A stretch of 64,000 nucleotides of DNA. Source: Cyclobacteriaceae bacterium (GTDB lineage: Bacteria; Bacteroidota; Bacteroidia; Cytophagales; Cyclobacteriaceae). The notes beneath the pieces were generated by a model. The model searched no databases and was not told where the DNA came from. It saw only the letters and a list, made by a program, of their open reading frames with translations. The stretch covers positions 62,001 to 126,000 of the forward strand of contig JAEUTZ010000017.1 in the NCBI GenBank assembly GCA_016787725.1, read 5' to 3'. A program made the position numbers and the translations under genes. Each line of letters starts with the position of its first letter. The first letter of the stretch is position 1. Shown one piece after another: positions 1 through 64,000 of the stretch.

Positions 1-1902
1 GCTTTTTCCACGCCTTTGCAGTTGGTTGCCCAGTCACCCATCACTCCGGTGCGCGACAAGGATGGCAAATTGTATGACAATGCCTTGAACCCGGCTATGA
101 GCTACTATCCCGCAACGGTGGAGTTGGAAAATTCATCGTTCGTAACAACGGTGTTTCGGAACATTGCCGCGTTAAATGCCGCGTATAAAATTACTCCGGA
201 GCTTAAGCTGGTGGGTGAGTATGGATTTGATTTGCTTACCCAAAATGATGATCGGTATCAAAACGAATTCACCGAAACCGGGTTAGGAATTGGCGGATAC
301 GGTCAGTCACGGTGGTCACAAGTCTTTAACCAAACAGGCCGTGTCAGCTTTGTGTTCGACAAGCAGTTGCAACAGCATGCCATCTCGTTTAATGTCGGTA
401 CTGAAACACAGCGCAAGTCGATCAGCATCACCGATGCACAGGCACAAGGATTTCCGTTACCCGAATTATCGAAATTGATTTCTGCCGGTGAACCCGTGGT
501 AACGACCTCGAATCTGAATGAGGAGACCTTCATTTCGTTTTTTGCCCGGGTCAACTATAAGTTACGGGACAAGTACCTGCTCTCCTTAAGCGGGCGGGGA
601 GATGGGTCCTCCAAATTTGGACCTGATTATAAGTATGGTTTCTTCCCGGCTGCTTCAGCCGGCTGGATTCTTTCTCAGGAAAACTTTCTGCAAGGATCTG
701 CGACCTTAAGCTTTTTGAAGTTCCGCGCCAGCTATGGGATTACGGGCAATGCGGGAATCCCCAATTACCGATACCTCGCTCAGTATACAGGAGTTGCTTA
801 TGGTGGCGAACCGGGCCTGGCACCAAGTCAGATTCCGAATCCGGAATTGCGTTGGGAAAAGACAGCCCAGTGGGATGTTGGGTTCGACTTTGGATTATTT
901 AAAGATCGGGTAACAGGCGAGATAGACTATTATAACAAGCAAACCTCGGACTTGTTGCTGAATACTCCGGTGCCCGGCACCAGCGGGCTTGCAACCCAAT
1001 TCAAAAACGTGGGTGATCTTGAAAATAAAGGCTTCGAGTTTGTGGTGAATTATTCGGTTATCAAGACCAATGATTTTTCGCTGACTATTGGGGGTAACTA
1101 TGCCGCGAACCAAAACAAGATTTTAAAGTTGGATGGCTCTCAAACGCAAATCGGACCGACTGGTTCGCGGTTTTTGAATGTGGTTAAAACCGGTGAACCG
1201 ATTGGGGCATTTTTCGGGCGAGAGTTTGCCGGGGCGGATCCTGCCAATGGCGATGCACTGTTTTATTTAAACCGTCAACCTACCACCGATGAACTGGATG
1301 ATGGTGTGGCATTCATTGTGCCGGACGAGGTGTATGGCGACCGGTATGTGACCAACAACTTCAATTCGGCCGAAGCCATCATTTTGGGTAACCCTACACC
1401 AAAGGCCATCTATGGCTTTAATGTAAATGCCAGTTACCGGGGATTTGAGTTGGCCGTTTTATTCCAGGGTGTGTATGGCAACGAAGTGTTTGATGGTGCC
1501 GGAAGTTTCTTGTCGGCCAACGGCCGCTATGAAGATAACTCCACCGTTGATCAATTGGCCCGCTGGCGTAATCCGGGCGATATTACCAGCATTCCGCAAG
1601 CGCGACTCTATCAGAACAACGGAGCACAATCTTCCAGCCGTTTCTTATACGATGGTTCTTACTTGCGGTTGAAGACGCTCACAGTCGCCTACAATTTTCC
1701 TTCCAGCCTGGTGAGCAGATGGTCCATCACTAATCTGCGCTTGTATGTTACCGGTCAGAACCTGTTGACTTTTACAGATTATAAAGGTTGGGACCCGGAA
1801 GTAAATACCGACTTCAATGCAGGTAATGTGAATCTGGGGAACGACTTCTATGCGGCCCCGCAACCGAAAAACCTGACGGTAGGAGTGAAGGTTGGATTTT
1901 GA
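1..1902 (+). CDS. SusC/RagA-type TonB-dependent outer-membrane receptor, 3' part
   Basis: The frame is open from the first base, so the signal peptide, carboxypeptidase-like domain and most of the plug lie upstream; about 633 C-terminal residues of beta-barrel remain. Visible family traits are GRGDGSSKFG, NPELRWEKT, a VGDLENKGFE segment and, near the end, LRLYVTGQNLLTFTDYKGWD, all typical of SusC/RagA proteins, which end shortly afterwards in an aromatic residue (here Phe). The family imports oligosaccharides or peptides across the outer membrane with TonB energy and a SusD lid. A susD gene follows after 21 bases, as expected for a pair. No carbohydrate enzyme adjoins the pair here, so the substrate cannot be named. 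The first ATG in frame (position 16) is internal and not a start. Confidence 0.95.
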   Translation, partial: AFSTPLQLVAQSPITPVRDKDGKLYDNALNPAMSYYPATVELENSSFVTTVFRNIAALNAAYKITPELKLVGEYGFDLLTQNDDRYQNEFTETGLGIGGYGQSRWSQVFNQTGRVSFVFDKQLQQHAISFNVGTETQRKSISITDAQAQGFPLPELSKLISAGEPVVTTSNLNEETFISFFARVNYKLRDKYLLSLSGRGDGSSKFGPDYKYGFFPAASAGWILSQENFLQGSATLSFLKFRASYGITGNAGIPNYRYLAQYTGVAYGGEPGLAPSQIPNPELRWEKTAQWDVGFDFGLFKDRVTGEIDYYNKQTSDLLLNTPVPGTSGLATQFKNVGDLENKGFEFVVNYSVIKTNDFSLTIGGNYAANQNKILKLDGSQTQIGPTGSRFLNVVKTGEPIGAFFGREFAGADPANGDALFYLNRQPTTDELDDGVAFIVPDEVYGDRYVTNNFNSAEAIILGNPTPKAIYGFNVNASYRGFELAVLFQGVYGNEVFDGAGSFLSANGRYEDNSTVDQLARWRNPGDITSIPQARLYQNNGAQSSSRFLYDGSYLRLKTLTVAYNFPSSLVSRWSITNLRLYVTGQNLLTFTDYKGWDPEVNTDFNAGNVNLGNDFYAAPQPKNLTVGVKVGF

Positions 1903-1923
1903 CACTACAAATAATTTGAAACT

Positions 1924-3279
1924 ATGAAAAAGGCATTTATCCTTCTTTTTTTACTGGCACTTCTGGTGGGCAATTTCGCGTGCGAAGATGCCCTGGAATT
2001 AAATGATCCGAATAACATCGGTAGCAACATCGCCCTCTCAACCGACAAGAATGTGAAGACAACATTGGTGGGTGCTTACAACGATCTTTCCAACGGAGCT
2101 TTCTATGGGGGCAACACGCTACGCAATAGCGAGTTGTTGGCCGCTAACTCCGAAGTTGTTTTCTCCGGTACCTTCAATGATGTGGCCGACATCTACCGAA
2201 AGACCATGATCACGGCCAATACCGATGTTACCAACTTGTGGCTAACGGCCTATAGTGCCATTAACATTGCCAATAATGTGTTAAGTGCGCTTACCGTAGT
2301 GAACGATGCCGACCGTAACCAGGTGGAAGGCGAAGCCCTGTTCATTCGCGGCCTTTCTTATTTTGAGTTGATCCTGTTTTATGGACAACCTTATTCTGCC
2401 GGCAATGCAACCACCAATGCCGGGGTACCCATTTTGTTGGAGGAAGACCGGAACAGTACGGCACCGGTTCCGCGGGCTACCGTGCAGGAAGTGTATGATC
2501 AGATCATCAGTGATTTGACTGCTGCAGCCGGCAAGCTTAGTCCAGGTCCGGTTCCCGGTAAGGCCACCCAGGAAGCAGCGGATGCAATCTTATCACGCGT
2601 GTATCTGCAAATGGGAAATTTTGCTGCTGCCCGCGATGCAGCCGACAGGGTGATCACTTCTGGCAATTATTCATTGCGCCCCACCGTGGCCAGTGTCTTT
2701 AACGGGGCCAGCACTTCAGAAGATATCTTTGACATTCCGGTGAGCACAGTAGATGGGGTGAATAACATGAATACGTTTTATGCATCCGCTGCCAATGGTG
2801 GCCGGGGTGATATTGAAATCCTGCCCGCTCACCTGGCATTGTATGAGCCATTAGACGAGCGGCTGAATCTCTTTTATATTGATGCCGGTACGGGCGATAC
2901 CCGCTCCGGTAAGTTTTCCAATCGATTTGCCAGTGTTAAAGTGGTGCGCCTGGCCGAGATGTACCTGACCCGCGCGGAATGTAACGTACGATTAGCTACC
3001 AATGTGGGAGATTCACCCCTGAATGACATAAACCTGATTCGCAATCGCTCAGGTTTAACGGACCTGGGCAGCGTGGATTTGGCAGCTGTACTTCTTGAGC
3101 GAAGATTGGAATTGGCGCATGAAGGTCTCCGTCTCCATGACATGAAACGCTTGCAACAAACCGTAGTGGAAGGCGCGCTGGCGTTTCCGTATACTGATGC
3201 GAAGCTCGTGTTCCCGATACCGCAGCGGGAGATTAATGTTAATGCTAGCCTGGTTCAAAATTCAGGATACGGGAATTAA
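1924..3279 (+). CDS. SusD/RagB family surface lipoprotein
   Basis: This 451-residue lipoprotein starts with a hydrophobic leader and a lipobox ending at Cys20 (GNFAC), so it should be lipid-anchored and surface exposed. The body has the RagB/SusD pattern: an early segment on an arrival of NVKTTLVGAYNDLSNG type, the helical TPR-like part (EGEALFIRGLSYFELILFYG), a central KATQEAADAILSRVYLQMGN helix, and the C-terminal RLAEMYLTRAEC and LERRLELAHEGLRLHDMKR motifs. It is somewhat shorter than many SusD proteins. It should cap the SusC barrel encoded just upstream and bind the ligand. A strong terminator follows it, so the pair forms the end of an operon. Confidence 0.95.
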   Translation: MKKAFILLFLLALLVGNFACEDALELNDPNNIGSNIALSTDKNVKTTLVGAYNDLSNGAFYGGNTLRNSELLAANSEVVFSGTFNDVADIYRKTMITANTDVTNLWLTAYSAINIANNVLSALTVVNDADRNQVEGEALFIRGLSYFELILFYGQPYSAGNATTNAGVPILLEEDRNSTAPVPRATVQEVYDQIISDLTAAAGKLSPGPVPGKATQEAADAILSRVYLQMGNFAAARDAADRVITSGNYSLRPTVASVFNGASTSEDIFDIPVSTVDGVNNMNTFYASAANGGRGDIEILPAHLALYEPLDERLNLFYIDAGTGDTRSGKFSNRFASVKVVRLAEMYLTRAECNVRLATNVGDSPLNDINLIRNRSGLTDLGSVDLAAVLLERRLELAHEGLRLHDMKRLQQTVVEGALAFPYTDAKLVFPIPQREINVNASLVQNSGYGN

Positions 3280-3301
3280 TTGATTTTGTAAGTTTTAGAA
3301 T

Positions 3302-3336
3302 AATGGATGATCCGGTTGGGGTCATCCATTTTTTTT
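3302..3336 (+). terminator. Rho-independent terminator after susD
   Basis: AATGGATGA pairs with TCATCCATT, with a short T bulge and CC/GG closing towards the loop, and a run of eight T residues follows directly. It lies 23 bases after the susD stop and separates the SusC/SusD pair from the AT-rich gene downstream. Confidence 0.85.
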
Positions 3337-3480
3337 GAGTACTGATGTTTTAATAACTATATATGAATAAATTAGAAGAAACTCCAGAATGGTATAAATG
3401 AGTTTGATTTCTTTTCATGAGATTTAGGATCGTTAGTCAACAATCAACAATAACAAATTGACTCGCAAACAATTACTATT

Positions 3481-4209
3481 ATGAAACAGGCTTTCATCTT
3501 TCTATTTATTTGTATGCAGCTGTTAAGCTGTCATAAAAGTGCTGAAAATAAATATGCATCACCGAAGGATACAACGATTGTATTTTTCAATATTAAAGTT
3601 CATGACAGAAATGCGTTAAGTAAATTTATAATGGAGATTAATGATCTTAATCCTAAAGTAATTGGATTGGATTTCTTTTTAGATTCATTAAAGGATTCAT
3701 CTGTCGATTCGATGTTGGCCTCTAATATTAGAGATTCGAAAAAAGTTATTCTAGCAGCTAGAATAAATTATGAGACTAATCTGATTGAAGGATCTCATCC
3801 TTTTTTCACTCAAAACACTAAGGGCGAAGGCTTGATTTCTTACTTAATAGATGAGAATAATAAAATTACTGATTATATACCATTGTACCAAGACTCAAAA
3901 AGACAGATGATCAGTTTTCCTAACGATCTGGCGTTCGCATTTAAAGTTACACCCAATAATAGGATAACAAATTTTACAATTAATAAACCACAAAGAATCG
4001 AAATAACGAAAGGTATCGAGTACTTCGAAATACTAGATAAGAATAGTATTAGCTCAGATAATGTTAAGGATAAAATTGTAATTTTTAGTGCTTTAGATTA
4101 CAACGAAGATTTTAAAGGTGAATTTACCGTTGAATTAAATGGCAACGAAGTTAAATTACCCTCAGCAATAATTACAGCAAATATTATTCATGAAATACTC
4201 AATGATTAA
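3481..4209 (+). CDS. CHASE2-like lipoprotein without an output domain
   Basis: This 242-residue protein has a lipoprotein signal ending at Cys17 (QLLSC). The rest resembles a CHASE2 extracellular sensor domain: an early beta-strand TTIVFFNI, a segment LNPKVIGLDFFLD, a pair-and-compare part SVDSMLASNIRDSKKVILAA, the GLISYLIDENNKITDYIPL piece that matches the usual 'DxDGxxRxxPL', then PNDLAFAF, and a closing DKIVIFSA...PSAIITANIIHEIL. CHASE2 normally sits in front of a kinase, cyclase or protease in one polypeptide; here it stands alone. The gene is clearly richer in A and T than its neighbours and is isolated by a terminator upstream and 184 non-coding bases downstream, suggesting transfer. 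The ligand is unknown. Assignment is by motif memory, not by a search. Confidence 0.6.
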   Translation: MKQAFIFLFICMQLLSCHKSAENKYASPKDTTIVFFNIKVHDRNALSKFIMEINDLNPKVIGLDFFLDSLKDSSVDSMLASNIRDSKKVILAARINYETNLIEGSHPFFTQNTKGEGLISYLIDENNKITDYIPLYQDSKRQMISFPNDLAFAFKVTPNNRITNFTINKPQRIEITKGIEYFEILDKNSISSDNVKDKIVIFSALDYNEDFKGEFTVELNGNEVKLPSAIITANIIHEILND

Positions 4210-4393
4210 TTGATTTGCTGCACAGAAGAGTCATCTCTTGCTACCTTCGTTCTTTTTTGGGAGCTAACCAACAACAGTAAACGAAAATAGTCCTAGGATT
4301 TTCATTTATCTGTAATCCCTTGATGTAATAAACACGTCTGATTTACCTGCAGATTTAACTTCCTTAAGCAGTCGATTATTTTAATTTTATAGG

Positions 4394-5842
4394 GTGAAAT
4401 TTCGGGTTTTAATCGCTTTGTTGGTTGCCGCTACCCTGGCTCATGGCCAGTCGCTGGATAGCCTTGTCGGCACATTACTTCCGAATACCTTGATAACCCA
4501 CCACGCAGACACCCTTACAACGCTGATCTCCAAAGCTGATTCCATTGCAATGGCTTTTCAGCAAAAAGCCGATAGCCTGAACGGAATTTTGGAAAAGCAA
4601 CTCAATTATATTGAAAACACACAACAACACCTGCAACAGAAACTTGATAGCCTGCAGCAAGTAAAGCTACCCACGGAGCCGATAACCCGTGTCCTGGACA
4701 GTTTGAAACACGTAAAGCAAAATACCCTAACAACTCTTCAAGGTGAGATTGAAAGTCTGAAAATCAAAGCAACAACATCCTTACAGGAAATCAACCTGCC
4801 GCCCCAGTTACAGGAACCCCTTCAAAAACTTCAGGCTTCCATTGCCGAGTATTCCTTGCCCGCATTCAACCTGGAAGGGAAGGATTTACCTGATCTGGAT
4901 TTGAAACAGCTCGGGTCATTGAAACTGCCCACGCTTACTGACCAGATTTCTTTAGATCCTAACCTGAAAAATTTTGCAACCAGTCTGAACAAAGTGCAGC
5001 GCTTTGCCGATCAGGCTGGAACCTATGCCAAGGATGTTCAAAACCTTGTACAGGGCAATCTGGATGAGGTGAAGTCGATCGATACGACTCTTGAAAACAA
5101 GTTGGCGGGCATGGAAGGTGTTGATCAACTGGCAGAAGGTAAAGCAATGCTGTCTGAATACAGCCAGATCGATTCTGCGTGGGTGAAGGACAAGGCAAAA
5201 GAGTTGGTACAGGAGCAAGTTGCAGCCCTCGCTCAAGATCACTTCGAAGGCAAGCAGGAAATATTGCAACAGGCTATGGACAAGATGAGCAAACTCAAAA
5301 CCAAATACTCCGAAGTGCAAAGCCTGGCGGAGTTGCCGAAGAGAGCTCCCAATCCATTGAAAGGAAAGTCACTCACGGAGCGCTTGTTGCCGGGCATCAG
5401 CTTTCAGATTCAAAAGTCGGATTACTTTTTACTGGACGTAAACCCTTATGTCATGTACCAGATCACGCCTCGCTTTTCGGCCGGAGCCGGATGGAACCAA
5501 CGGCTTCCCTTTGATGGCTGGAACATTACCCAACCCGAACAAATTTATGGTCCACGGGTTGCCTTTGAATTTAAATGGACAAAGGGTATTAATTTCCGAT
5601 TGCTGCCGGAGGTGATGAATACGACAATTCCATCAGTAATGGCGCACCGCAACGGAATAAATGATCCGGCCTATCGCGAGTGGGTACCCAGTGTCTTTGT
5701 CGGCATTAAAAAGGATTTCACGGTCTATAAGTCCCTGAAAGGCAACACCGAAGTGCTTTACAACCTCTACGACAAAGATGGCAAGAGCCCCTATGGGGAC
5801 CGGTTCAGTATTCGCTTTGGGTTTGCATATCGCAAAGAATAA
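4394..5842 (+). CDS. Secreted coiled-coil protein with C-terminal barrel-like region, function unknown
   Basis: The start is GTG at 4394; it gives a clean signal peptide (LIALLVAATLAHG, cleavage near residue 18). Residues about 45-320 are rich in Leu, Gln, Lys and Asp-Ser-Leu repeats and should form long coiled coils. The last 150 residues change character: alternating aromatic and polar residues (YFLLDVNPYVMYQITPRFS, GPRVAFEFKWTKGINFRLLP, FSIRFGFAYRKE) suggest a small outer-membrane beta-barrel or beta-sheet domain ending in an aromatic-rich strand. The gene stands alone, with 184 bases before and 68 after it. I do not recognise a named family. An envelope-spanning or scaffold role is only a guess. 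Confidence 0.8.
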   Translation: MKFRVLIALLVAATLAHGQSLDSLVGTLLPNTLITHHADTLTTLISKADSIAMAFQQKADSLNGILEKQLNYIENTQQHLQQKLDSLQQVKLPTEPITRVLDSLKHVKQNTLTTLQGEIESLKIKATTSLQEINLPPQLQEPLQKLQASIAEYSLPAFNLEGKDLPDLDLKQLGSLKLPTLTDQISLDPNLKNFATSLNKVQRFADQAGTYAKDVQNLVQGNLDEVKSIDTTLENKLAGMEGVDQLAEGKAMLSEYSQIDSAWVKDKAKELVQEQVAALAQDHFEGKQEILQQAMDKMSKLKTKYSEVQSLAELPKRAPNPLKGKSLTERLLPGISFQIQKSDYFLLDVNPYVMYQITPRFSAGAGWNQRLPFDGWNITQPEQIYGPRVAFEFKWTKGINFRLLPEVMNTTIPSVMAHRNGINDPAYREWVPSVFVGIKKDFTVYKSLKGNTEVLYNLYDKDGKSPYGDRFSIRFGFAYRKE

Positions 5843-5910
5843 AATCCTCTTATAAAATTGTACATCTTGCTTCAATCGAATCACTATTTTAGGGGTTCAA
5901 CTCAGTTACT

Positions 5911-7962
5911 ATGAAGAGACTTTTTCAATTCGTCTTGGCCAGCATCTTGCTGGTAATGACAGGCCATGCACAAACCCTCGAACAATTCATAAGCCATCCG
6001 ATCGAATCCGGATTCGCTTCCTCACCGGATGGCAAGAATCTTGCCTGGGTCATCAACGATCATGGAAAGCGGAACATTCTCGTAAAGACCGGGACAGACT
6101 TACCCCGTCTTCTCACCGACTACCAGCTGGATGACGGGCAGGAGATTTCACAACTTGTATTTTCACCTAATGGAACCAAGTTACTGTATGTGCGGGGCAG
6201 TGGCGCAAACCGCAACGGTCAGCATCCAAACCCGGCCAGCCTGGCCGAAGGTGCAGAGCAGGCCATATTCTATAAAGAGATTTCATCGAAAAGTCCACCT
6301 TCTAAAATTGTTAACGGATCAAACCCGGTCATCTTCAAAGATGGAATCCGGTTTCTGTTTACAAAAGGTGGCCAGATCTATGAATCGCCTATGGACATCA
6401 ATGCTTCGCCCAAGTTGTTGTTCTCGGCCCGGGGCAACAATGGTAACCCACGCTTTTCGCCCGATGGCAACGAAGTGTTGTTCACCAGCGACCGCGGAGA
6501 TCACAGTTTCATTGGCGTTTACAGTTTCATCCGCAAAGCCATTCGTTGGATTGCCCCTGATGTGACTAATGATGATCATGCGGTTTGGTCACCCGATGGA
6601 AAACAGATTGCCTTCATTCGGACTCCGGGTATAAGGGTGGGTGAATTAAGCAATCTGACCGGTGGCACCAAATTCTCAATTTGTATTGCGGATGCGGAAA
6701 CCGGAAAAGCAAAAGTGATTTGGAAATCACCGTCCGATGATGGGGGCTTTGCACAGTACTATCCCAATACTCCGTTGGCATGGACTGCTTCTGGTCGGAT
6801 CCTATTCTTTTCAGAACACAGTGGCTGGAATCACATCTACTCGATGACTGAATCGGGTAGCGATCTGAAAGACATTACCCCGGGGGATGGCGAAGTTGAA
6901 AGTTTCGTTGCGGATGCTACCGGCAAGTTTATCTACTTTGATGGCAACCGCACCGACATAAACCGAAGGCACATTTGGAAAGTAGATGTAACAGCCGGCA
7001 ACCCAACAGCTGTAACCAATGGCGAAGGCATTGAAATGTATCCGGCATTGGCAGGCAATGTTTTGTATGCGTTTCGATCTACGACCAATACCTCTAAAAC
7101 CTTGGTGCGCATTGATGAAGTCACGAAGTCAATGACACCTGTGTATGGACAAAAGCTAACAACATTTTCTTCAACGGCTTTTGTAAAACCAGAGCCGGTT
7201 CTATTAAAAGCTGCAGATGGCACCACCATTCATGGTCAACTCTTCATCAATCGTACATTAAATGGAAAGCGGGCCGGAGTTGTATTTATGCACGGGGGAC
7301 CGATTCGCCAGATGCTGCTCGGCTTTCATTACAGCGATTATTATATAAACTGTTATGCTTTCAATCAATACCTGGCCAGTCAGGGCTATGTGGTGTTGTC
7401 CGTAAACTTCCGGTCGGGTACCGGGTATGGTCGCGATTTCCGCAGGGCAAAGAACCAGGGTCCACGCGGTGCCAGTGAATACCAGGATGTGGTGGCTGCG
7501 GCAAAACATCTTCAATCGTTGCCTGAAGTAGATCCGGCAAAGATCGGTTTATGGGGCGGCTCGTACGGTGGCTACTTAACAGCCATGGGATTGTCGCGCA
7601 GCCCGGAAATCTTTAAAGCGGGGGTAGACGTACATGGAGTTCATGACTGGGCGTTTCGTGCCCGTGAGTTTTCGCCTGGTGGCGGCTGGGGCATAACCCA
7701 GAATGAAATGGAGGTAGCTTATAAAAGTTCGCCCATTTCTGACCTGAGTAAATGGGCAGCCCCGGTGCTGGTTGTGCATGGCGATGATGACCGCAACGTG
7801 TTGTTTCAGCAGAGTACCGATTTAGTAGAAAAACTGCGCGATAAGAATGTAGCGGTAGAAGTGCTCATACTTCCGGATGAAGTTCATGGGTTCCTTCGCT
7901 ATGAAAGTTGGAAACGGGTATTTGAAAGTGCAAAAGATTTCTTCGACCGGAAACTAAAATAA
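5911..7962 (+). CDS. S9 family prolyl-oligopeptidase-type serine peptidase
   Basis: A 683-residue exported peptidase with a signal peptide ending near GHAQ (residue 21). Residues about 30-410 form a beta-propeller built from WD40/PD40-like repeats (FSPDGNEVLFTSDRGD, VWSPDGKQIAFIRTPG). The C-terminal alpha/beta-hydrolase has the nucleophile Ser551 in GLWGGSYGGYLTAMG, the acid Asp627 in HGDDDRNV and His659 in DEVHGF, so the triad is complete. The family removes dipeptides or acyl-amino acids from short peptides; in Bacteroidota such enzymes act in the periplasm. The exact specificity (dipeptidyl versus acylaminoacyl) cannot be read from the sequence. The sirtuin gene downstream is 64 bases away and probably unrelated in function. 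Confidence 0.93.
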   Translation: MKRLFQFVLASILLVMTGHAQTLEQFISHPIESGFASSPDGKNLAWVINDHGKRNILVKTGTDLPRLLTDYQLDDGQEISQLVFSPNGTKLLYVRGSGANRNGQHPNPASLAEGAEQAIFYKEISSKSPPSKIVNGSNPVIFKDGIRFLFTKGGQIYESPMDINASPKLLFSARGNNGNPRFSPDGNEVLFTSDRGDHSFIGVYSFIRKAIRWIAPDVTNDDHAVWSPDGKQIAFIRTPGIRVGELSNLTGGTKFSICIADAETGKAKVIWKSPSDDGGFAQYYPNTPLAWTASGRILFFSEHSGWNHIYSMTESGSDLKDITPGDGEVESFVADATGKFIYFDGNRTDINRRHIWKVDVTAGNPTAVTNGEGIEMYPALAGNVLYAFRSTTNTSKTLVRIDEVTKSMTPVYGQKLTTFSSTAFVKPEPVLLKAADGTTIHGQLFINRTLNGKRAGVVFMHGGPIRQMLLGFHYSDYYINCYAFNQYLASQGYVVLSVNFRSGTGYGRDFRRAKNQGPRGASEYQDVVAAAKHLQSLPEVDPAKIGLWGGSYGGYLTAMGLSRSPEIFKAGVDVHGVHDWAFRAREFSPGGGWGITQNEMEVAYKSSPISDLSKWAAPVLVVHGDDDRNVLFQQSTDLVEKLRDKNVAVEVLILPDEVHGFLRYESWKRVFESAKDFFDRKLK

Positions 7963-8026
7963 TTCAACATTCAAGGTTCAAAAAAACAAAATCAATTTGA
8001 ATCTGGAGTTTTGAAGCTTGAGTGTG

Positions 8027-8710
8027 ATGAAAAAACTGATTGTATTAACGGGTGCGGGTATCAGTGCTGAGAGTGGTCTTGCTACCTTTCGGGATGCCGG
8101 TGGTTTGTGGGAAGGCTACCGGGTGGAAGATGTGGCTACACCGGAAGCGTGGCGCAAGGATCCGGCATTGGTTCTTGATTTTTACAATCAGCGCAGGCGC
8201 AAAGCCCGGGAGGCCCAACCCAATCGGGGCCATGTTATTCTGGCCGAATTGGAGCAATACTATGATGTGACCATCGTAACTCAAAATGTAGATAATCTGC
8301 ACGAGCGGGCCGGGTCAACGAACGTGATTCATTTGCATGGGAGTTTATTTGAGTCGCGGAGTACCTTGAATCCGAACTTGATTTATCCGGTCACCGGCAA
8401 TGAGTTAAACCTGGGCGAACGATGCGAGCGCGGCTCACAATTGCGGCCCAACATTGTTTGGTTTGGTGAGGCCGTACCGCTCATGGAAACGGCTGCATTC
8501 CTTGCTGCTCAAGCCGAGATCTTTCTGGTAGTGGGTACCTCCCTGGTGGTATACCCCGCTGCCGGGCTTATTGATTATGTACCCGATCATGTGCCCAAGT
8601 ATGTGGTCGATCCTAAACGGCCTGAACTCCTGCATGTACCCAACGTTGAGTTTATTACCGATAAAGCCAGCGTAGGGATGGAACAGATACGCAACAAATT
8701 AATATCCTGA
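8027..8710 (+). CDS. cobB: Sir2 family NAD-dependent protein deacylase lacking the usual zinc cysteines
   Basis: A 227-residue cytosolic sirtuin: LTGAGISAESGLATFRD binds NAD, QNVDNLHERAG and HLHGS supply the conserved Asn-Asp and the catalytic His, and NIVWFGE and VGTSLVVYPAAGL complete the Rossmann fold. Such enzymes remove acetyl or other acyl groups from lysines and release nicotinamide. Unusually, the zinc ribbon between HLHGS and FGE has one cysteine instead of four (ESRSTLNP... and GERCERG), so the module is probably metal-free. I chose ATG 8027; GTG 8024 and TTG 8018 are in-frame alternatives that only add one to three residues. The symbol is given by family resemblance. Confidence 0.9.
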   Translation: MKKLIVLTGAGISAESGLATFRDAGGLWEGYRVEDVATPEAWRKDPALVLDFYNQRRRKAREAQPNRGHVILAELEQYYDVTIVTQNVDNLHERAGSTNVIHLHGSLFESRSTLNPNLIYPVTGNELNLGERCERGSQLRPNIVWFGEAVPLMETAAFLAAQAEIFLVVGTSLVVYPAAGLIDYVPDHVPKYVVDPKRPELLHVPNVEFITDKASVGMEQIRNKLIS

Positions 8711-8762
8711 TGGAGGTTGAATACAAACAGCCGGCAGTAGAAAGGCAACTTGCTGGTGGGAG

Positions 8763-9200
8763 CTAATTCACTTCAAAATATAAGTGATAGTGTTTACTGC
8801 AACCCGGATTAAACGCGGAAGAGCAGGTTGGGCAAGTGTTGTTGCATTTCATGTATTCCGAAATGCTTAATTCGGAGCCACATACCCCACAAAGGATAGC
8901 GTTGGTATCAAATTCGGTCTTAGGCCATACTTCCGGAGTATGGTCCGTTGTTTCAGCATGACATGAAAAGCAGGGGAAGTACCGGTTGCAGCATTTGAAC
9001 TTGATAGCGATAATATCCAGATTTGAATGCCAGTGGGTGCACCGGGTTTGGTTGTCAATGGGTTTGCCGTATACAACAATGGAGTTGATAACAATGGAAT
9101 CTTTAGGAGCCTGCAGAACTTGGAATTGCTGTGCCTGAACTAGTATTAGGCTTGCAGGTATCAAACTGAACATCAATAAAAGAGTTACTTTTCGAGTCAT
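8763..9200 (-). CDS. CHY-type zinc-finger protein with a signal peptide
   Basis: Residues about 45-145 form a CHY zinc-finger domain with its metal ligands in order: RCTHWH, KFKCC, PCFSCH, LCGVCG, CNNTCPTC and NPGCSKHYHLYF. The role of bacterial CHY proteins is not established; yeast Hot13 with this domain works in the mitochondrial intermembrane space. Here the domain is preceded by a convincing export signal (TLLLMFSLIPASLILVQAQ), whereas bacterial family members I know begin close to the first zinc ligand. The ATG at 9200 is supported by a TAnnTTTG promoter box 13 bases upstream. The gene converges on the sirtuin gene and is separate from the exonuclease gene downstream of it in reading direction upstream. 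Family call firm; location inferred. Confidence 0.8.
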   Translation of the reverse strand: MTRKVTLLLMFSLIPASLILVQAQQFQVLQAPKDSIVINSIVVYGKPIDNQTRCTHWHSNLDIIAIKFKCCNRYFPCFSCHAETTDHTPEVWPKTEFDTNAILCGVCGSELSISEYMKCNNTCPTCSSAFNPGCSKHYHLYFEVN

Positions 9201-9212
9201 AAGCTAATCACG

Positions 9213-9220
9213 CAAATATA
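9213..9220 (-). promoter_or_regulatory. Promoter -7 box of the CHY zinc-finger gene
   Basis: Read on the minus strand this is TATATTTG, matching the Bacteroidota -7 consensus TAnnTTTG. It lies 12 bases from the ATG at 9200, which predicts a very short leader. No good -33 TTTG is visible at the right distance. Confidence 0.45.
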
Positions 9221-9247
9221 GGAAGTCATCCTTGATTGAACTGATCA

Positions 9248-10054
9248 TTACTTCCCCATCAATCCACGCAACTTAATCTCTGTCAATTTGCGCTTGGTAT
9301 CCAAGGGAAATTCCCCATTCATCATCCAGTCGTAAAAGGAGGGCTCGTCTTTCAGTACCTGAGCTACTGCTTTGCCTTTATGTTTGCCAAAGTTAAAAAT
9401 GATCTCGCCTTTATCATTGCGGATCATGCGACCTGCCAAATCTACCAGGTCGGAGGCTGTGAGTTTATTCAACACTTCCATATCGTTTTTGATCACTCCA
9501 ATCTTTTTGCCCAGTCCATCCGTCACCTCCTGATTTTCATACCGGGCCACTTGTGCCAGCAATACATTCAGGGTAGCCTGGGTGTCGGCTTCGGCCGAGT
9601 GGGCGTCCGTCATCTCCTGGCCACAATAAAATTTGAAGGCAGCCGAGAGGGTTCGTTTCTCCATCAGGTGAAAGATCTTTTGTGCATCAATCAACTTTTT
9701 GCGGCTGTAGTCAAACTCAACCCCGGCCCGCAAAAACTCTTCGACCAGCATGGGGACATCGAACTTCAGGATATTGAACCCAGCCAGATCACACCCTTCA
9801 AAGAAACGCGCATAGTCCCTGGCTACCTCCTTGAAGGTAGGCTTATCTTGAACATCTTCATTGCTGATACCATGAATAGCGGTAGACTCGGCCGTAATGG
9901 GAATCGTAGGATTGACAACATTGCTTTTGTTAATTAGCTCACCGGAGGGCATCACCTTGATCACCGCAATCTCAAGAATGCGGTCCTGGGTAATATTGAT
10001 TCCGGTGGTTTCCAAATCGAAAACGCAAAGCGGTATTTTCAAATTAAGTTTCAT
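9248..10054 (-). CDS. DnaQ-like 3'-5' exonuclease (DEDDh family)
   Basis: A 268-residue exonuclease of the DNA polymerase III epsilon type. The metal-binding residues are visible: FDLETTG (Exo I, Asp-x-Glu), NILKFDVPML (Exo II) and DAHSAEADTQATL (Exo III, with the general-base His). The C-terminal 70 residues carry a second small domain, FNFGKHKGKAVAQVLKDEP followed by YDWMM, found in exonuclease X-like and related proteins of this phylum. It probably proofreads or trims DNA in repair; whether it is the main replicative proofreader cannot be told. The gene lies 12 bases after an unknown gene on the same strand (10067-10636) and the two likely share a transcript. Confidence 0.9.
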   Translation of the reverse strand: MKLNLKIPLCVFDLETTGINITQDRILEIAVIKVMPSGELINKSNVVNPTIPITAESTAIHGISNEDVQDKPTFKEVARDYARFFEGCDLAGFNILKFDVPMLVEEFLRAGVEFDYSRKKLIDAQKIFHLMEKRTLSAAFKFYCGQEMTDAHSAEADTQATLNVLLAQVARYENQEVTDGLGKKIGVIKNDMEVLNKLTASDLVDLAGRMIRNDKGEIIFNFGKHKGKAVAQVLKDEPSFYDWMMNGEFPLDTKRKLTEIKLRGLMGK

Positions 10055-10066
10055 GACGGGTGGCTC

Positions 10067-10636
10067 TCAAGCAGGAAGGTAGGTGCTGATGGCCTTATAA
10101 AACTGGCCACTGCTGATACCGATCTTTTTCACTAATTCTTTGGCAGCGCCTACATACTCCAGATTCTTATCACCACCAAAATTGAGCGGGAATCGTTCGC
10201 CTGTGCTGGAGACCAAAATAACCTTGCCATCCTTCAACTCGTGCTTGTACCGGGTATAGGGTATCGACTGTACATCGGTTCTTTCTTGCGAACCCATGGA
10301 TTTGAGAGCTGCATTCAGGTCTGGATAGAGGAGCGTTCCACCTTTTGGTGTGGCGTTTGCCAACTGCTCAAAAAGCTTCAAATCATCACTTGAACCAACA
10401 TCACTAAAAACAACGATATGATGTTTATAATCAAGAAGTTGATCGATGGCTTCAATAATAATCAGTGGGCTGTCTGCTTGTAAAACAGGCGACTGACCAG
10501 GCAACGATAAATCAAATTTCCGTTGGTGGAACTTCAAGACATACTGAACCATCCGAATGATTAAACCACTGCCTTCACCAACAAAGATGATGCGCTGTTT
10601 ATCAAGGCATTGCTGATAGATGTCCGAAGCTGTCAA
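10067..10636 (-). CDS. Conserved protein of unknown function, Rossmann-like
   Basis: A 189-residue soluble protein. The only plausible start is a TTG at 10636, because no in-frame ATG or GTG lies between an upstream stop codon and the conserved-looking N-terminus. The pattern RIIFVGEG, then HHIVVFSDVGSS and GGTLLYPDL, suggests alternating beta-strands and helices like a nucleotide-binding or Mur-ligase N-terminal fold; I recall similar proteins in Bacteroidota labelled as peptidoglycan synthetase relatives, but no catalytic motif is present. It is transcribed ahead of the DnaQ-like exonuclease with 12 bases between, and divergently from dnaB. Function not assigned. Confidence 0.75.
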   Translation of the reverse strand: MTASDIYQQCLDKQRIIFVGEGSGLIIRMVQYVLKFHQRKFDLSLPGQSPVLQADSPLIIIEAIDQLLDYKHHIVVFSDVGSSDDLKLFEQLANATPKGGTLLYPDLNAALKSMGSQERTDVQSIPYTRYKHELKDGKVILVSSTGERFPLNFGGDKNLEYVGAAKELVKKIGISSGQFYKAISTYLPA

Positions 10637-10771
10637 GCGATGTAATTATCGGCTAAAGATAAAGTAAAATGTTTGTCGATTAAAAATGTGAACTGCCATG
10701 CGCGCTAAATTTAATTGACTTTTAAGACTGAATTTATTCACAAATTCACATGTTTGAATGTAGATAACTTG

Positions 10772-10804
10772 TTGAACGTGGTAGATTTCTTAGCGGTACG
10801 TTTG
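10772..10804 (+). promoter_or_regulatory. Promoter of dnaB
   Basis: TTG at 10772-10774 and TACGTTTG at 10797-10804 with 22 bases between match the Bacteroidota -33/-7 pattern (TTTG and TAnnTTTG). It lies 38 bases before the dnaB ATG. The remaining 200-base divergent gap holds AT-rich sequence without other clear signals. Confidence 0.5.
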
Positions 10805-10842
10805 TTGCCCTAATAAGAAACTACGTACAACAACCACGAAGT

Positions 10843-12369
10843 ATGGAGCAACGATCAACGCCCGTGAGGTTAAGTTCTGTGATGAGCGGAACCGGCAAGT
10901 CAAAACTTTTGGTGAGAGACCTCACTGAAAGTTTGGGCAAATTGCCGCCTCAGGCGCTTGATCTCGAAGAAGCTATTCTCGGTGCCCTCATGCTCGAGAA
11001 GAATGCCCTGACAGCCGTAGTTGAATTTTTAAGACCCGACCACTTTTATACCGAACAACACAAAGAGATTTATACTGCCATCATCGATTTGTTCAAGGCT
11101 TCCGAGCCGGTAGACATGCGCACGGTGGTCGCCCAACTTCGGAAGTCTGCCAAGCTCGAGTTGGTGGGTGGCGCGTATTACATTGCCGAGCTTACCAGCA
11201 AAGTTAGCTCAGCGGCTAACATTGAGTACCACGCTCGCATCATCATTGAAATGGCCATCAAGCGCGACCTGATCCAGATCGCTTCTCAGATTCATCACGA
11301 TGCCTACGAAGACACCACCGATGTGTTTGAGTTACTCGATAAGACCGAACAGAACATCTTTCAAATCTCAGACTCCAACCTGCGTAAGAATTACGACTCC
11401 ATGAAGTCGTTGATGTTTCAGGCCACCAAGGAGTTGCAGGAGAAGCGGAACCACAAAGATGGGTTGACCGGAATTCCCAGTGGGTTCTCACGCCTTGATC
11501 GGGTTACTTCAGGTTGGCAAAAATCGGATTTGGTGATTATTGCCGCCCGCCCGGGTATGGGTAAAACTGCCTTCATTGTTTCTGCCTTGCGCAATGCCGC
11601 TGTGGATTTCAACATTCCGGTGGCCATCTTTTCGCTGGAGATGGCGTCTTTGCAATTGGTGAATCGTTTGATCTCAGCAGAAGCAGAGTTGGACTCCGAA
11701 AAGATTAAGAAAGGAAACCTGGCGGACTTCGAGTGGCAACAGATGGTTCATAAAACCAATCGATTGTCCACTGCACCCATTTTTATTGACGATACTCCGG
11801 CATTATCCATTTTGGAACTGCGGGCCAAGTGCCGCAGGTTGAAAGCCGAGCACAATATTCAAATGGTCGTTATCGACTACCTCCAATTAATGAAAGGTGA
11901 GGCCAGTGGCAACCGCGAACAGGAGATCGCCTCCATTTCCCGGGCCCTGAAAGGGATCGCGAAAGAACTTGCCATCCCCGTCATCGCCCTGTCGCAATTG
12001 AGTCGGGGCGTTGAAACGCGTGGTGGAGATAAACGCCCGCAACTCAGCGATTTGCGTGAATCCGGCTCCATTGAACAGGATGCTGATATTGTCATGTTCC
12101 TGTACCGACCGGAATATTATAAGATTACCGTAGATGAAGAAGGTATGCCAACACAAGGCATGGCCGAAGTGATCATTTCGAAACACCGGAATGGCTCGCT
12201 GGAAAATGTGAAACTCAAATTCATCGGCAAGTACACCAAGTTTGCTGACTACGATGCCCCTGAAGGATTGACACCGATGAGCAGCATTACCCGCGAAAGC
12301 CGCCTGAATACCTTCCGCGATTCGCCTACCTCGCCACCAGCAGGTGGAGATGACGATACTCCGTTTTAA
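10843..12369 (+). CDS. dnaB: Replicative DNA helicase DnaB
   Basis: A full-length 508-residue hexameric helicase. After a basic 30-residue leader the DnaB N-terminal domain starts (PQALDLEEAILGALM) and runs to about residue 140. The RecA-like motor has Walker A RPGMGKTA with Lys241, PVAIFSLEMAS, the Walker B strand IQMVVIDYLQLM, the SQLSRGVETRGGDKRPQLSD arginine-finger region and QDADIVMFLYRPEYY. No intein interrupts it. It unwinds the fork with ATP and recruits primase. The gene is monocistronic with its own promoter. The tail after residue 460 is low in complexity (Pro, Ser, Gly, Asp) and ends in DDDTPF, resembling the acidic tips of replication proteins. Confidence 0.97.
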   Translation: MEQRSTPVRLSSVMSGTGKSKLLVRDLTESLGKLPPQALDLEEAILGALMLEKNALTAVVEFLRPDHFYTEQHKEIYTAIIDLFKASEPVDMRTVVAQLRKSAKLELVGGAYYIAELTSKVSSAANIEYHARIIIEMAIKRDLIQIASQIHHDAYEDTTDVFELLDKTEQNIFQISDSNLRKNYDSMKSLMFQATKELQEKRNHKDGLTGIPSGFSRLDRVTSGWQKSDLVIIAARPGMGKTAFIVSALRNAAVDFNIPVAIFSLEMASLQLVNRLISAEAELDSEKIKKGNLADFEWQQMVHKTNRLSTAPIFIDDTPALSILELRAKCRRLKAEHNIQMVVIDYLQLMKGEASGNREQEIASISRALKGIAKELAIPVIALSQLSRGVETRGGDKRPQLSDLRESGSIEQDADIVMFLYRPEYYKITVDEEGMPTQGMAEVIISKHRNGSLENVKLKFIGKYTKFADYDAPEGLTPMSSITRESRLNTFRDSPTSPPAGGDDDTPF

Positions 12370-12525
12370 GGAATGGGAGGGGTGACTTCTAGTCGAATTG
12401 CCATGCCAGTTGTCAAGCCATCTTCATGAATAGGAATTTGCACTCAGCGCCTTCGAAGTCCGAACTAATTTTTCTTTTACACTTTCATATAATTCAACAA
12501 GTGCTTTGTATCTTGAATCACAACT

Positions 12526-13518
12526 ATGAAAGCGCTGGTATTAAAAGAAGAAGGTCAGATTGAACTCAGGGAGATTCCCAAGCCCCTAGTTTCTCCGGGG
12601 AAGGCATTGATTCGTATCAAAGCGGCTGCACTTAACCGTAGGGATGATTGGATCCGGGAAGGCAAATATCCCAATATTAAGTTTGGGGTTACGATGGGCT
12701 CAGACGGTGCGGGTACGGTGGAGGAAGTAGGCGATGAGAACGATTCACCCTGGGTGGGACAGGACGTAGTGATCAATCCCAACATTGATTGGGGCCCGGA
12801 CCTGGAGGTCCAATCCAGCAAGTATACGATTCTTGGTATGCCGGTGGATGGCACCTTTGCCGAATACATTTGTGTTCCAATCGATCGGTTACACCACAAG
12901 CCTTTTCATCTGGATTTCCTTCAAGCTGCCACGTTGCCGCTGGGCGGCCTCACCGCTTTCCGGGCCTTATTCCGCAGAGGCGAGCTTCGTGCCGGGCAAA
13001 ACGTTTTGATCTCCGGTTTTGGTGGTGGTGTTGCGCAGTTTGCTTTTCTCTTTGCCCAGGCTGCCGGTGCCAATGTGTACGTTACTTCTGGCAGTGATGA
13101 AAAATTGGATAAGGCTCTGAAATTAGGCGCGAAGGGTGCCTATAATTATAAAAAGCAGGCTACGTATACGGATCTTTGGAAGACAAAAGGCGGTTTTGAT
13201 CTGGTGATTGACAGTGCTGGGGGAGATCAGATCAACAGCTTCATTAAAGTATTGAAACGCAGAGGCCGGATTGTATTTTATGGCGCCACCAATGGATTAC
13301 CATCTAAAGTCGACCTGTATCGGATGTTCTGGAATCAACTTTCCTTGTTAGGTTCTACTATGGGCAGCGATCACGAATTTAGTGAGATGCTTAAGTTTGT
13401 GAGCAAGCATCAACTGCGGCCACTGATTGACTCCATTCGGCCGTTTTCAAAAATAGCCGAATCCTTTCCAGACATTACCAAATCCAACAAAGTTGGAAAA
13501 ATCGTTTTCCAGATTTAG
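12526..13518 (+). CDS. MDR-family zinc-independent alcohol dehydrogenase / quinone oxidoreductase
   Basis: A 330-residue medium-chain dehydrogenase/reductase. The N-terminal GroES-like domain has AALNRRDDWIREG and MGSDGAGTVEEVG; the NADPH-binding fold carries VLISGFGGGVAQFAFLFAQAAG. The structural-zinc cysteine cluster is missing and so is the usual Cys/His catalytic zinc set, pointing to the quinone-oxidoreductase branch, which reduces quinones or enals with NADPH. LATFPLGGLT-type segment (ATLPLGGLTAFRALF) agrees. The gene stands alone between dnaB and a convergent TPR gene. The physiological substrate is not evident. Confidence 0.88.
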   Translation: MKALVLKEEGQIELREIPKPLVSPGKALIRIKAAALNRRDDWIREGKYPNIKFGVTMGSDGAGTVEEVGDENDSPWVGQDVVINPNIDWGPDLEVQSSKYTILGMPVDGTFAEYICVPIDRLHHKPFHLDFLQAATLPLGGLTAFRALFRRGELRAGQNVLISGFGGGVAQFAFLFAQAAGANVYVTSGSDEKLDKALKLGAKGAYNYKKQATYTDLWKTKGGFDLVIDSAGGDQINSFIKVLKRRGRIVFYGATNGLPSKVDLYRMFWNQLSLLGSTMGSDHEFSEMLKFVSKHQLRPLIDSIRPFSKIAESFPDITKSNKVGKIVFQI

Positions 13519-13535
13519 TGCAGAAATAAAAGCAG

Positions 13536-13847
13536 CTAATCTTCCAGATTGTCAAGTGCAGCGCGAAGCTCACGGGCAGTATTGAAATCGTTCAGCCGAT
13601 TCGCTAACCTGAGACCTTCCTGGAATATTTCTACTGCTTTCTCAGGATGTTGCTCCTGAAAGAAATTCCCGGCCATGTAATAGGTGGGCAAATACTCCGG
13701 ATGGTGAGCGAGCAGCAAGTCAAAAAGTTCTCGGGCTTTATCCGGATTGGTTTGTTGATATTCAAGCGCCAATGCATAGGGATAAAAGGGCTCGGTAGGC
13801 TCATCCAGCAAGTATTGCTTCAACATGTTTATCCTTGCCTCATTCAT
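13536..13847 (-). CDS. Small tetratricopeptide-repeat protein
   Basis: A 103-residue soluble helical protein with about two TPR units: EPFYPYALALEYQQTNPDKA and LPTYYMAGNFFQEQHPEKAV, each with the Ala/Gly/Tyr spacing of the repeat. It should be a small protein-binding module. It converges on the oxidoreductase gene with only 17 bases between stops, and is divergent from etfB with 107 bases between the starts. No partner can be named. Confidence 0.8.
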   Translation of the reverse strand: MNEARINMLKQYLLDEPTEPFYPYALALEYQQTNPDKARELFDLLLAHHPEYLPTYYMAGNFFQEQHPEKAVEIFQEGLRLANRLNDFNTARELRAALDNLED

Positions 13848-13954
13848 GCTTTTTTAGCGTTTTTAAGTGCCCTTTATATTGTTTTATCCTTTATCTTGAG
13901 GCCAAATTTAGTTTGAATTCCCTAATGTTTTGATTCTCATTTTATTGACAGTGT

Positions 13955-14689
13955 ATGAAGATTCTAGTTTGCATTTCCCATGTGCCCGACACCACCTCCA
14001 AAATCAATTTTGTTGAAAATCAAACCCGGTTTGATACGGCCGGAGTGCAGTTCATCATCGGGCCGTATGATGATTACGCCCTGGCGCGCGCCATTGAATT
14101 AAAAGAAGCCACACCCGGCACCACCGTAACGGTATTGAATGTTGGGTTAGCCGATACCGAACCCACCATCCGCAAAGCCCTGGCCATTGGTGCCGATGAT
14201 GCTATTCGGGTGAATGCCGATCCCACCGATTCATTTTTCGTGGCTACTCAAATTGCCGAACACGGCAAAGGATACGATCTCATTCTGATGGGCCGTGAAT
14301 CCATCGACTATAACAGTGGTGTCGTTCATGCCATGGTAGGCGAGCTGTTAGGGTTACCCTCCATCTCACCCGTTATGAAATTGGATCTCGAAGGAACCAA
14401 GGTCAAAATGACACGTGAGATTGAAGGTGGCAAGGAGCAGGTCGAATCGACCTTGCCGCTGGTGGCCGGTTGCCAGGAGCCGATTGCAGAATGGAAGATT
14501 CCCAACATGCGCGGTATTATGTCGGCTCGCACCAAGCCGTTGAAAGTAATTGAACCAAAGGCGGTAGAACCTACGGCCGTGTTGAAGAAGTTTGAACTGC
14601 CGGCACCGAAGGGAGCCGTAAAAATGATTGCAGCCGATCAGGTTGCCGACTTAGTAACGAAACTGAAAACGGAAGCAAAAGTACTTTAA
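13955..14689 (+). CDS. etfB: Electron transfer flavoprotein beta subunit
   Basis: A 244-residue subunit of the heterodimeric flavoprotein that carries electrons from acyl-CoA dehydrogenases to the quinone pool. The start (MKILVCISHVPDTTSKI), AIELKE, the AMP-binding DLILMGRESIDYNSG and the signature TREIEGGKEQVESTLPLV followed by PNMRGIMSARTKPL are characteristic. The alpha-subunit gene follows after 23 bases, so the two are co-transcribed. Confidence 0.96.
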   Translation: MKILVCISHVPDTTSKINFVENQTRFDTAGVQFIIGPYDDYALARAIELKEATPGTTVTVLNVGLADTEPTIRKALAIGADDAIRVNADPTDSFFVATQIAEHGKGYDLILMGRESIDYNSGVVHAMVGELLGLPSISPVMKLDLEGTKVKMTREIEGGKEQVESTLPLVAGCQEPIAEWKIPNMRGIMSARTKPLKVIEPKAVEPTAVLKKFELPAPKGAVKMIAADQVADLVTKLKTEAKVL

Positions 14690-14712
14690 TTAAAATCTCA
14701 ATTTCGAGGATC

Positions 14713-15666
14713 ATGACAGCATTAGTATTTATTGAAACATCAGAAGGAAAAGTAAAAAAGTCATCGTTGGAAGCCGTTTGCTATGCGAAGGCGATGGGTG
14801 GCAAAGTAATTGCAATTGTATTGGGAATTGCAGAAGCAAGCGAATTACAACAGATAGGAAAATACGGAGCAGAAAAGGTGCTCCATGCAGCCGATCCGAA
14901 ATTGAATCAGGGTATCATTCAGGTTTATGCCTCGGTGTTAACCAAGGCCATGCAAGATGAACAGGCAGATGTGTTGGTGTTGGCGAACTCTTCGCTCGGC
15001 ACCCCGGTAGCCGCCAAGGTGGCCGTGAAAACCGGGGCCAGCTTTGCCAGCAACGTAGTGGAATTGCCGGATACTGCCAGTGGGTTTGTTGTCAAGCGCA
15101 GCATTTATACCGGCAAAGCCTTCTCGCATGTCGACCTGAAAGGCGCCAAGAAAGTAATTGCCCTTAAGAAGAATGCGGCAGAAGTAAAGGAAACCGGTGG
15201 CCAGGCTTCCGTTGTGAATTATGCTGTGACACTCTCAGATGCAGATTTTAACACGACCATTCTTGCTTCAGAAAAAGCTACGGGTGAAGTATTGTTGCCG
15301 GAAGCAGAGATTGTGGTATCCGGTGGTCGGGGTATGAAGGGCCCGGAGCATTGGGGCATATTGGAGGAACTTGCCAAAACGTTGCACGCAGCTACTGGAT
15401 GCAGTAAGCCGGTGTCGGATATAGGCTGGCGTCCACACCATGAGCATGTGGGGCAAACCGGAGTGAAAGTGGCCCCGCAGTTGTATATCGCAATTGGTAT
15501 CTCGGGTGCTATTCAACACCTGGCTGGAGTGAATTCTTCAAAATGCATTGTCGTGATAAACAAAGATCCGGAAGCACCTTTTTTCAAAGCAGCAGATTAT
15601 GGCATTGTGGGTGATGCCTTTGATATTGTTCCCAAACTTACCGCTGCCATAAAAGCGGCACAATAA
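14713..15666 (+). CDS. etfA: Electron transfer flavoprotein alpha subunit
   Basis: A 317-residue subunit that holds the FAD. The C-terminal FAD domain is intact: VSGGRGMKGPEHW, SDIGWRPHHEHVGQTG, LYIAIGISGAIQHLAG and VVINKDPEAPFFKAADYGIV. It completes the EtfAB dimer with the upstream gene and links fatty-acid or amino-acid oxidation to respiration through ETF:quinone oxidoreductase, which is not in this window. Confidence 0.96.
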   Translation: MTALVFIETSEGKVKKSSLEAVCYAKAMGGKVIAIVLGIAEASELQQIGKYGAEKVLHAADPKLNQGIIQVYASVLTKAMQDEQADVLVLANSSLGTPVAAKVAVKTGASFASNVVELPDTASGFVVKRSIYTGKAFSHVDLKGAKKVIALKKNAAEVKETGGQASVVNYAVTLSDADFNTTILASEKATGEVLLPEAEIVVSGGRGMKGPEHWGILEELAKTLHAATGCSKPVSDIGWRPHHEHVGQTGVKVAPQLYIAIGISGAIQHLAGVNSSKCIVVINKDPEAPFFKAADYGIVGDAFDIVPKLTAAIKAAQ

Positions 15667-15727
15667 GTTGGAAAGCGGTTTTCAAAATAATTGGGTTTCG
15701 GGAGTTTTTTTATAATTTCAATTTTCT

Positions 15728-16351
15728 GTGGCAGCGGTGAAGAAGTTAAAACTTGAAATACTCGGGTTGTCGTCCAGTCAATCACAAACCGGTTCGTTTG
15801 CGCTGGTGTTGGGAGAAACGGAGGGTAATCGGAGATTGCCAATCATCATTGGTATGTTCGAAGCGCAGGCGATTGCCATTGAGATTGAGAAGATCATTCC
15901 CAATCGACCGATGACGCACGATCTGTTTAAGTCATTCTCGAACTCATTTCACTTTCACGTTGAGGAAATCATCATTTCGGATTTGAAGGAGGGGGTGTTT
16001 TTTGCAAAAATTGTGTGTACGGATGGTCTGAAGAAATCAGAGATCGATGCCCGGCCCTCCGATGCCATTGCCATAGGCTTGCGGTTTGATGCCCCCATTT
16101 ATACCTATGAAAATATCCTGGCGGAAGCGGGAATTGTGTTAACAGATCAGGAAGAGGAAGAGGAGAAGAACGAGGTCAAGTCCGAGCCCAAAGCCAAAGT
16201 GAAAAAGGAATCTACCCGGAAATCATCGGGCGGGGAAGACTATAAGCATTATTCTGTAGAAAAGTTAAATGAACTACTGAAGGATGCCATTGATAAAGAA
16301 GACTATGAACGCGCAGCCAAAATCCGGGACGAACTTAGCAAGCGCAATTAA
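15728..16351 (+). CDS. Bifunctional nuclease (BFN/DUF151) family protein with UVR motif
   Basis: A 207-residue protein starting at GTG 15728. The N-terminal 130 residues form the BFN domain: GETEGNRRLPIIIGMFEAQA, then FHFHVEEIIISDL and the highly conserved SEIDARPSDAIAIGLRFDAP. A charged Glu/Lys-rich linker follows, and the end (KLNELLKDAIDKEDYERAAK) is a UvrB/UvrC-type UVR helix hairpin. Plant BFN proteins show DNase/RNase activity; bacterial roles are poorly known. It is followed after 15 bases by a nucleoside transporter gene, a pairing that would fit nucleotide salvage, but this is inference. Confidence 0.9.
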   Translation: MAAVKKLKLEILGLSSSQSQTGSFALVLGETEGNRRLPIIIGMFEAQAIAIEIEKIIPNRPMTHDLFKSFSNSFHFHVEEIIISDLKEGVFFAKIVCTDGLKKSEIDARPSDAIAIGLRFDAPIYTYENILAEAGIVLTDQEEEEEKNEVKSEPKAKVKKESTRKSSGGEDYKHYSVEKLNELLKDAIDKEDYERAAKIRDELSKRN

Positions 16352-16366
16352 CCTTCCGCCAAACAC

Positions 16367-17677
16367 ATGGATTATTTCCGCGCCCTGCTCGGGCTGATTT
16401 TCATAGTGGCCGTTGCGTTCTTGCTTTCGGGCAATCGTAAAACAATAGACTGGCGGTTGGTGCTTGTAGGTATTACCATCCAATTGATCTTTGGCTTAAT
16501 TATCGGAAAAGTCGAGTTTGCACAACAGGCGTTTGTCTTTATCAGCGAAAAATTTGTAATCTTCTTAAGCTTTGCCGCCAAGGGGGCAGAGTTTTTGTAT
16601 GGTGATTTATCAAAGAACAGCGCGGGGGATCCCAGCGTAAAACACAATCTGGGATTTCTCTTTGCTTTCCAGGCGCTTCCGACCGTTATCTTTTTCTCCT
16701 CCATCACGGCCGGGTTGTATTACCTGGGAGTACTGCAAAAAATAGTCTATGGTTTTGCCTGGATCATGGCGCGCACCATGCGCTTGTCCGGAGCGGAAAG
16801 CCTTTCGGCAGCGGCCAACATTTTCATGGGTCAAACGGAGGCCCCGTTATTAGTCCGACCGTTCATTCCCCGGATGACACAGTCTGAACTGCATTGTTTA
16901 ATGGTGGGTGGTATGGCCACCATCGCAGGCAGCGTGTTGGGTGCTTATGTTTCATTCCTGGGAGGCGGTGATCCGGCTCAGCAAGCAAAATTTGCTACCT
17001 ACTTGTTAAGCGCTTCCATCATGAATGCCCCAGCCGCCATCGTGCTGGCTAAACTCTTTATGCCCGAATCGGAGCCAGATAAAATAGACCGCAATCTGAT
17101 CGTGAATAAAGATCAAATCGGGGTTAACCTGGTGGATGCGATGGCCAGCGGGGCAGCGGATGGATTGAAATTAGCATTGAATATCGGAGCGATGTTGCTC
17201 GCCTTCATTGCCATCATCTATGCATTGAATTGGATTCTGGTGGATTTTATCGGTGCCTTAACGGGACTGAATGAAGTGGTCATACAAAGTACCAATGGGG
17301 TGTATCAGGGATTTTCATTGCAGTACATCCTGGGACAAGTGTTTCGTGTTTTCGCGTTTTGTATTGGAGTGGATTGGAGCGAGTCGTTGTATGTGGGTAG
17401 TTTGCTCGGCCAGAAACTGGTGATCAACGAATTCGTTGCTTACCTGGATCTCGCCAGCCTGAAGGCGTCTGGTGTATTGAGTGAAAAGTCGATTCGAATT
17501 GCGACCTATGCGCTTTGTGGGTTTGCGAATTTTAGTTCCATCGCGATTCAAATAGGAGGTATCGGTGGAATGGCACCCGGGCGTCAGGGGGATTTATCCC
17601 GCTTAGGATTGCGGGCCATGATTGCCGCTACCCTTGCAACTATGATGACCGCCACGATTGCGGGTGCCATCTTTTGA
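16367..17677 (+). CDS. nupC: NupC-family concentrative nucleoside transporter
   Basis: A 436-residue inner-membrane protein with about ten hydrophobic segments. Signature stretches are GQTEAPLLVRPFI, LHCLMVGGMATIAGSVLGAY, MNAPAAIVLAKL, an extended loop ending in DAMASGAADGLKLALNIGAM, and GFANFSSIAIQIGGIGGMAP. These belong to the CNT family, which takes up nucleosides with Na+ or H+. It sits 15 bases after the BFN nuclease gene and only three bases before the TMEM220-like gene, so the three likely form an operon. Confidence 0.95.
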   Translation: MDYFRALLGLIFIVAVAFLLSGNRKTIDWRLVLVGITIQLIFGLIIGKVEFAQQAFVFISEKFVIFLSFAAKGAEFLYGDLSKNSAGDPSVKHNLGFLFAFQALPTVIFFSSITAGLYYLGVLQKIVYGFAWIMARTMRLSGAESLSAAANIFMGQTEAPLLVRPFIPRMTQSELHCLMVGGMATIAGSVLGAYVSFLGGGDPAQQAKFATYLLSASIMNAPAAIVLAKLFMPESEPDKIDRNLIVNKDQIGVNLVDAMASGAADGLKLALNIGAMLLAFIAIIYALNWILVDFIGALTGLNEVVIQSTNGVYQGFSLQYILGQVFRVFAFCIGVDWSESLYVGSLLGQKLVINEFVAYLDLASLKASGVLSEKSIRIATYALCGFANFSSIAIQIGGIGGMAPGRQGDLSRLGLRAMIAATLATMMTATIAGAIF

Positions 17678-17680
17678 GTT

Positions 17681-18043
17681 ATGAAAATCACCAATGCACT
17701 TTTCGCCTTAATGTTTATGATATTCGCCTTCGTTCAGGTGGATGATCCAGACCCGCTGATCTGGATTTTGATTTATGGTAATATGGCGGTGATCAGCGTA
17801 TTGGCAATGTTTCGTCTACGTTTTAAGGTATGGATACTGATTTCCGTCATCATTTACCTTGTGTATGCCTCCATTCTGGTACCCGGAGCTTATGAATGGT
17901 TTCAATCCCCCGATCGGTCTTTATTGTTTGACGACCTGGCCAAAATGCAATTTCCCTATATCGAAGAGACGCGCGAGTTTCTTGGTTTGATTATTTGTCT
18001 TTTTGTTCTGATTGTCCAAACCATCCAAATTCGAAAATTATAG
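17681..18043 (+). CDS. TMEM220-like small membrane protein
   Basis: A 120-residue protein with four predicted membrane helices. The segments FAFVQVDDPDPLIWILIYG and YIEETREFLGLIIC match the bacterial relatives of transmembrane protein 220. Its function is unknown. It starts three bases after the nucleoside transporter stop, so translation is probably coupled to it. Confidence 0.8.
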   Translation: MKITNALFALMFMIFAFVQVDDPDPLIWILIYGNMAVISVLAMFRLRFKVWILISVIIYLVYASILVPGAYEWFQSPDRSLLFDDLAKMQFPYIEETREFLGLIICLFVLIVQTIQIRKL

Positions 18044-18049
18044 GAGCAT

Positions 18050-18059
18050 CAAACGTTTG
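18050..18059. promoter_or_regulatory. Candidate LacI-family operator upstream of the alpha-glucan operon
   Basis: CAAACGTTTG is a perfect ten-base palindrome centred on CG, the shape bound by LacI/GalR-type repressors. It lies 90 bases before the first GH13 gene, in a 106-base gap. The flanks are not symmetric, and no regulator gene is present in the window, so this is a candidate only. Confidence 0.35.
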
Positions 18060-18149
18060 CGTAAATCCTTTAATTTAACGCGATTCTTACGGAATAACCC
18101 TGTGAAATAAGCGATCGGAATCTTTATCTTGTAGCTTCTTAAACTACCT

Positions 18150-19949
18150 ATGAAAGCCCCGATTCAAAAGATCCTGCTGGTGTTGGCCATTGTAGGATGT
18201 TCTGCACCAAAAGAGAAAATTCCGGATACCCCCATGTCCCAGGAGCTGCAAAAGAAAGTAGTGATTTACCAAATGATGACCCGCCTGTTTGGTAATACGA
18301 AAACAAACAATACCACCCATGGAACGCTGAACGAGAACGGAGTTGGAAAATTCGCTGACATTAATGAAACGGCTCTGAAAGAAATAAAAGAACTGGGAGT
18401 AACTCACGTTTGGTATACCGGGGTGCTTGAGCACGCATTGATGACCGATTATACTGCTGAAGGAATTCCACTCGATGATGCCGATGTCGTGAAAGGCCGG
18501 GCGGGTTCACCGTATTCTATTAAGGATTATTACGATGTCAATCCTGATCTTGCAACGGATGTGAAGAATCGGATGGCGGAGTTCGGGCAATTGGTAGCAC
18601 GCACGCATGCAGCGGGCATGAAGGTGTTGATTGACTTTGTTCCGAATCATGTGGCCCGTGGTTACAAGAGTGATGTGAAACCTGCAGGAGTCGCTGACCT
18701 GGGTGAAGGCGATGATACCGCTGTGGCCTTTAAACCTTCCAACAACTTCTATTACTTACCGGGAAAGGCCTTTCAGCCTCCGGTTCGCTACAATCCATTG
18801 GGTCAACAGTCCACAACCACTGAAGATAAAAAGTTTTCGGAAATACCTGCCAAGGCTACTGGCAACGATCAGTTCACGGCTACTCCATCCATCGATGATT
18901 GGTTTGAGTCGGTCAAGTTGAACTATGGAGTGGATATTTTGGATAATCGTAAGACCTATTTTGAGCCGGTGCCCAACACCTGGGAAAAGATGCGTGACAT
19001 TCTGGTGTATTGGGCCGGTAAAAATGTAGATGGTTTCCGGTGCGACATGGCAGAAATGGTTCCGGTTGAATTTTGGAGTTGGGTCATTCCGCAGGTGAAG
19101 GCAGTTAACCCTGAGATCGTTTTTATAGCAGAAATTTACAATCCTGCGCAATACCGAAATTACATTCAAACGGGCCGGTTTGACTATCTCTACGACAAGG
19201 TGCAATTGTATGATACACTGCGGCTCCTGATTAACGGTCACTCGAATACGGTACACCTTGCTGAGATTCAGAAAAGTTTAGCGGGCATCAATCATAAGAT
19301 GCTGCATTTTCTGGAGAACCACGATGAGCAGCGAATCGCTTCGCCCTTCTTTGCCGGTGATTATTGGAAGGCGGTACCGGCCATGGTGATCAGTGCCACG
19401 CTTGATCAGGCTCCTATCATGATTTACTTTGGCCAAGAGGTAGGTGAGCCCGGAGCCGGAGCCGAAGGATTTAGTGGGGAGGACGGACGCACCACGATTT
19501 ATGATTATTGGGGTGTACCAGAGCATCAGAAATGGGTAAATGGTGGGAAGTACGATGGTGGAGGATTGAGTGACGATCAAAAAGCCTTGCGTCAATTTTA
19601 TGGCGATATCCTTTTTTTCGCAGCTTCGAATCCTGCCATCACCCAGGGCGACTACTTTGATTTAACCGAATTCAACCAACAGCAAGGTAATATCAATCAC
19701 CGCATTCATGTTTTTGCACGCGTATCGGGTGAAGAGCGTCTGGTGATCCTTTCGGGATTTAATGACAAACTGATGCGGGTGAAAATCCAATTATCGGAAG
19801 AAGTGAAGCAAGCATTTCAGTTTGCACCGGGCGAAGAATACCTTGGTCGGGATTTGCTTCGCAGTGGTCAGGACATTGGACTTGATTCGACCGGTACCTT
19901 TGAAGTGGATTTACCCGCGTATGCGGCTTATATTTTTAAGATTAAATAA
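18150..19949 (+). CDS. GH13 alpha-amylase-family lipoprotein (first of operon)
   Basis: A 599-residue glycoside hydrolase of the GH13 barrel type. The leader ends in a lipobox at Cys17 (LAIVGC), so the enzyme is lipid-anchored in the envelope, perhaps on the surface. Catalytic regions are complete: VLIDFVPNHVA (region I), VDGFRCDMAEM with nucleophile Asp299, FIAEIYNPAQY with acid Glu328, and FLENHDEQR with Asp392. It acts on alpha-1,4/1,6-glucans or maltodextrins; product size is not predictable by eye. It opens a six-gene operon: the next gene starts two bases after its stop. Beyond residue 530 a short beta-sandwich domain C is visible. Confidence 0.92.
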   Translation: MKAPIQKILLVLAIVGCSAPKEKIPDTPMSQELQKKVVIYQMMTRLFGNTKTNNTTHGTLNENGVGKFADINETALKEIKELGVTHVWYTGVLEHALMTDYTAEGIPLDDADVVKGRAGSPYSIKDYYDVNPDLATDVKNRMAEFGQLVARTHAAGMKVLIDFVPNHVARGYKSDVKPAGVADLGEGDDTAVAFKPSNNFYYLPGKAFQPPVRYNPLGQQSTTTEDKKFSEIPAKATGNDQFTATPSIDDWFESVKLNYGVDILDNRKTYFEPVPNTWEKMRDILVYWAGKNVDGFRCDMAEMVPVEFWSWVIPQVKAVNPEIVFIAEIYNPAQYRNYIQTGRFDYLYDKVQLYDTLRLLINGHSNTVHLAEIQKSLAGINHKMLHFLENHDEQRIASPFFAGDYWKAVPAMVISATLDQAPIMIYFGQEVGEPGAGAEGFSGEDGRTTIYDYWGVPEHQKWVNGGKYDGGGLSDDQKALRQFYGDILFFAASNPAITQGDYFDLTEFNQQQGNINHRIHVFARVSGEERLVILSGFNDKLMRVKIQLSEEVKQAFQFAPGEEYLGRDLLRSGQDIGLDSTGTFEVDLPAYAAYIFKIK

Positions 19950-19951
19950 CC

Positions 19952-21499
19952 ATGCGCAAGAGTTCCTGTGTATTAATTGTATTACTGTTACTCTTCTCCT
20001 GCGGGCAACCGCAAAAGGTAACAAAGTGGCCTTATGGTGTCAATTACGAGATCTTCGTTCGATCGTTTGCCGATAGCAATGGCGATGGCATTGGCGACTT
20101 CAACGGAATTACCGCACGATTGGATTATTTACAGGACCTTGGTGTGGGTGGCATTTGGTTGATGCCCATTATGCCTTCACCGACTTATCATAAATATGAT
20201 GTGGTTGATTACAAAGCGGTTGATGCCGAGTATGGCACCCAGGAAGATTTCAAAAAATTAGTAGCCGAGGCACACAAACGCGGAATCCGGATCCTCGTGG
20301 ATTTGATTTTAAATCATACCGGTTCCGATCACCCCTGGTTTCAAAGCGCGAGCAAAGATCCGAACAGCCCCTATCGCGACTACTATGTTTGGGCTGATAA
20401 GGATTCCATCCGCGAACAGATATCAAAAAAGTCAATTTCCCTGGATTCGGATAATATCACCCAATGGCACGCAGTGAATAGCGACACGCTTGCCGAACAC
20501 TATTATGGTTTTTTCTGGGGCGGTATGCCCGACTTGAATTTTGATAATCCGAAAGTTAAGCAGGAGTTTATTGACATCGGCAAATATTGGCTGGCCGAGA
20601 TGAATGTGGATGGATTTCGGTTGGATGCAGCCAAGCACATCTTTCCTACCGAACGGGCAACCGACAATCATGCGATCTGGGTTTGGTTTCGCGAGGAGAT
20701 GCAAAAGATAAAACCGGAAGTTTACCTGGTAGGCGAAGTCTGGTCCAAAGCCGAGGATGTGGCACCGTATCTGCAAGGGTTGCCCGCTTTATTTAATTTT
20801 GATATGGGCTATGCCATCACATCGGTAGTACAAGCTGGGCAGGATACGATTGGATTAATCAAAAAATACAAAGAGATCAGCGATTTTTATAATCAAAGTA
20901 CAAACGAGTATATCGATGCTGTCTTTTTGAAAAATCATGATCAGAACCGGATAGCCAGTGAGTTGGAGAATAATCTGCAGAAGGCCCGGATAGCCGCAGG
21001 GATTTTGTTAACCCTACCAGGTACACCTTATATTTATTATGGCGAAGAGCTGGGAATGTTTGGTAAAAAGCCAGACGAATATATACGCGAGCCTTTCCTC
21101 TGGGCACCCGGTAAGGAAGACGCAATGCAGACACGCTGGGAAGAACCTCGTTACAGCACGGATCAAACAGTAATTCCTTATTCAGTACAGAAGGACGATC
21201 CCAATTCGATTTATAATTTTTACACAGACTTTATCCGTTATCGCAATAGTAGCATGATCTTAACCTACGGGGATATTGAAAATTCGCCATTACAGGTAAG
21301 GGAACTGGTGAGTTTTATTCGCAGGCAGGGGGAGGACAAGCGGTTGGTGATACACAATGTATCCGATGTTGAAGTTACTATCAGAATGGAGAACGAGTTA
21401 GCAGGGTTTGATGAGGTTGAGTTTCTGACCGGGGGAGAACTTAATGCCCATGAAACGGAGTGGACAATACCGGCATACACATCAATAATTATTAAATAA
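19952..21499 (+). CDS. GH13 alpha-glucosidase/amylase-family lipoprotein (second of operon)
   Basis: A 515-residue GH13 enzyme with a lipobox at Cys17 (LLFSC). Motifs are FADSNGDGIGDFNGI, ILVDLILNHTGSDHPWF, VDGFRLDAAKHIF (nucleophile Asp225), LVGEVWSKAEDV (acid Glu262), FLKNHDQNRIAS (Asp330) and LPGTPYIYYGEELGM. The early DSNGDGIGD is the calcium-site motif of the oligo-1,6-glucosidase and neopullulanase side of the family. Together with the preceding lipoprotein it should cut external alpha-glucan to small sugars such as maltose or glucose in the envelope. It lies between the first GH13 gene (two-base gap) and glgE (21-base gap). Confidence 0.93.
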   Translation: MRKSSCVLIVLLLLFSCGQPQKVTKWPYGVNYEIFVRSFADSNGDGIGDFNGITARLDYLQDLGVGGIWLMPIMPSPTYHKYDVVDYKAVDAEYGTQEDFKKLVAEAHKRGIRILVDLILNHTGSDHPWFQSASKDPNSPYRDYYVWADKDSIREQISKKSISLDSDNITQWHAVNSDTLAEHYYGFFWGGMPDLNFDNPKVKQEFIDIGKYWLAEMNVDGFRLDAAKHIFPTERATDNHAIWVWFREEMQKIKPEVYLVGEVWSKAEDVAPYLQGLPALFNFDMGYAITSVVQAGQDTIGLIKKYKEISDFYNQSTNEYIDAVFLKNHDQNRIASELENNLQKARIAAGILLTLPGTPYIYYGEELGMFGKKPDEYIREPFLWAPGKEDAMQTRWEEPRYSTDQTVIPYSVQKDDPNSIYNFYTDFIRYRNSSMILTYGDIENSPLQVRELVSFIRRQGEDKRLVIHNVSDVEVTIRMENELAGFDEVEFLTGGELNAHETEWTIPAYTSIIIK

Positions 21500-21520
21500 T
21501 CAGATAAAAGACTGGATTCA

Positions 21521-23467
21521 ATGATAAAAGGAAAATCACGGGTCATTATTGAAACTGTACAACCACTTGTAGAGGGTGGGTTATACCCGGCTAAGCGAAC
21601 TGCAGGTGAACGTGTAGATGTTTCCGCTGCCATTTTTGGCGATGGCCATGACCATATTCGGGCGGAAGTGTTGTTTAAAAAGGAAGGAGCTGCTGCCTGG
21701 CAACGGGTAGAAATGACTCCCACCTTTAATGATGAATGGAAGGCATCCTTTTATGTAACGGAGCAAGGTTTTTATGTTTACACGATTCAAGCCTGGGTCG
21801 ATCACTTCGATACCTGGTATGACGGCTTTAAGAAGAAAGCCAACGCAAAGATTGATGTAACTGTAGAATTGATGGAAGGTGCGATTTTGTTGCGCACCCT
21901 GGGTGAATCGAATCCGGAATTGATAGCCTATGCGCGGAGGTTAGAGGATAAAAGCCGATATCAAACGGCTATTGACCTGGTACTCAGTAAAGAGTTTGAG
22001 GAAGTAGTTCATCATAATCCGCTTCGGATTTATGAAACGAAGCTGAATTCTGAAATCAAGATAAAGGTGGAACATGCCAAAGCAAATTTCAGCGCATGGT
22101 ATGAATTTTTTCCCCGATCCGCTTCTCTCGAATCAGGAAAACACGGCACCTTTCAGGATTGCATTCGCCTGCTGCCGCGAATAGCGGCCATGGGTTTTGA
22201 TGTGCTGTATTTTCCACCCATACACCCCATCGGTAAAGTAAACCGGAAAGGGAAGAACAACAATGTGCGTTCACAACCGGGCGAACCTGGATCGCCTTGG
22301 GCCATCGGCAGCGATGAGGGTGGTCATAAATCCATCTTGCCGGCATTGGGTACGTTGGCTGATTTTAATAAGCTGGTGGTTGAAGCAAAAAAAATGGGGA
22401 TCGATGTAGCGATGGACATTGCGTTCCAATGCGCACCTGATCATCCCTATGTGAAGGAACATCCGGAGTGGTTTAAGCAACGGCCGGATGGCACTATACA
22501 ATATGCGGAAAACCCCCCTAAAAAGTATCAGGATATCTATCCTTTTAATTTTGAGAATGATAATTGGCAAGGCTTGTGGGACGAACTCAAATCGGTTTTT
22601 CTTTTTTGGATAGAACAAGGTGTAAAAATTTTCCGGGTCGATAACCCGCATACCAAGCCTATTCCGTTTTGGCACTGGGTAATTTTAGAAATTCAGAAAG
22701 ACCATCCGGATATTATCTTTTTATCGGAGGCTTTTACAAGACCCAAGATCATGGCCTCGTTGGCGAAGGTCGGGTTCACCCAATCGTACACTTATTTTAC
22801 CTGGCGAGTTTCTAAGCAGGAATTGATTGACTATGTGAATGAACTCGTATTCGGCCCATCGCGCAATTACTTTCGGCCCAATTTCTGGCCGAATACCCCA
22901 GATATCCTGCCATACCACCTTCAGCATCAGGGTGAAAACATCTTTATTCTGCGGTATGCCATGGCCGCAACGTTGTCGTCCAACTATGGGGTATATGGCC
23001 CGGCCTATGAGTTTTATGAAAACACCCCCATTGAAGGCCGAGAGGAGTACTTTAACTCAGAGAAGTATGAAGTACGCCATTACGATTGGAAACGTACCAA
23101 TCGCATGACGGATATTATGAGTTTGCTGAATAAGATCCGTAAAGAGAACGAGGCGATGCAATCGACCTGGAATATTCAGTTTTGCCCGATCGAGAATAAT
23201 CAGATACTGGCCTACCTGAAGGCAACCGATGACTTGAAGAACATTATTCTGGTGGTCGTTAATCTTGACCCACAACGTGGCCAAAGCGGATTTGTACAAC
23301 TCCCTAAAGATCGATTAAAACTGACCGATAAAATCAATATCAAAGTTCATGACCTGATTACGGATGAGCATTACACCTGGACCCAGGAATGGAACTATGT
23401 GGATTTGAATCCGAACAAGATGCCGTTTCATGTTCTCAAACTGGAAATTCACGAGTCAAATATGTAA
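21521..23467 (+). CDS. glgE: Alpha-1,4-glucan:maltose-1-phosphate maltosyltransferase
   Basis: A 648-residue cytosolic GH13_3 enzyme that transfers maltose from maltose 1-phosphate to the end of an alpha-1,4-glucan. The N-terminal beta-sandwich (residues about 10-110) is followed by a helical domain and the barrel. Diagnostic motifs are FPPIHPIGKVNRKGKNN, AFQCAPDHPYV, FRVDNPHTKPIPFWHW (nucleophile Asp374), FLSEAFTRPKIM (acid Glu403) and FWPNTPDILPYHLQ (third carboxylate). All three are present, so the enzyme should be active. It is followed by the TreS-maltokinase gene with three bases between, which supplies its substrate. Confidence 0.96.
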   Translation: MIKGKSRVIIETVQPLVEGGLYPAKRTAGERVDVSAAIFGDGHDHIRAEVLFKKEGAAAWQRVEMTPTFNDEWKASFYVTEQGFYVYTIQAWVDHFDTWYDGFKKKANAKIDVTVELMEGAILLRTLGESNPELIAYARRLEDKSRYQTAIDLVLSKEFEEVVHHNPLRIYETKLNSEIKIKVEHAKANFSAWYEFFPRSASLESGKHGTFQDCIRLLPRIAAMGFDVLYFPPIHPIGKVNRKGKNNNVRSQPGEPGSPWAIGSDEGGHKSILPALGTLADFNKLVVEAKKMGIDVAMDIAFQCAPDHPYVKEHPEWFKQRPDGTIQYAENPPKKYQDIYPFNFENDNWQGLWDELKSVFLFWIEQGVKIFRVDNPHTKPIPFWHWVILEIQKDHPDIIFLSEAFTRPKIMASLAKVGFTQSYTYFTWRVSKQELIDYVNELVFGPSRNYFRPNFWPNTPDILPYHLQHQGENIFILRYAMAATLSSNYGVYGPAYEFYENTPIEGREEYFNSEKYEVRHYDWKRTNRMTDIMSLLNKIRKENEAMQSTWNIQFCPIENNQILAYLKATDDLKNIILVVVNLDPQRGQSGFVQLPKDRLKLTDKINIKVHDLITDEHYTWTQEWNYVDLNPNKMPFHVLKLEIHESNM

Positions 23468-23470
23468 TTC

Positions 23471-26400
23471 ATGGCCGCACCCTCAAAAAATAGAGATCCA
23501 CTTTGGTTTAAAGATGCCATCATTTACGAAGTAAGTGTACGGGCATTTTATGACAGCAATGGAGATGGGATTGGAGATTTTCAAGGCCTGATACAGAAAT
23601 TGGATTACCTGGAAGATTTAGGAATTACTGCCATCTGGTTGTTGCCGTTTTTTCCTTCGCCTTTGAAAGATGATGGCTTTGATGTGACCGAATATTGCGA
23701 CATCCATCCGGATTATGGAACGCTGGCAGACTTTAAGGTCTTTTTAAAGGAAGCGCATCGAAGGGGAATTCGGGTTATTACCGAGCTAGTGCTCAATCAC
23801 ACATCTGATCAACACCCGTGGTTTCAGAAATCGCGCAAAGCAAGACCCGGCTCGCGCTACAAGGATTATTATGTCTGGAGCGATACCCAGGAAAAGTATA
23901 AGGAGGCACGCATCATGTTTACCGATGACGAACCTTCTAACTGGTCGTGGGACAATGAAGCCAAGGCCTACTATTGGCATCGGTTTTACCGGCACCAACC
24001 GGAATTGAATTTTGAAAACCCTGAGGTCCAGCTGGAAATCATTAAGATAGTTGACTTTTGGATGAAGATCGGTGTTGATGGATTTCGTTTGGCATCGGTA
24101 CCCTTTCTGTTTGAAGAAGAAGGTACCAATTGTGAAAACCTGCCGCAAACACATGCCTTCCTCAAGCGCCTCCGTGGACACATCGACAAGCACTATGAGG
24201 ATCGGATCCTGATGGCGGAAGCTAATCTTTGGCCCGAAGATGCCGCCCAGTATTTCGGGGAAGGTCAGGAGTGTCATATGAATTTCCACTATCCGTTGAT
24301 GCCCCGGCTTTACCTGGGGTTGCGCACGGAAGATTCCTATCCGATCATTGACATCCTGGAACAAACGCCTTCAACACCACTCAACAGTCAGTGGGCTTTG
24401 TTCTTACGCAACCACGATGAGATTGGCCTTGAGATGGTGACAGAGGAAGAAAAGGATTACCTCTTTAAAGCCTATGCCAATGACCCACACACCAAGCACA
24501 ACCTGGGCATTCGCAGACGATTGGCGCCCCTTTTAAATAATGACCGGAGAAAGATCGAGTTGTTATACGCATTGTTGTTTTCCTTGCCGGGTACCCCGGT
24601 ACTTTATTATGGCGATGAGATCGGGATGGGCGACAACATTTATCTGGGTGATCGGTTTGGTGTTCGTACTCCCATGCAATGGAACATGAACATCAATGCC
24701 GGCTTTTCTTCGGCCAATCCTCAAAAACTTTACCTACCGGTGATTACAGACCCGGTGTACCGGTATGAATCGGTAAACGTGGCCACCCAGGATGAGAATC
24801 CATCCTCGTTAATGTGGTGGATTAAAAATGTGCTGGCCATGCGCAAGCGCCTTAACCTGTTTGGCCGGGGCGATATTAAGTTTATTGACAGCAGCAATTC
24901 AAAAGTGCTTTGCTTCTCACGTACCTATCAAAAGCAAACTATTATCGTGGTGGCCAACCTTTCACAATTTTCACAAGCTACCACATTGGATCTGAAAGAA
25001 TTTAAAGATTGCGACATTACAGAAGTATTCAGTCAAAACCGGTTTATGAGTGTTGCGGAAGGAGACTACGCCATCACGATTGGACCCTATGGGTACTTCT
25101 GGTTTCAGGCAGACGCCTCTGAGAAAAAGGAACAAGGAGGCAGCTCCAATGAATTGTTCCTATTTAAAGCCGAGCTTTCGTGGGAGCGTTTGTTCTCCAA
25201 TTACAATGAAGTACGGGTATTGGAGCGAAAGGTGTTACAACCGTTCATGAAAAAGTGTCGATGGTTTGGCGGGAAAGCCCGCGCCATCAGTAAGATGAGC
25301 ATTCACAAGGTAATTCCGTTGAAGGTGGAAGGAGAGACTCACTACCTCACCATCATTGAAGTACATTATGTGCAGCGGTTGCCCGAGCTATATTTTCTGC
25401 CGATGTGCTTTATTCCTTCGGACAGTATTTTTGATAAGGTGGAGTATACCGCGCAAAGTGTGGTGAGCCGGGCCGAGATTCAGGGAAAAGTTGGTTTTAT
25501 TTTGGATAGCAGTTACCACAAAGGGTTCCGCGATTATTTGTTCTCCAGTATGGATCGTAAGGTACGAGTGAAGGATGAAGATGGAACCCTGGAATTTAAC
25601 AGCAGTGTGTTTACCAAGTTAAATGCCGAACGTGTTGAGTCGAAAATCCTGAAAGCGGATCAGAGCAACACCGCCATTATCTACAACGACCAATACTTTT
25701 TCAAATTCTATCGCAAGATTGAGCAAGAGATTAACCCCGATCTGGAGATTGTGAGATTTCTGTCAGAGAATACTTCATTCCGCAATGCGCCCAAGTATGC
25801 TGGAAGTATTGAATTCAAGGATGACTCCGGAAAGACCATTGTTTTTGGATTATTGCAGGAGAAGGTTGAGAACCAGGGGGATGCCTGGATCATGACCATC
25901 GACTCGGTGGGACGGTTTTATGAGCGTGTGATGGCAAAGGCAAAAAAAGAAAAATTACCTACCCTGGTAAATAAAGCCGCCATCAAATTTGAAGAAGCAC
26001 CGGAATTGATTCAGGAATTTATTGGCCGTGGATTTTATGAACGCGTTGTGCGGTTGGGCCAACGGACTGCCGAAATGCACATGGCGTTGGCTTCAGACAA
26101 AACAAACCCGGCCTTTGCACCTGAGTACTTTAATGCCAACTATCAACGTTCGCTCTATTCTGCCTTGCGCAAACTGACTCGCGATCGGTTTAAGCTGCTG
26201 GAACAATCCATGGGTAAGCTGAAAGATGAAACCCAGGAACTAGCACGGAAAGTATTGGCGATGGAAGACAGCGTGCTGGCGTGTTTCAGTGAGGTTTATC
26301 AAGTAAAGATCAATGCGATCAAAACCCGCATCCATGGCGATTACCACCTGGGTCAGGTGTTGTTCACAGGAAAGGACTTCATCATAATCGATTTTGAGGG

Positions 26401-26803
26401 TGAGCCGGGCTTTAGTTTCAGCGAGCGGAGGCTCAAGAAAAACCCCATGAAAGATGTGGCCGGAATGATGCGCTCTTTTCACTATGCGGCTTTTGGCAAA
26501 ATCCTGTTGAACGAAAACTATCGGGAAAAAGACATTGAGTTTTTGATCCAATGGGCGGAGCAGTGGCAACACTATGTGAGCCGGTTTTACCTGGGTGCCT
26601 ATTTGGAACGATTAGGGTTGGAGAGTAACTTAAGCGACCAGGATGAAATCCTGATTCGTACCTACCTGATCGAGAAAGCGATTTATGAATTGGGATATGA
26701 ACTAAATGGAAGGCCCGATTGGGTAAACATTCCACTGCGCGGGATTTATTACCATATGAACCGGTATTTCCAAGCCAAGGAAGAACGAAAAAAGAAAAAC
26801 TAA
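23471..26803 (+). CDS. treS: Trehalose synthase-maltokinase fusion with degenerate TreS nucleophile
   Basis: A 1110-residue two-domain protein. Residues 1-555 are a TreS (GH13_16) module: DSNGDGIGDFQGL, LVLNHTSDQHPWFQ, NENPEVQLE-type segment, GTNCENLPQTHAFLKRLR, Glu250 in LMAEANLWPEDA, Asp316 in FLRNHDEIGLEMVT, and DEIGMGDNIYLGDR. The nucleophile position is abnormal: the usual GFRLDAVPYLF reads GFRLASVPFLF, with Ala208 for Asp. Residues about 575-1110 are a maltokinase: CRWFGGKAR, NTAIIYNDQYFFKFYRKIE, IHGDYHLGQVLF, DFEGEPG and DVAGMMRSFHYAAF, all intact. The protein should phosphorylate maltose to maltose 1-phosphate for GlgE; whether it interconverts trehalose and maltose is doubtful. It overlaps no neighbour and is four bases from glgB. 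Confidence 0.95.
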   Translation: MAAPSKNRDPLWFKDAIIYEVSVRAFYDSNGDGIGDFQGLIQKLDYLEDLGITAIWLLPFFPSPLKDDGFDVTEYCDIHPDYGTLADFKVFLKEAHRRGIRVITELVLNHTSDQHPWFQKSRKARPGSRYKDYYVWSDTQEKYKEARIMFTDDEPSNWSWDNEAKAYYWHRFYRHQPELNFENPEVQLEIIKIVDFWMKIGVDGFRLASVPFLFEEEGTNCENLPQTHAFLKRLRGHIDKHYEDRILMAEANLWPEDAAQYFGEGQECHMNFHYPLMPRLYLGLRTEDSYPIIDILEQTPSTPLNSQWALFLRNHDEIGLEMVTEEEKDYLFKAYANDPHTKHNLGIRRRLAPLLNNDRRKIELLYALLFSLPGTPVLYYGDEIGMGDNIYLGDRFGVRTPMQWNMNINAGFSSANPQKLYLPVITDPVYRYESVNVATQDENPSSLMWWIKNVLAMRKRLNLFGRGDIKFIDSSNSKVLCFSRTYQKQTIIVVANLSQFSQATTLDLKEFKDCDITEVFSQNRFMSVAEGDYAITIGPYGYFWFQADASEKKEQGGSSNELFLFKAELSWERLFSNYNEVRVLERKVLQPFMKKCRWFGGKARAISKMSIHKVIPLKVEGETHYLTIIEVHYVQRLPELYFLPMCFIPSDSIFDKVEYTAQSVVSRAEIQGKVGFILDSSYHKGFRDYLFSSMDRKVRVKDEDGTLEFNSSVFTKLNAERVESKILKADQSNTAIIYNDQYFFKFYRKIEQEINPDLEIVRFLSENTSFRNAPKYAGSIEFKDDSGKTIVFGLLQEKVENQGDAWIMTIDSVGRFYERVMAKAKKEKLPTLVNKAAIKFEEAPELIQEFIGRGFYERVVRLGQRTAEMHMALASDKTNPAFAPEYFNANYQRSLYSALRKLTRDRFKLLEQSMGKLKDETQELARKVLAMEDSVLACFSEVYQVKINAIKTRIHGDYHLGQVLFTGKDFIIIDFEGEPGFSFSERRLKKNPMKDVAGMMRSFHYAAFGKILLNENYREKDIEFLIQWAEQWQHYVSRFYLGAYLERLGLESNLSDQDEILIRTYLIEKAIYELGYELNGRPDWVNIPLRGIYYHMNRYFQAKEERKKKN

Positions 26804-26807
26804 AACT

Positions 26808-28772
26808 ATGGGCAAAAAAGCAACTACCAAAATCAAGGCTGACGAGCACGATAGCTTTAGTCTTCTCACCGACTTCGATATCCACTTGTTTAGAAGCGGA
26901 AAGCATTTTAAGCTCTATGAAAAATTAGGGGCTCACCTCGCTACATTTAAGGAACAAGCCGGTACGTACTTTGCGGTTTGGGCTCCGAATGCCAGGCAGG
27001 TTTCGGTCATTGGCAATTTTAATCACTGGAATAGCAACGATAATAAACTGTCTCCGCGATGGGATGAATCCGGAATCTGGGAAGGATTCTTTCCGGGGAT
27101 AGGCAAAGGAGAGGCCTACAAGTATGCCATTCACTCCAATACCGGTGAGTACCTAGAGAAGGCCGATCCATTTGCATTCTATGCTGAGGTGGCACCCCGT
27201 ACAGCTTCTATTATTTGGGATCATACCTATTCCTGGCGGGATAGCAATTGGTTATCAGAACGGAAAAAATCCACCGGTAAGCCTAAGCCATACTCAGTCT
27301 ATGAGGTACATGCAGGCAGTTGGCGTAGAAAACCGGAAGATGGGAATCGTTCCCTCTCGTATAAGGAGATGGCCGTAGAAATGGTAAACTATGTAAAGGA
27401 AAATGGATTCACACACGTGGAGTTTTTACCGGTCATGGAGCATCCGTTCTTTGGGTCGTGGGGGTACCAGCTTACCGGATACTATGCACCCACCAGCCGC
27501 TTTGGCGAACCACAGGAATTTATGGAATTGGTGGACGCGTTTCATGCAGCTGATATTGGGGTAATTCTGGATTGGGTACCCTCTCATTTTCCGGGTGATG
27601 CCCATGGATTATATAAGTTTGATGGAACCCATTTGTACGAACATGCTGACCCCCGCAAGGGATTTCATCCGGATTGGAGCAGTTATATCTATAATTATGG
27701 ACGGGAAGAAGTTCGGTCTTTTTTGATCAGCAATGCCTTGTTCTGGATCGATGTATTTCATGCGGATGGATTGCGGGTGGATGCCGTAGCCTCCATGCTT
27801 TATCTGGATTATTCGCGCAAAGCGGGTGAGTGGATTCCAAACGAATATGGTGGAAATGAAAATATTGAGGCCATCAAATTCCTGAAGGAATTCAACGAAG
27901 TAGTTTATGGCAACTTTCCCGATGTAGTTACCATTGCGGAAGAATCCACAGCTTGGTCCGGTGTTTCTAAACCTACATTTTTAGGGGGCTTGGGATTTGG
28001 ACAGAAGTGGATGATGGGCTGGATGCATGATACCTTACATTATTTTAAGCTCGATCCGATTCACCGGAAGTACCATCAGAATGAAATTACCTTTAGCATC
28101 ATGTATGCCTTTACTGAAAATTTCATGTTGCCACTATCGCACGATGAAGTGGTGCATGGTAAAGGATCATTGCTGGGGCGAATGCCCGGAGATGAATGGC
28201 GCAGGTTTGCCAATTTGCGGTTAATGTATGCGTATATGTTTACCCATCCGGGTACAAAATTGCTGTTCATGGGTGGCGAATTTGGCCAGTCGGCAGAGTG
28301 GAGTCATGATCGGAGTTTGGATTGGCATCTGTTGGACTATGGCCCCCATCAAGGGATACTCACGTTGATCAAAGATTTGAATATGCTCTATAAAACAGAG
28401 CCTGCATGTTATCAATTTCCATTTGACAATAGGGGATTTGAATGGGTCGATTATTCGGACCAGGAAAATAGCGTTATCATTTACATGCGGAAAGGTGAAA
28501 AACGGGAAGATGCATTAATGGTAGTTTGTAACTTCACACCTGAAACAAGACAATTGTATCGCATCGGTGTTCCCTTCCGGGGCACGTACCACGAAGTATT
28601 TAATTCAGATGATTTGAAATACGGTGGGAGTGGAGTTCTTAATCAGGGACTGTTATACACTACCCCGGTAAAATATCACGGTAAGGATTATTCAGTTCCA
28701 ATAACACTACCTCCTCTGGCCCTATCGGTTATTAAATTAGTTGAAGAAAAAGCTGAATTTGATTTGGAGTGA
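26808..28772 (+). CDS. glgB: 1,4-alpha-glucan branching enzyme
   Basis: A 654-residue GH13_9 enzyme that makes alpha-1,6 branches. It has one N-terminal CBM48 module (YFAVWAPNARQVSVIGNFNH) rather than two, the barrel motifs VILDWVPSHFP, GLRVDAVASML (Asp325), TIAEESTAWSGVS (Glu378) and PLSHDEVVHGKGS (Asp446), and the branching-enzyme mark FLPVMEHPFFGSWGYQ. It acts on the linear glucan made by GlgE. The gene begins four bases after the TreS-maltokinase stop and ends 29 bases before the GH57 gene. Confidence 0.97.
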   Translation: MGKKATTKIKADEHDSFSLLTDFDIHLFRSGKHFKLYEKLGAHLATFKEQAGTYFAVWAPNARQVSVIGNFNHWNSNDNKLSPRWDESGIWEGFFPGIGKGEAYKYAIHSNTGEYLEKADPFAFYAEVAPRTASIIWDHTYSWRDSNWLSERKKSTGKPKPYSVYEVHAGSWRRKPEDGNRSLSYKEMAVEMVNYVKENGFTHVEFLPVMEHPFFGSWGYQLTGYYAPTSRFGEPQEFMELVDAFHAADIGVILDWVPSHFPGDAHGLYKFDGTHLYEHADPRKGFHPDWSSYIYNYGREEVRSFLISNALFWIDVFHADGLRVDAVASMLYLDYSRKAGEWIPNEYGGNENIEAIKFLKEFNEVVYGNFPDVVTIAEESTAWSGVSKPTFLGGLGFGQKWMMGWMHDTLHYFKLDPIHRKYHQNEITFSIMYAFTENFMLPLSHDEVVHGKGSLLGRMPGDEWRRFANLRLMYAYMFTHPGTKLLFMGGEFGQSAEWSHDRSLDWHLLDYGPHQGILTLIKDLNMLYKTEPACYQFPFDNRGFEWVDYSDQENSVIIYMRKGEKREDALMVVCNFTPETRQLYRIGVPFRGTYHEVFNSDDLKYGGSGVLNQGLLYTTPVKYHGKDYSVPITLPPLALSVIKLVEEKAEFDLE

Positions 28773-28801
28773 TTTTCTTGTGTAACCCATTTTTTTAAAG
28801 A

Positions 28802-31219
28802 ATGCCCGGCACACCTAAGAATAAATACGTTTGTATTCACGGACACTTTTATCAACCGCCTCGCGAAAATGCCTGGCTGGAAGTGATCGAGTTGCAAGAC
28901 TCAGCCCATCCCTATCATGATTGGAATGAACGGATTACTGCAGAGTGCTACGAGCCTAACGCTACTTCCAGAATTTTGGATGAGGGTGGCGTAATTAAGA
29001 ACATCGTTAACAATTATTCACGCATCAGTTTCAATTTTGGACCTACCTTACTCTCCTGGATGGAATTGTATTCACCGGAAACGTATCACGCCATTTTGGA
29101 GGCGGATCGAGAAAGTATTAAAAACTTTGGTGGGCATGGTTCTGCAGTAGCGCAAGTGTACAACCACATCATTATGCCTCTGGCCAACCGGGCAGATAAA
29201 GAAACGCAGGTGTTGTGGGGCATTCGGGATTTTGAAAACCGGTTTAAGCGTAAGCCAGAAGGCATGTGGTTGGCGGAAACTGCAGTGGATACGGAAACAC
29301 TGGAAATACTAGCTGCCAACAATATAAAATTTACAATCCTCGCGCCCCGTCAGGCGAAAGCGGTTCGTAAATTGAAGGCGGAAGACTGGATTGAGGTCAA
29401 CGATCGTTCAATTGATACCACAAAAGCCTATCAATATAAGTTACCCAGTGGCAATTCCATTGTAGTATTCTTTTATGAAGGGGATATCTCACAAGCCATC
29501 GCCTTTAATGGGTTATTAAATGATGGTAAGAGGTTTGCTGATCGGTTACTGAATGTGATTGATCAGGGAGATTCAGAGCCACAATTAGTGCATGTGGCCA
29601 CGGATGGTGAAACATATGGGCATCACCACAAGCATGGCGAAATGGCATTGGCTTTTTGCCTGGATTATATTGAGCAGCAAGGTCGCGCCAGATTGACCAA
29701 CTATGCCCAATTTATGGAATTGTTTCCTCCGGAAAATGAAGCCCAGATTATTGAAGACAGTTCATGGAGTTGTGTTCATGGAGTGGAACGGTGGCGGGCT
29801 AACTGCGGTTGTAATACAGGTAAGCCCGGGTGGCATCAGCATTGGCGTAAGCCTTTACGGGAGGCTCTCGATTGGCTCCGGGACGAGGTAAAAGAGATTT
29901 TTGAGCGGGAAGCAATCAAAGTATTAAGAGATCCATGGAAAGCCCGGAATGAATACATCAACGTAGTGTTGAAGCGGAGCGATGATAACATTAGGCGTTT
30001 TTTGAAGGTGCATGCTCTCAACGAATCCTCTTCTTCAAATCGAATTATGCGCATCATGGAAATGCAACGGCATGCCATGCTGATGTATACCAGTTGTGGT
30101 TGGTTTTTTGATGAAATTTCGGGCATTGAAACAACCCAGGTAATGCAGTATGCGTGTCGTGTTATCCAGTTGGCCAATCAGATTGGAGAAGTAGACCTGG
30201 AAGCGGAGTTTATCAGACGGTTGGAGCAAGCCCCCAGCAATGTGTCTGCCTATGAACATGGAGCTGCCGTTTATGTAAAGGAAGTATTGCCTTCCCGTAC
30301 GAACTTACAACGTGTAGGAATTCACTTTGCGGTTTCGTCAGTTTTTGAAGACGAACCTGAGTCCCTTACTATTTTCAACTACAGTACTTCCAGCGAGGCC
30401 TTCATTAAAAAGGAGGCTGGTGAGCAAAAGCTGGTATTGGGTATTACCAATGTTAAGTCAATGGTCACCCGGTCTCAAAAGAAATTTGCCTTTGCCGTCA
30501 TTTACCTGGGTAAGCACAATATCATTGGAAACATTTCCCTGGACATGGAACCCGAAAAGTTTTCGGGTATGCAACTCCGGATGGTGAAAGCGTTTGAGGA
30601 AGGTCGGTTGGGAGATGTAATTGGACTAATGCAAACTTATTTTGGTCCGGACAAATACACCATCTGGCATTTGTTTCAGGATGAAAAGCGAAAGATTTTG
30701 GATATGATCTCGCAGGAAAGTATGATGGAGTTGGAGAACTCGCTGCGCAAAAGTTATAACCAGGATTATCCACTCATCAATGCGTTGGCCAATAACAATA
30801 TCCCGATCCCGAATACCTACAGAACCACCTTTGAATATGTATTGAATGCTGATTTGGTGAAGATTTTTCAATCGGAGAAGATCAACATTAAGGAGATGGA
30901 GCGGATTGTTGCTGAACTGGCCCGGTGGAACCTGAAGATTGAAGATCCGCGTAAGCTATCCCGTTTGGCAGGAGAAAGTATTTTCAAAGAATTAAAGCGA
31001 ATCAGCAGCGAACGGGAAAACGTAAAACGCGTCCAACGACTAAACCGGATGTTTCCTTTGCTGGAGAAGTTTAAACTGGAACCAAATTTTCACAAGAGTC
31101 AAAATCTGTACTTTGAAATTTCCATGGAAAATAAGAGCCGCCAGGTTCAGGAACTGGAGGTAGAATGGGTGGAGCAATTTAAGTTGCTTGGAACCAACCT
31201 GGGTGTTAAAATTGAATGA
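28802..31219 (+). CDS. GH57 family glycoside hydrolase with DUF3536 region
   Basis: An 805-residue cytosolic protein without a signal peptide. The GH57 barrel opens with VCIHGHFYQPPRENAWL; the expected nucleophile is Glu159 in GMWLAETAVDTE and the acid Asp268 in VATDGETYGHHHKHGEMA. The segment SSWSCVHGVERWRANCGC and the long helical second half (from about residue 300) match the DUF3536 extension. GH57 includes alpha-amylases, branching enzymes and 4-alpha-glucanotransferases; this subgroup is not characterised to my knowledge. Being last in the GlgE operon, it may trim or re-branch the glucan. Its stop codon directly abuts the stop codon of the convergent glucokinase gene. Confidence 0.9.
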   Translation: MPGTPKNKYVCIHGHFYQPPRENAWLEVIELQDSAHPYHDWNERITAECYEPNATSRILDEGGVIKNIVNNYSRISFNFGPTLLSWMELYSPETYHAILEADRESIKNFGGHGSAVAQVYNHIIMPLANRADKETQVLWGIRDFENRFKRKPEGMWLAETAVDTETLEILAANNIKFTILAPRQAKAVRKLKAEDWIEVNDRSIDTTKAYQYKLPSGNSIVVFFYEGDISQAIAFNGLLNDGKRFADRLLNVIDQGDSEPQLVHVATDGETYGHHHKHGEMALAFCLDYIEQQGRARLTNYAQFMELFPPENEAQIIEDSSWSCVHGVERWRANCGCNTGKPGWHQHWRKPLREALDWLRDEVKEIFEREAIKVLRDPWKARNEYINVVLKRSDDNIRRFLKVHALNESSSSNRIMRIMEMQRHAMLMYTSCGWFFDEISGIETTQVMQYACRVIQLANQIGEVDLEAEFIRRLEQAPSNVSAYEHGAAVYVKEVLPSRTNLQRVGIHFAVSSVFEDEPESLTIFNYSTSSEAFIKKEAGEQKLVLGITNVKSMVTRSQKKFAFAVIYLGKHNIIGNISLDMEPEKFSGMQLRMVKAFEEGRLGDVIGLMQTYFGPDKYTIWHLFQDEKRKILDMISQESMMELENSLRKSYNQDYPLINALANNNIPIPNTYRTTFEYVLNADLVKIFQSEKINIKEMERIVAELARWNLKIEDPRKLSRLAGESIFKELKRISSERENVKRVQRLNRMFPLLEKFKLEPNFHKSQNLYFEISMENKSRQVQELEVEWVEQFKLLGTNLGVKIE

Positions 31220-32203
31220 TTAAACCAACTGGGCTTTTGCCTGTTGTTTGTCCAGGTAATCCCAAACCAGGCTACTCGCACCCAATATGGGAGCTGCCTG
31301 GTTTTGCATGGCAGAAGGCAAGACCTTTATTTTTCCACGGAAGAGGGGCATCAGGTTAGCTTCCATGTGTTTGATTGTGGGCCTGAAAATCAAATCACCC
31401 GCCATGGACAGACCACCAAATAAGAAGATGGCTTCCGGATCAGTATGGACAACGGTTTCGGCCAATTTCATTCCTAAAATTCGCCCGGTGTATTCAAACG
31501 CTTCCATGGCAACCACATCGCCCCGGTGCGCAGCCTCTGAAATCATTTTCGTATTGAGGTCTTCAAAACTGATGCCCCGCAATTCACTTGGCTCAAGATG
31601 ATCGGCAAGCAATTTGTAAACAGTACGTTTAATACCTGTTGCTGATACATATGTTTCAAGGCATCCGCGCTTCCCGCAATTGCAATATCTGCCATTGGGA
31701 TTTACAGCGGTGTGACCAACTTCTCCGGCTATTCCGTGATGTCCATTGAGCAATACTCCCCCACAAACAAAGCCGCTCCCTAATCCGGTACCGAGGGTAA
31801 TTACGACAAAGTCCTTCATGTGTTTGGCGTTGCCATAGATCATTTCACCCACCGCTGCTGCATTGGCATCGTTGGTGAGAATACAGGGCACACCAAACTC
31901 TTCATTAAACATTCGCGCCAAGGGAAGCACTCCCTTCCATTTCAGGTTAGTAGCGCGTTCAATGTTGCCAGTATAATAATTGCCATTGGCGGCACCCACA
32001 CCAATCCCTACAATGCGTGTATTGGGTGGAAGCTCCTGGATTCCCTTACGGAGGGCATCGGCCATGGCATCAAAATATCCTTGAAACTCTTCGTACTGAG
32101 TTGTTGGGATGTTGCCCTGGTGGAGCACATTTCCTTGCCGGTCAACAATTCCATACTTGGTGTTCGTCCCTCCGATATCAATGCCGATGGTCAAATCTTT
32201 CAT
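31220..32203 (-). CDS. glk: ROK family glucokinase
   Basis: A 327-residue cytosolic sugar kinase: the phosphate-binding GIDIGGTNTKYGIVD, NDANAAAVGE with the catalytic Asp, VITLGTGLGSGF, and the ROK zinc site GHTAVNPNGRYCNCGKRGC followed by LETYVS. It phosphorylates glucose (possibly other hexoses) released from alpha-glucan. It is the last gene of a pgi-pfkA-glk run, nine bases after pfkA. There is no DNA-binding N-terminus, so it is an enzyme and not a ROK repressor. Confidence 0.93.
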   Translation of the reverse strand: MKDLTIGIDIGGTNTKYGIVDRQGNVLHQGNIPTTQYEEFQGYFDAMADALRKGIQELPPNTRIVGIGVGAANGNYYTGNIERATNLKWKGVLPLARMFNEEFGVPCILTNDANAAAVGEMIYGNAKHMKDFVVITLGTGLGSGFVCGGVLLNGHHGIAGEVGHTAVNPNGRYCNCGKRGCLETYVSATGIKRTVYKLLADHLEPSELRGISFEDLNTKMISEAAHRGDVVAMEAFEYTGRILGMKLAETVVHTDPEAIFLFGGLSMAGDLIFRPTIKHMEANLMPLFRGKIKVLPSAMQNQAAPILGASSLVWDYLDKQQAKAQLV

Positions 32204-32212
32204 GCTGTACGA

Positions 32213-33196
32213 TTAGATGGAAAGAATTTTTGCAATGCGCAAGGACTCACTATCGATTTCGTGCTGGTGATTAATGATAGTAGAAAAGTTGTTATACACG
32301 ATTATATTATTTCGTATGCCAACCATAACATCTTTTTCCCCTTTCAGCAATCCTTCCACGGCCGCTACACCCATTTTGCTGGCTAATACCCGGTCAAAGT
32401 AGGTAGGCGTGCCACCTCGTTGCAAATGGCCAAGGATGGTCACCTTAATGTCGAAGTAATTATTGCGCTCGGAGAACTTTTTGGCTAACTCCATGGCGCC
32501 ACCCAGCTTACTTCCTTCGGCAACTACCACCAGACTCGATTTCTTATTCGTCTTTCCGCCCTCATCTAATTTATGAAAAAGATCATCCAACGTCATATTT
32601 TCTTCGGGGATGATGGTGGCTACTGCACCTCCTGCAATTCCGCAATTAATAGCAATATAACCCGAATTACGCCCCATTACCTCAATAAAGAACAACCGGT
32701 TGTGGGAGATGGCCGTATCCCGGATTTTATCAATGGCCTCAACGGCAGTATTGGTAGCTGTATCGTATCCAATTGTATAGTCAGTTCCTGCAAGATCATT
32801 ATCTATTGTTCCAGGAATACAAACCGCGGGAATGGAATACTCTTCGTAGAATTTGTGGAGTCCTGTAAAAGTGCCATCACCACCAATGGCAACCAATCCA
32901 TCAATCCCATGCTTTTTCAGATTTTGAAATGCCTTTTCTCGTCCTTCTTTCGTTCTGAACTCCTGACTTCTGGCAGATTTGAGGATGGTACCACCGCGTT
33001 GAATAATGTTTCCTACTGAGCGCGCCCCTAGCTTTACAATATCTCCATCAATCATGCCTTCATATCCCTGCATGATTCCGTAAACTTCTTTTTTGTAGTA
33101 GATAGCACTTCGAACAACAGCCCGTAGTGCTGCGTTCATCCCAGGAGCATCTCCACCGGAGGTGAAGACTCCTATCTTAGATATTTTTGGTTCCAT
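32213..33196 (-). CDS. pfkA: ATP-dependent 6-phosphofructokinase
   Basis: A 327-residue enzyme of the bacterial PfkA type. GVFTSGGDAPGMNAALR binds ATP, AIGGDGTFTGLHK has the glycine typical of ATP rather than pyrophosphate users, PGTIDNDLAGTDYTIGYDTA carries the catalytic Asp, and FIEVMGRNSGYIA and HLQRGGTPTYFDR bind fructose 6-phosphate. It commits hexose to glycolysis. It lies between pgi (59 bases upstream) and glk (nine bases downstream). Confidence 0.97.
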   Translation of the reverse strand: MEPKISKIGVFTSGGDAPGMNAALRAVVRSAIYYKKEVYGIMQGYEGMIDGDIVKLGARSVGNIIQRGGTILKSARSQEFRTKEGREKAFQNLKKHGIDGLVAIGGDGTFTGLHKFYEEYSIPAVCIPGTIDNDLAGTDYTIGYDTATNTAVEAIDKIRDTAISHNRLFFIEVMGRNSGYIAINCGIAGGAVATIIPEENMTLDDLFHKLDEGGKTNKKSSLVVVAEGSKLGGAMELAKKFSERNNYFDIKVTILGHLQRGGTPTYFDRVLASKMGVAAVEGLLKGEKDVMVGIRNNIIVYNNFSTIINHQHEIDSESLRIAKILSI

Positions 33197-33255
33197 TCGT
33201 TAAGCCGAAGGACCAAAAATACGGGATAGGAGGGTTTTTACAAGGAATGTTCAGG

Positions 33256-34908
33256 TTATTCAGATTTCAATCGTTTGAAATAATTGATCAACCCGTTGGT
33301 GGACCCATCGTGTGTGGTAATGGTTGATTCGCTCGTTAATTCAGGTAGTATCTTTTTAGCCAACACCTTACCTAATTCAACTCCCCATTGATCGAAACTA
33401 AAGATATTCCAGATCACTCCCTGCACGAAGATTTTATGTTCATACAAGGCAATCAATGTGCCCAAGGTATGGGGTGTTAGTTTCTTAAATAAGATTGAGT
33501 TGGTGGGCCTGTTGCCTGAAAACACCCGAAAGGGTAAATGGAACTGGATTTCTTCACTCTTCATTCCAGCGGCCCGCAATTCTTCTTCAACCATTTCCTC
33601 TGTCTTACCGATCATCAAGGCTTCCGTTTGTGCAAAGAAGTTAGACAGGAGTTTTACATGATGATCTCCGATTGAATTTTGAGATTGAGCAGGGGCAAGA
33701 AAGTCGCATGGAATTAGCTTGGTACCTTGATGAATCAATTGATAGAAGGCATGTTGACCATTCGTACCCGGTTCGCCCCAAATGATGGGCCCGGTTTGAT
33801 ACAGCGTAGGTTGGCCCTGGCGGTCTACCGACTTGCCATTGCTTTCCATATTGCCCTGTTGAAAATAGGCAGCAAAACGATGCAAGTACTGGTCGTACGG
33901 TAGGATGGCTTCCGAATGGGCATCAAAAAAATTAGTATACCAGATTCCTAGCACGGCCAGAATCACAGGTATATTCTTATCAAAGGGTTCGTTCCGGAAG
34001 TGATGATCGGCATCATGAGCGCCTTCCAATAATTGAATGAAGTTATCATAGCCAATGGTACAAGCGATGGAAAGCCCGATGGAGGACCAAAGTGAATACC
34101 GGCCACCCACCCAATCCCAAAAGACAAACATATTTTCAGGAGCAATTCCAAAATTGGTGACCGCCTTTGTATTTGTGGATACAGCCACAAAATGTTTTGC
34201 AACTTCTCCTTTGCCTAATGTTTTATCGTGAAACCACTTCTTTGCCGATTCTGCATTCGTCATGGTTTCCTGTGTGGTAAAAGTCTTTGAGGCTATGATA
34301 AACAAAGTTGTTTCCGGATCCAGATGGCGGACACTTTCGGCTAGATGGGTCCCATCCACATTGGAAACAAAGTGGGGCTTGATGGAACCGTGATAGGGAC
34401 GCAAGGCTTCCGTAACCATCAGGGGGCCAAGGTCAGAACCACCAATGCCAATGTTGACAATATCGGTAATTCGTTTTCCCGTATACCCCTTCCATTCACC
34501 TGTAAGCAGCTTTTCAGAGAATGCCTTTATTTGAGCCAGGACATTGTTCACTAACGGCATCACATCTTCTCCATCAACATAAATGGGTGTGTTAGCCCGG
34601 TTCCGCAACGCGATGTGTAAAACCGATCGGTGCTCAGTCTGATTGATCTTATCTCCCCGAAACATCATTTCTATGGCATCCTTCAATGAAACTTCTTCTG
34701 CCAATTCTAAAAGGTGATCAAGTGTTTCTTGGGTGATGATGTTTTTGGAGAAATCAACTAAAATGTCATTGAGCATTAAGGTAAATTTCTCAAACCTATT
34801 TGGGTCTTCCTGAAACAGGTCGCGCATATGTACGGCTTGCATGGTCAGGAAATGGGCAGTTAATTTTTGCCAGGCATTTGTTTCGGTTGGGTTGATTTTC
34901 GGGAGCAT
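33256..34908 (-). CDS. pgi: Glucose-6-phosphate isomerase
   Basis: A 550-residue isomerase of the long bacterial/eukaryotic type: [45 protein letters not shown], the catalytic Glu in ESNGKSV and the Lys in QWGVELGK. It interconverts glucose 6-phosphate and fructose 6-phosphate. I start it at ATG 34908 ([13 protein letters not shown]); the frame can be extended to a TTG at 34941, but a promoter box TAAATTTG overlaps that TTG, which makes the longer form unlikely. It is followed by pfkA and glk on the same strand, forming an upper-glycolysis run. Confidence 0.95.
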
Positions 34909-34938
34909 AGCGCGATGTACGGTGTCTTTCTTGGAAGA

Positions 34939-34946
34939 CAAATTTA
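34939..34946 (-). promoter_or_regulatory. Promoter -7 box of pgi
   Basis: TAAATTTG on the minus strand fits TAnnTTTG and lies about 30 bases before the ATG at 34908. It overlaps the alternative TTG codon and so decides the start. A good -33 element is not visible. Confidence 0.4.
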
Positions 34947-34991
34947 TGGTTTGATTGATTTGGGAGTTGTACTTTTAGAAAAATAAGTGGG

Positions 34992-35396
34992 TTACCCGCC
35001 AACTACTTTACGAAGATTTTCTACCAGACCTTCCCACAGATCGTCCAGTTCATCCAGGTCATCAAAGTCGGAATAGTCAATGACTTTAAGAAAAGTAGTT
35101 TGGGTTAATTCATTCACTTCAAGACGCAGTTCGAAGTAGGAAGGATCTTTTTCATCTTCCTTGTTTTCCGGAAGGTATTCAAATTTTACAAAGTGAAGTG
35201 CGCGGTGGGCGGCCATGATGGCTTTGTGTTCTTCATGATCCCATACAAAGGTGAAGACCTTTTCAGGACTAATTGTAACATCGTCCGCAAACCACTCCGA
35301 AAGGCCACTGGCTGTCTGAATATAGGGGTACAGCATTTTTAAGGATGCATGCACTTCAAAATCCTTAGTAAATAGTCTTTTTGTCGTTGTTGCCAT
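34992..35396 (-). CDS. START-like domain protein
   Basis: A 134-residue soluble protein. The start FEVHASLKMLYPYIQTASGLSEWFADDV resembles the START/AHSA1-like helix-grip fold (the segment 'L.eWFaddv' is typical of this Bacteroidota group), and an acidic stretch DFDDLDELDDLWEG precedes the C-terminal helix that would close the pocket. It may bind a small hydrophobic ligand; none can be named. It is 83 bases upstream of the pgi ATG on the same strand, and may or may not share its transcript. Confidence 0.8.
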   Translation of the reverse strand: MATTTKRLFTKDFEVHASLKMLYPYIQTASGLSEWFADDVTISPEKVFTFVWDHEEHKAIMAAHRALHFVKFEYLPENKEDEKDPSYFELRLEVNELTQTTFLKVIDYSDFDDLDELDDLWEGLVENLRKVVGG

Positions 35397-35492
35397 ACCG
35401 GTCCCTCAGATTCGATTTTAATTTATGAATAAATTCCGCTTACCCACAAATTAAATTGGAATAAGTTATATTAATTATCCAAGGAAAGGGTG

Positions 35493-35714
35493 CTAATTCA
35501 AAACCTGCAAAATGGTATTTAGATCAGGTAAAGATAAAGTCATAACGCAATGAAACCAGATGGCGCAATTGCACACGGAGATCATGGGGATTAGTGATAG
35601 ACCGATGTCAATTTTGCGGTAGTTGTAGGATTGAAATCGAGATTGTAAATCGGCAGCGTATCCGATGTAAATTTTTTGAAATGCCTGGCTGTAAAGTGCG
35701 TAAACGGTGAACAA
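35493..35714 (-). pseudogene. Remnant of a GIY-YIG nuclease gene
   Basis: On the minus strand residues 1-31 read FTVYALYSQAFQKIYIGYAA and DLQSRFQSYN, a good GIY-YIG family start (VYxLYSxxFxKIYIGYTxDLxxR). After that point the frame gives unrelated sequence up to a stop, and no frame restores the rest of the domain; the catalytic Glu region is absent. There is no ATG, only a TTG at 35714. I read it as a decayed copy of the small UvrC-like GIY-YIG genes common in this phylum. It lies 18 bases from the tRNA-Met gene. Confidence 0.5.
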
Positions 35715-35732
35715 GTGAACGCCTTTTGTTAG

Positions 35733-35806
35733 TAGCGCGGGGGGGAGTTGAACCCCCGACCTTTGGGTTATGAATCCAACGCTCTAACCACCTGAGCTAC
35801 CGCGCC
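35733..35806 (-). tRNA. tRNA-Met (anticodon CAT)
   Basis: A 74-base cloverleaf on the minus strand: acceptor GGCGCGG/CCGCGCT, D-arm GCTCAGGTGGTTAGAGC, anticodon loop TTCATAA and T-arm GGGGG TTCAACT CCCCC. The initiator marks (C1-A72 mismatch, three G-C pairs beside the anticodon) are absent, so this is an elongator; a lysidine-modified isoleucine tRNA with CAT cannot be excluded. CCA is not encoded. Confidence 0.92.
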
Positions 35807-35912
35807 ATTAAGAATTTTTTCTAAGAACACCCACTATTTTTCGGAGCGCAAACATACAAACTTTTCTCAGATAGTGACAAAAATGGCTTACCCAGATTCG
35901 GAAAAGTGATAA

Positions 35913-35939
35913 TTGGCCCTTTTTTTGACACTATCTTTG
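35913..35939 (+). promoter_or_regulatory. Promoter of the lptF/G gene
   Basis: TATCTTTG at 35932-35939 is an exact TAnnTTTG box; TTGG at 35913 is a possible -33 with a short 16-base spacer. Transcription would start within a few bases of the ATG at 35947, so the mRNA may be nearly leaderless. Confidence 0.5.
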
Positions 35940-35946
35940 CATCGAA

Positions 35947-37536
35947 ATGAAAAAGGTAGATAAACTCATCTTATCATCATTCCTCGGGCCCTTTATCCTA
36001 ACTTTTTTGGTGGTGGTATTCATTCTTTTGAATATCCACATGCTGAAATACTTCGATGATATCATTGGAAAGGACCTGGGGTGGGACGTGATCGGACAGT
36101 TACTCTTCTATTTCGCCATCTTCAACACTCCGGTTGCGCTTCCCTTAGCTGTGTTGTTGTCTTCGTTGATCACTTTTGGAAACCTGGGCGAACACTTTGA
36201 ATTAACTGCCATCAAAAGCCTGGGCATTTCGATGGTCCGCAGCCTGGTGCCGATCTTTGGCTTCGTCATCCTCTTGACCATAGGTGCGTACCTGATCGGA
36301 AATTACCTGGTACCAAAAGCTGCGCTGGAAGCGTATAGTTTATTATATGACATTAAACAAAAAAAGCCGGCTCTGGATTTGCGACCAGGGGCCTTTTATA
36401 ATTCCATTCCCGATATCAGCATTAAAGTCAATGAGAAGGAACCTGATAACGGAATCCTGAAAGGGATCATTATTTACGATCATCGTGGCCGTTCGGGCAA
36501 CCGCGATGTCATTAAAGCCGACTCCGGAAGGATGTATACCATTTTGAATGATCAATACCTTAAGCTCGAGTTGTATAATGGGTTTAACTATAGAGAAGGC
36601 GGAAGCGGAGAGGATCTTTCAGGCCGGCAGGAATCCGTTGAGGACAGTTACCGGAGAACAGCGTTTACCAAATCTCAGATTGTTTTTGATCTGTCTTCTT
36701 TCGGATTGAGCCGCACGGATAAAAAGTGGTTTCAGAATAACCGAATTATGCGAAACATGAATCAGCTTAAAGAGGACATGGATTCGGTGCGAAAAGTTAT
36801 GCGCACCGAGGACATTTCTTTGTATGCATCCTCCAAAAGCATGTTTACCTATTACAGTAAGAAAGATTCCGTTGTATGGCCTGAAGAAGTGAAACGGTTG
36901 AAAGCCGCGCGCGACTCAGCGGCCGAAGCAGCCAGCAATCCACAAGCAAGAGATGTAACAATCTTCAATCAACAAGAAAAAATAACGGTGGTGGAAGCAC
37001 CGAAAAGCATACCCGAACGGATCACGGATCATCACCGATCTGCTTCAGATAGTTTGTTTAGTAAAGAATATAGCCAACGTGAGATCTCCACCGCGCTATC
37101 CCAAGCCCGGATGATCAAAGCTCAACTGCTCGCCTACAATACGAATCTTAAAGTCTATGAAACGGAGTTAAGGTTCTATCAAATCCAATGGCATAAAATT
37201 ATTGCCCAGGCAATTGCGTGCATCGCAATGTTTTTAATCGGAGCTCCGTTGGGGGCGATTATTAAAAAGGGGGGTCTCGGGGTTCCGGTATTGATGTCTA
37301 TTCTCTTCTTTATTCTATTTTATGTTTTATCGTTGATGGGTGAGAAATGGGCAAAGCAAGAGATTCTTTCTATTCCCGCGGGTATGTGGCTGGCAAATAC
37401 AATCCTAATTTCAATAGGGCTTATTTTTCTAAAACAGGCACGCTCCGATGCACGGCTGTTTGATGCAGACTTCTATCACGTAGTATGGGACAAAATCCGG
37501 ATCCGCCTTCAAAAACAGCCTAAAATTCCTGCATAG
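35947..37536 (+). CDS. LptF/LptG (YjgP/YjgQ) family lipopolysaccharide export permease
   Basis: A 529-residue inner-membrane protein with three N-terminal helices, a large periplasmic middle part and three C-terminal helices. KKVDKLILSSFLGPFILTF, FNTPVALPLAVLLSSLITFG and the late IGAPLGAIIKKGGLGVPVL are typical. LptF and LptG form the transmembrane part of the LptB2FG extractor that moves lipopolysaccharide to the Lpt bridge. The middle part (residues 140-400) is longer than in Proteobacteria: after the jelly-roll region comes a charged, helical stretch rich in Ser, Lys and Glu. The subunit type (F or G) cannot be settled by eye. Confidence 0.92.
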   Translation: MKKVDKLILSSFLGPFILTFLVVVFILLNIHMLKYFDDIIGKDLGWDVIGQLLFYFAIFNTPVALPLAVLLSSLITFGNLGEHFELTAIKSLGISMVRSLVPIFGFVILLTIGAYLIGNYLVPKAALEAYSLLYDIKQKKPALDLRPGAFYNSIPDISIKVNEKEPDNGILKGIIIYDHRGRSGNRDVIKADSGRMYTILNDQYLKLELYNGFNYREGGSGEDLSGRQESVEDSYRRTAFTKSQIVFDLSSFGLSRTDKKWFQNNRIMRNMNQLKEDMDSVRKVMRTEDISLYASSKSMFTYYSKKDSVVWPEEVKRLKAARDSAAEAASNPQARDVTIFNQQEKITVVEAPKSIPERITDHHRSASDSLFSKEYSQREISTALSQARMIKAQLLAYNTNLKVYETELRFYQIQWHKIIAQAIACIAMFLIGAPLGAIIKKGGLGVPVLMSILFFILFYVLSLMGEKWAKQEILSIPAGMWLANTILISIGLIFLKQARSDARLFDADFYHVVWDKIRIRLQKQPKIPA

Positions 37537-37568
37537 TTTGGTTAATTGAGGTCATTCCAATACTTTTG
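37537..37568 (+). promoter_or_regulatory. Promoter of rpsO
   Basis: TTTG at 37537-37540 and TACTTTTG at 37561-37568, with 20 bases between, match both halves of the Bacteroidota vegetative promoter. The rpsO ATG follows 36 bases downstream. The -33 box touches the stop codon region of the upstream lptF/G gene. Confidence 0.65.
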
Positions 37569-37604
37569 CGCGTTGAAAAATAATTAGATTAAAAATTAGA
37601 AGAG

Positions 37605-37880
37605 ATGTACCTCAATTCACAAAAGAAGCAAGAATTGTTTAACAAGCACGGTTTCGTAAAAAAGAAGACCGACACAGGCTCACCGGAGTCCCAGATCGCA
37701 CTTTTTACTCACAGAATCAGCCATTTAACGGAACATTTAAAAGGCCAAAAGAAGGACCACTCGACCCAGCAGGGTCTGCTTAAATTGGTTGGTAAGCGTA
37801 AGAAGCTCTTAAATTACCTTCAAAACACCAATATTGAGCGCTACCGGGCGGTACTAAGCGACCTCGACTTAAGAAAGTAA
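37605..37880 (+). CDS. rpsO: 30S ribosomal protein S15
   Basis: A 91-residue ribosomal protein. The family marks are [24 protein letters not shown], given here in part as [15 protein letters not shown], then [20 protein letters not shown] and a C-terminal [12 protein letters not shown]-like helix ([13 protein letters not shown]). It binds 16S rRNA at the central domain. It precedes pnp, the classical order, with a perfect hairpin between. Confidence 0.97.
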
Positions 37881-37895
37881 GACACAAAAGAATAT

Positions 37896-37928
37896 CGAAT
37901 AGGGAACCAACAATGGGTTCCCTATTCG
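37896..37928 (+). terminator. Perfect 13-base-pair hairpin between rpsO and pnp
   Basis: CGAATAGGGAACC pairs without mismatch with GGTTCCCTATTCG around a seven-base loop. It starts 15 bases after the rpsO stop and ends 61 bases before pnp. The bases after it (CTTTATATC) are only moderately T-rich, so it may be a terminator, an attenuator or an RNase III processing site. Confidence 0.65.
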
Positions 37929-37989
37929 CTTTATATCATTAATCGTGGAAAGGCTGTGAATTGTAGGTCTTTTCATCAATTTCCTACCT

Positions 37990-40137
37990 ATGAAACCAAC
38001 TATTATCACCAAGTCATGTACGCTGCCCGATGGGCGGCAAATCACCATTGAAACCGGAAAATTAGCCCGTCAGGCGGATGGATCCGTGGTATTGCGAATG
38101 GGAAATACCATGTTGTTAGCAACAGCCGTGGCTTCACAAGATGCCAAAGAGGGTGCTGATTTTTTGCCCTTGTCAGTCGATTATCAGGAGAAGTTCGCTT
38201 CTACGGGTAAAATCCCGGGCGGCTTTTTAAAACGCGAAGGAAAGCTATCGGATTATGAAGTTCTTATCAGCCGCCTGGTTGATCGTGCAATACGCCCCTT
38301 ATTTCCGGATGACTACCATGCGGAAACGCAGATCAACATTCAGTTAATTTCTGGCGACCACAATGCCTTGCCAGACGCATTGGCTGCATTTGCCGCTTCC
38401 GCAGCACTGTCCGTATCTGACATTCCATTTCAAGGACCCATTTCAGAAGTACGGGTTATTCGTATTGATGGTCAATACATTATCAATCCAACATTAGAGC
38501 AAAAGGAAAAGGCAGACCTTGATTTTATCGTGGCCGCTTCCATCGATAATATTCTGATGGTAGAAGGTGAATCGAAAGAGATTCAGGAAGAAGACATGTT
38601 AAAAGCATTGCAATTGGCGCACGATGCTATCAAAGTTCAATGTCAATTGCAATTGGAACTTGCCGCAGCTACCAACAAAACCCAAAAGCGTGCATATGAG
38701 CACGAAGTTAAGGATGAGGCGTTCAAGGAAGAACTCTTTAAGTTATTATACGACAAGGTCTACGATGTGGCCCGACAGCAATTGAAGAGCAAGAATGATC
38801 GTTCAGAATTGTTTTCGAAAATTGTGGAAGAGTATCTCAATTCGTTACCGGAGGACACCACGGTTAACAAAGACCTCGTAAAAAAATACTATAAGGACAT
38901 TCAGAAGACCGCCTGTCGAAATCTTGTGTTGAATGAAAAGGTTCGGTTAGATGGCCGTAAGACTAATGAAATCAGGCCAATATGGTCTGAGATTGACTAT
39001 CTGCCATCGGCACATGGATCCTCCATTTTTACCCGCGGAGAAACTCAATCACTGAGCACCGTAACTCTTGGAACCAAGTTGGATGAGCAGTTGATTGATG
39101 GTGCCATGTTTGATGGTACGAACAAATTCATTCTTCATTATAACTTCCCAGGTTTTTCAACCGGAGAAGTGAAGCCTAACCGTGGTCCTGGTCGTAGAGA
39201 AGTCGGTCATGGTAATCTGGCTATGCGGGCATTGAAGCAAGTGCTTCCCAACCTGAACGAAAGCCCTTATACCATCCGCCTGGTTTCCGATATTTTGGAA
39301 TCCAATGGTTCGTCCTCCATGGCCACCGTTTGTGCGGGTTCCCTTGCCCTGATGGATGCCGGTATTAAAATAACTGCTCCAGTATCAGGTATTGCTATGG
39401 GTATGATTTCAGACAGTTCTACCAAGCGCTATGCGATTCTGTCAGATATCCTTGGCGATGAAGACCACTTGGGGGACATGGACTTTAAAGTAACCGGTAC
39501 GGAGAAGGGCATTACCGCCTGCCAGATGGACTTAAAGGTAGATGGACTTACTTACGAGGTATTAAAGGAGGCCCTCAATCAGGCTAAGGAAGGGCGGCTT
39601 CACATTTTGAATGAAATGAAGAAGACGATTTCATCTCCGAAACCGGATCTTAAACCACACGCTCCGAGAGCGGTGACCATCACCATTGATAAGGATATGA
39701 TTGGGGCCGTGATTGGGCCTGGTGGCAAAGTGGTTCAGGAAATTCAAAAAACCACAGGTGCAACCATCGTGATTGAGGAAGTTGGCAATAAGGGAATCGT
39801 TAACATTTTTGCGAACAATCAGGAGGTAATGGATGCCGCAGTAAAACGTGTCAGAGCCATTGTAGCCATTCCGGAAGTTGACCAGGTATATGATGGAGTC
39901 GTAAAATCAATCATGCCATTTGGTGCTTTCGTTGAATTTATGCCAGGGAAAGACGGTCTTTTGCACATCTCTGAAATCAAGTGGGAACGCCTTGAAAATA
40001 TGGAAGGTGTACTGGAAGTTGGAGAACAAATCAAGGTGAAATTGGTCGAAATTGATAAGAAAACGGGCAAATTCAGGTTGTCCAGGAAAGTACTGATTCC
40101 GAGACCCCCAAAGAAGGAAGAAGCCCCCAGCGCTTAA
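37990..40137 (+). CDS. pnp: Polynucleotide phosphorylase
   Basis: A 715-residue exoribonuclease: two RNase PH domains separated by a helical linker, a KH domain ([18 protein letters not shown]) and an S1 domain ([20 protein letters not shown]). The active-site region of the second core, [18 protein letters not shown], is intact, as are [20 protein letters not shown] and GRREVGHG. It degrades RNA 3' to 5' with phosphate and can add tails. It follows rpsO and the hairpin, and is followed by the primary sigma gene. Confidence 0.98.
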
Positions 40138-40206
40138 TCCTTGCGAATGCAGGTTTTTGGAACTAATTTTTCATTTTTACGTGTTTGATAAACGACCACA
40201 TAGTAG

Positions 40207-41070
40207 ATGAGACAGTTAAAGATTAGCAAACAGATAACCAACCGCGAGAGCCAGTCTCTGGACAAGTATCTTCAGGAAATTGGAAAGGTTGATCTGCTGA
40301 CTCCGGATGAGGAGGTGGAATTAGCCAAGCGGATTAAAGAAGGTGACCAGATCGCCCTGGAGAAGTTGACCAAAGCGAACTTGCGCTTTGTGGTTTCTGT
40401 TGCAAAGCAATATCAAAACCAAGGTTTGTCGTTGGGGGACTTAATCAACGAAGGGAATTTGGGTTTGATTAAAGCAGCCCAACGATTTGATGAAACCCGT
40501 GGTTTCAAATTCATATCGTATGCAGTGTGGTGGATCCGTCAATCCATCTTGCAAGCGTTGGCCGAACAATCCCGAATTGTACGCCTGCCCTTGAACCGGG
40601 TGGGTTCTTTGAATAAAATATCAAAAACCTTTTCTGAACTTGAGCAGAAATTTGAACGTGAACCGTCCCCCGAAGAATTAGCGGAAGTGTTGGAAGTCAC
40701 CACGGCTGAAGTGGTTGATACAATGAAGATATCCGGTCGTCATGTTTCTATGGATGCTCCGTTCGTGCAAGGCGAAGAAAACAGTTTACTCGATGTATTG
40801 GAAAATGATAGCGAAGAGACTCCTGATTCAGGTTTGATGACAGACTCTTTGCGCAGAGAAGTGCAGCGTGCACTCTCTACGTTAACGCAGCGCGAGTCAG
40901 ATGTAATTACCCTTTACTTTGGTCTCAATGGCGAGCACGCCATGACCCTGGAAGAGATTGGAGAGAAGTTTAACCTTACCCGGGAGCGCGTGCGGCAGAT
41001 TAAAGAAAAAGCTATCCGAAGGTTGCGCCATACCTCCAGAAGCAAGGCCTTAAAGCCTTACTTGGGTTAA
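40207..41070 (+). CDS. rpoD: Primary sigma-70 factor, short Bacteroidota form
   Basis: A 287-residue sigma factor. It lacks the long 1.1 region and begins directly before region 1.2 ([20 protein letters not shown]). Region 2 is complete with [31 protein letters not shown] and [19 protein letters not shown]; region 3 has [12 protein letters not shown]; region 4 has [20 protein letters not shown]. This compact form is the housekeeping sigma of the phylum and fits the TAnnTTTG promoters seen in the window. A clear terminator follows. Confidence 0.95.
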
Positions 41071-41099
41071 GAATGTTTATTTAATGATTTGAAATTAGG

Positions 41100-41126
41100 G
41101 GGTCTCAAGTTATTGAGGCCCTTTTT
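41100..41126 (+). terminator. Rho-independent terminator after the sigma gene
   Basis: GGGTCTCAA pairs with TTGAGGCCC (one G-U pair) around a four-base GTTA loop, followed by TTTTTC. It begins 30 bases after the stop and separates rpoD from trxB. Confidence 0.88.
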
Positions 41127-41149
41127 CTTAAATGTTTAATAGTATGATT

Positions 41150-42094
41150 ATGGAGAAGGTAAAAGTGTTGATTATTGGGTCCGGACCAGCAGGGTACACC
41201 GCAGCCATTTATGCCGCCCGGGCAGGACTAAGTCCGGTATTATTTACGGGTGGCCAACCAGGCGGGCAGCTCACAACTACCAACGATGTAGAAAATTTTC
41301 CAGGTTACCCTGATGGCATCAACGGTCCGCAGATGATGATGGATTTACAAAAGCAAGCCGAGCGGTTTGGTACCAAAGTAAATTTTGGCCTGGTTACTTC
41401 CGTGAACTTTTCTAGTTATCCCTTACAGGTTACAATTGATGAGAAGGATGTTGTGGAAGCGGAAAGCGTAATCATTGCAACGGGTGCATCGGCCAAGTAT
41501 TTGGGAATTCCATCGGAGGAAAAGTATGCCAACAAAGGAGTCTCTGCATGCGCTGTTTGCGATGGTTATTTTTATCGTGGTAAAGAGGTAGCCGTTGTTG
41601 GTGCCGGAGACTCTGCGGCTGAAGAGTCAACCTATCTTTCCAAACTGTGCACCAAAGTACATTTGATTGTCCGAAGAGATGAGATGCGGGCATCCAAGAT
41701 TATGCAACAGCGGGTACTGAATACGCCCAACATCGAAATACATTGGAACACCGAGACGGATGAAATTTTGGGAGACGATAAAGGTGTTAACGGAGTGCGT
41801 TTGGTAAACAATAAAACCGGAGCGAAAAAAGTTGTTCCGGTTCAAGGATTTTTCCTGGCCATTGGCCATAAGCCGAATACCGACATCTTTAAGGGTCAAT
41901 TGGAAATGGACGATGCTGGTTATCTAAAGGTGGTTCCAGGGTCAACCCGTACCAACGTGGAAGGAGTTTTTGCTGTGGGCGATGTTTCGGATAAAGTATA
42001 CCGGCAAGCCATTACAGCGGCAGGCAGTGGTTGTATGGGTGCACTCGATGCTGAGAAATTTTTGGCAGCGAAGGAGATGGAACTTGCTCATTAA
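41150..42094 (+). CDS. trxB: Thioredoxin-disulfide reductase
   Basis: A flavoprotein of about 314 residues that reduces thioredoxin with NADPH. FAD binding is shown by LIIGSGPAGYTAAIYAARAG, NADPH binding by VAVVGAGDSAAEE, the redox cysteines by SACAVCDG, and the C-terminal FAD site by GVFAVGDVSDKVYRQAITAAGSGCMGALDAE-type sequence (key GVFAVGDVSD). In-frame ATGs lie at 41132, 41144 and 41150; the last gives the usual start just before VKVLIIGSG. The bacillithiol gene bshB1 follows after 14 bases. Confidence 0.97.
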   Translation: MEKVKVLIIGSGPAGYTAAIYAARAGLSPVLFTGGQPGGQLTTTNDVENFPGYPDGINGPQMMMDLQKQAERFGTKVNFGLVTSVNFSSYPLQVTIDEKDVVEAESVIIATGASAKYLGIPSEEKYANKGVSACAVCDGYFYRGKEVAVVGAGDSAAEESTYLSKLCTKVHLIVRRDEMRASKIMQQRVLNTPNIEIHWNTETDEILGDDKGVNGVRLVNNKTGAKKVVPVQGFFLAIGHKPNTDIFKGQLEMDDAGYLKVVPGSTRTNVEGVFAVGDVSDKVYRQAITAAGSGCMGALDAEKFLAAKEMELAH

Positions 42095-42108
42095 TAGCTA
42101 GTTAATCG

Positions 42109-42825
42109 ATGAAATTAGACATACTTGTTATGGCATCGCACCCCGATGATGCCGAATTGGGGTGTGGCGGTACCATTGCCAGGCACATTGCAATGGGAAA
42201 GAAAGTGGGCATCATTGACTTTACCCGAGGTGAATTGGGCACCCGAGGTACCGTTCAAACCCGGGATCAGGAAGCCGCAGACTCTGCCGCCATTCTTGGG
42301 TTATCCGTTCGGGAAAATTTGAATTTCAAAGATGGATTTTTTCAGCATGATGAAGCCCACCAACGGGAGGTGATCCGCATCATCCGAAAATATCAACCTG
42401 AGATTGTCATTGCCAACGCAACCTACGATCGGCATCCCGACCACGGAAAGGGCTCCGAACTTGCTTATCAGTCTTGTTATTATTCAGGACTAGCCAAAAT
42501 TGAAACGGTTGACGACAATAAGCAGCAAGCAGCCTGGCGGCCCCGGCACTTGTATCATTTTATTCAAAGCCAATGGATCAAACCCGACTTTATTGTAGAT
42601 GTTTCGGATTTCTGGGAGATCAAGATGAGGGCGATTCGGGCCTATAAAACACAATTTCATGACCCCAACAGCAAAGAGCCGGAAACCTTTATTTCAAGTC
42701 CTGCCTTTCTCCAATTCCTGGAGGCGCGTGGGCACGAATTGGGCCATGCCATCGGGGTCCGCTATGGGGAAGGATTTACCATTCGAAGAATGATTGGGAT
42801 CAATGACCTTTTTGCCTTGCGATAG
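42109..42825 (+). CDS. bshB1: Bacillithiol biosynthesis deacetylase BshB1
   Basis: A 238-residue PIG-L/LmbE-type zinc deacetylase. MASHPDDAELGCGG supplies zinc ligands and the general base, FTRGELGTRGT is the BshB1 mark, and TYDRHPDHGKGSELAY gives the third ligand region. It removes acetate from GlcNAc-malate in the second step of bacillithiol synthesis. bshA and bshC are not in the window. Its position 14 bases after trxB suggests a thiol-redox transcript. It converges on pdxH with two bases between stops. Confidence 0.92.
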   Translation: MKLDILVMASHPDDAELGCGGTIARHIAMGKKVGIIDFTRGELGTRGTVQTRDQEAADSAAILGLSVRENLNFKDGFFQHDEAHQREVIRIIRKYQPEIVIANATYDRHPDHGKGSELAYQSCYYSGLAKIETVDDNKQQAAWRPRHLYHFIQSQWIKPDFIVDVSDFWEIKMRAIRAYKTQFHDPNSKEPETFISSPAFLQFLEARGHELGHAIGVRYGEGFTIRRMIGINDLFALR

Positions 42826-42827
42826 GT

Positions 42828-43469
42828 TTAGGGAGCTAATCGGTGAGTAACCCATTGATCATTGGAAAAATAGTATACAATCCGGTCGTGTAACCGATTT
42901 GAACGGCCTTGCCAAAACTCTATTTCAAGAGGTGTTACAGCATATCCGCCCCATTGATTGGGTTTCGGTAACACCACTTTCCCCTCAAACCGCTTTTCAA
43001 TTTCTTTCACCCGCGCTTCCAGAATTTCGCGATTGACGATAAGGTTACTTTGAGGCGAAGCCCAGGCGCCTATCTGACTGCCTCGTGGACGACTTTGAAA
43101 ATACCGTTCGGAAGCTTCGGGAGTTGTTCGTTCGCAAAGTCCATCGATTCGAACTTGCCGCTCTAATTCGGGCCAGAAAAATGTTAGCGAACAAAAGGGA
43201 TTATGCTCCAAGTCATTTCCTTTCTTGCTTTGGTAGTTAGTAAAGAAGATAAACGTGTTGTCTTCAACTCCTTTTAGTAACACAATTCGTGCTGCAGGCC
43301 TTCCCGATTTTGTTACCGTTGAAAGGGTCATGGCATTGGGTTCCAATACTTCTGCTTGCAGGGCCTCTTGAAACCATTTGTTGAATTGTACGATGGGGTT
43401 TCGATCCACATTGGCAATATCCAGGGAACCCTTGGAATATTCATTTCGGATTTCAGAAATCGGTTTCAT
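42828..43469 (-). CDS. pdxH: Pyridoxamine/pyridoxine 5'-phosphate oxidase
   Basis: A 213-residue FMN enzyme that makes pyridoxal 5'-phosphate. Typical parts are PNAMTLSTVTKSGRPAARIVLLKG, FFTNYQSKKGNDL, FWPELERQVRIDGLCERT, SQIGAWASPQSN and the end EFWQGRSNRLHDR with DQWVTHRLAP. It is a stand-alone gene read from the 113-base gap shared with yqgE. Confidence 0.97.
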   Translation of the reverse strand: MKPISEIRNEYSKGSLDIANVDRNPIVQFNKWFQEALQAEVLEPNAMTLSTVTKSGRPAARIVLLKGVEDNTFIFFTNYQSKKGNDLEHNPFCSLTFFWPELERQVRIDGLCERTTPEASERYFQSRPRGSQIGAWASPQSNLIVNREILEARVKEIEKRFEGKVVLPKPNQWGGYAVTPLEIEFWQGRSNRLHDRIVYYFSNDQWVTHRLAP

Positions 43470-43582
43470 TTCAAAATTTTGAAAATTAATAAAAGCACTA
43501 GTTGCATCTCAGGAATTCCTTCCCTTTATTAAGAATTAATTGGACGCCTGAAAATTAGAATTTAACCAAGTTTTAAGGCACT

Positions 43583-44158
43583 ATGGAATTCTTCAAATAT
43601 CGAAACAAAATACTACCACAAAAAGGGGGGCTTTTACTTTCCGAGCCGTATTTGGCGGATCCCAATTTTGAGCGGACCACCATTCTTCTGACAGAGCACA
43701 ATGAAGAAGGTTCGGTGGGTTTTATTCTGAACAAGCCGGCAGAATCGAGGGTGAATGAAGTGATGGAAGATCTAAAAATGTTCGATGCCCGTATTTTTAT
43801 CGGGGGACCTGTGGAACAGGATACGCTGCATTACGTACATAGGATAAATACCCTGGCGGATTCGATTGAATTACACCCCGGGCTGTATTGGGGTGGTAAT
43901 TTTGATCAGTTGCTTTCCATGGTGGATACGCATCAGATTGGAGCCACGGATATTAAATTCTTTTTAGGGTACAGCGGGTGGTCGGCAGGACAATTGGAGG
44001 ATGAATTAAAAGTCGATTCATGGATCGTTAGCGATCAGGTATCGGAAGAGTTGGTATTTGAGACGGAACCCGAAATGATGTGGAAAAAGGCGATGCGTGG
44101 GCTTGGAGGTCGTTTTTCGGTATACTCCAATTACCCGGCTGATCCTCGGATGAATTAG
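43583..44158 (+). CDS. YqgE/AlgH family protein
   Basis: A 191-residue protein of the YqgE/AlgH family: KGGLLLSEPYLADPNFERT, HNEEGSVGFILNKPA, FIGGPVEQDTLHYVHR and FFLGYSGWSAGQLEDEL are its main conserved blocks. The role is not established; AlgH was linked to alginate control in Pseudomonas. It is followed by the DUF349 gene after 48 bases. Confidence 0.93.
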   Translation: MEFFKYRNKILPQKGGLLLSEPYLADPNFERTTILLTEHNEEGSVGFILNKPAESRVNEVMEDLKMFDARIFIGGPVEQDTLHYVHRINTLADSIELHPGLYWGGNFDQLLSMVDTHQIGATDIKFFLGYSGWSAGQLEDELKVDSWIVSDQVSEELVFETEPEMMWKKAMRGLGGRFSVYSNYPADPRMN

Positions 44159-44206
44159 GCTGTTTTTAGTAATTTTACCGTTCCTCAGATAGGAGGAGTG
44201 ATGATA

Positions 44207-46042
44207 ATGGAAAACGATAAAGAGGTGCAAGAGCAAGTAAAGGAGTCTGCTGAGGATGCTGGGATCATGCCCCATAAGAACGGGCTAACCATTGACGAAC
44301 CAACCGAGGGCGATCACGAAATTCACCATCCGGTTGAGGACTATGCTCATTTCAGTAAGCCGGATTTTGTTGACTTAATAAAAGAACTTACGAAAGAGAA
44401 TGATTTCAGAAAAGTTGATCTTATTCTCAAGGAGATCAGACCGCTATTTGATGAAATCCGTCAGTCCGAGAAAAATGCTGCCTTGGAGAAATTTAAGGCA
44501 GAGGGCGGAAATCCGGATGATTTTGATTACCGCCTGGACGAATGGGATCATGCGTTTGATGCTTCGCTTAAATTAATTCGGGATCGCAGAAATCAATATT
44601 ACAAGAGTCTTGAGGAAGCGAAGACTGAAAACCTTCGTAAAAAGAATGAGCTGCTGGAGCGGTTGCGAGCCCTGGTGGATGGTGAAGATAATGCTCAGTC
44701 CTTTCATATTTTTAAAGAACTGCAGCAGGAATGGCGTCAAGTAGGGCCAGTACCAATGGCACAAATTAAAACTCTTTGGGCTAACTACAATGCGCTGGTC
44801 GATCGATATTATGATTATCGCAACATCTATTTTGAACTGAAGGAATTAGATCGCAAGAAAAACCTGGATGCCAAACTGGAACTGTGTGTTAAGGCTGAGC
44901 AATTAAGTTCTAAAGAACGTATCAAAGATGCAGTGCGGGAGTTAAACGAACTGCACAACGAATTTAAACATATAGGACCTGTGCCTAAGGAGGAGCAGGA
45001 ACACGTTTGGCAACGTTTCAAAGCTGCCTCGGATGCAGTCTATGCGAAACGCGATGCCTTTCTGGATGAGCTTCAGCAGCAATTGAAGGGAAATCTGGAA
45101 GTTAAAATGCAAATCGGGGAAGAGATACAAGCGTTTGTGACCTTCACTTCCGATCGCATTAAGGATTGGAATCAAAAGACGCAGGAAATTTTGGAATTGC
45201 AGAAGCGTTGGGATGGTGTAGGCGGTGTACCACGGTCAAAGTCCAAAGAGGCCAACAAGAAATTTTGGTCTGCGTTCAAGACGTTTTTCCATAATAAGAA
45301 CCAATTCTTCAAGAAGTTGGACGAGGAGCGTGACAAAAACCTGAAGATCAAGCAAGAGTTGGTGGCCCGGGCAATAGAATTGAAATCCAGTGCAGATTGG
45401 GCCAAGACCTCCAACGATTTGAAGGCGCTTCAACTTCAATGGAAAGAAGTAGGACCGGTACCGGAGAAGTATCGGGATAAAATTTTTAAAGAGTTTAAGG
45501 AAGCGTGCGATTATTTTTTCGATCAGCGAAGAGGTACCAAGGAAAAGGCTGACCTGGAACAAGATGAGAATCTGAAACAAAAAGAAGTGATCATTGAAGA
45601 GATTTTACAGGCTACCCAGGCAGGAGACGGTAATCTTGAAAAATTGCAGGAACTTCAGGCTCGTTTTAACGAAATCGGATTTGTGCCAAAGAGTGCCATG
45701 GCTTCAGTAAAAAGCCGGTTTTCAGATGCTGTCTCCCGGTACATTGAATCGATAAACGGACTTAACGCGGCTGAACGAGATCAGGTAACGCTGGAGATTC
45801 AATTGAGCAGTCTGAAAAATGATCCGCAAGGTGATCGCAAGTTATTTCACAAAGAGCAGAATTTGAGAAAGCAGATTCAGAAGGCTGAAAACGATTTGTC
45901 AACCTTACAGAACAATCTTGAATTCTTTGGCCGATCTAAAAATTCGACCAAAATGAAGGAAGAGTTCACAGAAAAGATTAAGGTAGCTACTGAAAGTTTG
46001 AATCTACTCAAAAAACAGCTGAAACTGTTGAAATCCATGTAG
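44207..46042 (+). CDS. DUF349 repeat protein
   Basis: A 611-residue, very charged, mostly helical protein with about five DUF349 units. Each is marked by a 'W...GxVP/GPVP' step: QEWRQVGPVPMAQ, NEFKHIGPVPKEEQ, KRWDGVGGVPRSKS, LQWKEVGPVPEKYR and ARFNEIGFVPKSAM. The function is unknown. A Shine-Dalgarno-like AGGAGG at 44191-44196 favours ATG 44207 (ten bases away) or 44201 (four bases away) over GTG 44198; such a strong site is uncommon in this phylum. The acidic, low-complexity first 60 residues precede the repeats. Confidence 0.9.
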   Translation: MENDKEVQEQVKESAEDAGIMPHKNGLTIDEPTEGDHEIHHPVEDYAHFSKPDFVDLIKELTKENDFRKVDLILKEIRPLFDEIRQSEKNAALEKFKAEGGNPDDFDYRLDEWDHAFDASLKLIRDRRNQYYKSLEEAKTENLRKKNELLERLRALVDGEDNAQSFHIFKELQQEWRQVGPVPMAQIKTLWANYNALVDRYYDYRNIYFELKELDRKKNLDAKLELCVKAEQLSSKERIKDAVRELNELHNEFKHIGPVPKEEQEHVWQRFKAASDAVYAKRDAFLDELQQQLKGNLEVKMQIGEEIQAFVTFTSDRIKDWNQKTQEILELQKRWDGVGGVPRSKSKEANKKFWSAFKTFFHNKNQFFKKLDEERDKNLKIKQELVARAIELKSSADWAKTSNDLKALQLQWKEVGPVPEKYRDKIFKEFKEACDYFFDQRRGTKEKADLEQDENLKQKEVIIEEILQATQAGDGNLEKLQELQARFNEIGFVPKSAMASVKSRFSDAVSRYIESINGLNAAERDQVTLEIQLSSLKNDPQGDRKLFHKEQNLRKQIQKAENDLSTLQNNLEFFGRSKNSTKMKEEFTEKIKVATESLNLLKKQLKLLKSM

Positions 46043-46049
46043 CAGGGGC

Positions 46050-46079
46050 TTGTAATAACGCTTCCTTCCACTATTTTTG
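46050..46079 (+). promoter_or_regulatory. Promoter of tRNA-Thr
   Basis: TTG at 46050-46052 and TATTTTTG at 46072-46079 with 19 bases between fit the TTTG/TAnnTTTG pattern. The mature tRNA begins 13 bases downstream, which leaves a very short 5' leader. Confidence 0.6.
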
Positions 46080-46091
46080 CAGCCTCTTAAT

Positions 46092-46164
<73 letters not shown>

Positions 46165-46169
46165 CACCT

Positions 46170-46214
46170 AATGGACAATTGACACGGAAAAAATTTGTTG
46201 ATTGTCCATTTTTA
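46170..46214 (+). terminator. Terminator after tRNA-Thr
   Basis: AATGGACAAT pairs with ATTGTCCATT, extended inward by TGAC/GTTG with two wobble pairs, and TTTATT follows. It begins six bases after the tRNA. The rest of the gap up to 46321 shows nothing recognisable. Confidence 0.7.
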
Positions 46215-46321
46215 TTGGCCTATAATTTAAGCGCTGCAAGATGTGATTATGCTATCGCAATGGTACTTGGAATCAAAATCAATATACTACTTCGGCAGGG
46301 AAGGTAATCAGCACCGTCAGC

Positions 46322-46352
46322 ATTTTCGAACGAAAATCCCCTAAAAAGGGGA
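46322..46352 (-). terminator. Two small adjacent palindromes, possible terminator of the minus-strand gene
   Basis: ATTTTCG-AA-CGAAAAT and TCCCC-TAAAAA-GGGGA lie side by side. Read on the minus strand they follow the 46359 stop as a weak GC hairpin and then ATTTT. Stems are short, so the call is weak. Confidence 0.3.
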
Positions 46353-46358
46353 CGAGCT

Positions 46359-46748
46359 TTAGTTGGTTAGTGTGCTTATTAGCAATGAGTCAAGTGTTGA
46401 TAACTCGGGTCCGGGTTTAATTATTACACTAACGTTCTCGGTCCGGTTCCGAAGCAACCCGCTCATTTTCACACGGTTTGGAAGGTGAAGCTTGGGGTTG
46501 TCAATTAACAATTGAATAGCTTCTTGAATTTGATGACGTTTTTCTTGTGTGATCGTAATCGAGATTGGGGTTCCACCACTGTATATGCCAGATGAACTTT
46601 CCTCCGGTTTCACCGGAATATATTCTAATTGATTGTTTGTGAGAATGTACCGGTTGGCGTTCCCATCCGCATATTCAAAGATTGGGGATTGACTCATACT
46701 GCCTGCAGCTGTAATGAATAAAACAATAACCTGAACAAGGAAAATCAC
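46359..46748 (-). CDS. Small exported protein of unknown function
   Basis: About 129 residues. I prefer GTG 46748, which gives a compact signal peptide (FLVQVIVLFITAAGSMSQS); a TTG at 46763 would add five residues. The mature part contains SITITQEKRHQIQEAIQLLI, probably one helix, among beta-type sequence, and no cysteine or known motif. It lies 32 bases downstream of the ABC-F gene on the same strand and may be translated from the same mRNA. I do not recognise a family. Confidence 0.65.
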   Translation of the reverse strand: MIFLVQVIVLFITAAGSMSQSPIFEYADGNANRYILTNNQLEYIPVKPEESSSGIYSGGTPISITITQEKRHQIQEAIQLLIDNPKLHLPNRVKMSGLLRNRTENVSVIIKPGPELSTLDSLLISTLTN

Positions 46749-46780
46749 ACCCGAAGATAGCAAATCCTTTGCGCTTCGGA

Positions 46781-48424
46781 TTATACTTTTGCGGTTCTTT
46801 CAATCTCTTTAAGGTTCTCCAACTTCTTATTGCGCAAGAATCCATTGATGTCCTCGAAATGCTCACGCACGCGTTTATTGCTAAATTCAAAAACCTTTTG
46901 AGCAAGGCCATCTAAAAAATCCCGATCATGAGAAACAAGAATCAGCGTTCCATCAAAAGCCAGCAAAGCCTCTTTTAAAATGTCTTTCGTCTTTATGTCG
47001 AGATGGTTGGTGGGTTCATCGAGGATTAACAGGTTGACCGGTTCAAGCAGCAATCGCAACATGGCAAGCCGCGTCTTTTCACCACCACTCAACACCTTTA
47101 CCTTCTTATCGATGTTATCTCCACTAAACATGAAAGCGCCCAACAAATCTTTGATGCGGGTGCGGATATCACCTTGGGCCACTTTATCAATCGTATCGAA
47201 AACAGTAATATCTTCATCTAAAAGCGATGCCTGATTTTGGGCAAAGTACCCAATCAGGCTGTTATGCCCGAGTTGTAACCGACCTTCGAAATCAATTTGA
47301 CCCATAATCGCCTTGATCATGGTAGATTTACCTTCCCCATTTTTTCCGACAAAGGCTACCTTTTCTCCCCGGGCAATTGTAAACGAGGCATCTTTGAATA
47401 CCAAGTGATCGCCATATGATTTCGTAAGTCCATCTACAATTACCGGGTAGTTTCCGGAGCGAGGAGCCGGTGGAAATTTTAGGTTCAAAGCCGAGGTGTC
47501 CATTTCATCAACCTGCACAATTTCCATTTTCTCCAACATCTTTACCCGCGATTGTACCTGTAAGGTTTTAGAGTACGTGCCCTTAAATCGTTCGATGAAG
47601 GCTGTGATATCGGCTATTTCTTTTTGCTGGTCGTCAAAATGCTTTTGTTGCTGCTCCCGCCTTTCCTTGCGCAGCTGCAGGTAGTGCGAGTAATTAGTTT
47701 TATAATCATAAATCCTGCCCATCGTTACCTCAATGGTACGGTTGGTGAGGTTATCCACAAACATTTTATCGTGACTAATCACAATCACAGCCTTCGCATT
47801 GGTCTTTAAAAATTCTTCCAGCCATTGAACCGACTCAATATCGAGGTGATTGGTGGGCTCATCCAGCAGAATCAAATCAGGCTTTTGCAAGAGAATTTTC
47901 GCCAGTTCAATCCGCATGCGCCAACCGCCACTAAACTCGTTGGTGGGGCGTGTGAAATCACTTCGCAGAAATCCCAGGCCCAGCAAAGTCTTTTCTACCT
48001 CGGCATCGTAGTTGATTTCTTCAATGGAATAATATTTCTCACTCAGTTCGGATACCTGTTCAATAATTTTAGCATAGTCATCCGATTCATAGTCTGTCCG
48101 GGTTTCCAACTGATGGTTGAGTTCATCCATCCGCTTCTTCATATTGTGGATTTTGAAGAATGCTTTGGAAGTCTCGTCAAATAAATTGGAATCATCTTCC
48201 GTCAGCAAATGCTGCGGTAAGTAAGCGATGACAGCATCCTTTGGGGCGGATACTTTACCGCGCGTTGGCTTATTGACTCCGGCAAGAATTTTCAACAAAG
48301 TGGATTTGCCAGCCCCGTTTTTTCCCATCAGGGCAATGCGGTCATTTTCATTGATATTGAATGTAATGTTACTGAACAGGGCCGAACCATTAAATTCAAC
48401 CGTTACCGAATCAACTGAGATCAT
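46781..48424 (-). CDS. ABC-F family ATPase (Uup/YbiT-like)
   Basis: A 547-residue soluble protein with two ATP-binding cassettes and no membrane part. Cassette one: Walker A MGKNGAGKSTLLK, signature NEFSGGWRMRIELA, Walker B LILLDEPTNHLD. Cassette two: VGKNGEGKSTMIK, VLSGGEKTRLAML, LLILDEPTNHLD. The linker between them (residues about 240-310) is charged and helical, as in ABC-F factors that bind the ribosomal E site. Such proteins tune translation or protect ribosomes from antibiotics; the C-terminal extension is short. No resistance role is implied by the neighbours. Confidence 0.95.
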   Translation of the reverse strand: MISVDSVTVEFNGSALFSNITFNINENDRIALMGKNGAGKSTLLKILAGVNKPTRGKVSAPKDAVIAYLPQHLLTEDDSNLFDETSKAFFKIHNMKKRMDELNHQLETRTDYESDDYAKIIEQVSELSEKYYSIEEINYDAEVEKTLLGLGFLRSDFTRPTNEFSGGWRMRIELAKILLQKPDLILLDEPTNHLDIESVQWLEEFLKTNAKAVIVISHDKMFVDNLTNRTIEVTMGRIYDYKTNYSHYLQLRKERREQQQKHFDDQQKEIADITAFIERFKGTYSKTLQVQSRVKMLEKMEIVQVDEMDTSALNLKFPPAPRSGNYPVIVDGLTKSYGDHLVFKDASFTIARGEKVAFVGKNGEGKSTMIKAIMGQIDFEGRLQLGHNSLIGYFAQNQASLLDEDITVFDTIDKVAQGDIRTRIKDLLGAFMFSGDNIDKKVKVLSGGEKTRLAMLRLLLEPVNLLILDEPTNHLDIKTKDILKEALLAFDGTLILVSHDRDFLDGLAQKVFEFSNKRVREHFEDINGFLRNKKLENLKEIERTAKV

Positions 48425-48534
48425 CCTGTTAAAAAATAAGGGCGCAAAGATATTACTTTTTCAAATTCAGCGAACTCCAATCAGGTATTTGGATCCAAAA
48501 TAACCTTTGTATCTTAAAACCCAGTTTCTGTCCT

Positions 48535-49215
48535 ATGAATGATCTTGTAGAATATTTGAAACTCAGTCTGGAAGATGACTTTTTTTCCAAAGGAGAACGG
48601 AAGTCACTGCGGGCTTTGGTCGATCAAAATCCGTTGGATGAGCAACAACTGGCTTTCCTGCGGGGCAAGATTTTTGAGCTGGCTGACCAGAAGATTACGC
48701 CTCAGAATTACAACTTTATCCTGGCCTGGATTAAAGATGCGACTAGCGCCTTGCTGAATACCCATCCACAGGGTGCTCAATCTGATGCCTACTTCAGTCC
48801 GGGCGAAATGTGTCGAAATGTGATCATCAAACAAATACAATCAGCCGTGTCCAATCTTCAGATTTGTGTTTTTACAATCAGTGATAATGTCATCAGCGAC
48901 TCCATCTTATTTGCCCACAGGAAGGGGTTGAACATTAAAATCATCACCGATAACGACAAAAGCCTGGACGAGGGTTCGGACATTGAAGCGATTGCCAAGG
49001 CGGGTATCCCGGTAAAGATGGACCGAACCTCCAACCACATGCATCATAAGTTCATGGTGGCAGACAATAAAACCGTTATAACCGGCAGCTATAATTGGAC
49101 CCGAAGTGCGGCTAAATTTAACCACGAGAATATTCTTTTAACCAATGAAAGCAGTGTTGTTAAATCCTTCTTAAAGGAATTTGATCAACTCTGGAAAGTG
49201 ATGGCGGATTATTAA
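48535..49215 (+). CDS. Phospholipase D-like protein with one HKD motif
   Basis: A 226-residue cytosolic protein. The first 90 residues are helical and unlike known domains. The C-terminal half is a PLD-like domain with one catalytic motif, HHKFMVADNKTVITGSYNWT, then NHENILLTN. Single-HKD proteins such as Nuc and PLD6 work as dimers and cut nucleic acid or phospholipid. It lies ten bases before the ABC ATPase gene on the same strand, and divergently from the ABC-F gene. Substrate unknown; a nuclease role is plausible. Confidence 0.88.
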   Translation: MNDLVEYLKLSLEDDFFSKGERKSLRALVDQNPLDEQQLAFLRGKIFELADQKITPQNYNFILAWIKDATSALLNTHPQGAQSDAYFSPGEMCRNVIIKQIQSAVSNLQICVFTISDNVISDSILFAHRKGLNIKIITDNDKSLDEGSDIEAIAKAGIPVKMDRTSNHMHHKFMVADNKTVITGSYNWTRSAAKFNHENILLTNESSVVKSFLKEFDQLWKVMADY

Positions 49216-49225
49216 TACCCATGGA

Positions 49226-50197
49226 ATGACCCTGCTGATTGTAAAAAATATTAAGAAGACGGGAGCGGATGGGTTCGTGTTGTCGGATATCAATTTCACC
49301 ATCACCTCCTTTCAAAAAATTGCTGTAGCCGGTGAAACTGGCTCTGGAAAAAGTACGCTGTTAAAAATCTTAGCCGGTCTAGTCCAGCCTGATCATGGTT
49401 TGGTGGAATTGAATGGCGAAACAATCAAGGGACCGGATGAACAACTCGTAGCCGGGAATCCAAAAATCGCTTATCTCTCGCAACATTTTGAATTGCAAAA
49501 GCACCTTCGGGTGGAACAAGTACTTGCCTATGCAAGTCAGATTCCGGACCAGGAGGCACAGCGGATTTATTCTATCTGTCGGATAACCCATGTCTTACAA
49601 CGGAAAACAGATGAGCTTTCGGGTGGAGAGAAGCAACGCGTTGCCATTGCCCGGTTGCTGATTGGTAAACCCCGTTTGTTGTTGCTCGATGAACCGTATA
49701 CAAACCTAGATCGCCTAGTAAAGGACGATTTAAAGAATGTCATTGAAGCTATTGGCAACAAATTGAAGATCACCTGCATGATTGTTTCGCACGACCCCGA
49801 AGATACGTTGGGGTGGGCCGATCAGATCATTGTACTAAAGGAGGGTAGGTTGGTACAATTGGGAAGTCCAGAAACGATTTACAGGAAACCTAAAAATGAA
49901 TATGTTGCGGGGCTGTTTGGCAACTTTTCAATTGTAAAAGCAAATCTGTTAAAGAAACTGGGGTTGGAAAAACTTAAACGAGCTATTATCCGGCCCGAGG
50001 ACTTTAAACTTCAACGGAAAACCACTCGTTCGGCAGCCGGAAAAGTTGTGGATTGCTTTTTTTTAGGAAACCGGTACGAATTGGAAGTTGAGTTAAAGGA
50101 TCAAAACGTGCGGGTTTCTTCTGCGAAAGCGTTGCCAATCGGGGATACCGTTTATGTAAAATTGCAAAGCTCTTTAATGCGATCGTTGTCTGAGTAA
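49226..50197 (+). CDS. ABC transporter ATP-binding protein with C-terminal TOBE-like domain
   Basis: A 323-residue importer-type ATPase: Walker A GETGSGKSTLLK, signature DELSGGEKQRVAIARLL, Walker B LLLLDEPYTNLD, switch His in MIVSHDPEDTL. After residue 240 comes a TOBE-like fold (AIIRPEDFKL ... GDTVYVKLQ) as in the PotA/CysA/FbpC class for polyamines, sulfate or iron. No permease or binding protein lies nearby, so it is an orphan subunit whose partners must be elsewhere. It shares a likely transcript with the PLD-like gene. It starts at ATG 49226; an ATG at 49221 is out of frame. Confidence 0.9.
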   Translation: MTLLIVKNIKKTGADGFVLSDINFTITSFQKIAVAGETGSGKSTLLKILAGLVQPDHGLVELNGETIKGPDEQLVAGNPKIAYLSQHFELQKHLRVEQVLAYASQIPDQEAQRIYSICRITHVLQRKTDELSGGEKQRVAIARLLIGKPRLLLLDEPYTNLDRLVKDDLKNVIEAIGNKLKITCMIVSHDPEDTLGWADQIIVLKEGRLVQLGSPETIYRKPKNEYVAGLFGNFSIVKANLLKKLGLEKLKRAIIRPEDFKLQRKTTRSAAGKVVDCFFLGNRYELEVELKDQNVRVSSAKALPIGDTVYVKLQSSLMRSLSE

Positions 50198-50224
50198 CAA
50201 CCGGCTGCGTTACTTTGACGCACG

Positions 50225-52405
50225 ATGAAATTAGTACTTATGAAGTTAACTTTTGTGTTCCTGCTCTTCGTTGTTAATCTCGGTGCTCAGCCATTTACAA
50301 GCGAAGAAATCACCCGGTGGAAAAAACAATCCGGTCAGGTCACCATTATTCGCGATACGTGGGGTATTCCGCATGTGTATGGTAAAACCGATGCCGATGC
50401 CGTGTTTGGTTTTCTCTATGCGCAATGCGAAGACGACTTTGATCGGGTAGAGATGAATTACATTACCGCTACCGGGCGGGTGGCGGAGGTGGAAGGGGAA
50501 TCCAAACTTTATCATGATTTACGAACCCGCCTGTTTTATGATACGCTAATGGCGGAACAAATTTACCGGGAGAGCCCGGCCTGGCTCAAGCGGTTATGCA
50601 ATGCGTTTGCCGATGGCGTTAATTACTACCTCTATACGCATCCGGAGGTAAAACCCAAACTGCTGTTCCGGTTTCAACCCTGGATGCCATTTCTTTTCAG
50701 TGAAGGAAGCATTGGTGGTGATATTGAATCCATTTCTGTAAATCGATTAATGGAATTTTATGGCACGGGCACGTCAACTACTGAAGAAGTAGATCACAAT
50801 ACGCCCGAACCTGAGCCCAGAGGTTCCAATGGGTTTGCCATCGCACCCGCTAAAAGTGCCTCCGGCAATGCTTTGCTTCTGATTAATCCGCATACCTCTT
50901 TTTACTTCCGCCCGGAAGTACATGTAACCAGTGAAGAAGGGCTAGGAGCGTATGGTGCGGTTACCTGGGGCCAGTTCTTTGTTTATCAGGGGTTCAATCA
51001 ACACTGTGGTTGGATGCACACCAGTAGCCAGGCGGATGTGATGGATGAATTTATGGAGACCATCATTACCCAAAACGATTTGTTGTTTTATCGACATGGA
51101 AGTTCTCTCAAGCCGGTGGTCAACAAAAAAATTACATTGGCTTATAAGGAGGGTGGTAAGAAAAGTTATCGCGATTTTACAGCACGCTATACCCACCATG
51201 GTCCTGTCATTGCACAGCAGGGAGAGCAGTGGATCAGCATTGCGCTGATGGTGGAACCCCTCAAAGCGCTAACACAATCCTATCAACGCACAAAGTCAAG
51301 GGGCTATGATGACTATCGCAAGACGATGGAGTTAAAAGCAAACTCATCAAACAATACAGTTTTTGCCGACTCGAAAGGTACGATTGCCTATTGGCATGGT
51401 AACTTTATCCCAAAACGCGCCCCAGGCTATGATTGGAGCAAACCTGTGGACGGAAGTGATCCAAAAACCGATTGGCAGGGGTTGCACGAAGTGTCTGAAA
51501 TAGTTCAATCAAGAAACCCGGCCAGTGGTTGGATCCAGAATTGTAATTCGACTCCGTTCACATTGGCGGGTGAACATAGCCCTGATAAAAGTAACTATCC
51601 GACCTACATGGCACCGGATGCACAAAATGCGCGGGGAATCAATGCCGAACGTGTTCTTAAAAGCGAGGATTCATACACGCTGGATAAATTGATCGCTGCT
51701 GCCAACGATCCCTACCTGGCAGGGTTTGAAGAATTGATTCCGGCCTTGATTAAAGCATATAATTCATTGCCCGAAAGTAAGTTGAAACTGAAGGAACCTA
51801 TGGAACTACTCCAATCGTGGGATTTAAACTATGGCATCCATTCTACTGAATCAACCCTGGCCATGTATTGGGGAATGGAATTAAGACAACAATTGTCTTC
51901 ACAAATCAAGCCAGGAAGCAGTCAATTGGAGATAATTTATTTGATGCGCGATGCATCAGATGTTGATAAGTTGAAAGCATTGGAGACTGTAGTTACAGAA
52001 TTGGAACGGGATTTTGGAACCTGGAAAATACCCTGGGGTGAAGTAAACCGGTTTCAGCGATTAACTGGAAAGATCAATGAGACTTATGATGATGTAAAAC
52101 CAAGCTTGCCCGTGGCTTCGGCTTCTTCCTTCTGGGGATCGCTGGCTGCGTTCGGTAGTCGTAAATATCCGGGAACGAAAAAGATGTACGGGTATGTGGG
52201 CAATAGCTTTGTGGCAGTCGTGGAATTTGGAAAGCAAATAAAAGCTAAATCGGTACTGGCGGGTGGAAATAGTAACAATCCCGGTTCCAGGCATTTTACG
52301 GATCAGGCACCGTTGTATAGCCAGGGAAAATTTAAGGACGTTTGGTTTTATAAGAAAGATGTTGTGGCGCATGCAGAGAAAACATATCATCCGGGAGAAA
52401 AGTAA
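50225..52405 (+). CDS. Penicillin acylase family (Ntn) hydrolase
   Basis: A 726-residue exported enzyme with a signal peptide ending near NLGAQ. In this family the precursor cuts itself so that a serine becomes the N-terminal nucleophile of the beta-chain; here Ser201 in EPRGSNGFAIAP is that residue. Before it lies the alpha-chain (VTIIRDTWGIPHVYGKTDADAVFG). After it come LLINPHTSFYFRPEVHVTS, FADSKGTIAYWHGNF and IQNCNSTPFTLAG, the last with the conserved Asn. It hydrolyses amide bonds of beta-lactams, acyl-homoserine lactones or similar acylated compounds; the natural substrate is not visible. Quorum quenching is one possibility among several. Confidence 0.93.
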   Translation: MKLVLMKLTFVFLLFVVNLGAQPFTSEEITRWKKQSGQVTIIRDTWGIPHVYGKTDADAVFGFLYAQCEDDFDRVEMNYITATGRVAEVEGESKLYHDLRTRLFYDTLMAEQIYRESPAWLKRLCNAFADGVNYYLYTHPEVKPKLLFRFQPWMPFLFSEGSIGGDIESISVNRLMEFYGTGTSTTEEVDHNTPEPEPRGSNGFAIAPAKSASGNALLLINPHTSFYFRPEVHVTSEEGLGAYGAVTWGQFFVYQGFNQHCGWMHTSSQADVMDEFMETIITQNDLLFYRHGSSLKPVVNKKITLAYKEGGKKSYRDFTARYTHHGPVIAQQGEQWISIALMVEPLKALTQSYQRTKSRGYDDYRKTMELKANSSNNTVFADSKGTIAYWHGNFIPKRAPGYDWSKPVDGSDPKTDWQGLHEVSEIVQSRNPASGWIQNCNSTPFTLAGEHSPDKSNYPTYMAPDAQNARGINAERVLKSEDSYTLDKLIAAANDPYLAGFEELIPALIKAYNSLPESKLKLKEPMELLQSWDLNYGIHSTESTLAMYWGMELRQQLSSQIKPGSSQLEIIYLMRDASDVDKLKALETVVTELERDFGTWKIPWGEVNRFQRLTGKINETYDDVKPSLPVASASSFWGSLAAFGSRKYPGTKKMYGYVGNSFVAVVEFGKQIKAKSVLAGGNSNNPGSRHFTDQAPLYSQGKFKDVWFYKKDVVAHAEKTYHPGEK

Positions 52406-52411
52406 GGTACT

Positions 52412-53599
52412 ATGAGTTTAACGATTGGAACACCGCTCACTTCGTCCGGCTTGAAAGTCATGCTGCTGGGATCGGGTGAGCTCGGGAAGGAAGTGGTGAT
52501 TGAATTTCAACGTTTTGGAGTGGAGGTGATTGCCGTAGATCGATATGATCATGCCCCGGCCATGCAGGTAGCCCATCGTTCGTATACCATCTCCATGTTG
52601 GATGGGGCAGCACTTCGCTCCATCATCGAAAAGGAACAGCCCCATTATGTTATACCCGAAGTAGAAGCAATCGCCACGGAAACGTTGGTGGAATTGGAAA
52701 AGGAAGGCTACCGCGTCATCCCCACAGCGAATGCTGCCCGGTTAACCATGAACCGAGAGGGCATTCGCTTGCTGGCTGCGGATCAATTGAAAGTAAAAAC
52801 CTCACCCTTTTGTTTTGCAGCCACACGCGAAGATTTTACGTTGGCTGTCAGGCGAATCGGAATTCCGTGTGTTGTTAAGCCTATCATGAGTTCTTCCGGT
52901 AAAGGCCAGAGTGTTATCAAAACTGATCAGGATATCGAGGGTGCCTGGCACTATGCTCAGCAGGGTGGCCGCAGCGGTGGTGGTAAAGTAATTGTGGAAG
53001 GTTTCATTGATTTTGATTTTGAGATTACGCTGTTGACAATCCGGCACAAAGAGGGGGTGACCTTCTGCGAGCCGATTGGTCATCGTCAGGAACATGGCGA
53101 CTACCAGGAATCGTGGCAACCGCATCCCATGACCGTAAAGGCGTTGCGGGAAGCACAGGATATTGCACGGAAGGTAGTTGATGCGTTGGGCGGATTTGGA
53201 ATTTTTGGAGTGGAATTTTTTGTCAAAGGGGACCTTGTTTACTTCAGCGAACTTTCTCCGCGGCCTCATGATACCGGCATGGTTACCATGATCTCACAGG
53301 ATCTGTCAGAGTTTGCCTTACACGTTCGGGCCATTCTTGGATTACCGATTCCCGCTATCCGACAACTCGGTCCATCGGCTTCATCGGTAATCCTGGTAAA
53401 AGGGAAGTCACAAAATATTTCATACAACGGATTGGAGTTGGCATTAAGTGAACCCGATACGCAATTGCGGTTGTTTGGAAAACCGGAAGTGAATGGTGAA
53501 CGCAGAATGGGCGTTTGCCTGGCAAAGGCGAACACCATAGCGGAAGCCAGAACAAAGGCAAACAAGGCAGCCTCCTCGATCCACGCTACCCTGGCGTAA
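52412..53599 (+). CDS. purT: Formate-dependent phosphoribosylglycinamide formyltransferase
   Basis: A 395-residue ATP-grasp enzyme of purine synthesis, using formate and ATP to formylate [23 protein letters not shown] starts the family, [16 protein letters not shown] binds [24 protein letters not shown] carries metal ligands, and [17 protein letters not shown] follows. It begins six bases after the acylase stop, probably by chance of operon packing. The purN type is not seen here. Confidence 0.97.
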
Positions 53600-53637
53600 C
53601 TTTTTCATGAAATGATTAACCCTTACCTTTAACTTCT

Positions 53638-53868
53638 ATGAAAAGAAGGTTCCTCTTTTTTGTCTTTCTGCTAGGGTTGGCCAGTTTACCCGCGTATTCT
53701 CAAAGCAATTCCATGCTTACTCCGGAGCAGCGAATGGTGCAGAAAAATTCAAAGAAGAAAAAACAGGGTCGGGATGCGGATGTTTCGAAAAAAGTTAAGC
53801 GCGCTAAAAAGGAAGATGCGAAAACACGAAGAACAAAAGCTCCAAAACAACACAAGTCAAAACGTTAA
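53638..53868 (+). CDS. Small, very basic exported protein of unknown function
   Basis: Seventy-six residues. A signal peptide ([19 protein letters not shown]) is followed by a tail made almost wholly of Lys, Arg, Asp and Gln ([20 protein letters not shown] and onwards). The mature peptide would be some 55 residues and strongly cationic. It converges on the cyclophilin gene and shares four bases, TTAA, with its stop codon. I know no family; binding to lipopolysaccharide or nucleic acid is conceivable but not shown. Confidence 0.65.
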
Positions 53869-54317
53869 GCGTTGACCTGATTTACTTCGCTGATAACAAT
53901 TTTATTCATGATATCTCCTTGCCGGATTTGATCGATCACGTCCAATCCTTCATATACTTTTCCAAAAACAGTGTGATTCCTGTCCAGGTGTTTTGTTCGC
54001 TCGCGATTATGACAGATAAAAAATTGAGAGCCACCGGTATCGCGACCTGCATGGGCCATCGATAAAACACCGCGGTCATGAAATTGATTGTTGCCGGTCA
54101 GTTCGCATTTAATGGTATACCCCGGGCCGCCATTGCCTACGCCATTCGGGCAACCTCCCTGAATCATAAAATTGGGGATGACCCGATGAAAAGTGAGTCC
54201 GTTATAAAAACCTTTATTTGCCAGATCAGTAAAATTTCTCACCGTATTAGGGGCATCCTCTTCAAAGAATTTAATTTTCATTATACCACGATTGGTGTGA
54301 ATTTCTGCAGTTTTCAT
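53865..54317 (-). CDS. Cyclophilin-type peptidyl-prolyl cis-trans isomerase
   Basis: A 150-residue cytosolic cyclophilin without a signal peptide. [20 protein letters not shown] holds the catalytic Arg, [19 protein letters not shown] the central core and [20 protein letters not shown] the end. It speeds proline isomerisation during folding. It is transcribed alone from the gap shared with the unknown gene at 54462. Confidence 0.96.
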
Positions 54318-54461
54318 TTAATATGATTTTAGGGCAAATAAAGAGATAAAACGCCAGTTAGAAAAAGTAACCCAAACTTTTCGACACAGTATCCTGTTGA
54401 TCATTAGGTATTGCTGCCTGAGAGTGATACCTTTTCATATAACCATCCAAAATCAGGTACG

Positions 54462-54929
54462 GTGACGATCAAGGCTTTTTTGATCCTATTTTGTCATTTG
54501 ACGAATCCCCCGCAAGAGGTGCCATTTAAGTCTATTGACGACTTTGAAGTGGTACTCGACTATAAATTCAGGGAGCGACCACCCGCTGATAAACCGGCTT
54601 ACCAAGCTCCTGGCACAGGTGTTAAAACTTCCACAGGCCCTTTGCCGTATCTTAAAACCGATATCAAGATAAACGTACTTCATCCCGCTGTGCGCAGGTA
54701 TAAAATTGTAACCTCAGCAGGAGCTAACATTACCACCAAGAAAATTTCATCGGCCGATGTGATTACGATTGATTGGGGATTTACAGAAGATGTTAAGGAC
54801 CGGCTAGTTGCCTACGATTACACCATTCAATTTCTGGATGATGATAAAAAGTTAATTGAGAAAATTCAATTGACAATGGAGGAGGATGGTACGTTTATTG
54901 TCAACACCGAGAAGCGCGGCAAACTATAG
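54462..54929 (+). CDS. Protein of unknown function, probably exported
   Basis: About 155 residues. The frame opens at a TTG (54411), but GTG 54462 is the better start because it is followed by a short hydrophobic leader, TIKAFLILFCHLTN. The rest is beta-rich: FEVVLDYKFRERP, TDIKINVLHPAVRRYKIVTS, DVITIDWGFTEDVKD and YTIQFLDDDKKLIEKIQLTM, suggesting a small beta-sandwich. No cysteine pair or catalytic motif. It precedes the PIG-L gene by 96 bases. Function not assigned. Confidence 0.65.
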   Translation: MTIKAFLILFCHLTNPPQEVPFKSIDDFEVVLDYKFRERPPADKPAYQAPGTGVKTSTGPLPYLKTDIKINVLHPAVRRYKIVTSAGANITTKKISSADVITIDWGFTEDVKDRLVAYDYTIQFLDDDKKLIEKIQLTMEEDGTFIVNTEKRGKL

Positions 54930-55025
54930 GAATCAGGGCCGTTAAAAGGCTTTACCAACCGCTTGCTCACCCATTCGGGTTGATTGCGATTTTTTCCCTT
55001 ATTTCGTGCGCTAAACTCATCTGTA

Positions 55026-57542
55026 ATGCGGTTCCTTTTTCTTCTCATATTTCTGTTATCAAATCTGCTTGCCGGGGGCCAACATCATCAACCCAGCGCA
55101 TCCGAAATAAAACTGAAACTGAAGAAGTTAAATTTCCTGGGTTCTGTTTTATACGTGGCCGCACATCCCGATGATGAAAATACTCGGGCCATAGCCTATT
55201 TGGCGAATGACCGTTTGGCCGCCACTGCGTACCTTTCCATGACCCGTGGAGATGGAGGTCAAAATTTAATCGGGCCTGAGATTGGGGAGCTATTAGGACT
55301 CATCCGAACACAAGAGCTGATGGCTGCCAGAAGGATTGATGGCGGGCAACAATTTTTTACCCGGGCCATCGATTTTGGATTTTCGAAGAACTATCAGGAG
55401 ACCCTCGAAATCTGGAACAAAGATGAGGTGCTTTCCGATGTCGTGCGCGTCATCCGGCAATTTCAACCCGATGTAATCTTAACTCGCTTTCCCCCCGATG
55501 AACGGGCGGGCCATGGCCATCATACTTCCTCCGCTCTGCTGGCCCAGGAAGCATTTGACCTTTCCAACAATTCGTCCATCTATCCCGATCAGGTCAAGGC
55601 GTTTGGAACCTGGCAGGTTAGCGCCTTGTACACCAATACCGGACGCTGGTGGAATCAGACCATCAATGAAAATACGCCCGGTATTCTGGCGATGAATGTA
55701 GGAACGTACAACACCCTGTTGGGGAAGTCGTATTCTGAGATAGCGGCAGAAAGTCGTACCCAACATAAGAGTCAGGGGTTTGGATCGCCCGGCAGAAGAG
55801 GGGATGCGCTTGAGTTTTTTGAATTTGTAAAGGGATCCCAGGCCACCCGCGATGTTTTTGAGAAAGTAAATACGACCTGGAGCCGGGTTAAAGGGGGGGA
55901 CAAGGTTCAACCTCTGATAACGAAGGTCATCCAGGAATATAATATCGATAACCCTTCAGCCAGTGTACCGAATTTGATCGAGATCCGAAAAGCGCTTCTG
56001 CTCCTTGAGCAATCCGTATGGGTGAAGCGTAAATTGTTCGAGGTGGAGCAGCTTCTTAAAGATTGTACGGGTTTGTACATGGAAGCCACCACTACGCATT
56101 ACATGGCTGCTCCGGGCGAATCGGTTCAGCTTTCGTTTGAAGTAATCAATCGGTCACCTGCATCCATCGTGTTGGAGAAGTTGGAAAGCAAGGCGTTGCG
56201 TTTTGATTCAACACTCGCATTATTGCTGAAGGACAATTTTCCGATCACGTTTAAATCCACAAAGCAAATTCATCAAAATTTACCATACTCAGCTCCGTAT
56301 TGGTTATCGCAACCGCACGCAACCGGTTTGTATACTGTGCCTGATCCGCAGTTAATTGGCAAGCCTGAAAATGATCCTGCTATTATGATTGAAGCAGCAG
56401 TCCGAATTCAGGGTGAACTGATAAAGGTATTAGTACCCGTTGTACATAAGTGGACAGACCCTGTGAAAGGCGAGCTTACCAGACCCTTTGAGATTGTTCC
56501 ACCCGTGTTTGTCAATTTTTCGCAATCCGTTTTTGTGTTAAAGGATCAAACTCCCCAATACATTACGGTTTTGGTTAAATCCGGATCTCAACGCAAGATG
56601 AAAGGCGAGGTGAATTTGGATCTGCCTTCTGGATGGACGAGCTCACCGGCCACCATTCCATTTGAACTTCAAAAAATAAATGAAGAATTGTCGCTCACCT
56701 TTTTGGTGGTTGGCGGCAACGAAGAATTGGATGCTTCCATCCGGGCCATTGCACAGGTAGAAGGTAAAGAATTCTCCGTTTCCTATCGTCAGATTCAATA
56801 TGATCACATCCCCGTGCAAACCCTTTTACCACCGGCACAAGCGCGGGCCTTGCGAGTTAATGCCAGAAAGGAAGGATCCGTGATCGGTTATATCCGGGGG
56901 GCTGGTGATGACATCCCGGTAAGTTTACGAAATCTTGGCTATGAAGTATGGGAAATGAAAGATGAAGAAATCACACCTGCTAATCTAAAGCGTGTTGATG
57001 CGGTTGTATTGGGAATACGGGCCCTGAACACCAATGAGCGGATTCGATACAACATGCCAACCTTGTTTAATTATGTCCGGGAAGGAGGCACGTTAGTGGT
57101 TCAATACAATACCAGCAATGACCTGGAGTTAGATGCTGACAAGATCGCGCCTTATCCCCTCAAGCTTTCACGCGATCGGGTAACCCAGGAGAATAGTGAG
57201 GTTCGGATTTTAAAACCAGATCATCCGCTATTGAATTATCCAAATAAAATTACACCTGCTGATTTCGAAGGCTGGATTCAGGAACGCGGATTGTATTTTC
57301 CTTCCAGTTGGGGCGAGCCCTTCGAGGCATTGCTGTCCATGAATGATAAAGGTGAGCCGGCACGCGATGGGAGTTTACTGGTAGCCCCGTATGGCGAGGG
57401 GTATTACATCTACACCGGATTATCGTTCTTCCGCGAACTTCCGGAAGGGGTGCCGGGTGCGTATAAGCTTTTTGCCAATTTAGTCTCTGCGGGGAAGCCG
57501 AAAAAACCGGTGGCTCCCAAAAGTAAACCGAAGTCGAAATGA
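55026..57542 (+). CDS. PIG-L family deacetylase with C-terminal GATase-like domain
   Basis: About 838 residues with a signal peptide (FLFLLIFLLSNLLAGG). I start at ATG 55026; the frame could extend to TTG 54984, but that would bury the leader. Residues about 20-270 form a PIG-L/LmbE zinc deacetylase with VAAHPDDEN, SMTRGDGGQN and FPPDERAGHGHHTSS. A long beta-sandwich part follows, and the last 200 residues (IGYIRGAGDDIPVSLRNLGY, VVLGIRAL) resemble a class-I glutamine-amidotransferase-like fold, probably non-catalytic. It should act on an N-acetylated sugar outside the cytoplasm. Its stop overlaps the next start by ATGA. Confidence 0.9.
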   Translation: MRFLFLLIFLLSNLLAGGQHHQPSASEIKLKLKKLNFLGSVLYVAAHPDDENTRAIAYLANDRLAATAYLSMTRGDGGQNLIGPEIGELLGLIRTQELMAARRIDGGQQFFTRAIDFGFSKNYQETLEIWNKDEVLSDVVRVIRQFQPDVILTRFPPDERAGHGHHTSSALLAQEAFDLSNNSSIYPDQVKAFGTWQVSALYTNTGRWWNQTINENTPGILAMNVGTYNTLLGKSYSEIAAESRTQHKSQGFGSPGRRGDALEFFEFVKGSQATRDVFEKVNTTWSRVKGGDKVQPLITKVIQEYNIDNPSASVPNLIEIRKALLLLEQSVWVKRKLFEVEQLLKDCTGLYMEATTTHYMAAPGESVQLSFEVINRSPASIVLEKLESKALRFDSTLALLLKDNFPITFKSTKQIHQNLPYSAPYWLSQPHATGLYTVPDPQLIGKPENDPAIMIEAAVRIQGELIKVLVPVVHKWTDPVKGELTRPFEIVPPVFVNFSQSVFVLKDQTPQYITVLVKSGSQRKMKGEVNLDLPSGWTSSPATIPFELQKINEELSLTFLVVGGNEELDASIRAIAQVEGKEFSVSYRQIQYDHIPVQTLLPPAQARALRVNARKEGSVIGYIRGAGDDIPVSLRNLGYEVWEMKDEEITPANLKRVDAVVLGIRALNTNERIRYNMPTLFNYVREGGTLVVQYNTSNDLELDADKIAPYPLKLSRDRVTQENSEVRILKPDHPLLNYPNKITPADFEGWIQERGLYFPSSWGEPFEALLSMNDKGEPARDGSLLVAPYGEGYYIYTGLSFFRELPEGVPGAYKLFANLVSAGKPKKPVAPKSKPKSK

Positions 57543-57655
57543 GCGATCAGAAACCACCTGTGTTTAAAACCTGGTCGGCCTGGTATTGGCTGATCCTGGG
57601 CATCATGCTCTTTCAAGTAGTTCTCTTCTTCTGGTTAACCCGTTCGTTTTCATGA
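57539..57655 (+). CDS. 38-residue single-helix membrane protein between PIG-L and symporter genes
   Basis: This short gene begins with ATG inside the PIG-L stop (ATGA overlap) and ends with TGA inside the symporter start (again ATGA). The product has a polar, Trp-rich start (PPVFKTWSAWYW) and one hydrophobic helix (LILGIMLFQVVLFFWL), then ends in TRSFS. The two overlaps mean translational coupling with both neighbours, which strongly supports a real gene. It is probably an accessory subunit of the SSS symporter, as small membrane proteins are known beside other symporters. No named family is claimed. Confidence 0.75.
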   Translation: MSDQKPPVFKTWSAWYWLILGIMLFQVVLFFWLTRSFS

Positions 57656-59361
57656 ATCTGCTCGACTGGATCATTCTCTTTGGCACCCTTTTGTTCATAG
57701 CATTATATGGCACCTGGAAAACCCGGGGCACAAAAAACATTGAAGGGTATTTGAAAGGGGACAACAACATGAAGTGGTGGATGATTGGCGTCTCCATCAT
57801 GGCCACACAAGCCAGCGCAGTAACGTTTCTGTCCACACCCGGTCAGGCCATGGAAGACGGAATGCGTTTTTTGCAATTCTATTTTGGACTGCCCCTTGCC
57901 ATGGTCATCATTTCGGTTACCATGGTTCCGATTTATTACCGGTTGAAAGTGTATACCGCGTACGAGTACCTGGAAACCCGGTTTGATTTGAAAACAAGAA
58001 CGCTGGCTGCCATCCTGTTTCTCATGCTCAGGGGGCTTTCCGCAGGAATTACCTTATTTGCACCGGCCATCGTATTGTCAACCATCTTAGGTTGGAACAT
58101 TATTTTCACAACCATCCTGATTGGTCTTTTTGTCATCATCTATTCCGTATCCGGTGGAACCAAGGCCGTAAGCCTGACGCAACGACAACAGATGACGGTA
58201 ATCATGGGAGGGATGATCCTGGCAGGAATTCTTGCCTACCGGTTGCTGCCCGACTACGTGAGTTTTTCCGATACTATTCAGATTGCCGGTGAACTTGGCA
58301 AATTAAATATTGTTACTACCAACTTCAGTGTCAGTGACCGGTTTAACATCTGGTCCGGATTGTTGGCATCAACCTTTCTATTCCTTTCTTATTTTGGAAC
58401 CGATCAGTCGCAAGTATCCCGATACCTGGGCGGGAAATCCTTAACCGAGAGCCGGATGGGATTAATCTTTAATGGGCTGCTTAAAATCCCTATGCAATTC
58501 GTGATTCTGTTCATTGGTGTGTTGGTGTTCGTCTTCTACCTGTTTAATCAACCTCCTGTCTTTCACAACCAGCCGTTGCGATCACAGGTGGAGAAGACGG
58601 TTTATGCGGACTCCCTTTCTCAATTGGAGCAGGGGTATGATCAGATCTATGCTGAAAAACAATCCGCGGTTCAACTTCTGGTGAAAGGTATTCAACAGGA
58701 CAATGATGAATTGATAGCGACTTCCAAAAAGCAGTATTTAATTGCCAAGAGACAAGAGGACAGCGTTCGCTTACAAGTGAAGAAAACAATTACCGCGGCT
58801 GTTCCGGGGGCCAAAACGCAAGATCGCGATTACATGTTCCTGAATTTTGTGCTGAGTTACTTACCCCACGGCATTATTGGGCTGTTGTTGGCCGTCATGT
58901 TTTCAGCAGCCATGGGTTCGATGGCCGGAGAGTTAAATGCATTGGCATCAACCACTACCGTTGATATCTACAAACGCTCCTTTAAACCGGAAGCAAGTCC
59001 TTTGCATTACCTGCATGCTTCCCGATTTTTCACCATCCTGTGGGCATTGATTGCGATGGTTTTTGCGATGCTTGCCAACCAAGCCGAAAACCTGATCCAA
59101 TTCGTGAACATAGTCGGATCGCTATTCTATGGAACGATCCTGGGTATCTTTCTGGTTGCCTTCTATGTCAAGTCGGTTCAAAGCAATGCAGTATTTGTAG
59201 CTGCATTGATCGGTGAGTCAGCCGTGTTGATATGCTATTTTTTCTACTATGAGGAAATTGCCTTTCTCTACTACAACATCATCGGTTGTGTGGTGGTGGT
59301 GGTAATATCCTGGCTGCTGAAGTTTCTGGATTCGCAACCAATAAGAAAGGCAGCGGATTAA
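57652..59361 (+). CDS. Sodium:solute symporter (SSS family)
   Basis: A 569-residue inner-membrane transporter with about 13 helices. The ATG at 57652 overlaps the small membrane gene by ATGA; the frame runs back to 57586, but that part belongs to the small gene. WMIGVSIMATQASAVTFLSTPG, TAYEYLETRFDLKTR, YFGTDQSQVSRYLGGKSLTES and AVMFSAAMGSMAGELNALAST are the family blocks. A soluble helical insert (residues about 330-400) sits between helices, unusual in length. It probably takes up the product of the PIG-L deacetylase with Na+. Confidence 0.93.
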   Translation: MNLLDWIILFGTLLFIALYGTWKTRGTKNIEGYLKGDNNMKWWMIGVSIMATQASAVTFLSTPGQAMEDGMRFLQFYFGLPLAMVIISVTMVPIYYRLKVYTAYEYLETRFDLKTRTLAAILFLMLRGLSAGITLFAPAIVLSTILGWNIIFTTILIGLFVIIYSVSGGTKAVSLTQRQQMTVIMGGMILAGILAYRLLPDYVSFSDTIQIAGELGKLNIVTTNFSVSDRFNIWSGLLASTFLFLSYFGTDQSQVSRYLGGKSLTESRMGLIFNGLLKIPMQFVILFIGVLVFVFYLFNQPPVFHNQPLRSQVEKTVYADSLSQLEQGYDQIYAEKQSAVQLLVKGIQQDNDELIATSKKQYLIAKRQEDSVRLQVKKTITAAVPGAKTQDRDYMFLNFVLSYLPHGIIGLLLAVMFSAAMGSMAGELNALASTTTVDIYKRSFKPEASPLHYLHASRFFTILWALIAMVFAMLANQAENLIQFVNIVGSLFYGTILGIFLVAFYVKSVQSNAVFVAALIGESAVLICYFFYYEEIAFLYYNIIGCVVVVVISWLLKFLDSQPIRKAAD

Positions 59362-59373
59362 TCCACTGCCTTT
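59346..59373. terminator. Bidirectional hairpin containing the symporter stop codon
   Basis: AAAGGCAG pairs with CTGCCTTT, and GGAT with ATCC after one mismatch. The TAA stop of the symporter lies in the loop region. The symporter and the DUF2911 gene converge here, so the structure can end both transcripts. Confidence 0.6.
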
Positions 59374-59395
59374 CCCTTCTTCTCAATTTCGCGAA

Positions 59396-60244
59396 TTACT
59401 TCAACGATTTCTGAAGTTCTTCGTTCATCATTTGATAATCGCGATTGTTTTCCTTTTTAGCCGCTTCCATGGATGCAGCACTGGTAGCCATTGCTCCTGC
59501 CTTGTCGCCAAGACCTTTTTGGATTCTTGCTTTTTGATACAAGATCCAGAAGGCAGAGGGGTTGGCTTCTACGGCTTTGTTAATCCACGTTAATGCCTGG
59601 TTTAGATCCTTACCGTTTTCAAGGTAGTAAACAGCCGCGTTGAAATAATTGTTGGGATTCACCTTCGTGGCAGCTTCGATGGACTTCATCACTTTAGCAT
59701 CATAATCCACTGCGATGGTAAATTTTACGGAAGTGTTTTCCCAGGCAATTTGAATTTTAGCGGTTTTGTTATCTGCAGCGATATCTCCAATCTGCACCGT
59801 GAATGTCTCAACCCGTTCCGTAAGCTTCTCCGACTTAACTTTAAAATTGGCGGCTTCTTTTGATTTATCGTAGCCATCCGTATTCCCTCCTAAACTAATA
59901 TCCTTATACAACGATACCGTCCATTCGGTGGCACCGGGCCAGGTGTAGATCAGGTATTCGCCTTTTGGTACCGCGATGCCTTCAACCTTAACATCATCCG
60001 AGAAGGTGATTTTGGTTCCGGCATTGGCTGCGGTTCTCCAGATTTTTCCATACGGGACAACCACATTGGCAGCATCCCCGAATATTTTACGGCCTTTTGC
60101 ACTGGGGCGCGAGTAATCAATTTTTACATCGGTTAAGCCAACAACAGTCGTGGTTGAAGCTGCCGGACTGGCCTGAGGTGTTTGCACTTGCGCGGTGGCG
60201 GTTAATCCCACCGCCAGGAGAGCAATTACGAGTAAGTTCTTCAT
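59396..60244 (-). CDS. DUF2911 protein with TPR-like C-terminus
   Basis: A 282-residue exported protein (signal LLVIALLAVGLTATAQ). Residues about 30-175 form the DUF2911 domain: VKIDYSRPSAKGRKIFG, VVPYGKIWRTAANAGTKI, VPKGEYLIYTWPG and KIQIAWENTSVKFTI. The end (NYFNAAVYYLENGKDLNQAL, WILYQKARIQKGLGDKAGAM) has two tetratricopeptide-like repeats. The function is unknown; the family is widespread in Bacteroidota envelopes. It is a single gene that ends at the bidirectional hairpin. Confidence 0.92.
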   Translation of the reverse strand: MKNLLVIALLAVGLTATAQVQTPQASPAASTTTVVGLTDVKIDYSRPSAKGRKIFGDAANVVVPYGKIWRTAANAGTKITFSDDVKVEGIAVPKGEYLIYTWPGATEWTVSLYKDISLGGNTDGYDKSKEAANFKVKSEKLTERVETFTVQIGDIAADNKTAKIQIAWENTSVKFTIAVDYDAKVMKSIEAATKVNPNNYFNAAVYYLENGKDLNQALTWINKAVEANPSAFWILYQKARIQKGLGDKAGAMATSAASMEAAKKENNRDYQMMNEELQKSLK

Positions 60245-60317
60245 GGTAGTTTTTAAATTTAAGGCTGTAAAAATAGAACCAATTAAACCATCATAAAACT
60301 ACTAGTTAAGTAGACTA

Positions 60318-60908
60318 ATGAATGCCCTTCCCGATTCGTTTTATGTAAGAAGTGACGTTACCCGCATCGCTAAAGACTTAGTAGGAAAAGTTCTTGTAAG
60401 TACAATTAATGGTCAGACTACCAGTGGATTAATTGTGGAAACAGAAGCCTACTCGTATCAGGAACGAGGATGTCATGCTTTCAATAGCCGGATGACAGAG
60501 CGCAATCAGGTGATGTTTGGTGCCGGAGGTCATGCGTATGTTTACCTCTGTTATGGTGTTCACCACCTGTTCAATGTGGTGACCAACGTACCGGGCAAAG
60601 CTGAAGCCGTACTCATCCGCGCCCTTCAACCGCTGACGGGGGAACCGGTGATGATGACCCGAATGAATGCCGTCAATCAGAGTCGAATAACTTCGGGCCC
60701 GGGTAAACTAACGAAAGCGCTGGGCATTGACAGAACCTTGAATGGCGCAACCCTGAGAAGTTCTGAACTTTGGATTGAAATGGGCGAGCAAGTTCCCTTG
60801 AAATCCATTGTGGTTACAACCCGTATTGGCATTGATTATGCTGGTAAAGATGCGCGTTTACCCTGGCGGTTTTATTGGCGTGGTAATGAATGGATAAGTC
60901 GACCCTAA
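60318..60908 (+). CDS. DNA-3-methyladenine glycosylase (AAG/MPG type)
   Basis: A 196-residue base-excision enzyme: VETEAYSYQERGCHAF carries the catalytic Glu, MTERNQVMFGAGGHAYVYLC and YGVHHLFNVVTN form the binding pocket, and SGPGKLTKALGI and DARLPWRFYWRGN finish it. It removes alkylated purines from DNA. The next gene could in principle overlap it, but its true start is 18 bases downstream. Confidence 0.95.
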   Translation: MNALPDSFYVRSDVTRIAKDLVGKVLVSTINGQTTSGLIVETEAYSYQERGCHAFNSRMTERNQVMFGAGGHAYVYLCYGVHHLFNVVTNVPGKAEAVLIRALQPLTGEPVMMTRMNAVNQSRITSGPGKLTKALGIDRTLNGATLRSSELWIEMGEQVPLKSIVVTTRIGIDYAGKDARLPWRFYWRGNEWISRP

Positions 60909-60925
60909 TATTTCTATTTTTGAGA

Positions 60926-62467
60926 ATGAGATTTACTTTTCTGTTCCTATTTGTTAGTTCGCTCGCCTTATCGCAAACCAATCCGTTCGTCCTGGTCAAT
61001 TCTCCCTACGATGAGCAAAACCCGGTCATCAGCCCGGATGGGAAATCCCTCTACCTTACCATCGCCAATCATCCGCAAAATGTGGGCGGATTAAAAGATC
61101 CTGGTGATATCTGGATATCGATTTGGACCGGGGGGGGTTGGTCTGCGCCCGTTCATGGCGGAAGTGTATTAAATAACCGGAGCTTGAATGGAGTTGTGGG
61201 CTTTAGTACCAATGGGGATGAGATGTATTTACTGAACCATTATGCAAAAGGGGAAGGGGTAGTGAAAACACAAGGAATTTCCGTTTCCATGCGCTCCGGT
61301 ACGGGGTGGACCACACCCCGCAATATTTCGATTCCCTATTTCCTTAACCGGTCTTCCTCCTTCAGCGGGTTTTTACATTATGAGTTGCAGGCTTTTGTCT
61401 TCGCAGCGGAAGCATATAATACGTTGGGATCGGAAGATCTTTATGTAACCTTTAATGCAGAAGGTCGATGGGCCGAACCCATCAATCTGGGCAACATGGT
61501 GAACACCCCTTTTCAGGAGATGAGTCCCAGCCTCAGTTCAGATGGACTTAAATTATACTTTGCTTCGAATGGAAGACGAAGCGGTCTTGGGAGTTTTGAT
61601 CTTTACATGAGCGAACGTTTGGATGATACGTGGAAGAATTGGTCAACACCCATCAACCTGGGACCTCAAATAAATTCGGAAGGACGCGAATTGTTTGTCA
61701 GAAATTATGAGGATCAGGGGTTACTCCTGTACACCTCCACCCGGAACAGCGATGGCTATGGTGATATTCGCTTTTATCAGGACAGTCTTCAAACGCCTTT
61801 CACGGTGGATACGGTGGTGAAAATGATTCCTCTCAAACGCGATAGCATGGTGTCGGATCGGACCGTTCGTTTAAAAGGGCGGGTCAGTAATTCAAAATCC
61901 AACGTGGGCGTTGTCAATGCAAGAATTACTTTCCGTGCCGATTCCGTTTTGATAGCTGCCAGCAACGAGGCAGGCGACTATGAGATTTTGATTCCCAGCA
62001 CGCAGGTATATTCTATTGAAGTGGAAGCGAAGGGCCATGTAAGTCTATCCGAGAAGCTGGATATCCACACCTTCGAAATGCAAACGCTCGAAATGAATTT
62101 TAAACTTCAGCCAATCGAGGTGGGCGCTGTAGTAAGTTTGAAAAGTGTTCTTTTTGAAATTGGAACCACAGACCTGTTGGAGGAATCATACGATCAACTC
62201 AATGTGGTGGTTGATTTCCTGCAGGCCAATCCGAAGGTAGAGATCGAATTGGAAGGTCATACCGACAACCGGGGCGATCGGGTTAAGAATCAACTGTTGT
62301 CGCAACAACGGGTGGATAAAATTAAATCGTATCTGGTGTCGAAGGGAATAAGTGCAAGGCGCATCCGGGGTAAAGGCTATGGCGGTTCGCGCCCGATTGC
62401 TACCAATGATACGGAAGAGGCGCGCAGGCTTAACAGGCGTGTAGAGTTTCGGATTGTAAAAGATTAA
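60926..62467 (+). CDS. OmpA-family protein with PD40 repeats
   Basis: About 513 residues with signal peptide FTFLFLFVSSLALSQ. I use ATG 60926; an upstream ATG at 60890 lies inside the glycosylase gene and would spoil the leader. The first 280 residues hold PD40/WD40-like propeller repeats (NPVISPDGKSLYLTI, SPSLSSDGLKLYFASNGRRS). A carboxypeptidase-like beta-sandwich follows (LKGRVSNSKSNVGVVNARIT), then an OmpA domain that binds peptidoglycan (VEIELEGHTDNRGD and NRRVEFRI). This layout is common in Bacteroidota envelope proteins, some linked to type IX secretion; here there is no T9SS neighbour. Confidence 0.93.
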   Translation: MRFTFLFLFVSSLALSQTNPFVLVNSPYDEQNPVISPDGKSLYLTIANHPQNVGGLKDPGDIWISIWTGGGWSAPVHGGSVLNNRSLNGVVGFSTNGDEMYLLNHYAKGEGVVKTQGISVSMRSGTGWTTPRNISIPYFLNRSSSFSGFLHYELQAFVFAAEAYNTLGSEDLYVTFNAEGRWAEPINLGNMVNTPFQEMSPSLSSDGLKLYFASNGRRSGLGSFDLYMSERLDDTWKNWSTPINLGPQINSEGRELFVRNYEDQGLLLYTSTRNSDGYGDIRFYQDSLQTPFTVDTVVKMIPLKRDSMVSDRTVRLKGRVSNSKSNVGVVNARITFRADSVLIAASNEAGDYEILIPSTQVYSIEVEAKGHVSLSEKLDIHTFEMQTLEMNFKLQPIEVGAVVSLKSVLFEIGTTDLLEESYDQLNVVVDFLQANPKVEIELEGHTDNRGDRVKNQLLSQQRVDKIKSYLVSKGISARRIRGKGYGGSRPIATNDTEEARRLNRRVEFRIVKD

Positions 62468-62492
62468 AGTCTGAGCGTGAGGCCGGTAAAAA

Positions 62493-62524
62493 AAAAGAGC
62501 TCCGTCTTTCGACAGAGCTCTTTT
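62493..62524. terminator. Bidirectional terminator between OmpA-family and SWIB genes
   Basis: AAAAGAGCTC and GAGCTCTTTT are perfect complements; inside them CGTC/GACA pair partly around TTTC. Runs of A on the left and T on the right let it act on both converging transcripts. Confidence 0.85.
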
Positions 62525-62543
62525 GACAAGTCATCAGCAAGAA

Positions 62544-62897
62544 TTATTTCACATTCTTTCCAATCAACTTGGCCAGATCAAACATAGACACCTGGCTCTT
62601 GCCTCCGAAAACTACTTTGAGTTTGTCATCGGCATTGATCATGCGCTTGTTCTTCTGGTCCTGCAAGCCATTCTTCTTAATGTACACCCACATCTTCTTG
62701 ATGATTTCAGTGCGAGGCACAGGCTTGTTTCCAATAACCGCGGCCAAACCAGGGCTGGGTGTAAGTGCTACCATGAAGGCTGCATTGGGCTTGCGAGCCG
62801 ACTTCTTCTTTGCGGCTTTCTTCGCCACCTTCTTGGCTGACTTCTTCACAGCCTTCTTGGCTGTTTTCTTTGCTGCTTTCTTAGCTTTTTTTGCCAT
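62544..62897 (-). CDS. SWIB/MDM2-domain protein with histone H1-like tail
   Basis: A 117-residue protein in two parts. The first 38 residues are almost only Lys and Ala in KKAAKK and KKAVKK steps, like the tail of histone H1. The rest is a SWIB/MDM2 domain: LAAVIGNKPVPRTEIIKKMW, VYIKKNGLQDQKNKRMI and ADDKLKVVFGGKSQVSMFDL. SWIB domains occur in eukaryotic chromatin remodellers and, in bacteria, in chlamydiae and Bacteroidota. DNA binding and nucleoid packing are likely but not proven. A TACATTTG promoter box lies about 60 bases upstream. Confidence 0.92.
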   Translation of the reverse strand: MAKKAKKAAKKTAKKAVKKSAKKVAKKAAKKKSARKPNAAFMVALTPSPGLAAVIGNKPVPRTEIIKKMWVYIKKNGLQDQKNKRMINADDKLKVVFGGKSQVSMFDLAKLIGKNVK

Positions 62898-62957
62898 AGC
62901 AATTAATAGTGTTTAGTGGTTTCTCCGGAGTAGTTTGTAGATGTCCGGAATTGGGCT

Positions 62958-62965
62958 CAAATGTA
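62958..62965 (-). promoter_or_regulatory. Promoter -7 box of the SWIB gene
   Basis: TACATTTG on the minus strand is an exact TAnnTTTG match, giving a leader of about 55 bases before the ATG at 62897. The -33 element is weak. Confidence 0.45.
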
Positions 62966-63058
62966 ACAAGTTATCTGAATATATTATGCTAATGTTATCA
63001 ATTTCCCATAGGAGAAATTGTATAAATTCATTGTTGATAACAGATCAACAAACTGCTT

Positions 63059-63561
63059 ATGAAACGAATTCATGCTCTTGAATGGGAAGATTTAAGATGG
63101 TTTCCGAATGCCTGGCGCGACTATGGTACCGACTACCTCCAGTTCATTGCCAACCAGTTTAACATCTATCAACTGATCATTCCCATACTCGAACGTGGGC
63201 TTGCTTGCACGGGTAACGCGTGGCTTGATTGTGCATCGAGTGGGGCGGAGGATTGATTAATTAATCTGATTAAACATCTCCATAGGCACTATCCGAATCT
63301 TTCCATCATCCTCTCTGATTTTTATCCGAACGACCAGGCTTTTGAACGAACCAAAAGACTAAGTGAAGGGATAGTTGACTATGAAAATCAATCAGTTAAT
63401 GATTTGAATGTTCCCCGCATTTACGAAGTCGCATCCGCACCCTGTTTGAAGCGTTTCATCATTTTAACGAAGAAGATGCGCCAGGCAGCTATTCAATCAA
63501 ACAATCCGTTGACGACAGGAAGCCAATCGAATTTTCGAGCCACTCAGTAGGCAGCCCCTAA
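63059..63561 (+). pseudogene. Broken class I SAM-dependent methyltransferase-like gene
   Basis: From ATG 63059 the frame gives KRIHALEWEDLRWFPNAWRD and ASSGAED, then a TGA at 63254-63256, which is one base from a glycine codon (GGA). The same frame then goes on with LINLIKHLHRHYPNLSIIL and SDFYPNDQAFERTKRL. Near 63420-63430 it shifts to another frame, RIRTLFEAFHHFNEEDAPGS, which ends at the TAA at 63559. The pieces line up with a Bacteroidota family starting 'MKxIxLxEFEDxxWFPN' and holding 'LTDxYPN' and 'RTLFxxFHHF', as I remember it. One nonsense change and at least one frameshift make it a pseudogene. Confidence 0.7.
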
Positions 63562-63567
63562 TCAGGT

Positions 63568-64000
63568 TTAAAACCCTTTGGCGGCATCATCTCCCCGGGA
63601 ATAATCGGCACCCGCTTCCAGTTTTCCGTCCGGCAGCACAAGAATGGCATCAACGCGACCAATCGATCTTCGGGGTGTGATGGTATGACCCAGACTCACC
63701 AACGTAAGGCTGTCCTTTTTTGAAAGAGCGCCCGTTTCAGGAATGATGGCATCCGGTAACCATTGGGCATGCACCCGCTTCGCATTCACTGCTTCCTGCA
63801 TGCCCATCTCATGTTCCACAACATTCAGAATAACTTGAAAGACGGAGGTAATTATGGTGGAGCCACCGGGTGAGCCAACCACCATAAACAACCTTCCATC
63901 TTTCTCAAGGATGGTTGGAGTCATGGCACTGAGCATGCGTTTGTTGGGTTCAATCTTGTTGGCTTCCGCACCCACGACACCAAACATGTTGGGCACACCG
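63568..64000 (-). CDS. ggt: Gamma-glutamyltransferase, C-terminal part
   Basis: Read on the minus strand, the last 144 or so residues of a gamma-glutamyltransferase. [20 protein letters not shown], the substrate-binding [12 protein letters not shown], and [20 protein letters not shown] with [11 protein letters not shown] are characteristic of the small subunit. The catalytic threonine and the large subunit lie beyond the window edge. The enzyme cleaves glutathione-type gamma-glutamyl bonds in the periplasm. The first ATG in the window (63996) is internal. It converges on the methyltransferase remnant with six bases between. Confidence 0.93.

Follow-up and report, generated by a model that had tools for sequence, protein, structure and literature searches.

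The fusion gene and its neighbourhood

The window, a 64,000-nucleotide stretch of the genome of a Cyclobacteriaceae bacterium, contains on its forward strand an open reading frame of 1110 amino acids (23471..26803) encoding a fusion of a trehalose synthase (TreS)-like half and a maltokinase half. The TreS-like half (23504..25114, residues about 12–548) is composed of a GH13 barrel and a C-terminal beta domain, and scores 844 bits against the model TIGR02456 (trehalose synthase TreS, GH13_16; cut-off 678.35). The maltokinase half (25202..26746, residues about 578–1092) reaches 441 bits against TIGR02457 (putative maltokinase, Mak/Pep2; cut-off 375).

The position of the TreS nucleophile is occupied by Ala208, encoded by GCA (24092..24094, forward strand) and followed by TCG, within the motif GFRLASVPF (residues 204–212). 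The residue aligned with Ala208 in the TreS sequence of 5x7u is Asp, equivalent to the nucleophile Asp209 of DrTS. The reading frame, the codon, and this alignment bear out the replacement reported in the initial annotation. The other two catalytic residues of TreS are present: the general acid/base Glu250 (24218..24220, forward strand) is Glu in 67 of the 69 distinct sequences of the clade described below that have a residue there and Asp in two, and the transition-state stabiliser Asp316 (24416..24418, forward strand) is found in 68/68 clade sequences. The catalytic and ATP/Mg motifs of maltokinases (HGDxHxGQ, IDFEGEP, QSNT, and the Lys of FFKFYR), as aligned to 4o7o and 5jy7_I, all occur in the protein. 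Across the clade, the kinase half has Asp957 in 57/57, Asp974 in 57/57, and Gln962 in 56/57 sequences, so that the reported retention of Glu250, Asp316, and the maltokinase motifs extends beyond the window protein. Because the score against the TreS family model still exceeds the cut-off, automatic annotation would name the protein a trehalose synthase.

The neighbouring genes are also on the forward strand. GlgE, the maltosyltransferase that uses maltose 1-phosphate (21521..23467; PF11896, PF21702), precedes the fusion and has its own nucleophile Asp, as do all 37 aligned GlgE sequences (17 from the clade including that of the window, and 20 from Asp-bearing relatives). The branching enzyme GlgB follows (26808..28772; NF003811, 967 bits, cut-off 741). 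GlgE, maltokinase, and GlgB are thus encoded by adjacent genes (21521–28772), and the same holds in 16/16 clade regions that contain the fusion. The next gene of the presumed operon encodes a GH57 and DUF3536 protein (28802..31219; PF03065, PF12055), which lies downstream of GlgB in 16/16 of these regions. Upstream are two GH13 amylase-like genes whose products have, as judged by eye, a lipoprotein-type start. The one at 18150..19949 (PF00128), a candidate source of maltose, has an upstream counterpart in 14/16 fusion-holding regions, and the one at 19952..21499 (PF00128, PF23915), with a SusG-type C domain, is represented in 6/16.

Extent of the nucleophile loss

The nucleophile Asp is absent from 47/47 homology-found fusions of the same genus with a readable TreS half (the window and 46 others), in which the site is occupied by Pro (25), Ala (15), Ser (6), or Gly (1). 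The genus sample consisted of 59 genomes including that of the window; 11 yielded no fusion and one (G014) only a part of the kinase half. Both homology-found fusions from a sister genus also lack the Asp (2/2), and these 49 fusions from two genera were selected without regard to the residue at the site. In contrast, the Asp is present in 50/50 fusion loci from other families, representing 49 different genes (L059 and L138 are the same); these derive from 45 of the 93 phylum-sample genomes that belong to other families than the window and have a TreS above the cut-off, plus four.

When 84,980 species were scanned for the motif, 66 genes with a nucleophile-less TreS motif emerged. The titles of all 66 matches name Cytophagales or plain Bacteroidetes/Bacteroidia, and the cultured species Chryseolinea serpens and C. 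lacunae are among them. Of the 66 loci, 61 extend into the kinase half and five are truncated by the end of the locus. The scan covered one TreS motif and site codons with C or G as the second base, so that Asn, Glu, and other changes, and TreS with a different motif, fall outside it. It recovered 44/48 homology-fetched clade loci, and its Asp version 42/50 Asp-bearing loci. The 70 distinct clade sequences have Pro (31), Ala (27), Ser (11), or Gly (1) at the site. These counts indicate that the loss is clade-wide and fixed in the group as non-Asp rather than as Ala, and an oddity of one gene is ruled out.

A quick tree was built from 59 of the 70 distinct clade sequences (those of at least 850 amino acids) and 22 hand-picked of 51 Asp-bearing sequences. 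This tree, which was calculated without bootstrap and has long-branch warnings on the Asp side, requires a single change between Asp and non-Asp and 19 changes at the site in total. The acid/base Glu250 was replaced by Asp in two separate lineages of the clade. No report of such a fusion was found in the literature by title or beginning of the abstract, in a search that covered few subscription journals.

Active-site pocket and constraint on the barrel

At a threshold of at least 95% retention in the clade, 12/13 positions of the −1 subsite, network, and gate are retained, as opposed to 1/5 positions of the +1 subsite. The erosion of the +1 subsite is significant (P 0.006), whereas the retention of the −1, network, and gate positions is not significantly higher than the background of 158/197 retained sites (P 0.23). 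Position 253 (DrTS Gln254), which is Leu or Met in 68/69 clade sequences and Met also in 8/48 Asp-bearing fusions, was excluded from the retention count. Residues His110, Asp67, Arg395, His315, Asp316, Asn252, and Arg147 are invariant in all clade sequences with a residue there, and some of them contact the ligand in DrTS. Together with the substitutions at position 253, the replacement of Asp394 by Gly in 6/66 clade sequences counts against an untouched pocket. Conversely, Glu250, Asp316, and the larger part of the pocket are retained, which exceeds the needs of a bare scaffold and weighs against the reading preferred below. The +1 subsite Tyr of TreS (DrTS Tyr213) is Phe212 in the window fusion; in the clade it is Phe in 65/70 and Tyr in 5/70 sequences. 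The Tyr213 to Ala mutant of DrTS is inactive, and the mutant data concern the change to Ala only (PMC4257617).

Sequence comparison of the clade with the Asp-bearing fusions identified no replacement acid. Only positions 77, 442, and 515, all outside the active-site motifs, combine an acidic residue in more than 90% of the clade with one in less than 5% of the Asp-bearing fusions. Glu216, which was considered as a replacement acid, is present in derived members of the clade but also in 9/50 Asp-bearing loci, and was rejected. Thus no candidate emerged for a nearby acid taking over the role of the nucleophile, as judged from sequence and not from coordinates. The clade has gained basic residues at positions 79, 129, 165, and 199, none of them within the catalytic motifs. 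A chain of Mtb TreS with Ala at the nucleophile position is available as PDB 8uqv, the title of which describes a complex with 6-TreAz, a trehalose analogue.

The AlphaFold model of the fusion, calculated from a clade-only alignment of 50/67 sequences (that of the window plus 49 from the 66 loci of the pattern scan), has a mean pLDDT of 68 and poor active-site loops. Because of this low confidence, pocket geometry does not enter our claims. The structure comparison serves only to assign the folds of the two halves.

The median identity within the clade is 80.8% for the barrel and 74.3% for the kinase half, and pN is lower in the barrel than in the kinase half in 1695/1711 clade pairs. The dN/dS of the barrel is very low where measurable, which is in six pairs only: most pairs show saturation at synonymous sites, and the usable clade pairs number 6, 8, and 5. 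Since saturation limits dN/dS, the argument about constraint is carried by a comparison at matched divergence. When pairs are matched for the divergence of their kinase half or GlgE, the clade barrels differ about 1.7–4 times as much as those of Asp-bearing fusions, measured as raw amino-acid differences and with many Asp-bearing pairs coming from one family; GlgB as a yardstick offers only three Asp-bearing pairs. These comparisons indicate that the constraint on the barrel is partly eased, yet conservation within the clade is stronger in the barrel than in the kinase half.

Trehalose and maltose genes elsewhere in the genome

A profile search of the window's genome found no OtsA, TreZ, or GlgC above the family cut-offs. 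The search for a second treS that the initial annotation had proposed found none above the cut-off either: the next hits are partial GH13 matches with an identity no higher than 43%. None exceeded 255 bits against TIGR02456 (cut-off 678) in the genome search, and the two nearest reach 281 and 337 bits when scored as whole proteins. Among the known sources of maltose 1-phosphate, the search of the genome thus found, above the cut-offs, TreS only as the nucleophile-less fusion and no GlgC. Conversion of trehalose to maltose has very probably been lost, because the nucleophile is absent, no replacement acid was identified, and OtsA, TreZ, and a second TreS are missing above the cut-offs. The sequence thus supports the proposal that the usual trehalose link of the GlgE pathway is cut.

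OtsA was found in 4/47 genomes with a nucleophile-less fusion and in 4/4 Asp-bearing genomes (P 0.0003, a statistic that ignores relatedness). TreZ was found in one of those four, and thus in 1/47, in comparison with 3/4 Asp-bearing genomes (P 0.0008, likewise ignoring relatedness); this count includes only matches above the cut-off among the matches listed, and matches below it were many. A tie between the scarcity of OtsA and TreZ and the nucleophile-less fusion is suggestive. However, the lack of trehalose synthesis is not universal in the clade, since OtsA occurs in four of its genomes.

The genome of the window also contains a cluster of MFS, GH65, and beta-phosphoglucomutase genes. The GH65 protein matches only a general family-65 model. 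Its substrate may be maltose, trehalose, or kojibiose, with a phosphorylase activity in each case, and some trehalose metabolism may proceed through it. A GH13 gene of this cluster scores 555 against the phosphotrehalase subfamily (cut-off 535) and does not reach the TreC cut-off. A trehalase gene adjoins an MFS gene, which suggests uptake of trehalose into the cell and counts against the preferred reading. The literature searches, which covered few subscription journals, yielded no Chryseolinea phenotype for either maltose or trehalose.

Proposed role of the TreS half

The TreS half is probably a pseudoenzyme kept as a scaffold, and perhaps as a sugar sensor, of a maltokinase fed with maltose. 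Lacking the nucleophile, it would form no covalent glucosyl intermediate and would not interconvert trehalose and maltose, and the protein would be a maltokinase only. The TreS half may have been retained because it holds the kinase within a complex similar to that of mycobacteria, in which Pep2 is docked to a tetrameric TreS core with its ATP site near the interface. Maltose could be supplied by uptake and by the breakdown of alpha-glucans by the adjacent amylase-like enzymes, and would be converted by the kinase half to maltose 1-phosphate, from which GlgE and GlgB would build glycogen. We infer the loss of isomerase activity, the working kinase, the scaffold or sensor role, and the maltose feed from sequence comparison. 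The analysis suggests that these environmental bacteria build glycogen from maltose, not from trehalose.

The TreS half had been proposed to be a scaffold or a maltose-binding domain. The strong conservation of the barrel fits this proposal; the maltose-binding part needs to be narrowed, since the +1 subsite is altered and only the −1 subsite and gate are retained. The intact −1 pocket may still bind a glucose unit and relay that state to the kinase. It is possible, although rather unlikely, that sugar bound by this pocket and the closing gate switches the fused maltokinase on or off. If so, the output of toxic maltose 1-phosphate would be governed by sugar supply, and throughout a bacterial group a metabolic enzyme would have become a regulatory domain of the next enzyme of its pathway. 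The scaffold reading also has a stricter version, in which the TreS half provides the fold, the oligomer, and a surface where the kinase docks, whereas its pocket binds nothing important; this version is a serious contender that nevertheless falls somewhat short of likely. It is favoured by the docking of the TreS core and beta domain in the mycobacterial TreS:Pep2 complex (PMC6509496), by the partly eased constraint on the barrel, and by −1, network, and gate positions that are not retained significantly more often than the background. The seven invariant pocket residues, some of them ligand-contacting in DrTS, argue against it.

Degeneration of the TreS half toward eventual loss would agree with barrels that differ more than those of Asp-bearing fusions at equal partner divergence, but is very improbable: the median length of the TreS half is unchanged at 540 residues, the barrel has the high median identity (about 81%) and the very low dN/dS given above, and the clade spans fusions as low as 58% identity to the query. 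Furthermore, 46/47 genus matches have no internal stop, and the exception (G006) has its stop about 57 codons short of the end of the query, in the kinase half and near the end of a contig. Nucleophile mutants of retaining glycosidases can perform glycosynthase reactions, and the TreS half could retain residual chemistry of a comparable kind, perhaps with phosphate as external nucleophile and beta-glucose 1-phosphate. Although the retained Glu250 and Asp316 and the beta-phosphoglucomutase and GH65 genes of the genome are compatible with such chemistry, it is very improbable, because a site that has alternated many times between Pro, Ala, Ser, and Gly is hardly compatible with a shared new reaction, Glu250 has changed in two lineages, and the clade's newly acquired basic residues lie outside the catalytic motifs. 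A sequencing or assembly error has a negligible chance of being the cause: nothing was found in its favour, and the 70 distinct sequences that share the loss come from numerous assemblies, cultured strains included. With the Asp missing throughout the clade and from every readable same-genus fusion, a read error was rejected, as the initial annotation had argued from the codons.

The clade is a natural experiment on the non-catalytic service of the TreS body to maltokinase. It is testable because two named members, C. serpens DSM 24574 and C. lacunae Jin1, exist as strains rather than metagenome-assembled genomes.

Comparison with known systems

The TreS-Mak or TreS-Pep2 fusions of Estrella lausannensis, Pseudomonas aeruginosa, and other Bacteroidota have the same domain order as the window protein, with both halves above the cut-off, and GlgE is encoded nearby as in the window, in some cases together with GlgB. 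According to PMC11046441, characterised TreS-Mak fusions convert trehalose to maltose 1-phosphate. The 49 Asp-bearing fusion genes retain the nucleophile, whereas the window fusion does not. Both halves align by sequence to the mycobacterial TreS:Pep2 complex (PDB 5jy7), and in structure the TreS half aligns to 5jy7_H, a TreS chain, and the kinase half aligns to the free maltokinase 4u94. However, the mycobacterial complex consists of separate chains with an active TreS, whereas the window protein is fused and nucleophile-less. In the mycobacterial complex, TreS forms the core, and docking takes place at the C-terminal beta domain of TreS; TreS stimulates Pep2 in vitro in M. tuberculosis but not in M. 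smegmatis (PMC6509496), and the latter result weighs against the preferred reading. Mycobacterium vanbaalenii and M. gilvum have a maltokinase gene and no treS gene was found in them, according to PMC2885305. They resemble the window in having a maltokinase without a working TreS, but the window retains the TreS body.

Chains of rBAT/SLC3A1 match the TreS half by sequence. rBAT is a GH13-like subunit of an amino acid transporter, in which the GH13 body has a non-catalytic partner role. Unlike the window protein, it is a membrane transporter subunit without a fused kinase. The GlgE pathways described in PMC11046441 begin with trehalose via TreS, or with GlgC-GlgM. The retained gene neighbourhood, together with the clade-wide loss of the TreS nucleophile, points to a GlgE pathway that is fed by maltose.

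A TreS-maltokinase fusion that lacks the TreS nucleophile

The open reading frame at positions 23471-26803 of the forward strand encodes a protein of 1110 residues, which is by descent a TreS-maltokinase fusion. In profile searches, the TreS model TIGR02456 scores 844 bits over residues 12-546, and TIGR02457 (putative maltokinase) scores 441 bits over residues 578-1092; each score exceeds the curated cut-off. Among solved structures, the TreS half is closest to those of TreS (5x7u at 813 bits), and the kinase half to the maltokinases 4o7o, 5jy7_I, and 4u94. A low-confidence AlphaFold model (mean pLDDT 68) superposes on TreS structures with residues 7-551 and on maltokinase 4u94 with residues 583-1106. 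Codon 208 (24092-24094, forward strand) reads GCA and is followed by TCG, which bears out the replacement of the GH13 nucleophile Asp by Ala208 reported in the initial annotation. Because a defining feature of TreS is absent, the protein should, judging from its sequence, be named a maltokinase with a TreS-like pseudoenzyme domain and not a trehalose synthase. No published report of a nucleophile-less TreS-maltokinase fusion was found in searches that covered mainly the open-access literature.

Spread and origin of the nucleophile loss

The homology search with the fusion protein covered 97 genomes, 59 of which belong to the genus of the window (window included). The TreS half of the fusion was found in 47 of the 59 genomes and a partial kinase half only in one; the search did not find the fusion in the other 11. 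Position 208 lacks Asp in all 47 fusions from the genus (Pro 25, Ala 15, Ser 6, Gly 1) and in two from another genus in the family, both of which carry Pro. The loss of Asp is thus clade-wide, as the initial annotation had asked of the Ala, but the substituting residue varies. Asp-bearing fusions occupy 50 loci (49 different genes), all in other families, and Asp is also present in three single-domain TreS-like proteins.

One genome from each of 84,980 species was scanned with a degenerate motif in which the codon for position 208 had C or G in second place. Each of the 66 stretches found codes for the TreS half of an orthologous protein with 58-91% identity to the query; 61 extend into the kinase half, and the other five end at a locus boundary. 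The stretches are labelled Cyclobacteriaceae, Cytophagales, Flammeovirgaceae, Fulvivirga, Chryseolinea, Bacteroidetes or Bacteroidia; Chryseolinea, Fulvivirga, and Flammeovirgaceae lie within Cytophagales. Two of the sources are strains, C. serpens DSM 24574 and C. lacunae Jin1, and both carry Pro at position 208. The motif matched 44 of the 48 clade loci, and its Asp version matched 42 of the 50 loci that bear Asp. Within the reach of this motif and of codons with C or G in second place, the loss therefore seems restricted to the group from which these stretches come.

After clustering at 99%, the nucleophile-less set comprised 70 distinct sequences (Pro 31, Ala 27, Ser 11, Gly 1). A quick tree was calculated, with column 208 excluded, from 59 of these sequences together with 22 fusions that bear Asp. 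In it a single branch separates Asp from non-Asp sequences (SH-aLRT 100), and all residue states at the position require 19 changes. The tree does not give the direction of change; that Asp is the older state follows from its occurrence across TreS and GH13. A single loss of Asp, succeeded by drift among small residues, is therefore most likely. Position 208 ranks 56th of 537 by entropy within the TreS half of the clade, as expected for a site freed from its role.

Constraint on the TreS half and its pocket

Median identity within the clade is 80.8% in the barrel, 72.3% in the C-terminal beta domain, and 74.3% in the kinase half, and pN is lower in the barrel than in the kinase half in 1695 of 1711 clade pairs. 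By these sequence measures, the TreS half is strongly kept despite the missing nucleophile. When kinase-half divergence is matched, barrels of the clade lie 2.2-3.8 times as far apart as those of Asp-bearing fusions; in a smaller set the ratio is 2.7-4.1, and 1.7-3.0 with GlgE as the yardstick. The constraint on the barrel is relaxed but by no means lost, which would fit a pseudoenzyme with a remaining role.

Subsite positions follow the account of DrTS in sections 3.3 and 3.4 of PMC4257617 and were transferred by way of shared motifs. In the clade, the -1 subsite with its network is nearly untouched: Asp67 is retained in 65/65 sequences, Glu105 in 65/66, His110 in 66/66, Arg206 in 70/70, Glu250 in 67/69, Arg313, His315, and Asp316 in 68/68 each, and Arg395 in 66/66, with Asp394 weaker (60/66). 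The acid/base Glu250 is replaced by Asp in loci L089 and L116, which branch separately in the tree. In the gate, Arg147, Glu222, and Asn252 are invariant, while position 253 carries Leu or Met in 68 of 69 sequences. Comparison with Asp-bearing fusions found no clade-fixed acid in an active-site motif. As a background, 197 sites do not vary among 48 Asp-bearing fusions, and 158 of these are retained by 95% or more of the clade sequences; among the -1, network, and gate sites, 12 out of 13 reach this level, which is not significant (P 0.23).

The +1 subsite is altered, and only one of its five sites reaches the 95% level (P 0.006 against the same background). Position 209 has changed from Ala to Ser or Asn in 69/70 sequences and position 212 from Tyr to Phe in 65/70; position 149 is Met in 43/68 and still Ile in 19. 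Glu is replaced by Asp at position 321 in 11/68 sequences and by Ser at position 317 in 3/68. These three, from the early-branching loci L092, L117, and L132, have Ser for Glu317 (DrTS Glu320) and retain Tyr212. In DrTS, replacing Tyr213, Glu320, or Glu324 by Ala abolished activity (PMC4257617).

Gene neighbourhood and trehalose genes

The order GlgE, fusion, GlgB, GH57 occurs in 16/16 clade regions that hold the fusion, and the GlgE nucleophile is kept in 37/37 GlgE rows. Three Asp-bearing regions from the same search contain GlgE-fusion-GlgB, GlgE-fusion, and the fusion alone; 20 further ones, of 17-20 kb each, contain GlgE in 18 cases and GlgB in three. Two GH13 genes with lipoprotein-type starts precede GlgE in the window (18150-19949 and 19952-21499), and their catalytic Asp, Glu, and Asp are present by eye. 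The 599-aa GH13 gene is found upstream in 14 of the 16 regions (it is absent from L190, and L204 ends at a contig boundary), and the 515-aa gene is present in six. The GH57 protein with DUF3536 (28802-31219), directly downstream of GlgB, is perhaps a relative of that of Pontibacter, a member of the same order as the window organism. In the corresponding Pontibacter locus, TreY and TreZ are present as well, and its GH57 has been assigned 4-alpha-glucanotransferase activity (PMC11206854).

ROK kinase, phosphofructokinase, and phosphoglucose isomerase genes on the reverse strand (31220-34941) converge on the glycogen genes and recur in several relatives. In the 95% complete genome G016, in which the homology search did not find the fusion, a 12 kb region (L206, C1:940000-952000) contains GlgB and GH57 but neither GlgE nor the fusion, possibly because the central part of the operon was lost.

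The genome that holds the window is 99.99% complete. A search of it for TreS, OtsA, TreZ, and GlgC found no second TreS, the check proposed in the initial annotation, and no TreZ or GlgC over the cut-offs, and no match to OtsA. Over the cut-offs, OtsA is present in 4/47 clade genomes compared to 4/4 Asp-bearing relatives, and TreZ in 1/47 compared to 3/4. In the genome of the window, without OtsA or TreZ over the cut-offs, a TreF-type trehalase adjoins an MFS transporter (L208, C26:20000-30000). Another locus (L207, C20:74000-93900) encodes an MFS transporter, MIP channel, glycerol-kinase-like FGGY kinase, GH13, ROK, PfkB, beta-phosphoglucomutase (TIGR01990 at 244 bits, cut-off 189), and GH65; its GH13 is over the PRK10933 phosphotrehalase subfamily cut-off and under that of TreC. 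It is a disaccharide catabolic locus, and perhaps serves glycerol catabolism too.

Proposed role of the TreS half

Amylase-like enzymes would cut alpha-glucans to maltose, or maltose would be taken up; the kinase half would phosphorylate it to maltose 1-phosphate, which GlgE and GlgB would convert to glycogen, and the TreS half would no longer isomerise. Retention of the -1 pocket favours sugar binding by the TreS half, and 8uqv, a Mycobacterium tuberculosis TreS with Ala at the nucleophile position, is bound to 6-TreAz according to the title of the structure. That the TreS half is a sugar sensor is nevertheless possible rather than likely, because the retention of -1 and gate sites is not statistically above background.

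PMC6509496 describes the mycobacterial TreS tetramer as the core of a TreS:Pep2 complex, in which the Pep2 kinase docks on the C-terminal domain of TreS with its ATP site near that interface; TreS stimulated Pep2 in M. tuberculosis, whereas in M. smegmatis it did not. PMC4306142 describes maltose 1-phosphate as a toxic compound whose formation has to be controlled. By analogy with this architecture, and given the toxicity of maltose 1-phosphate, a role of the TreS half as a scaffold or sensor is plausible.
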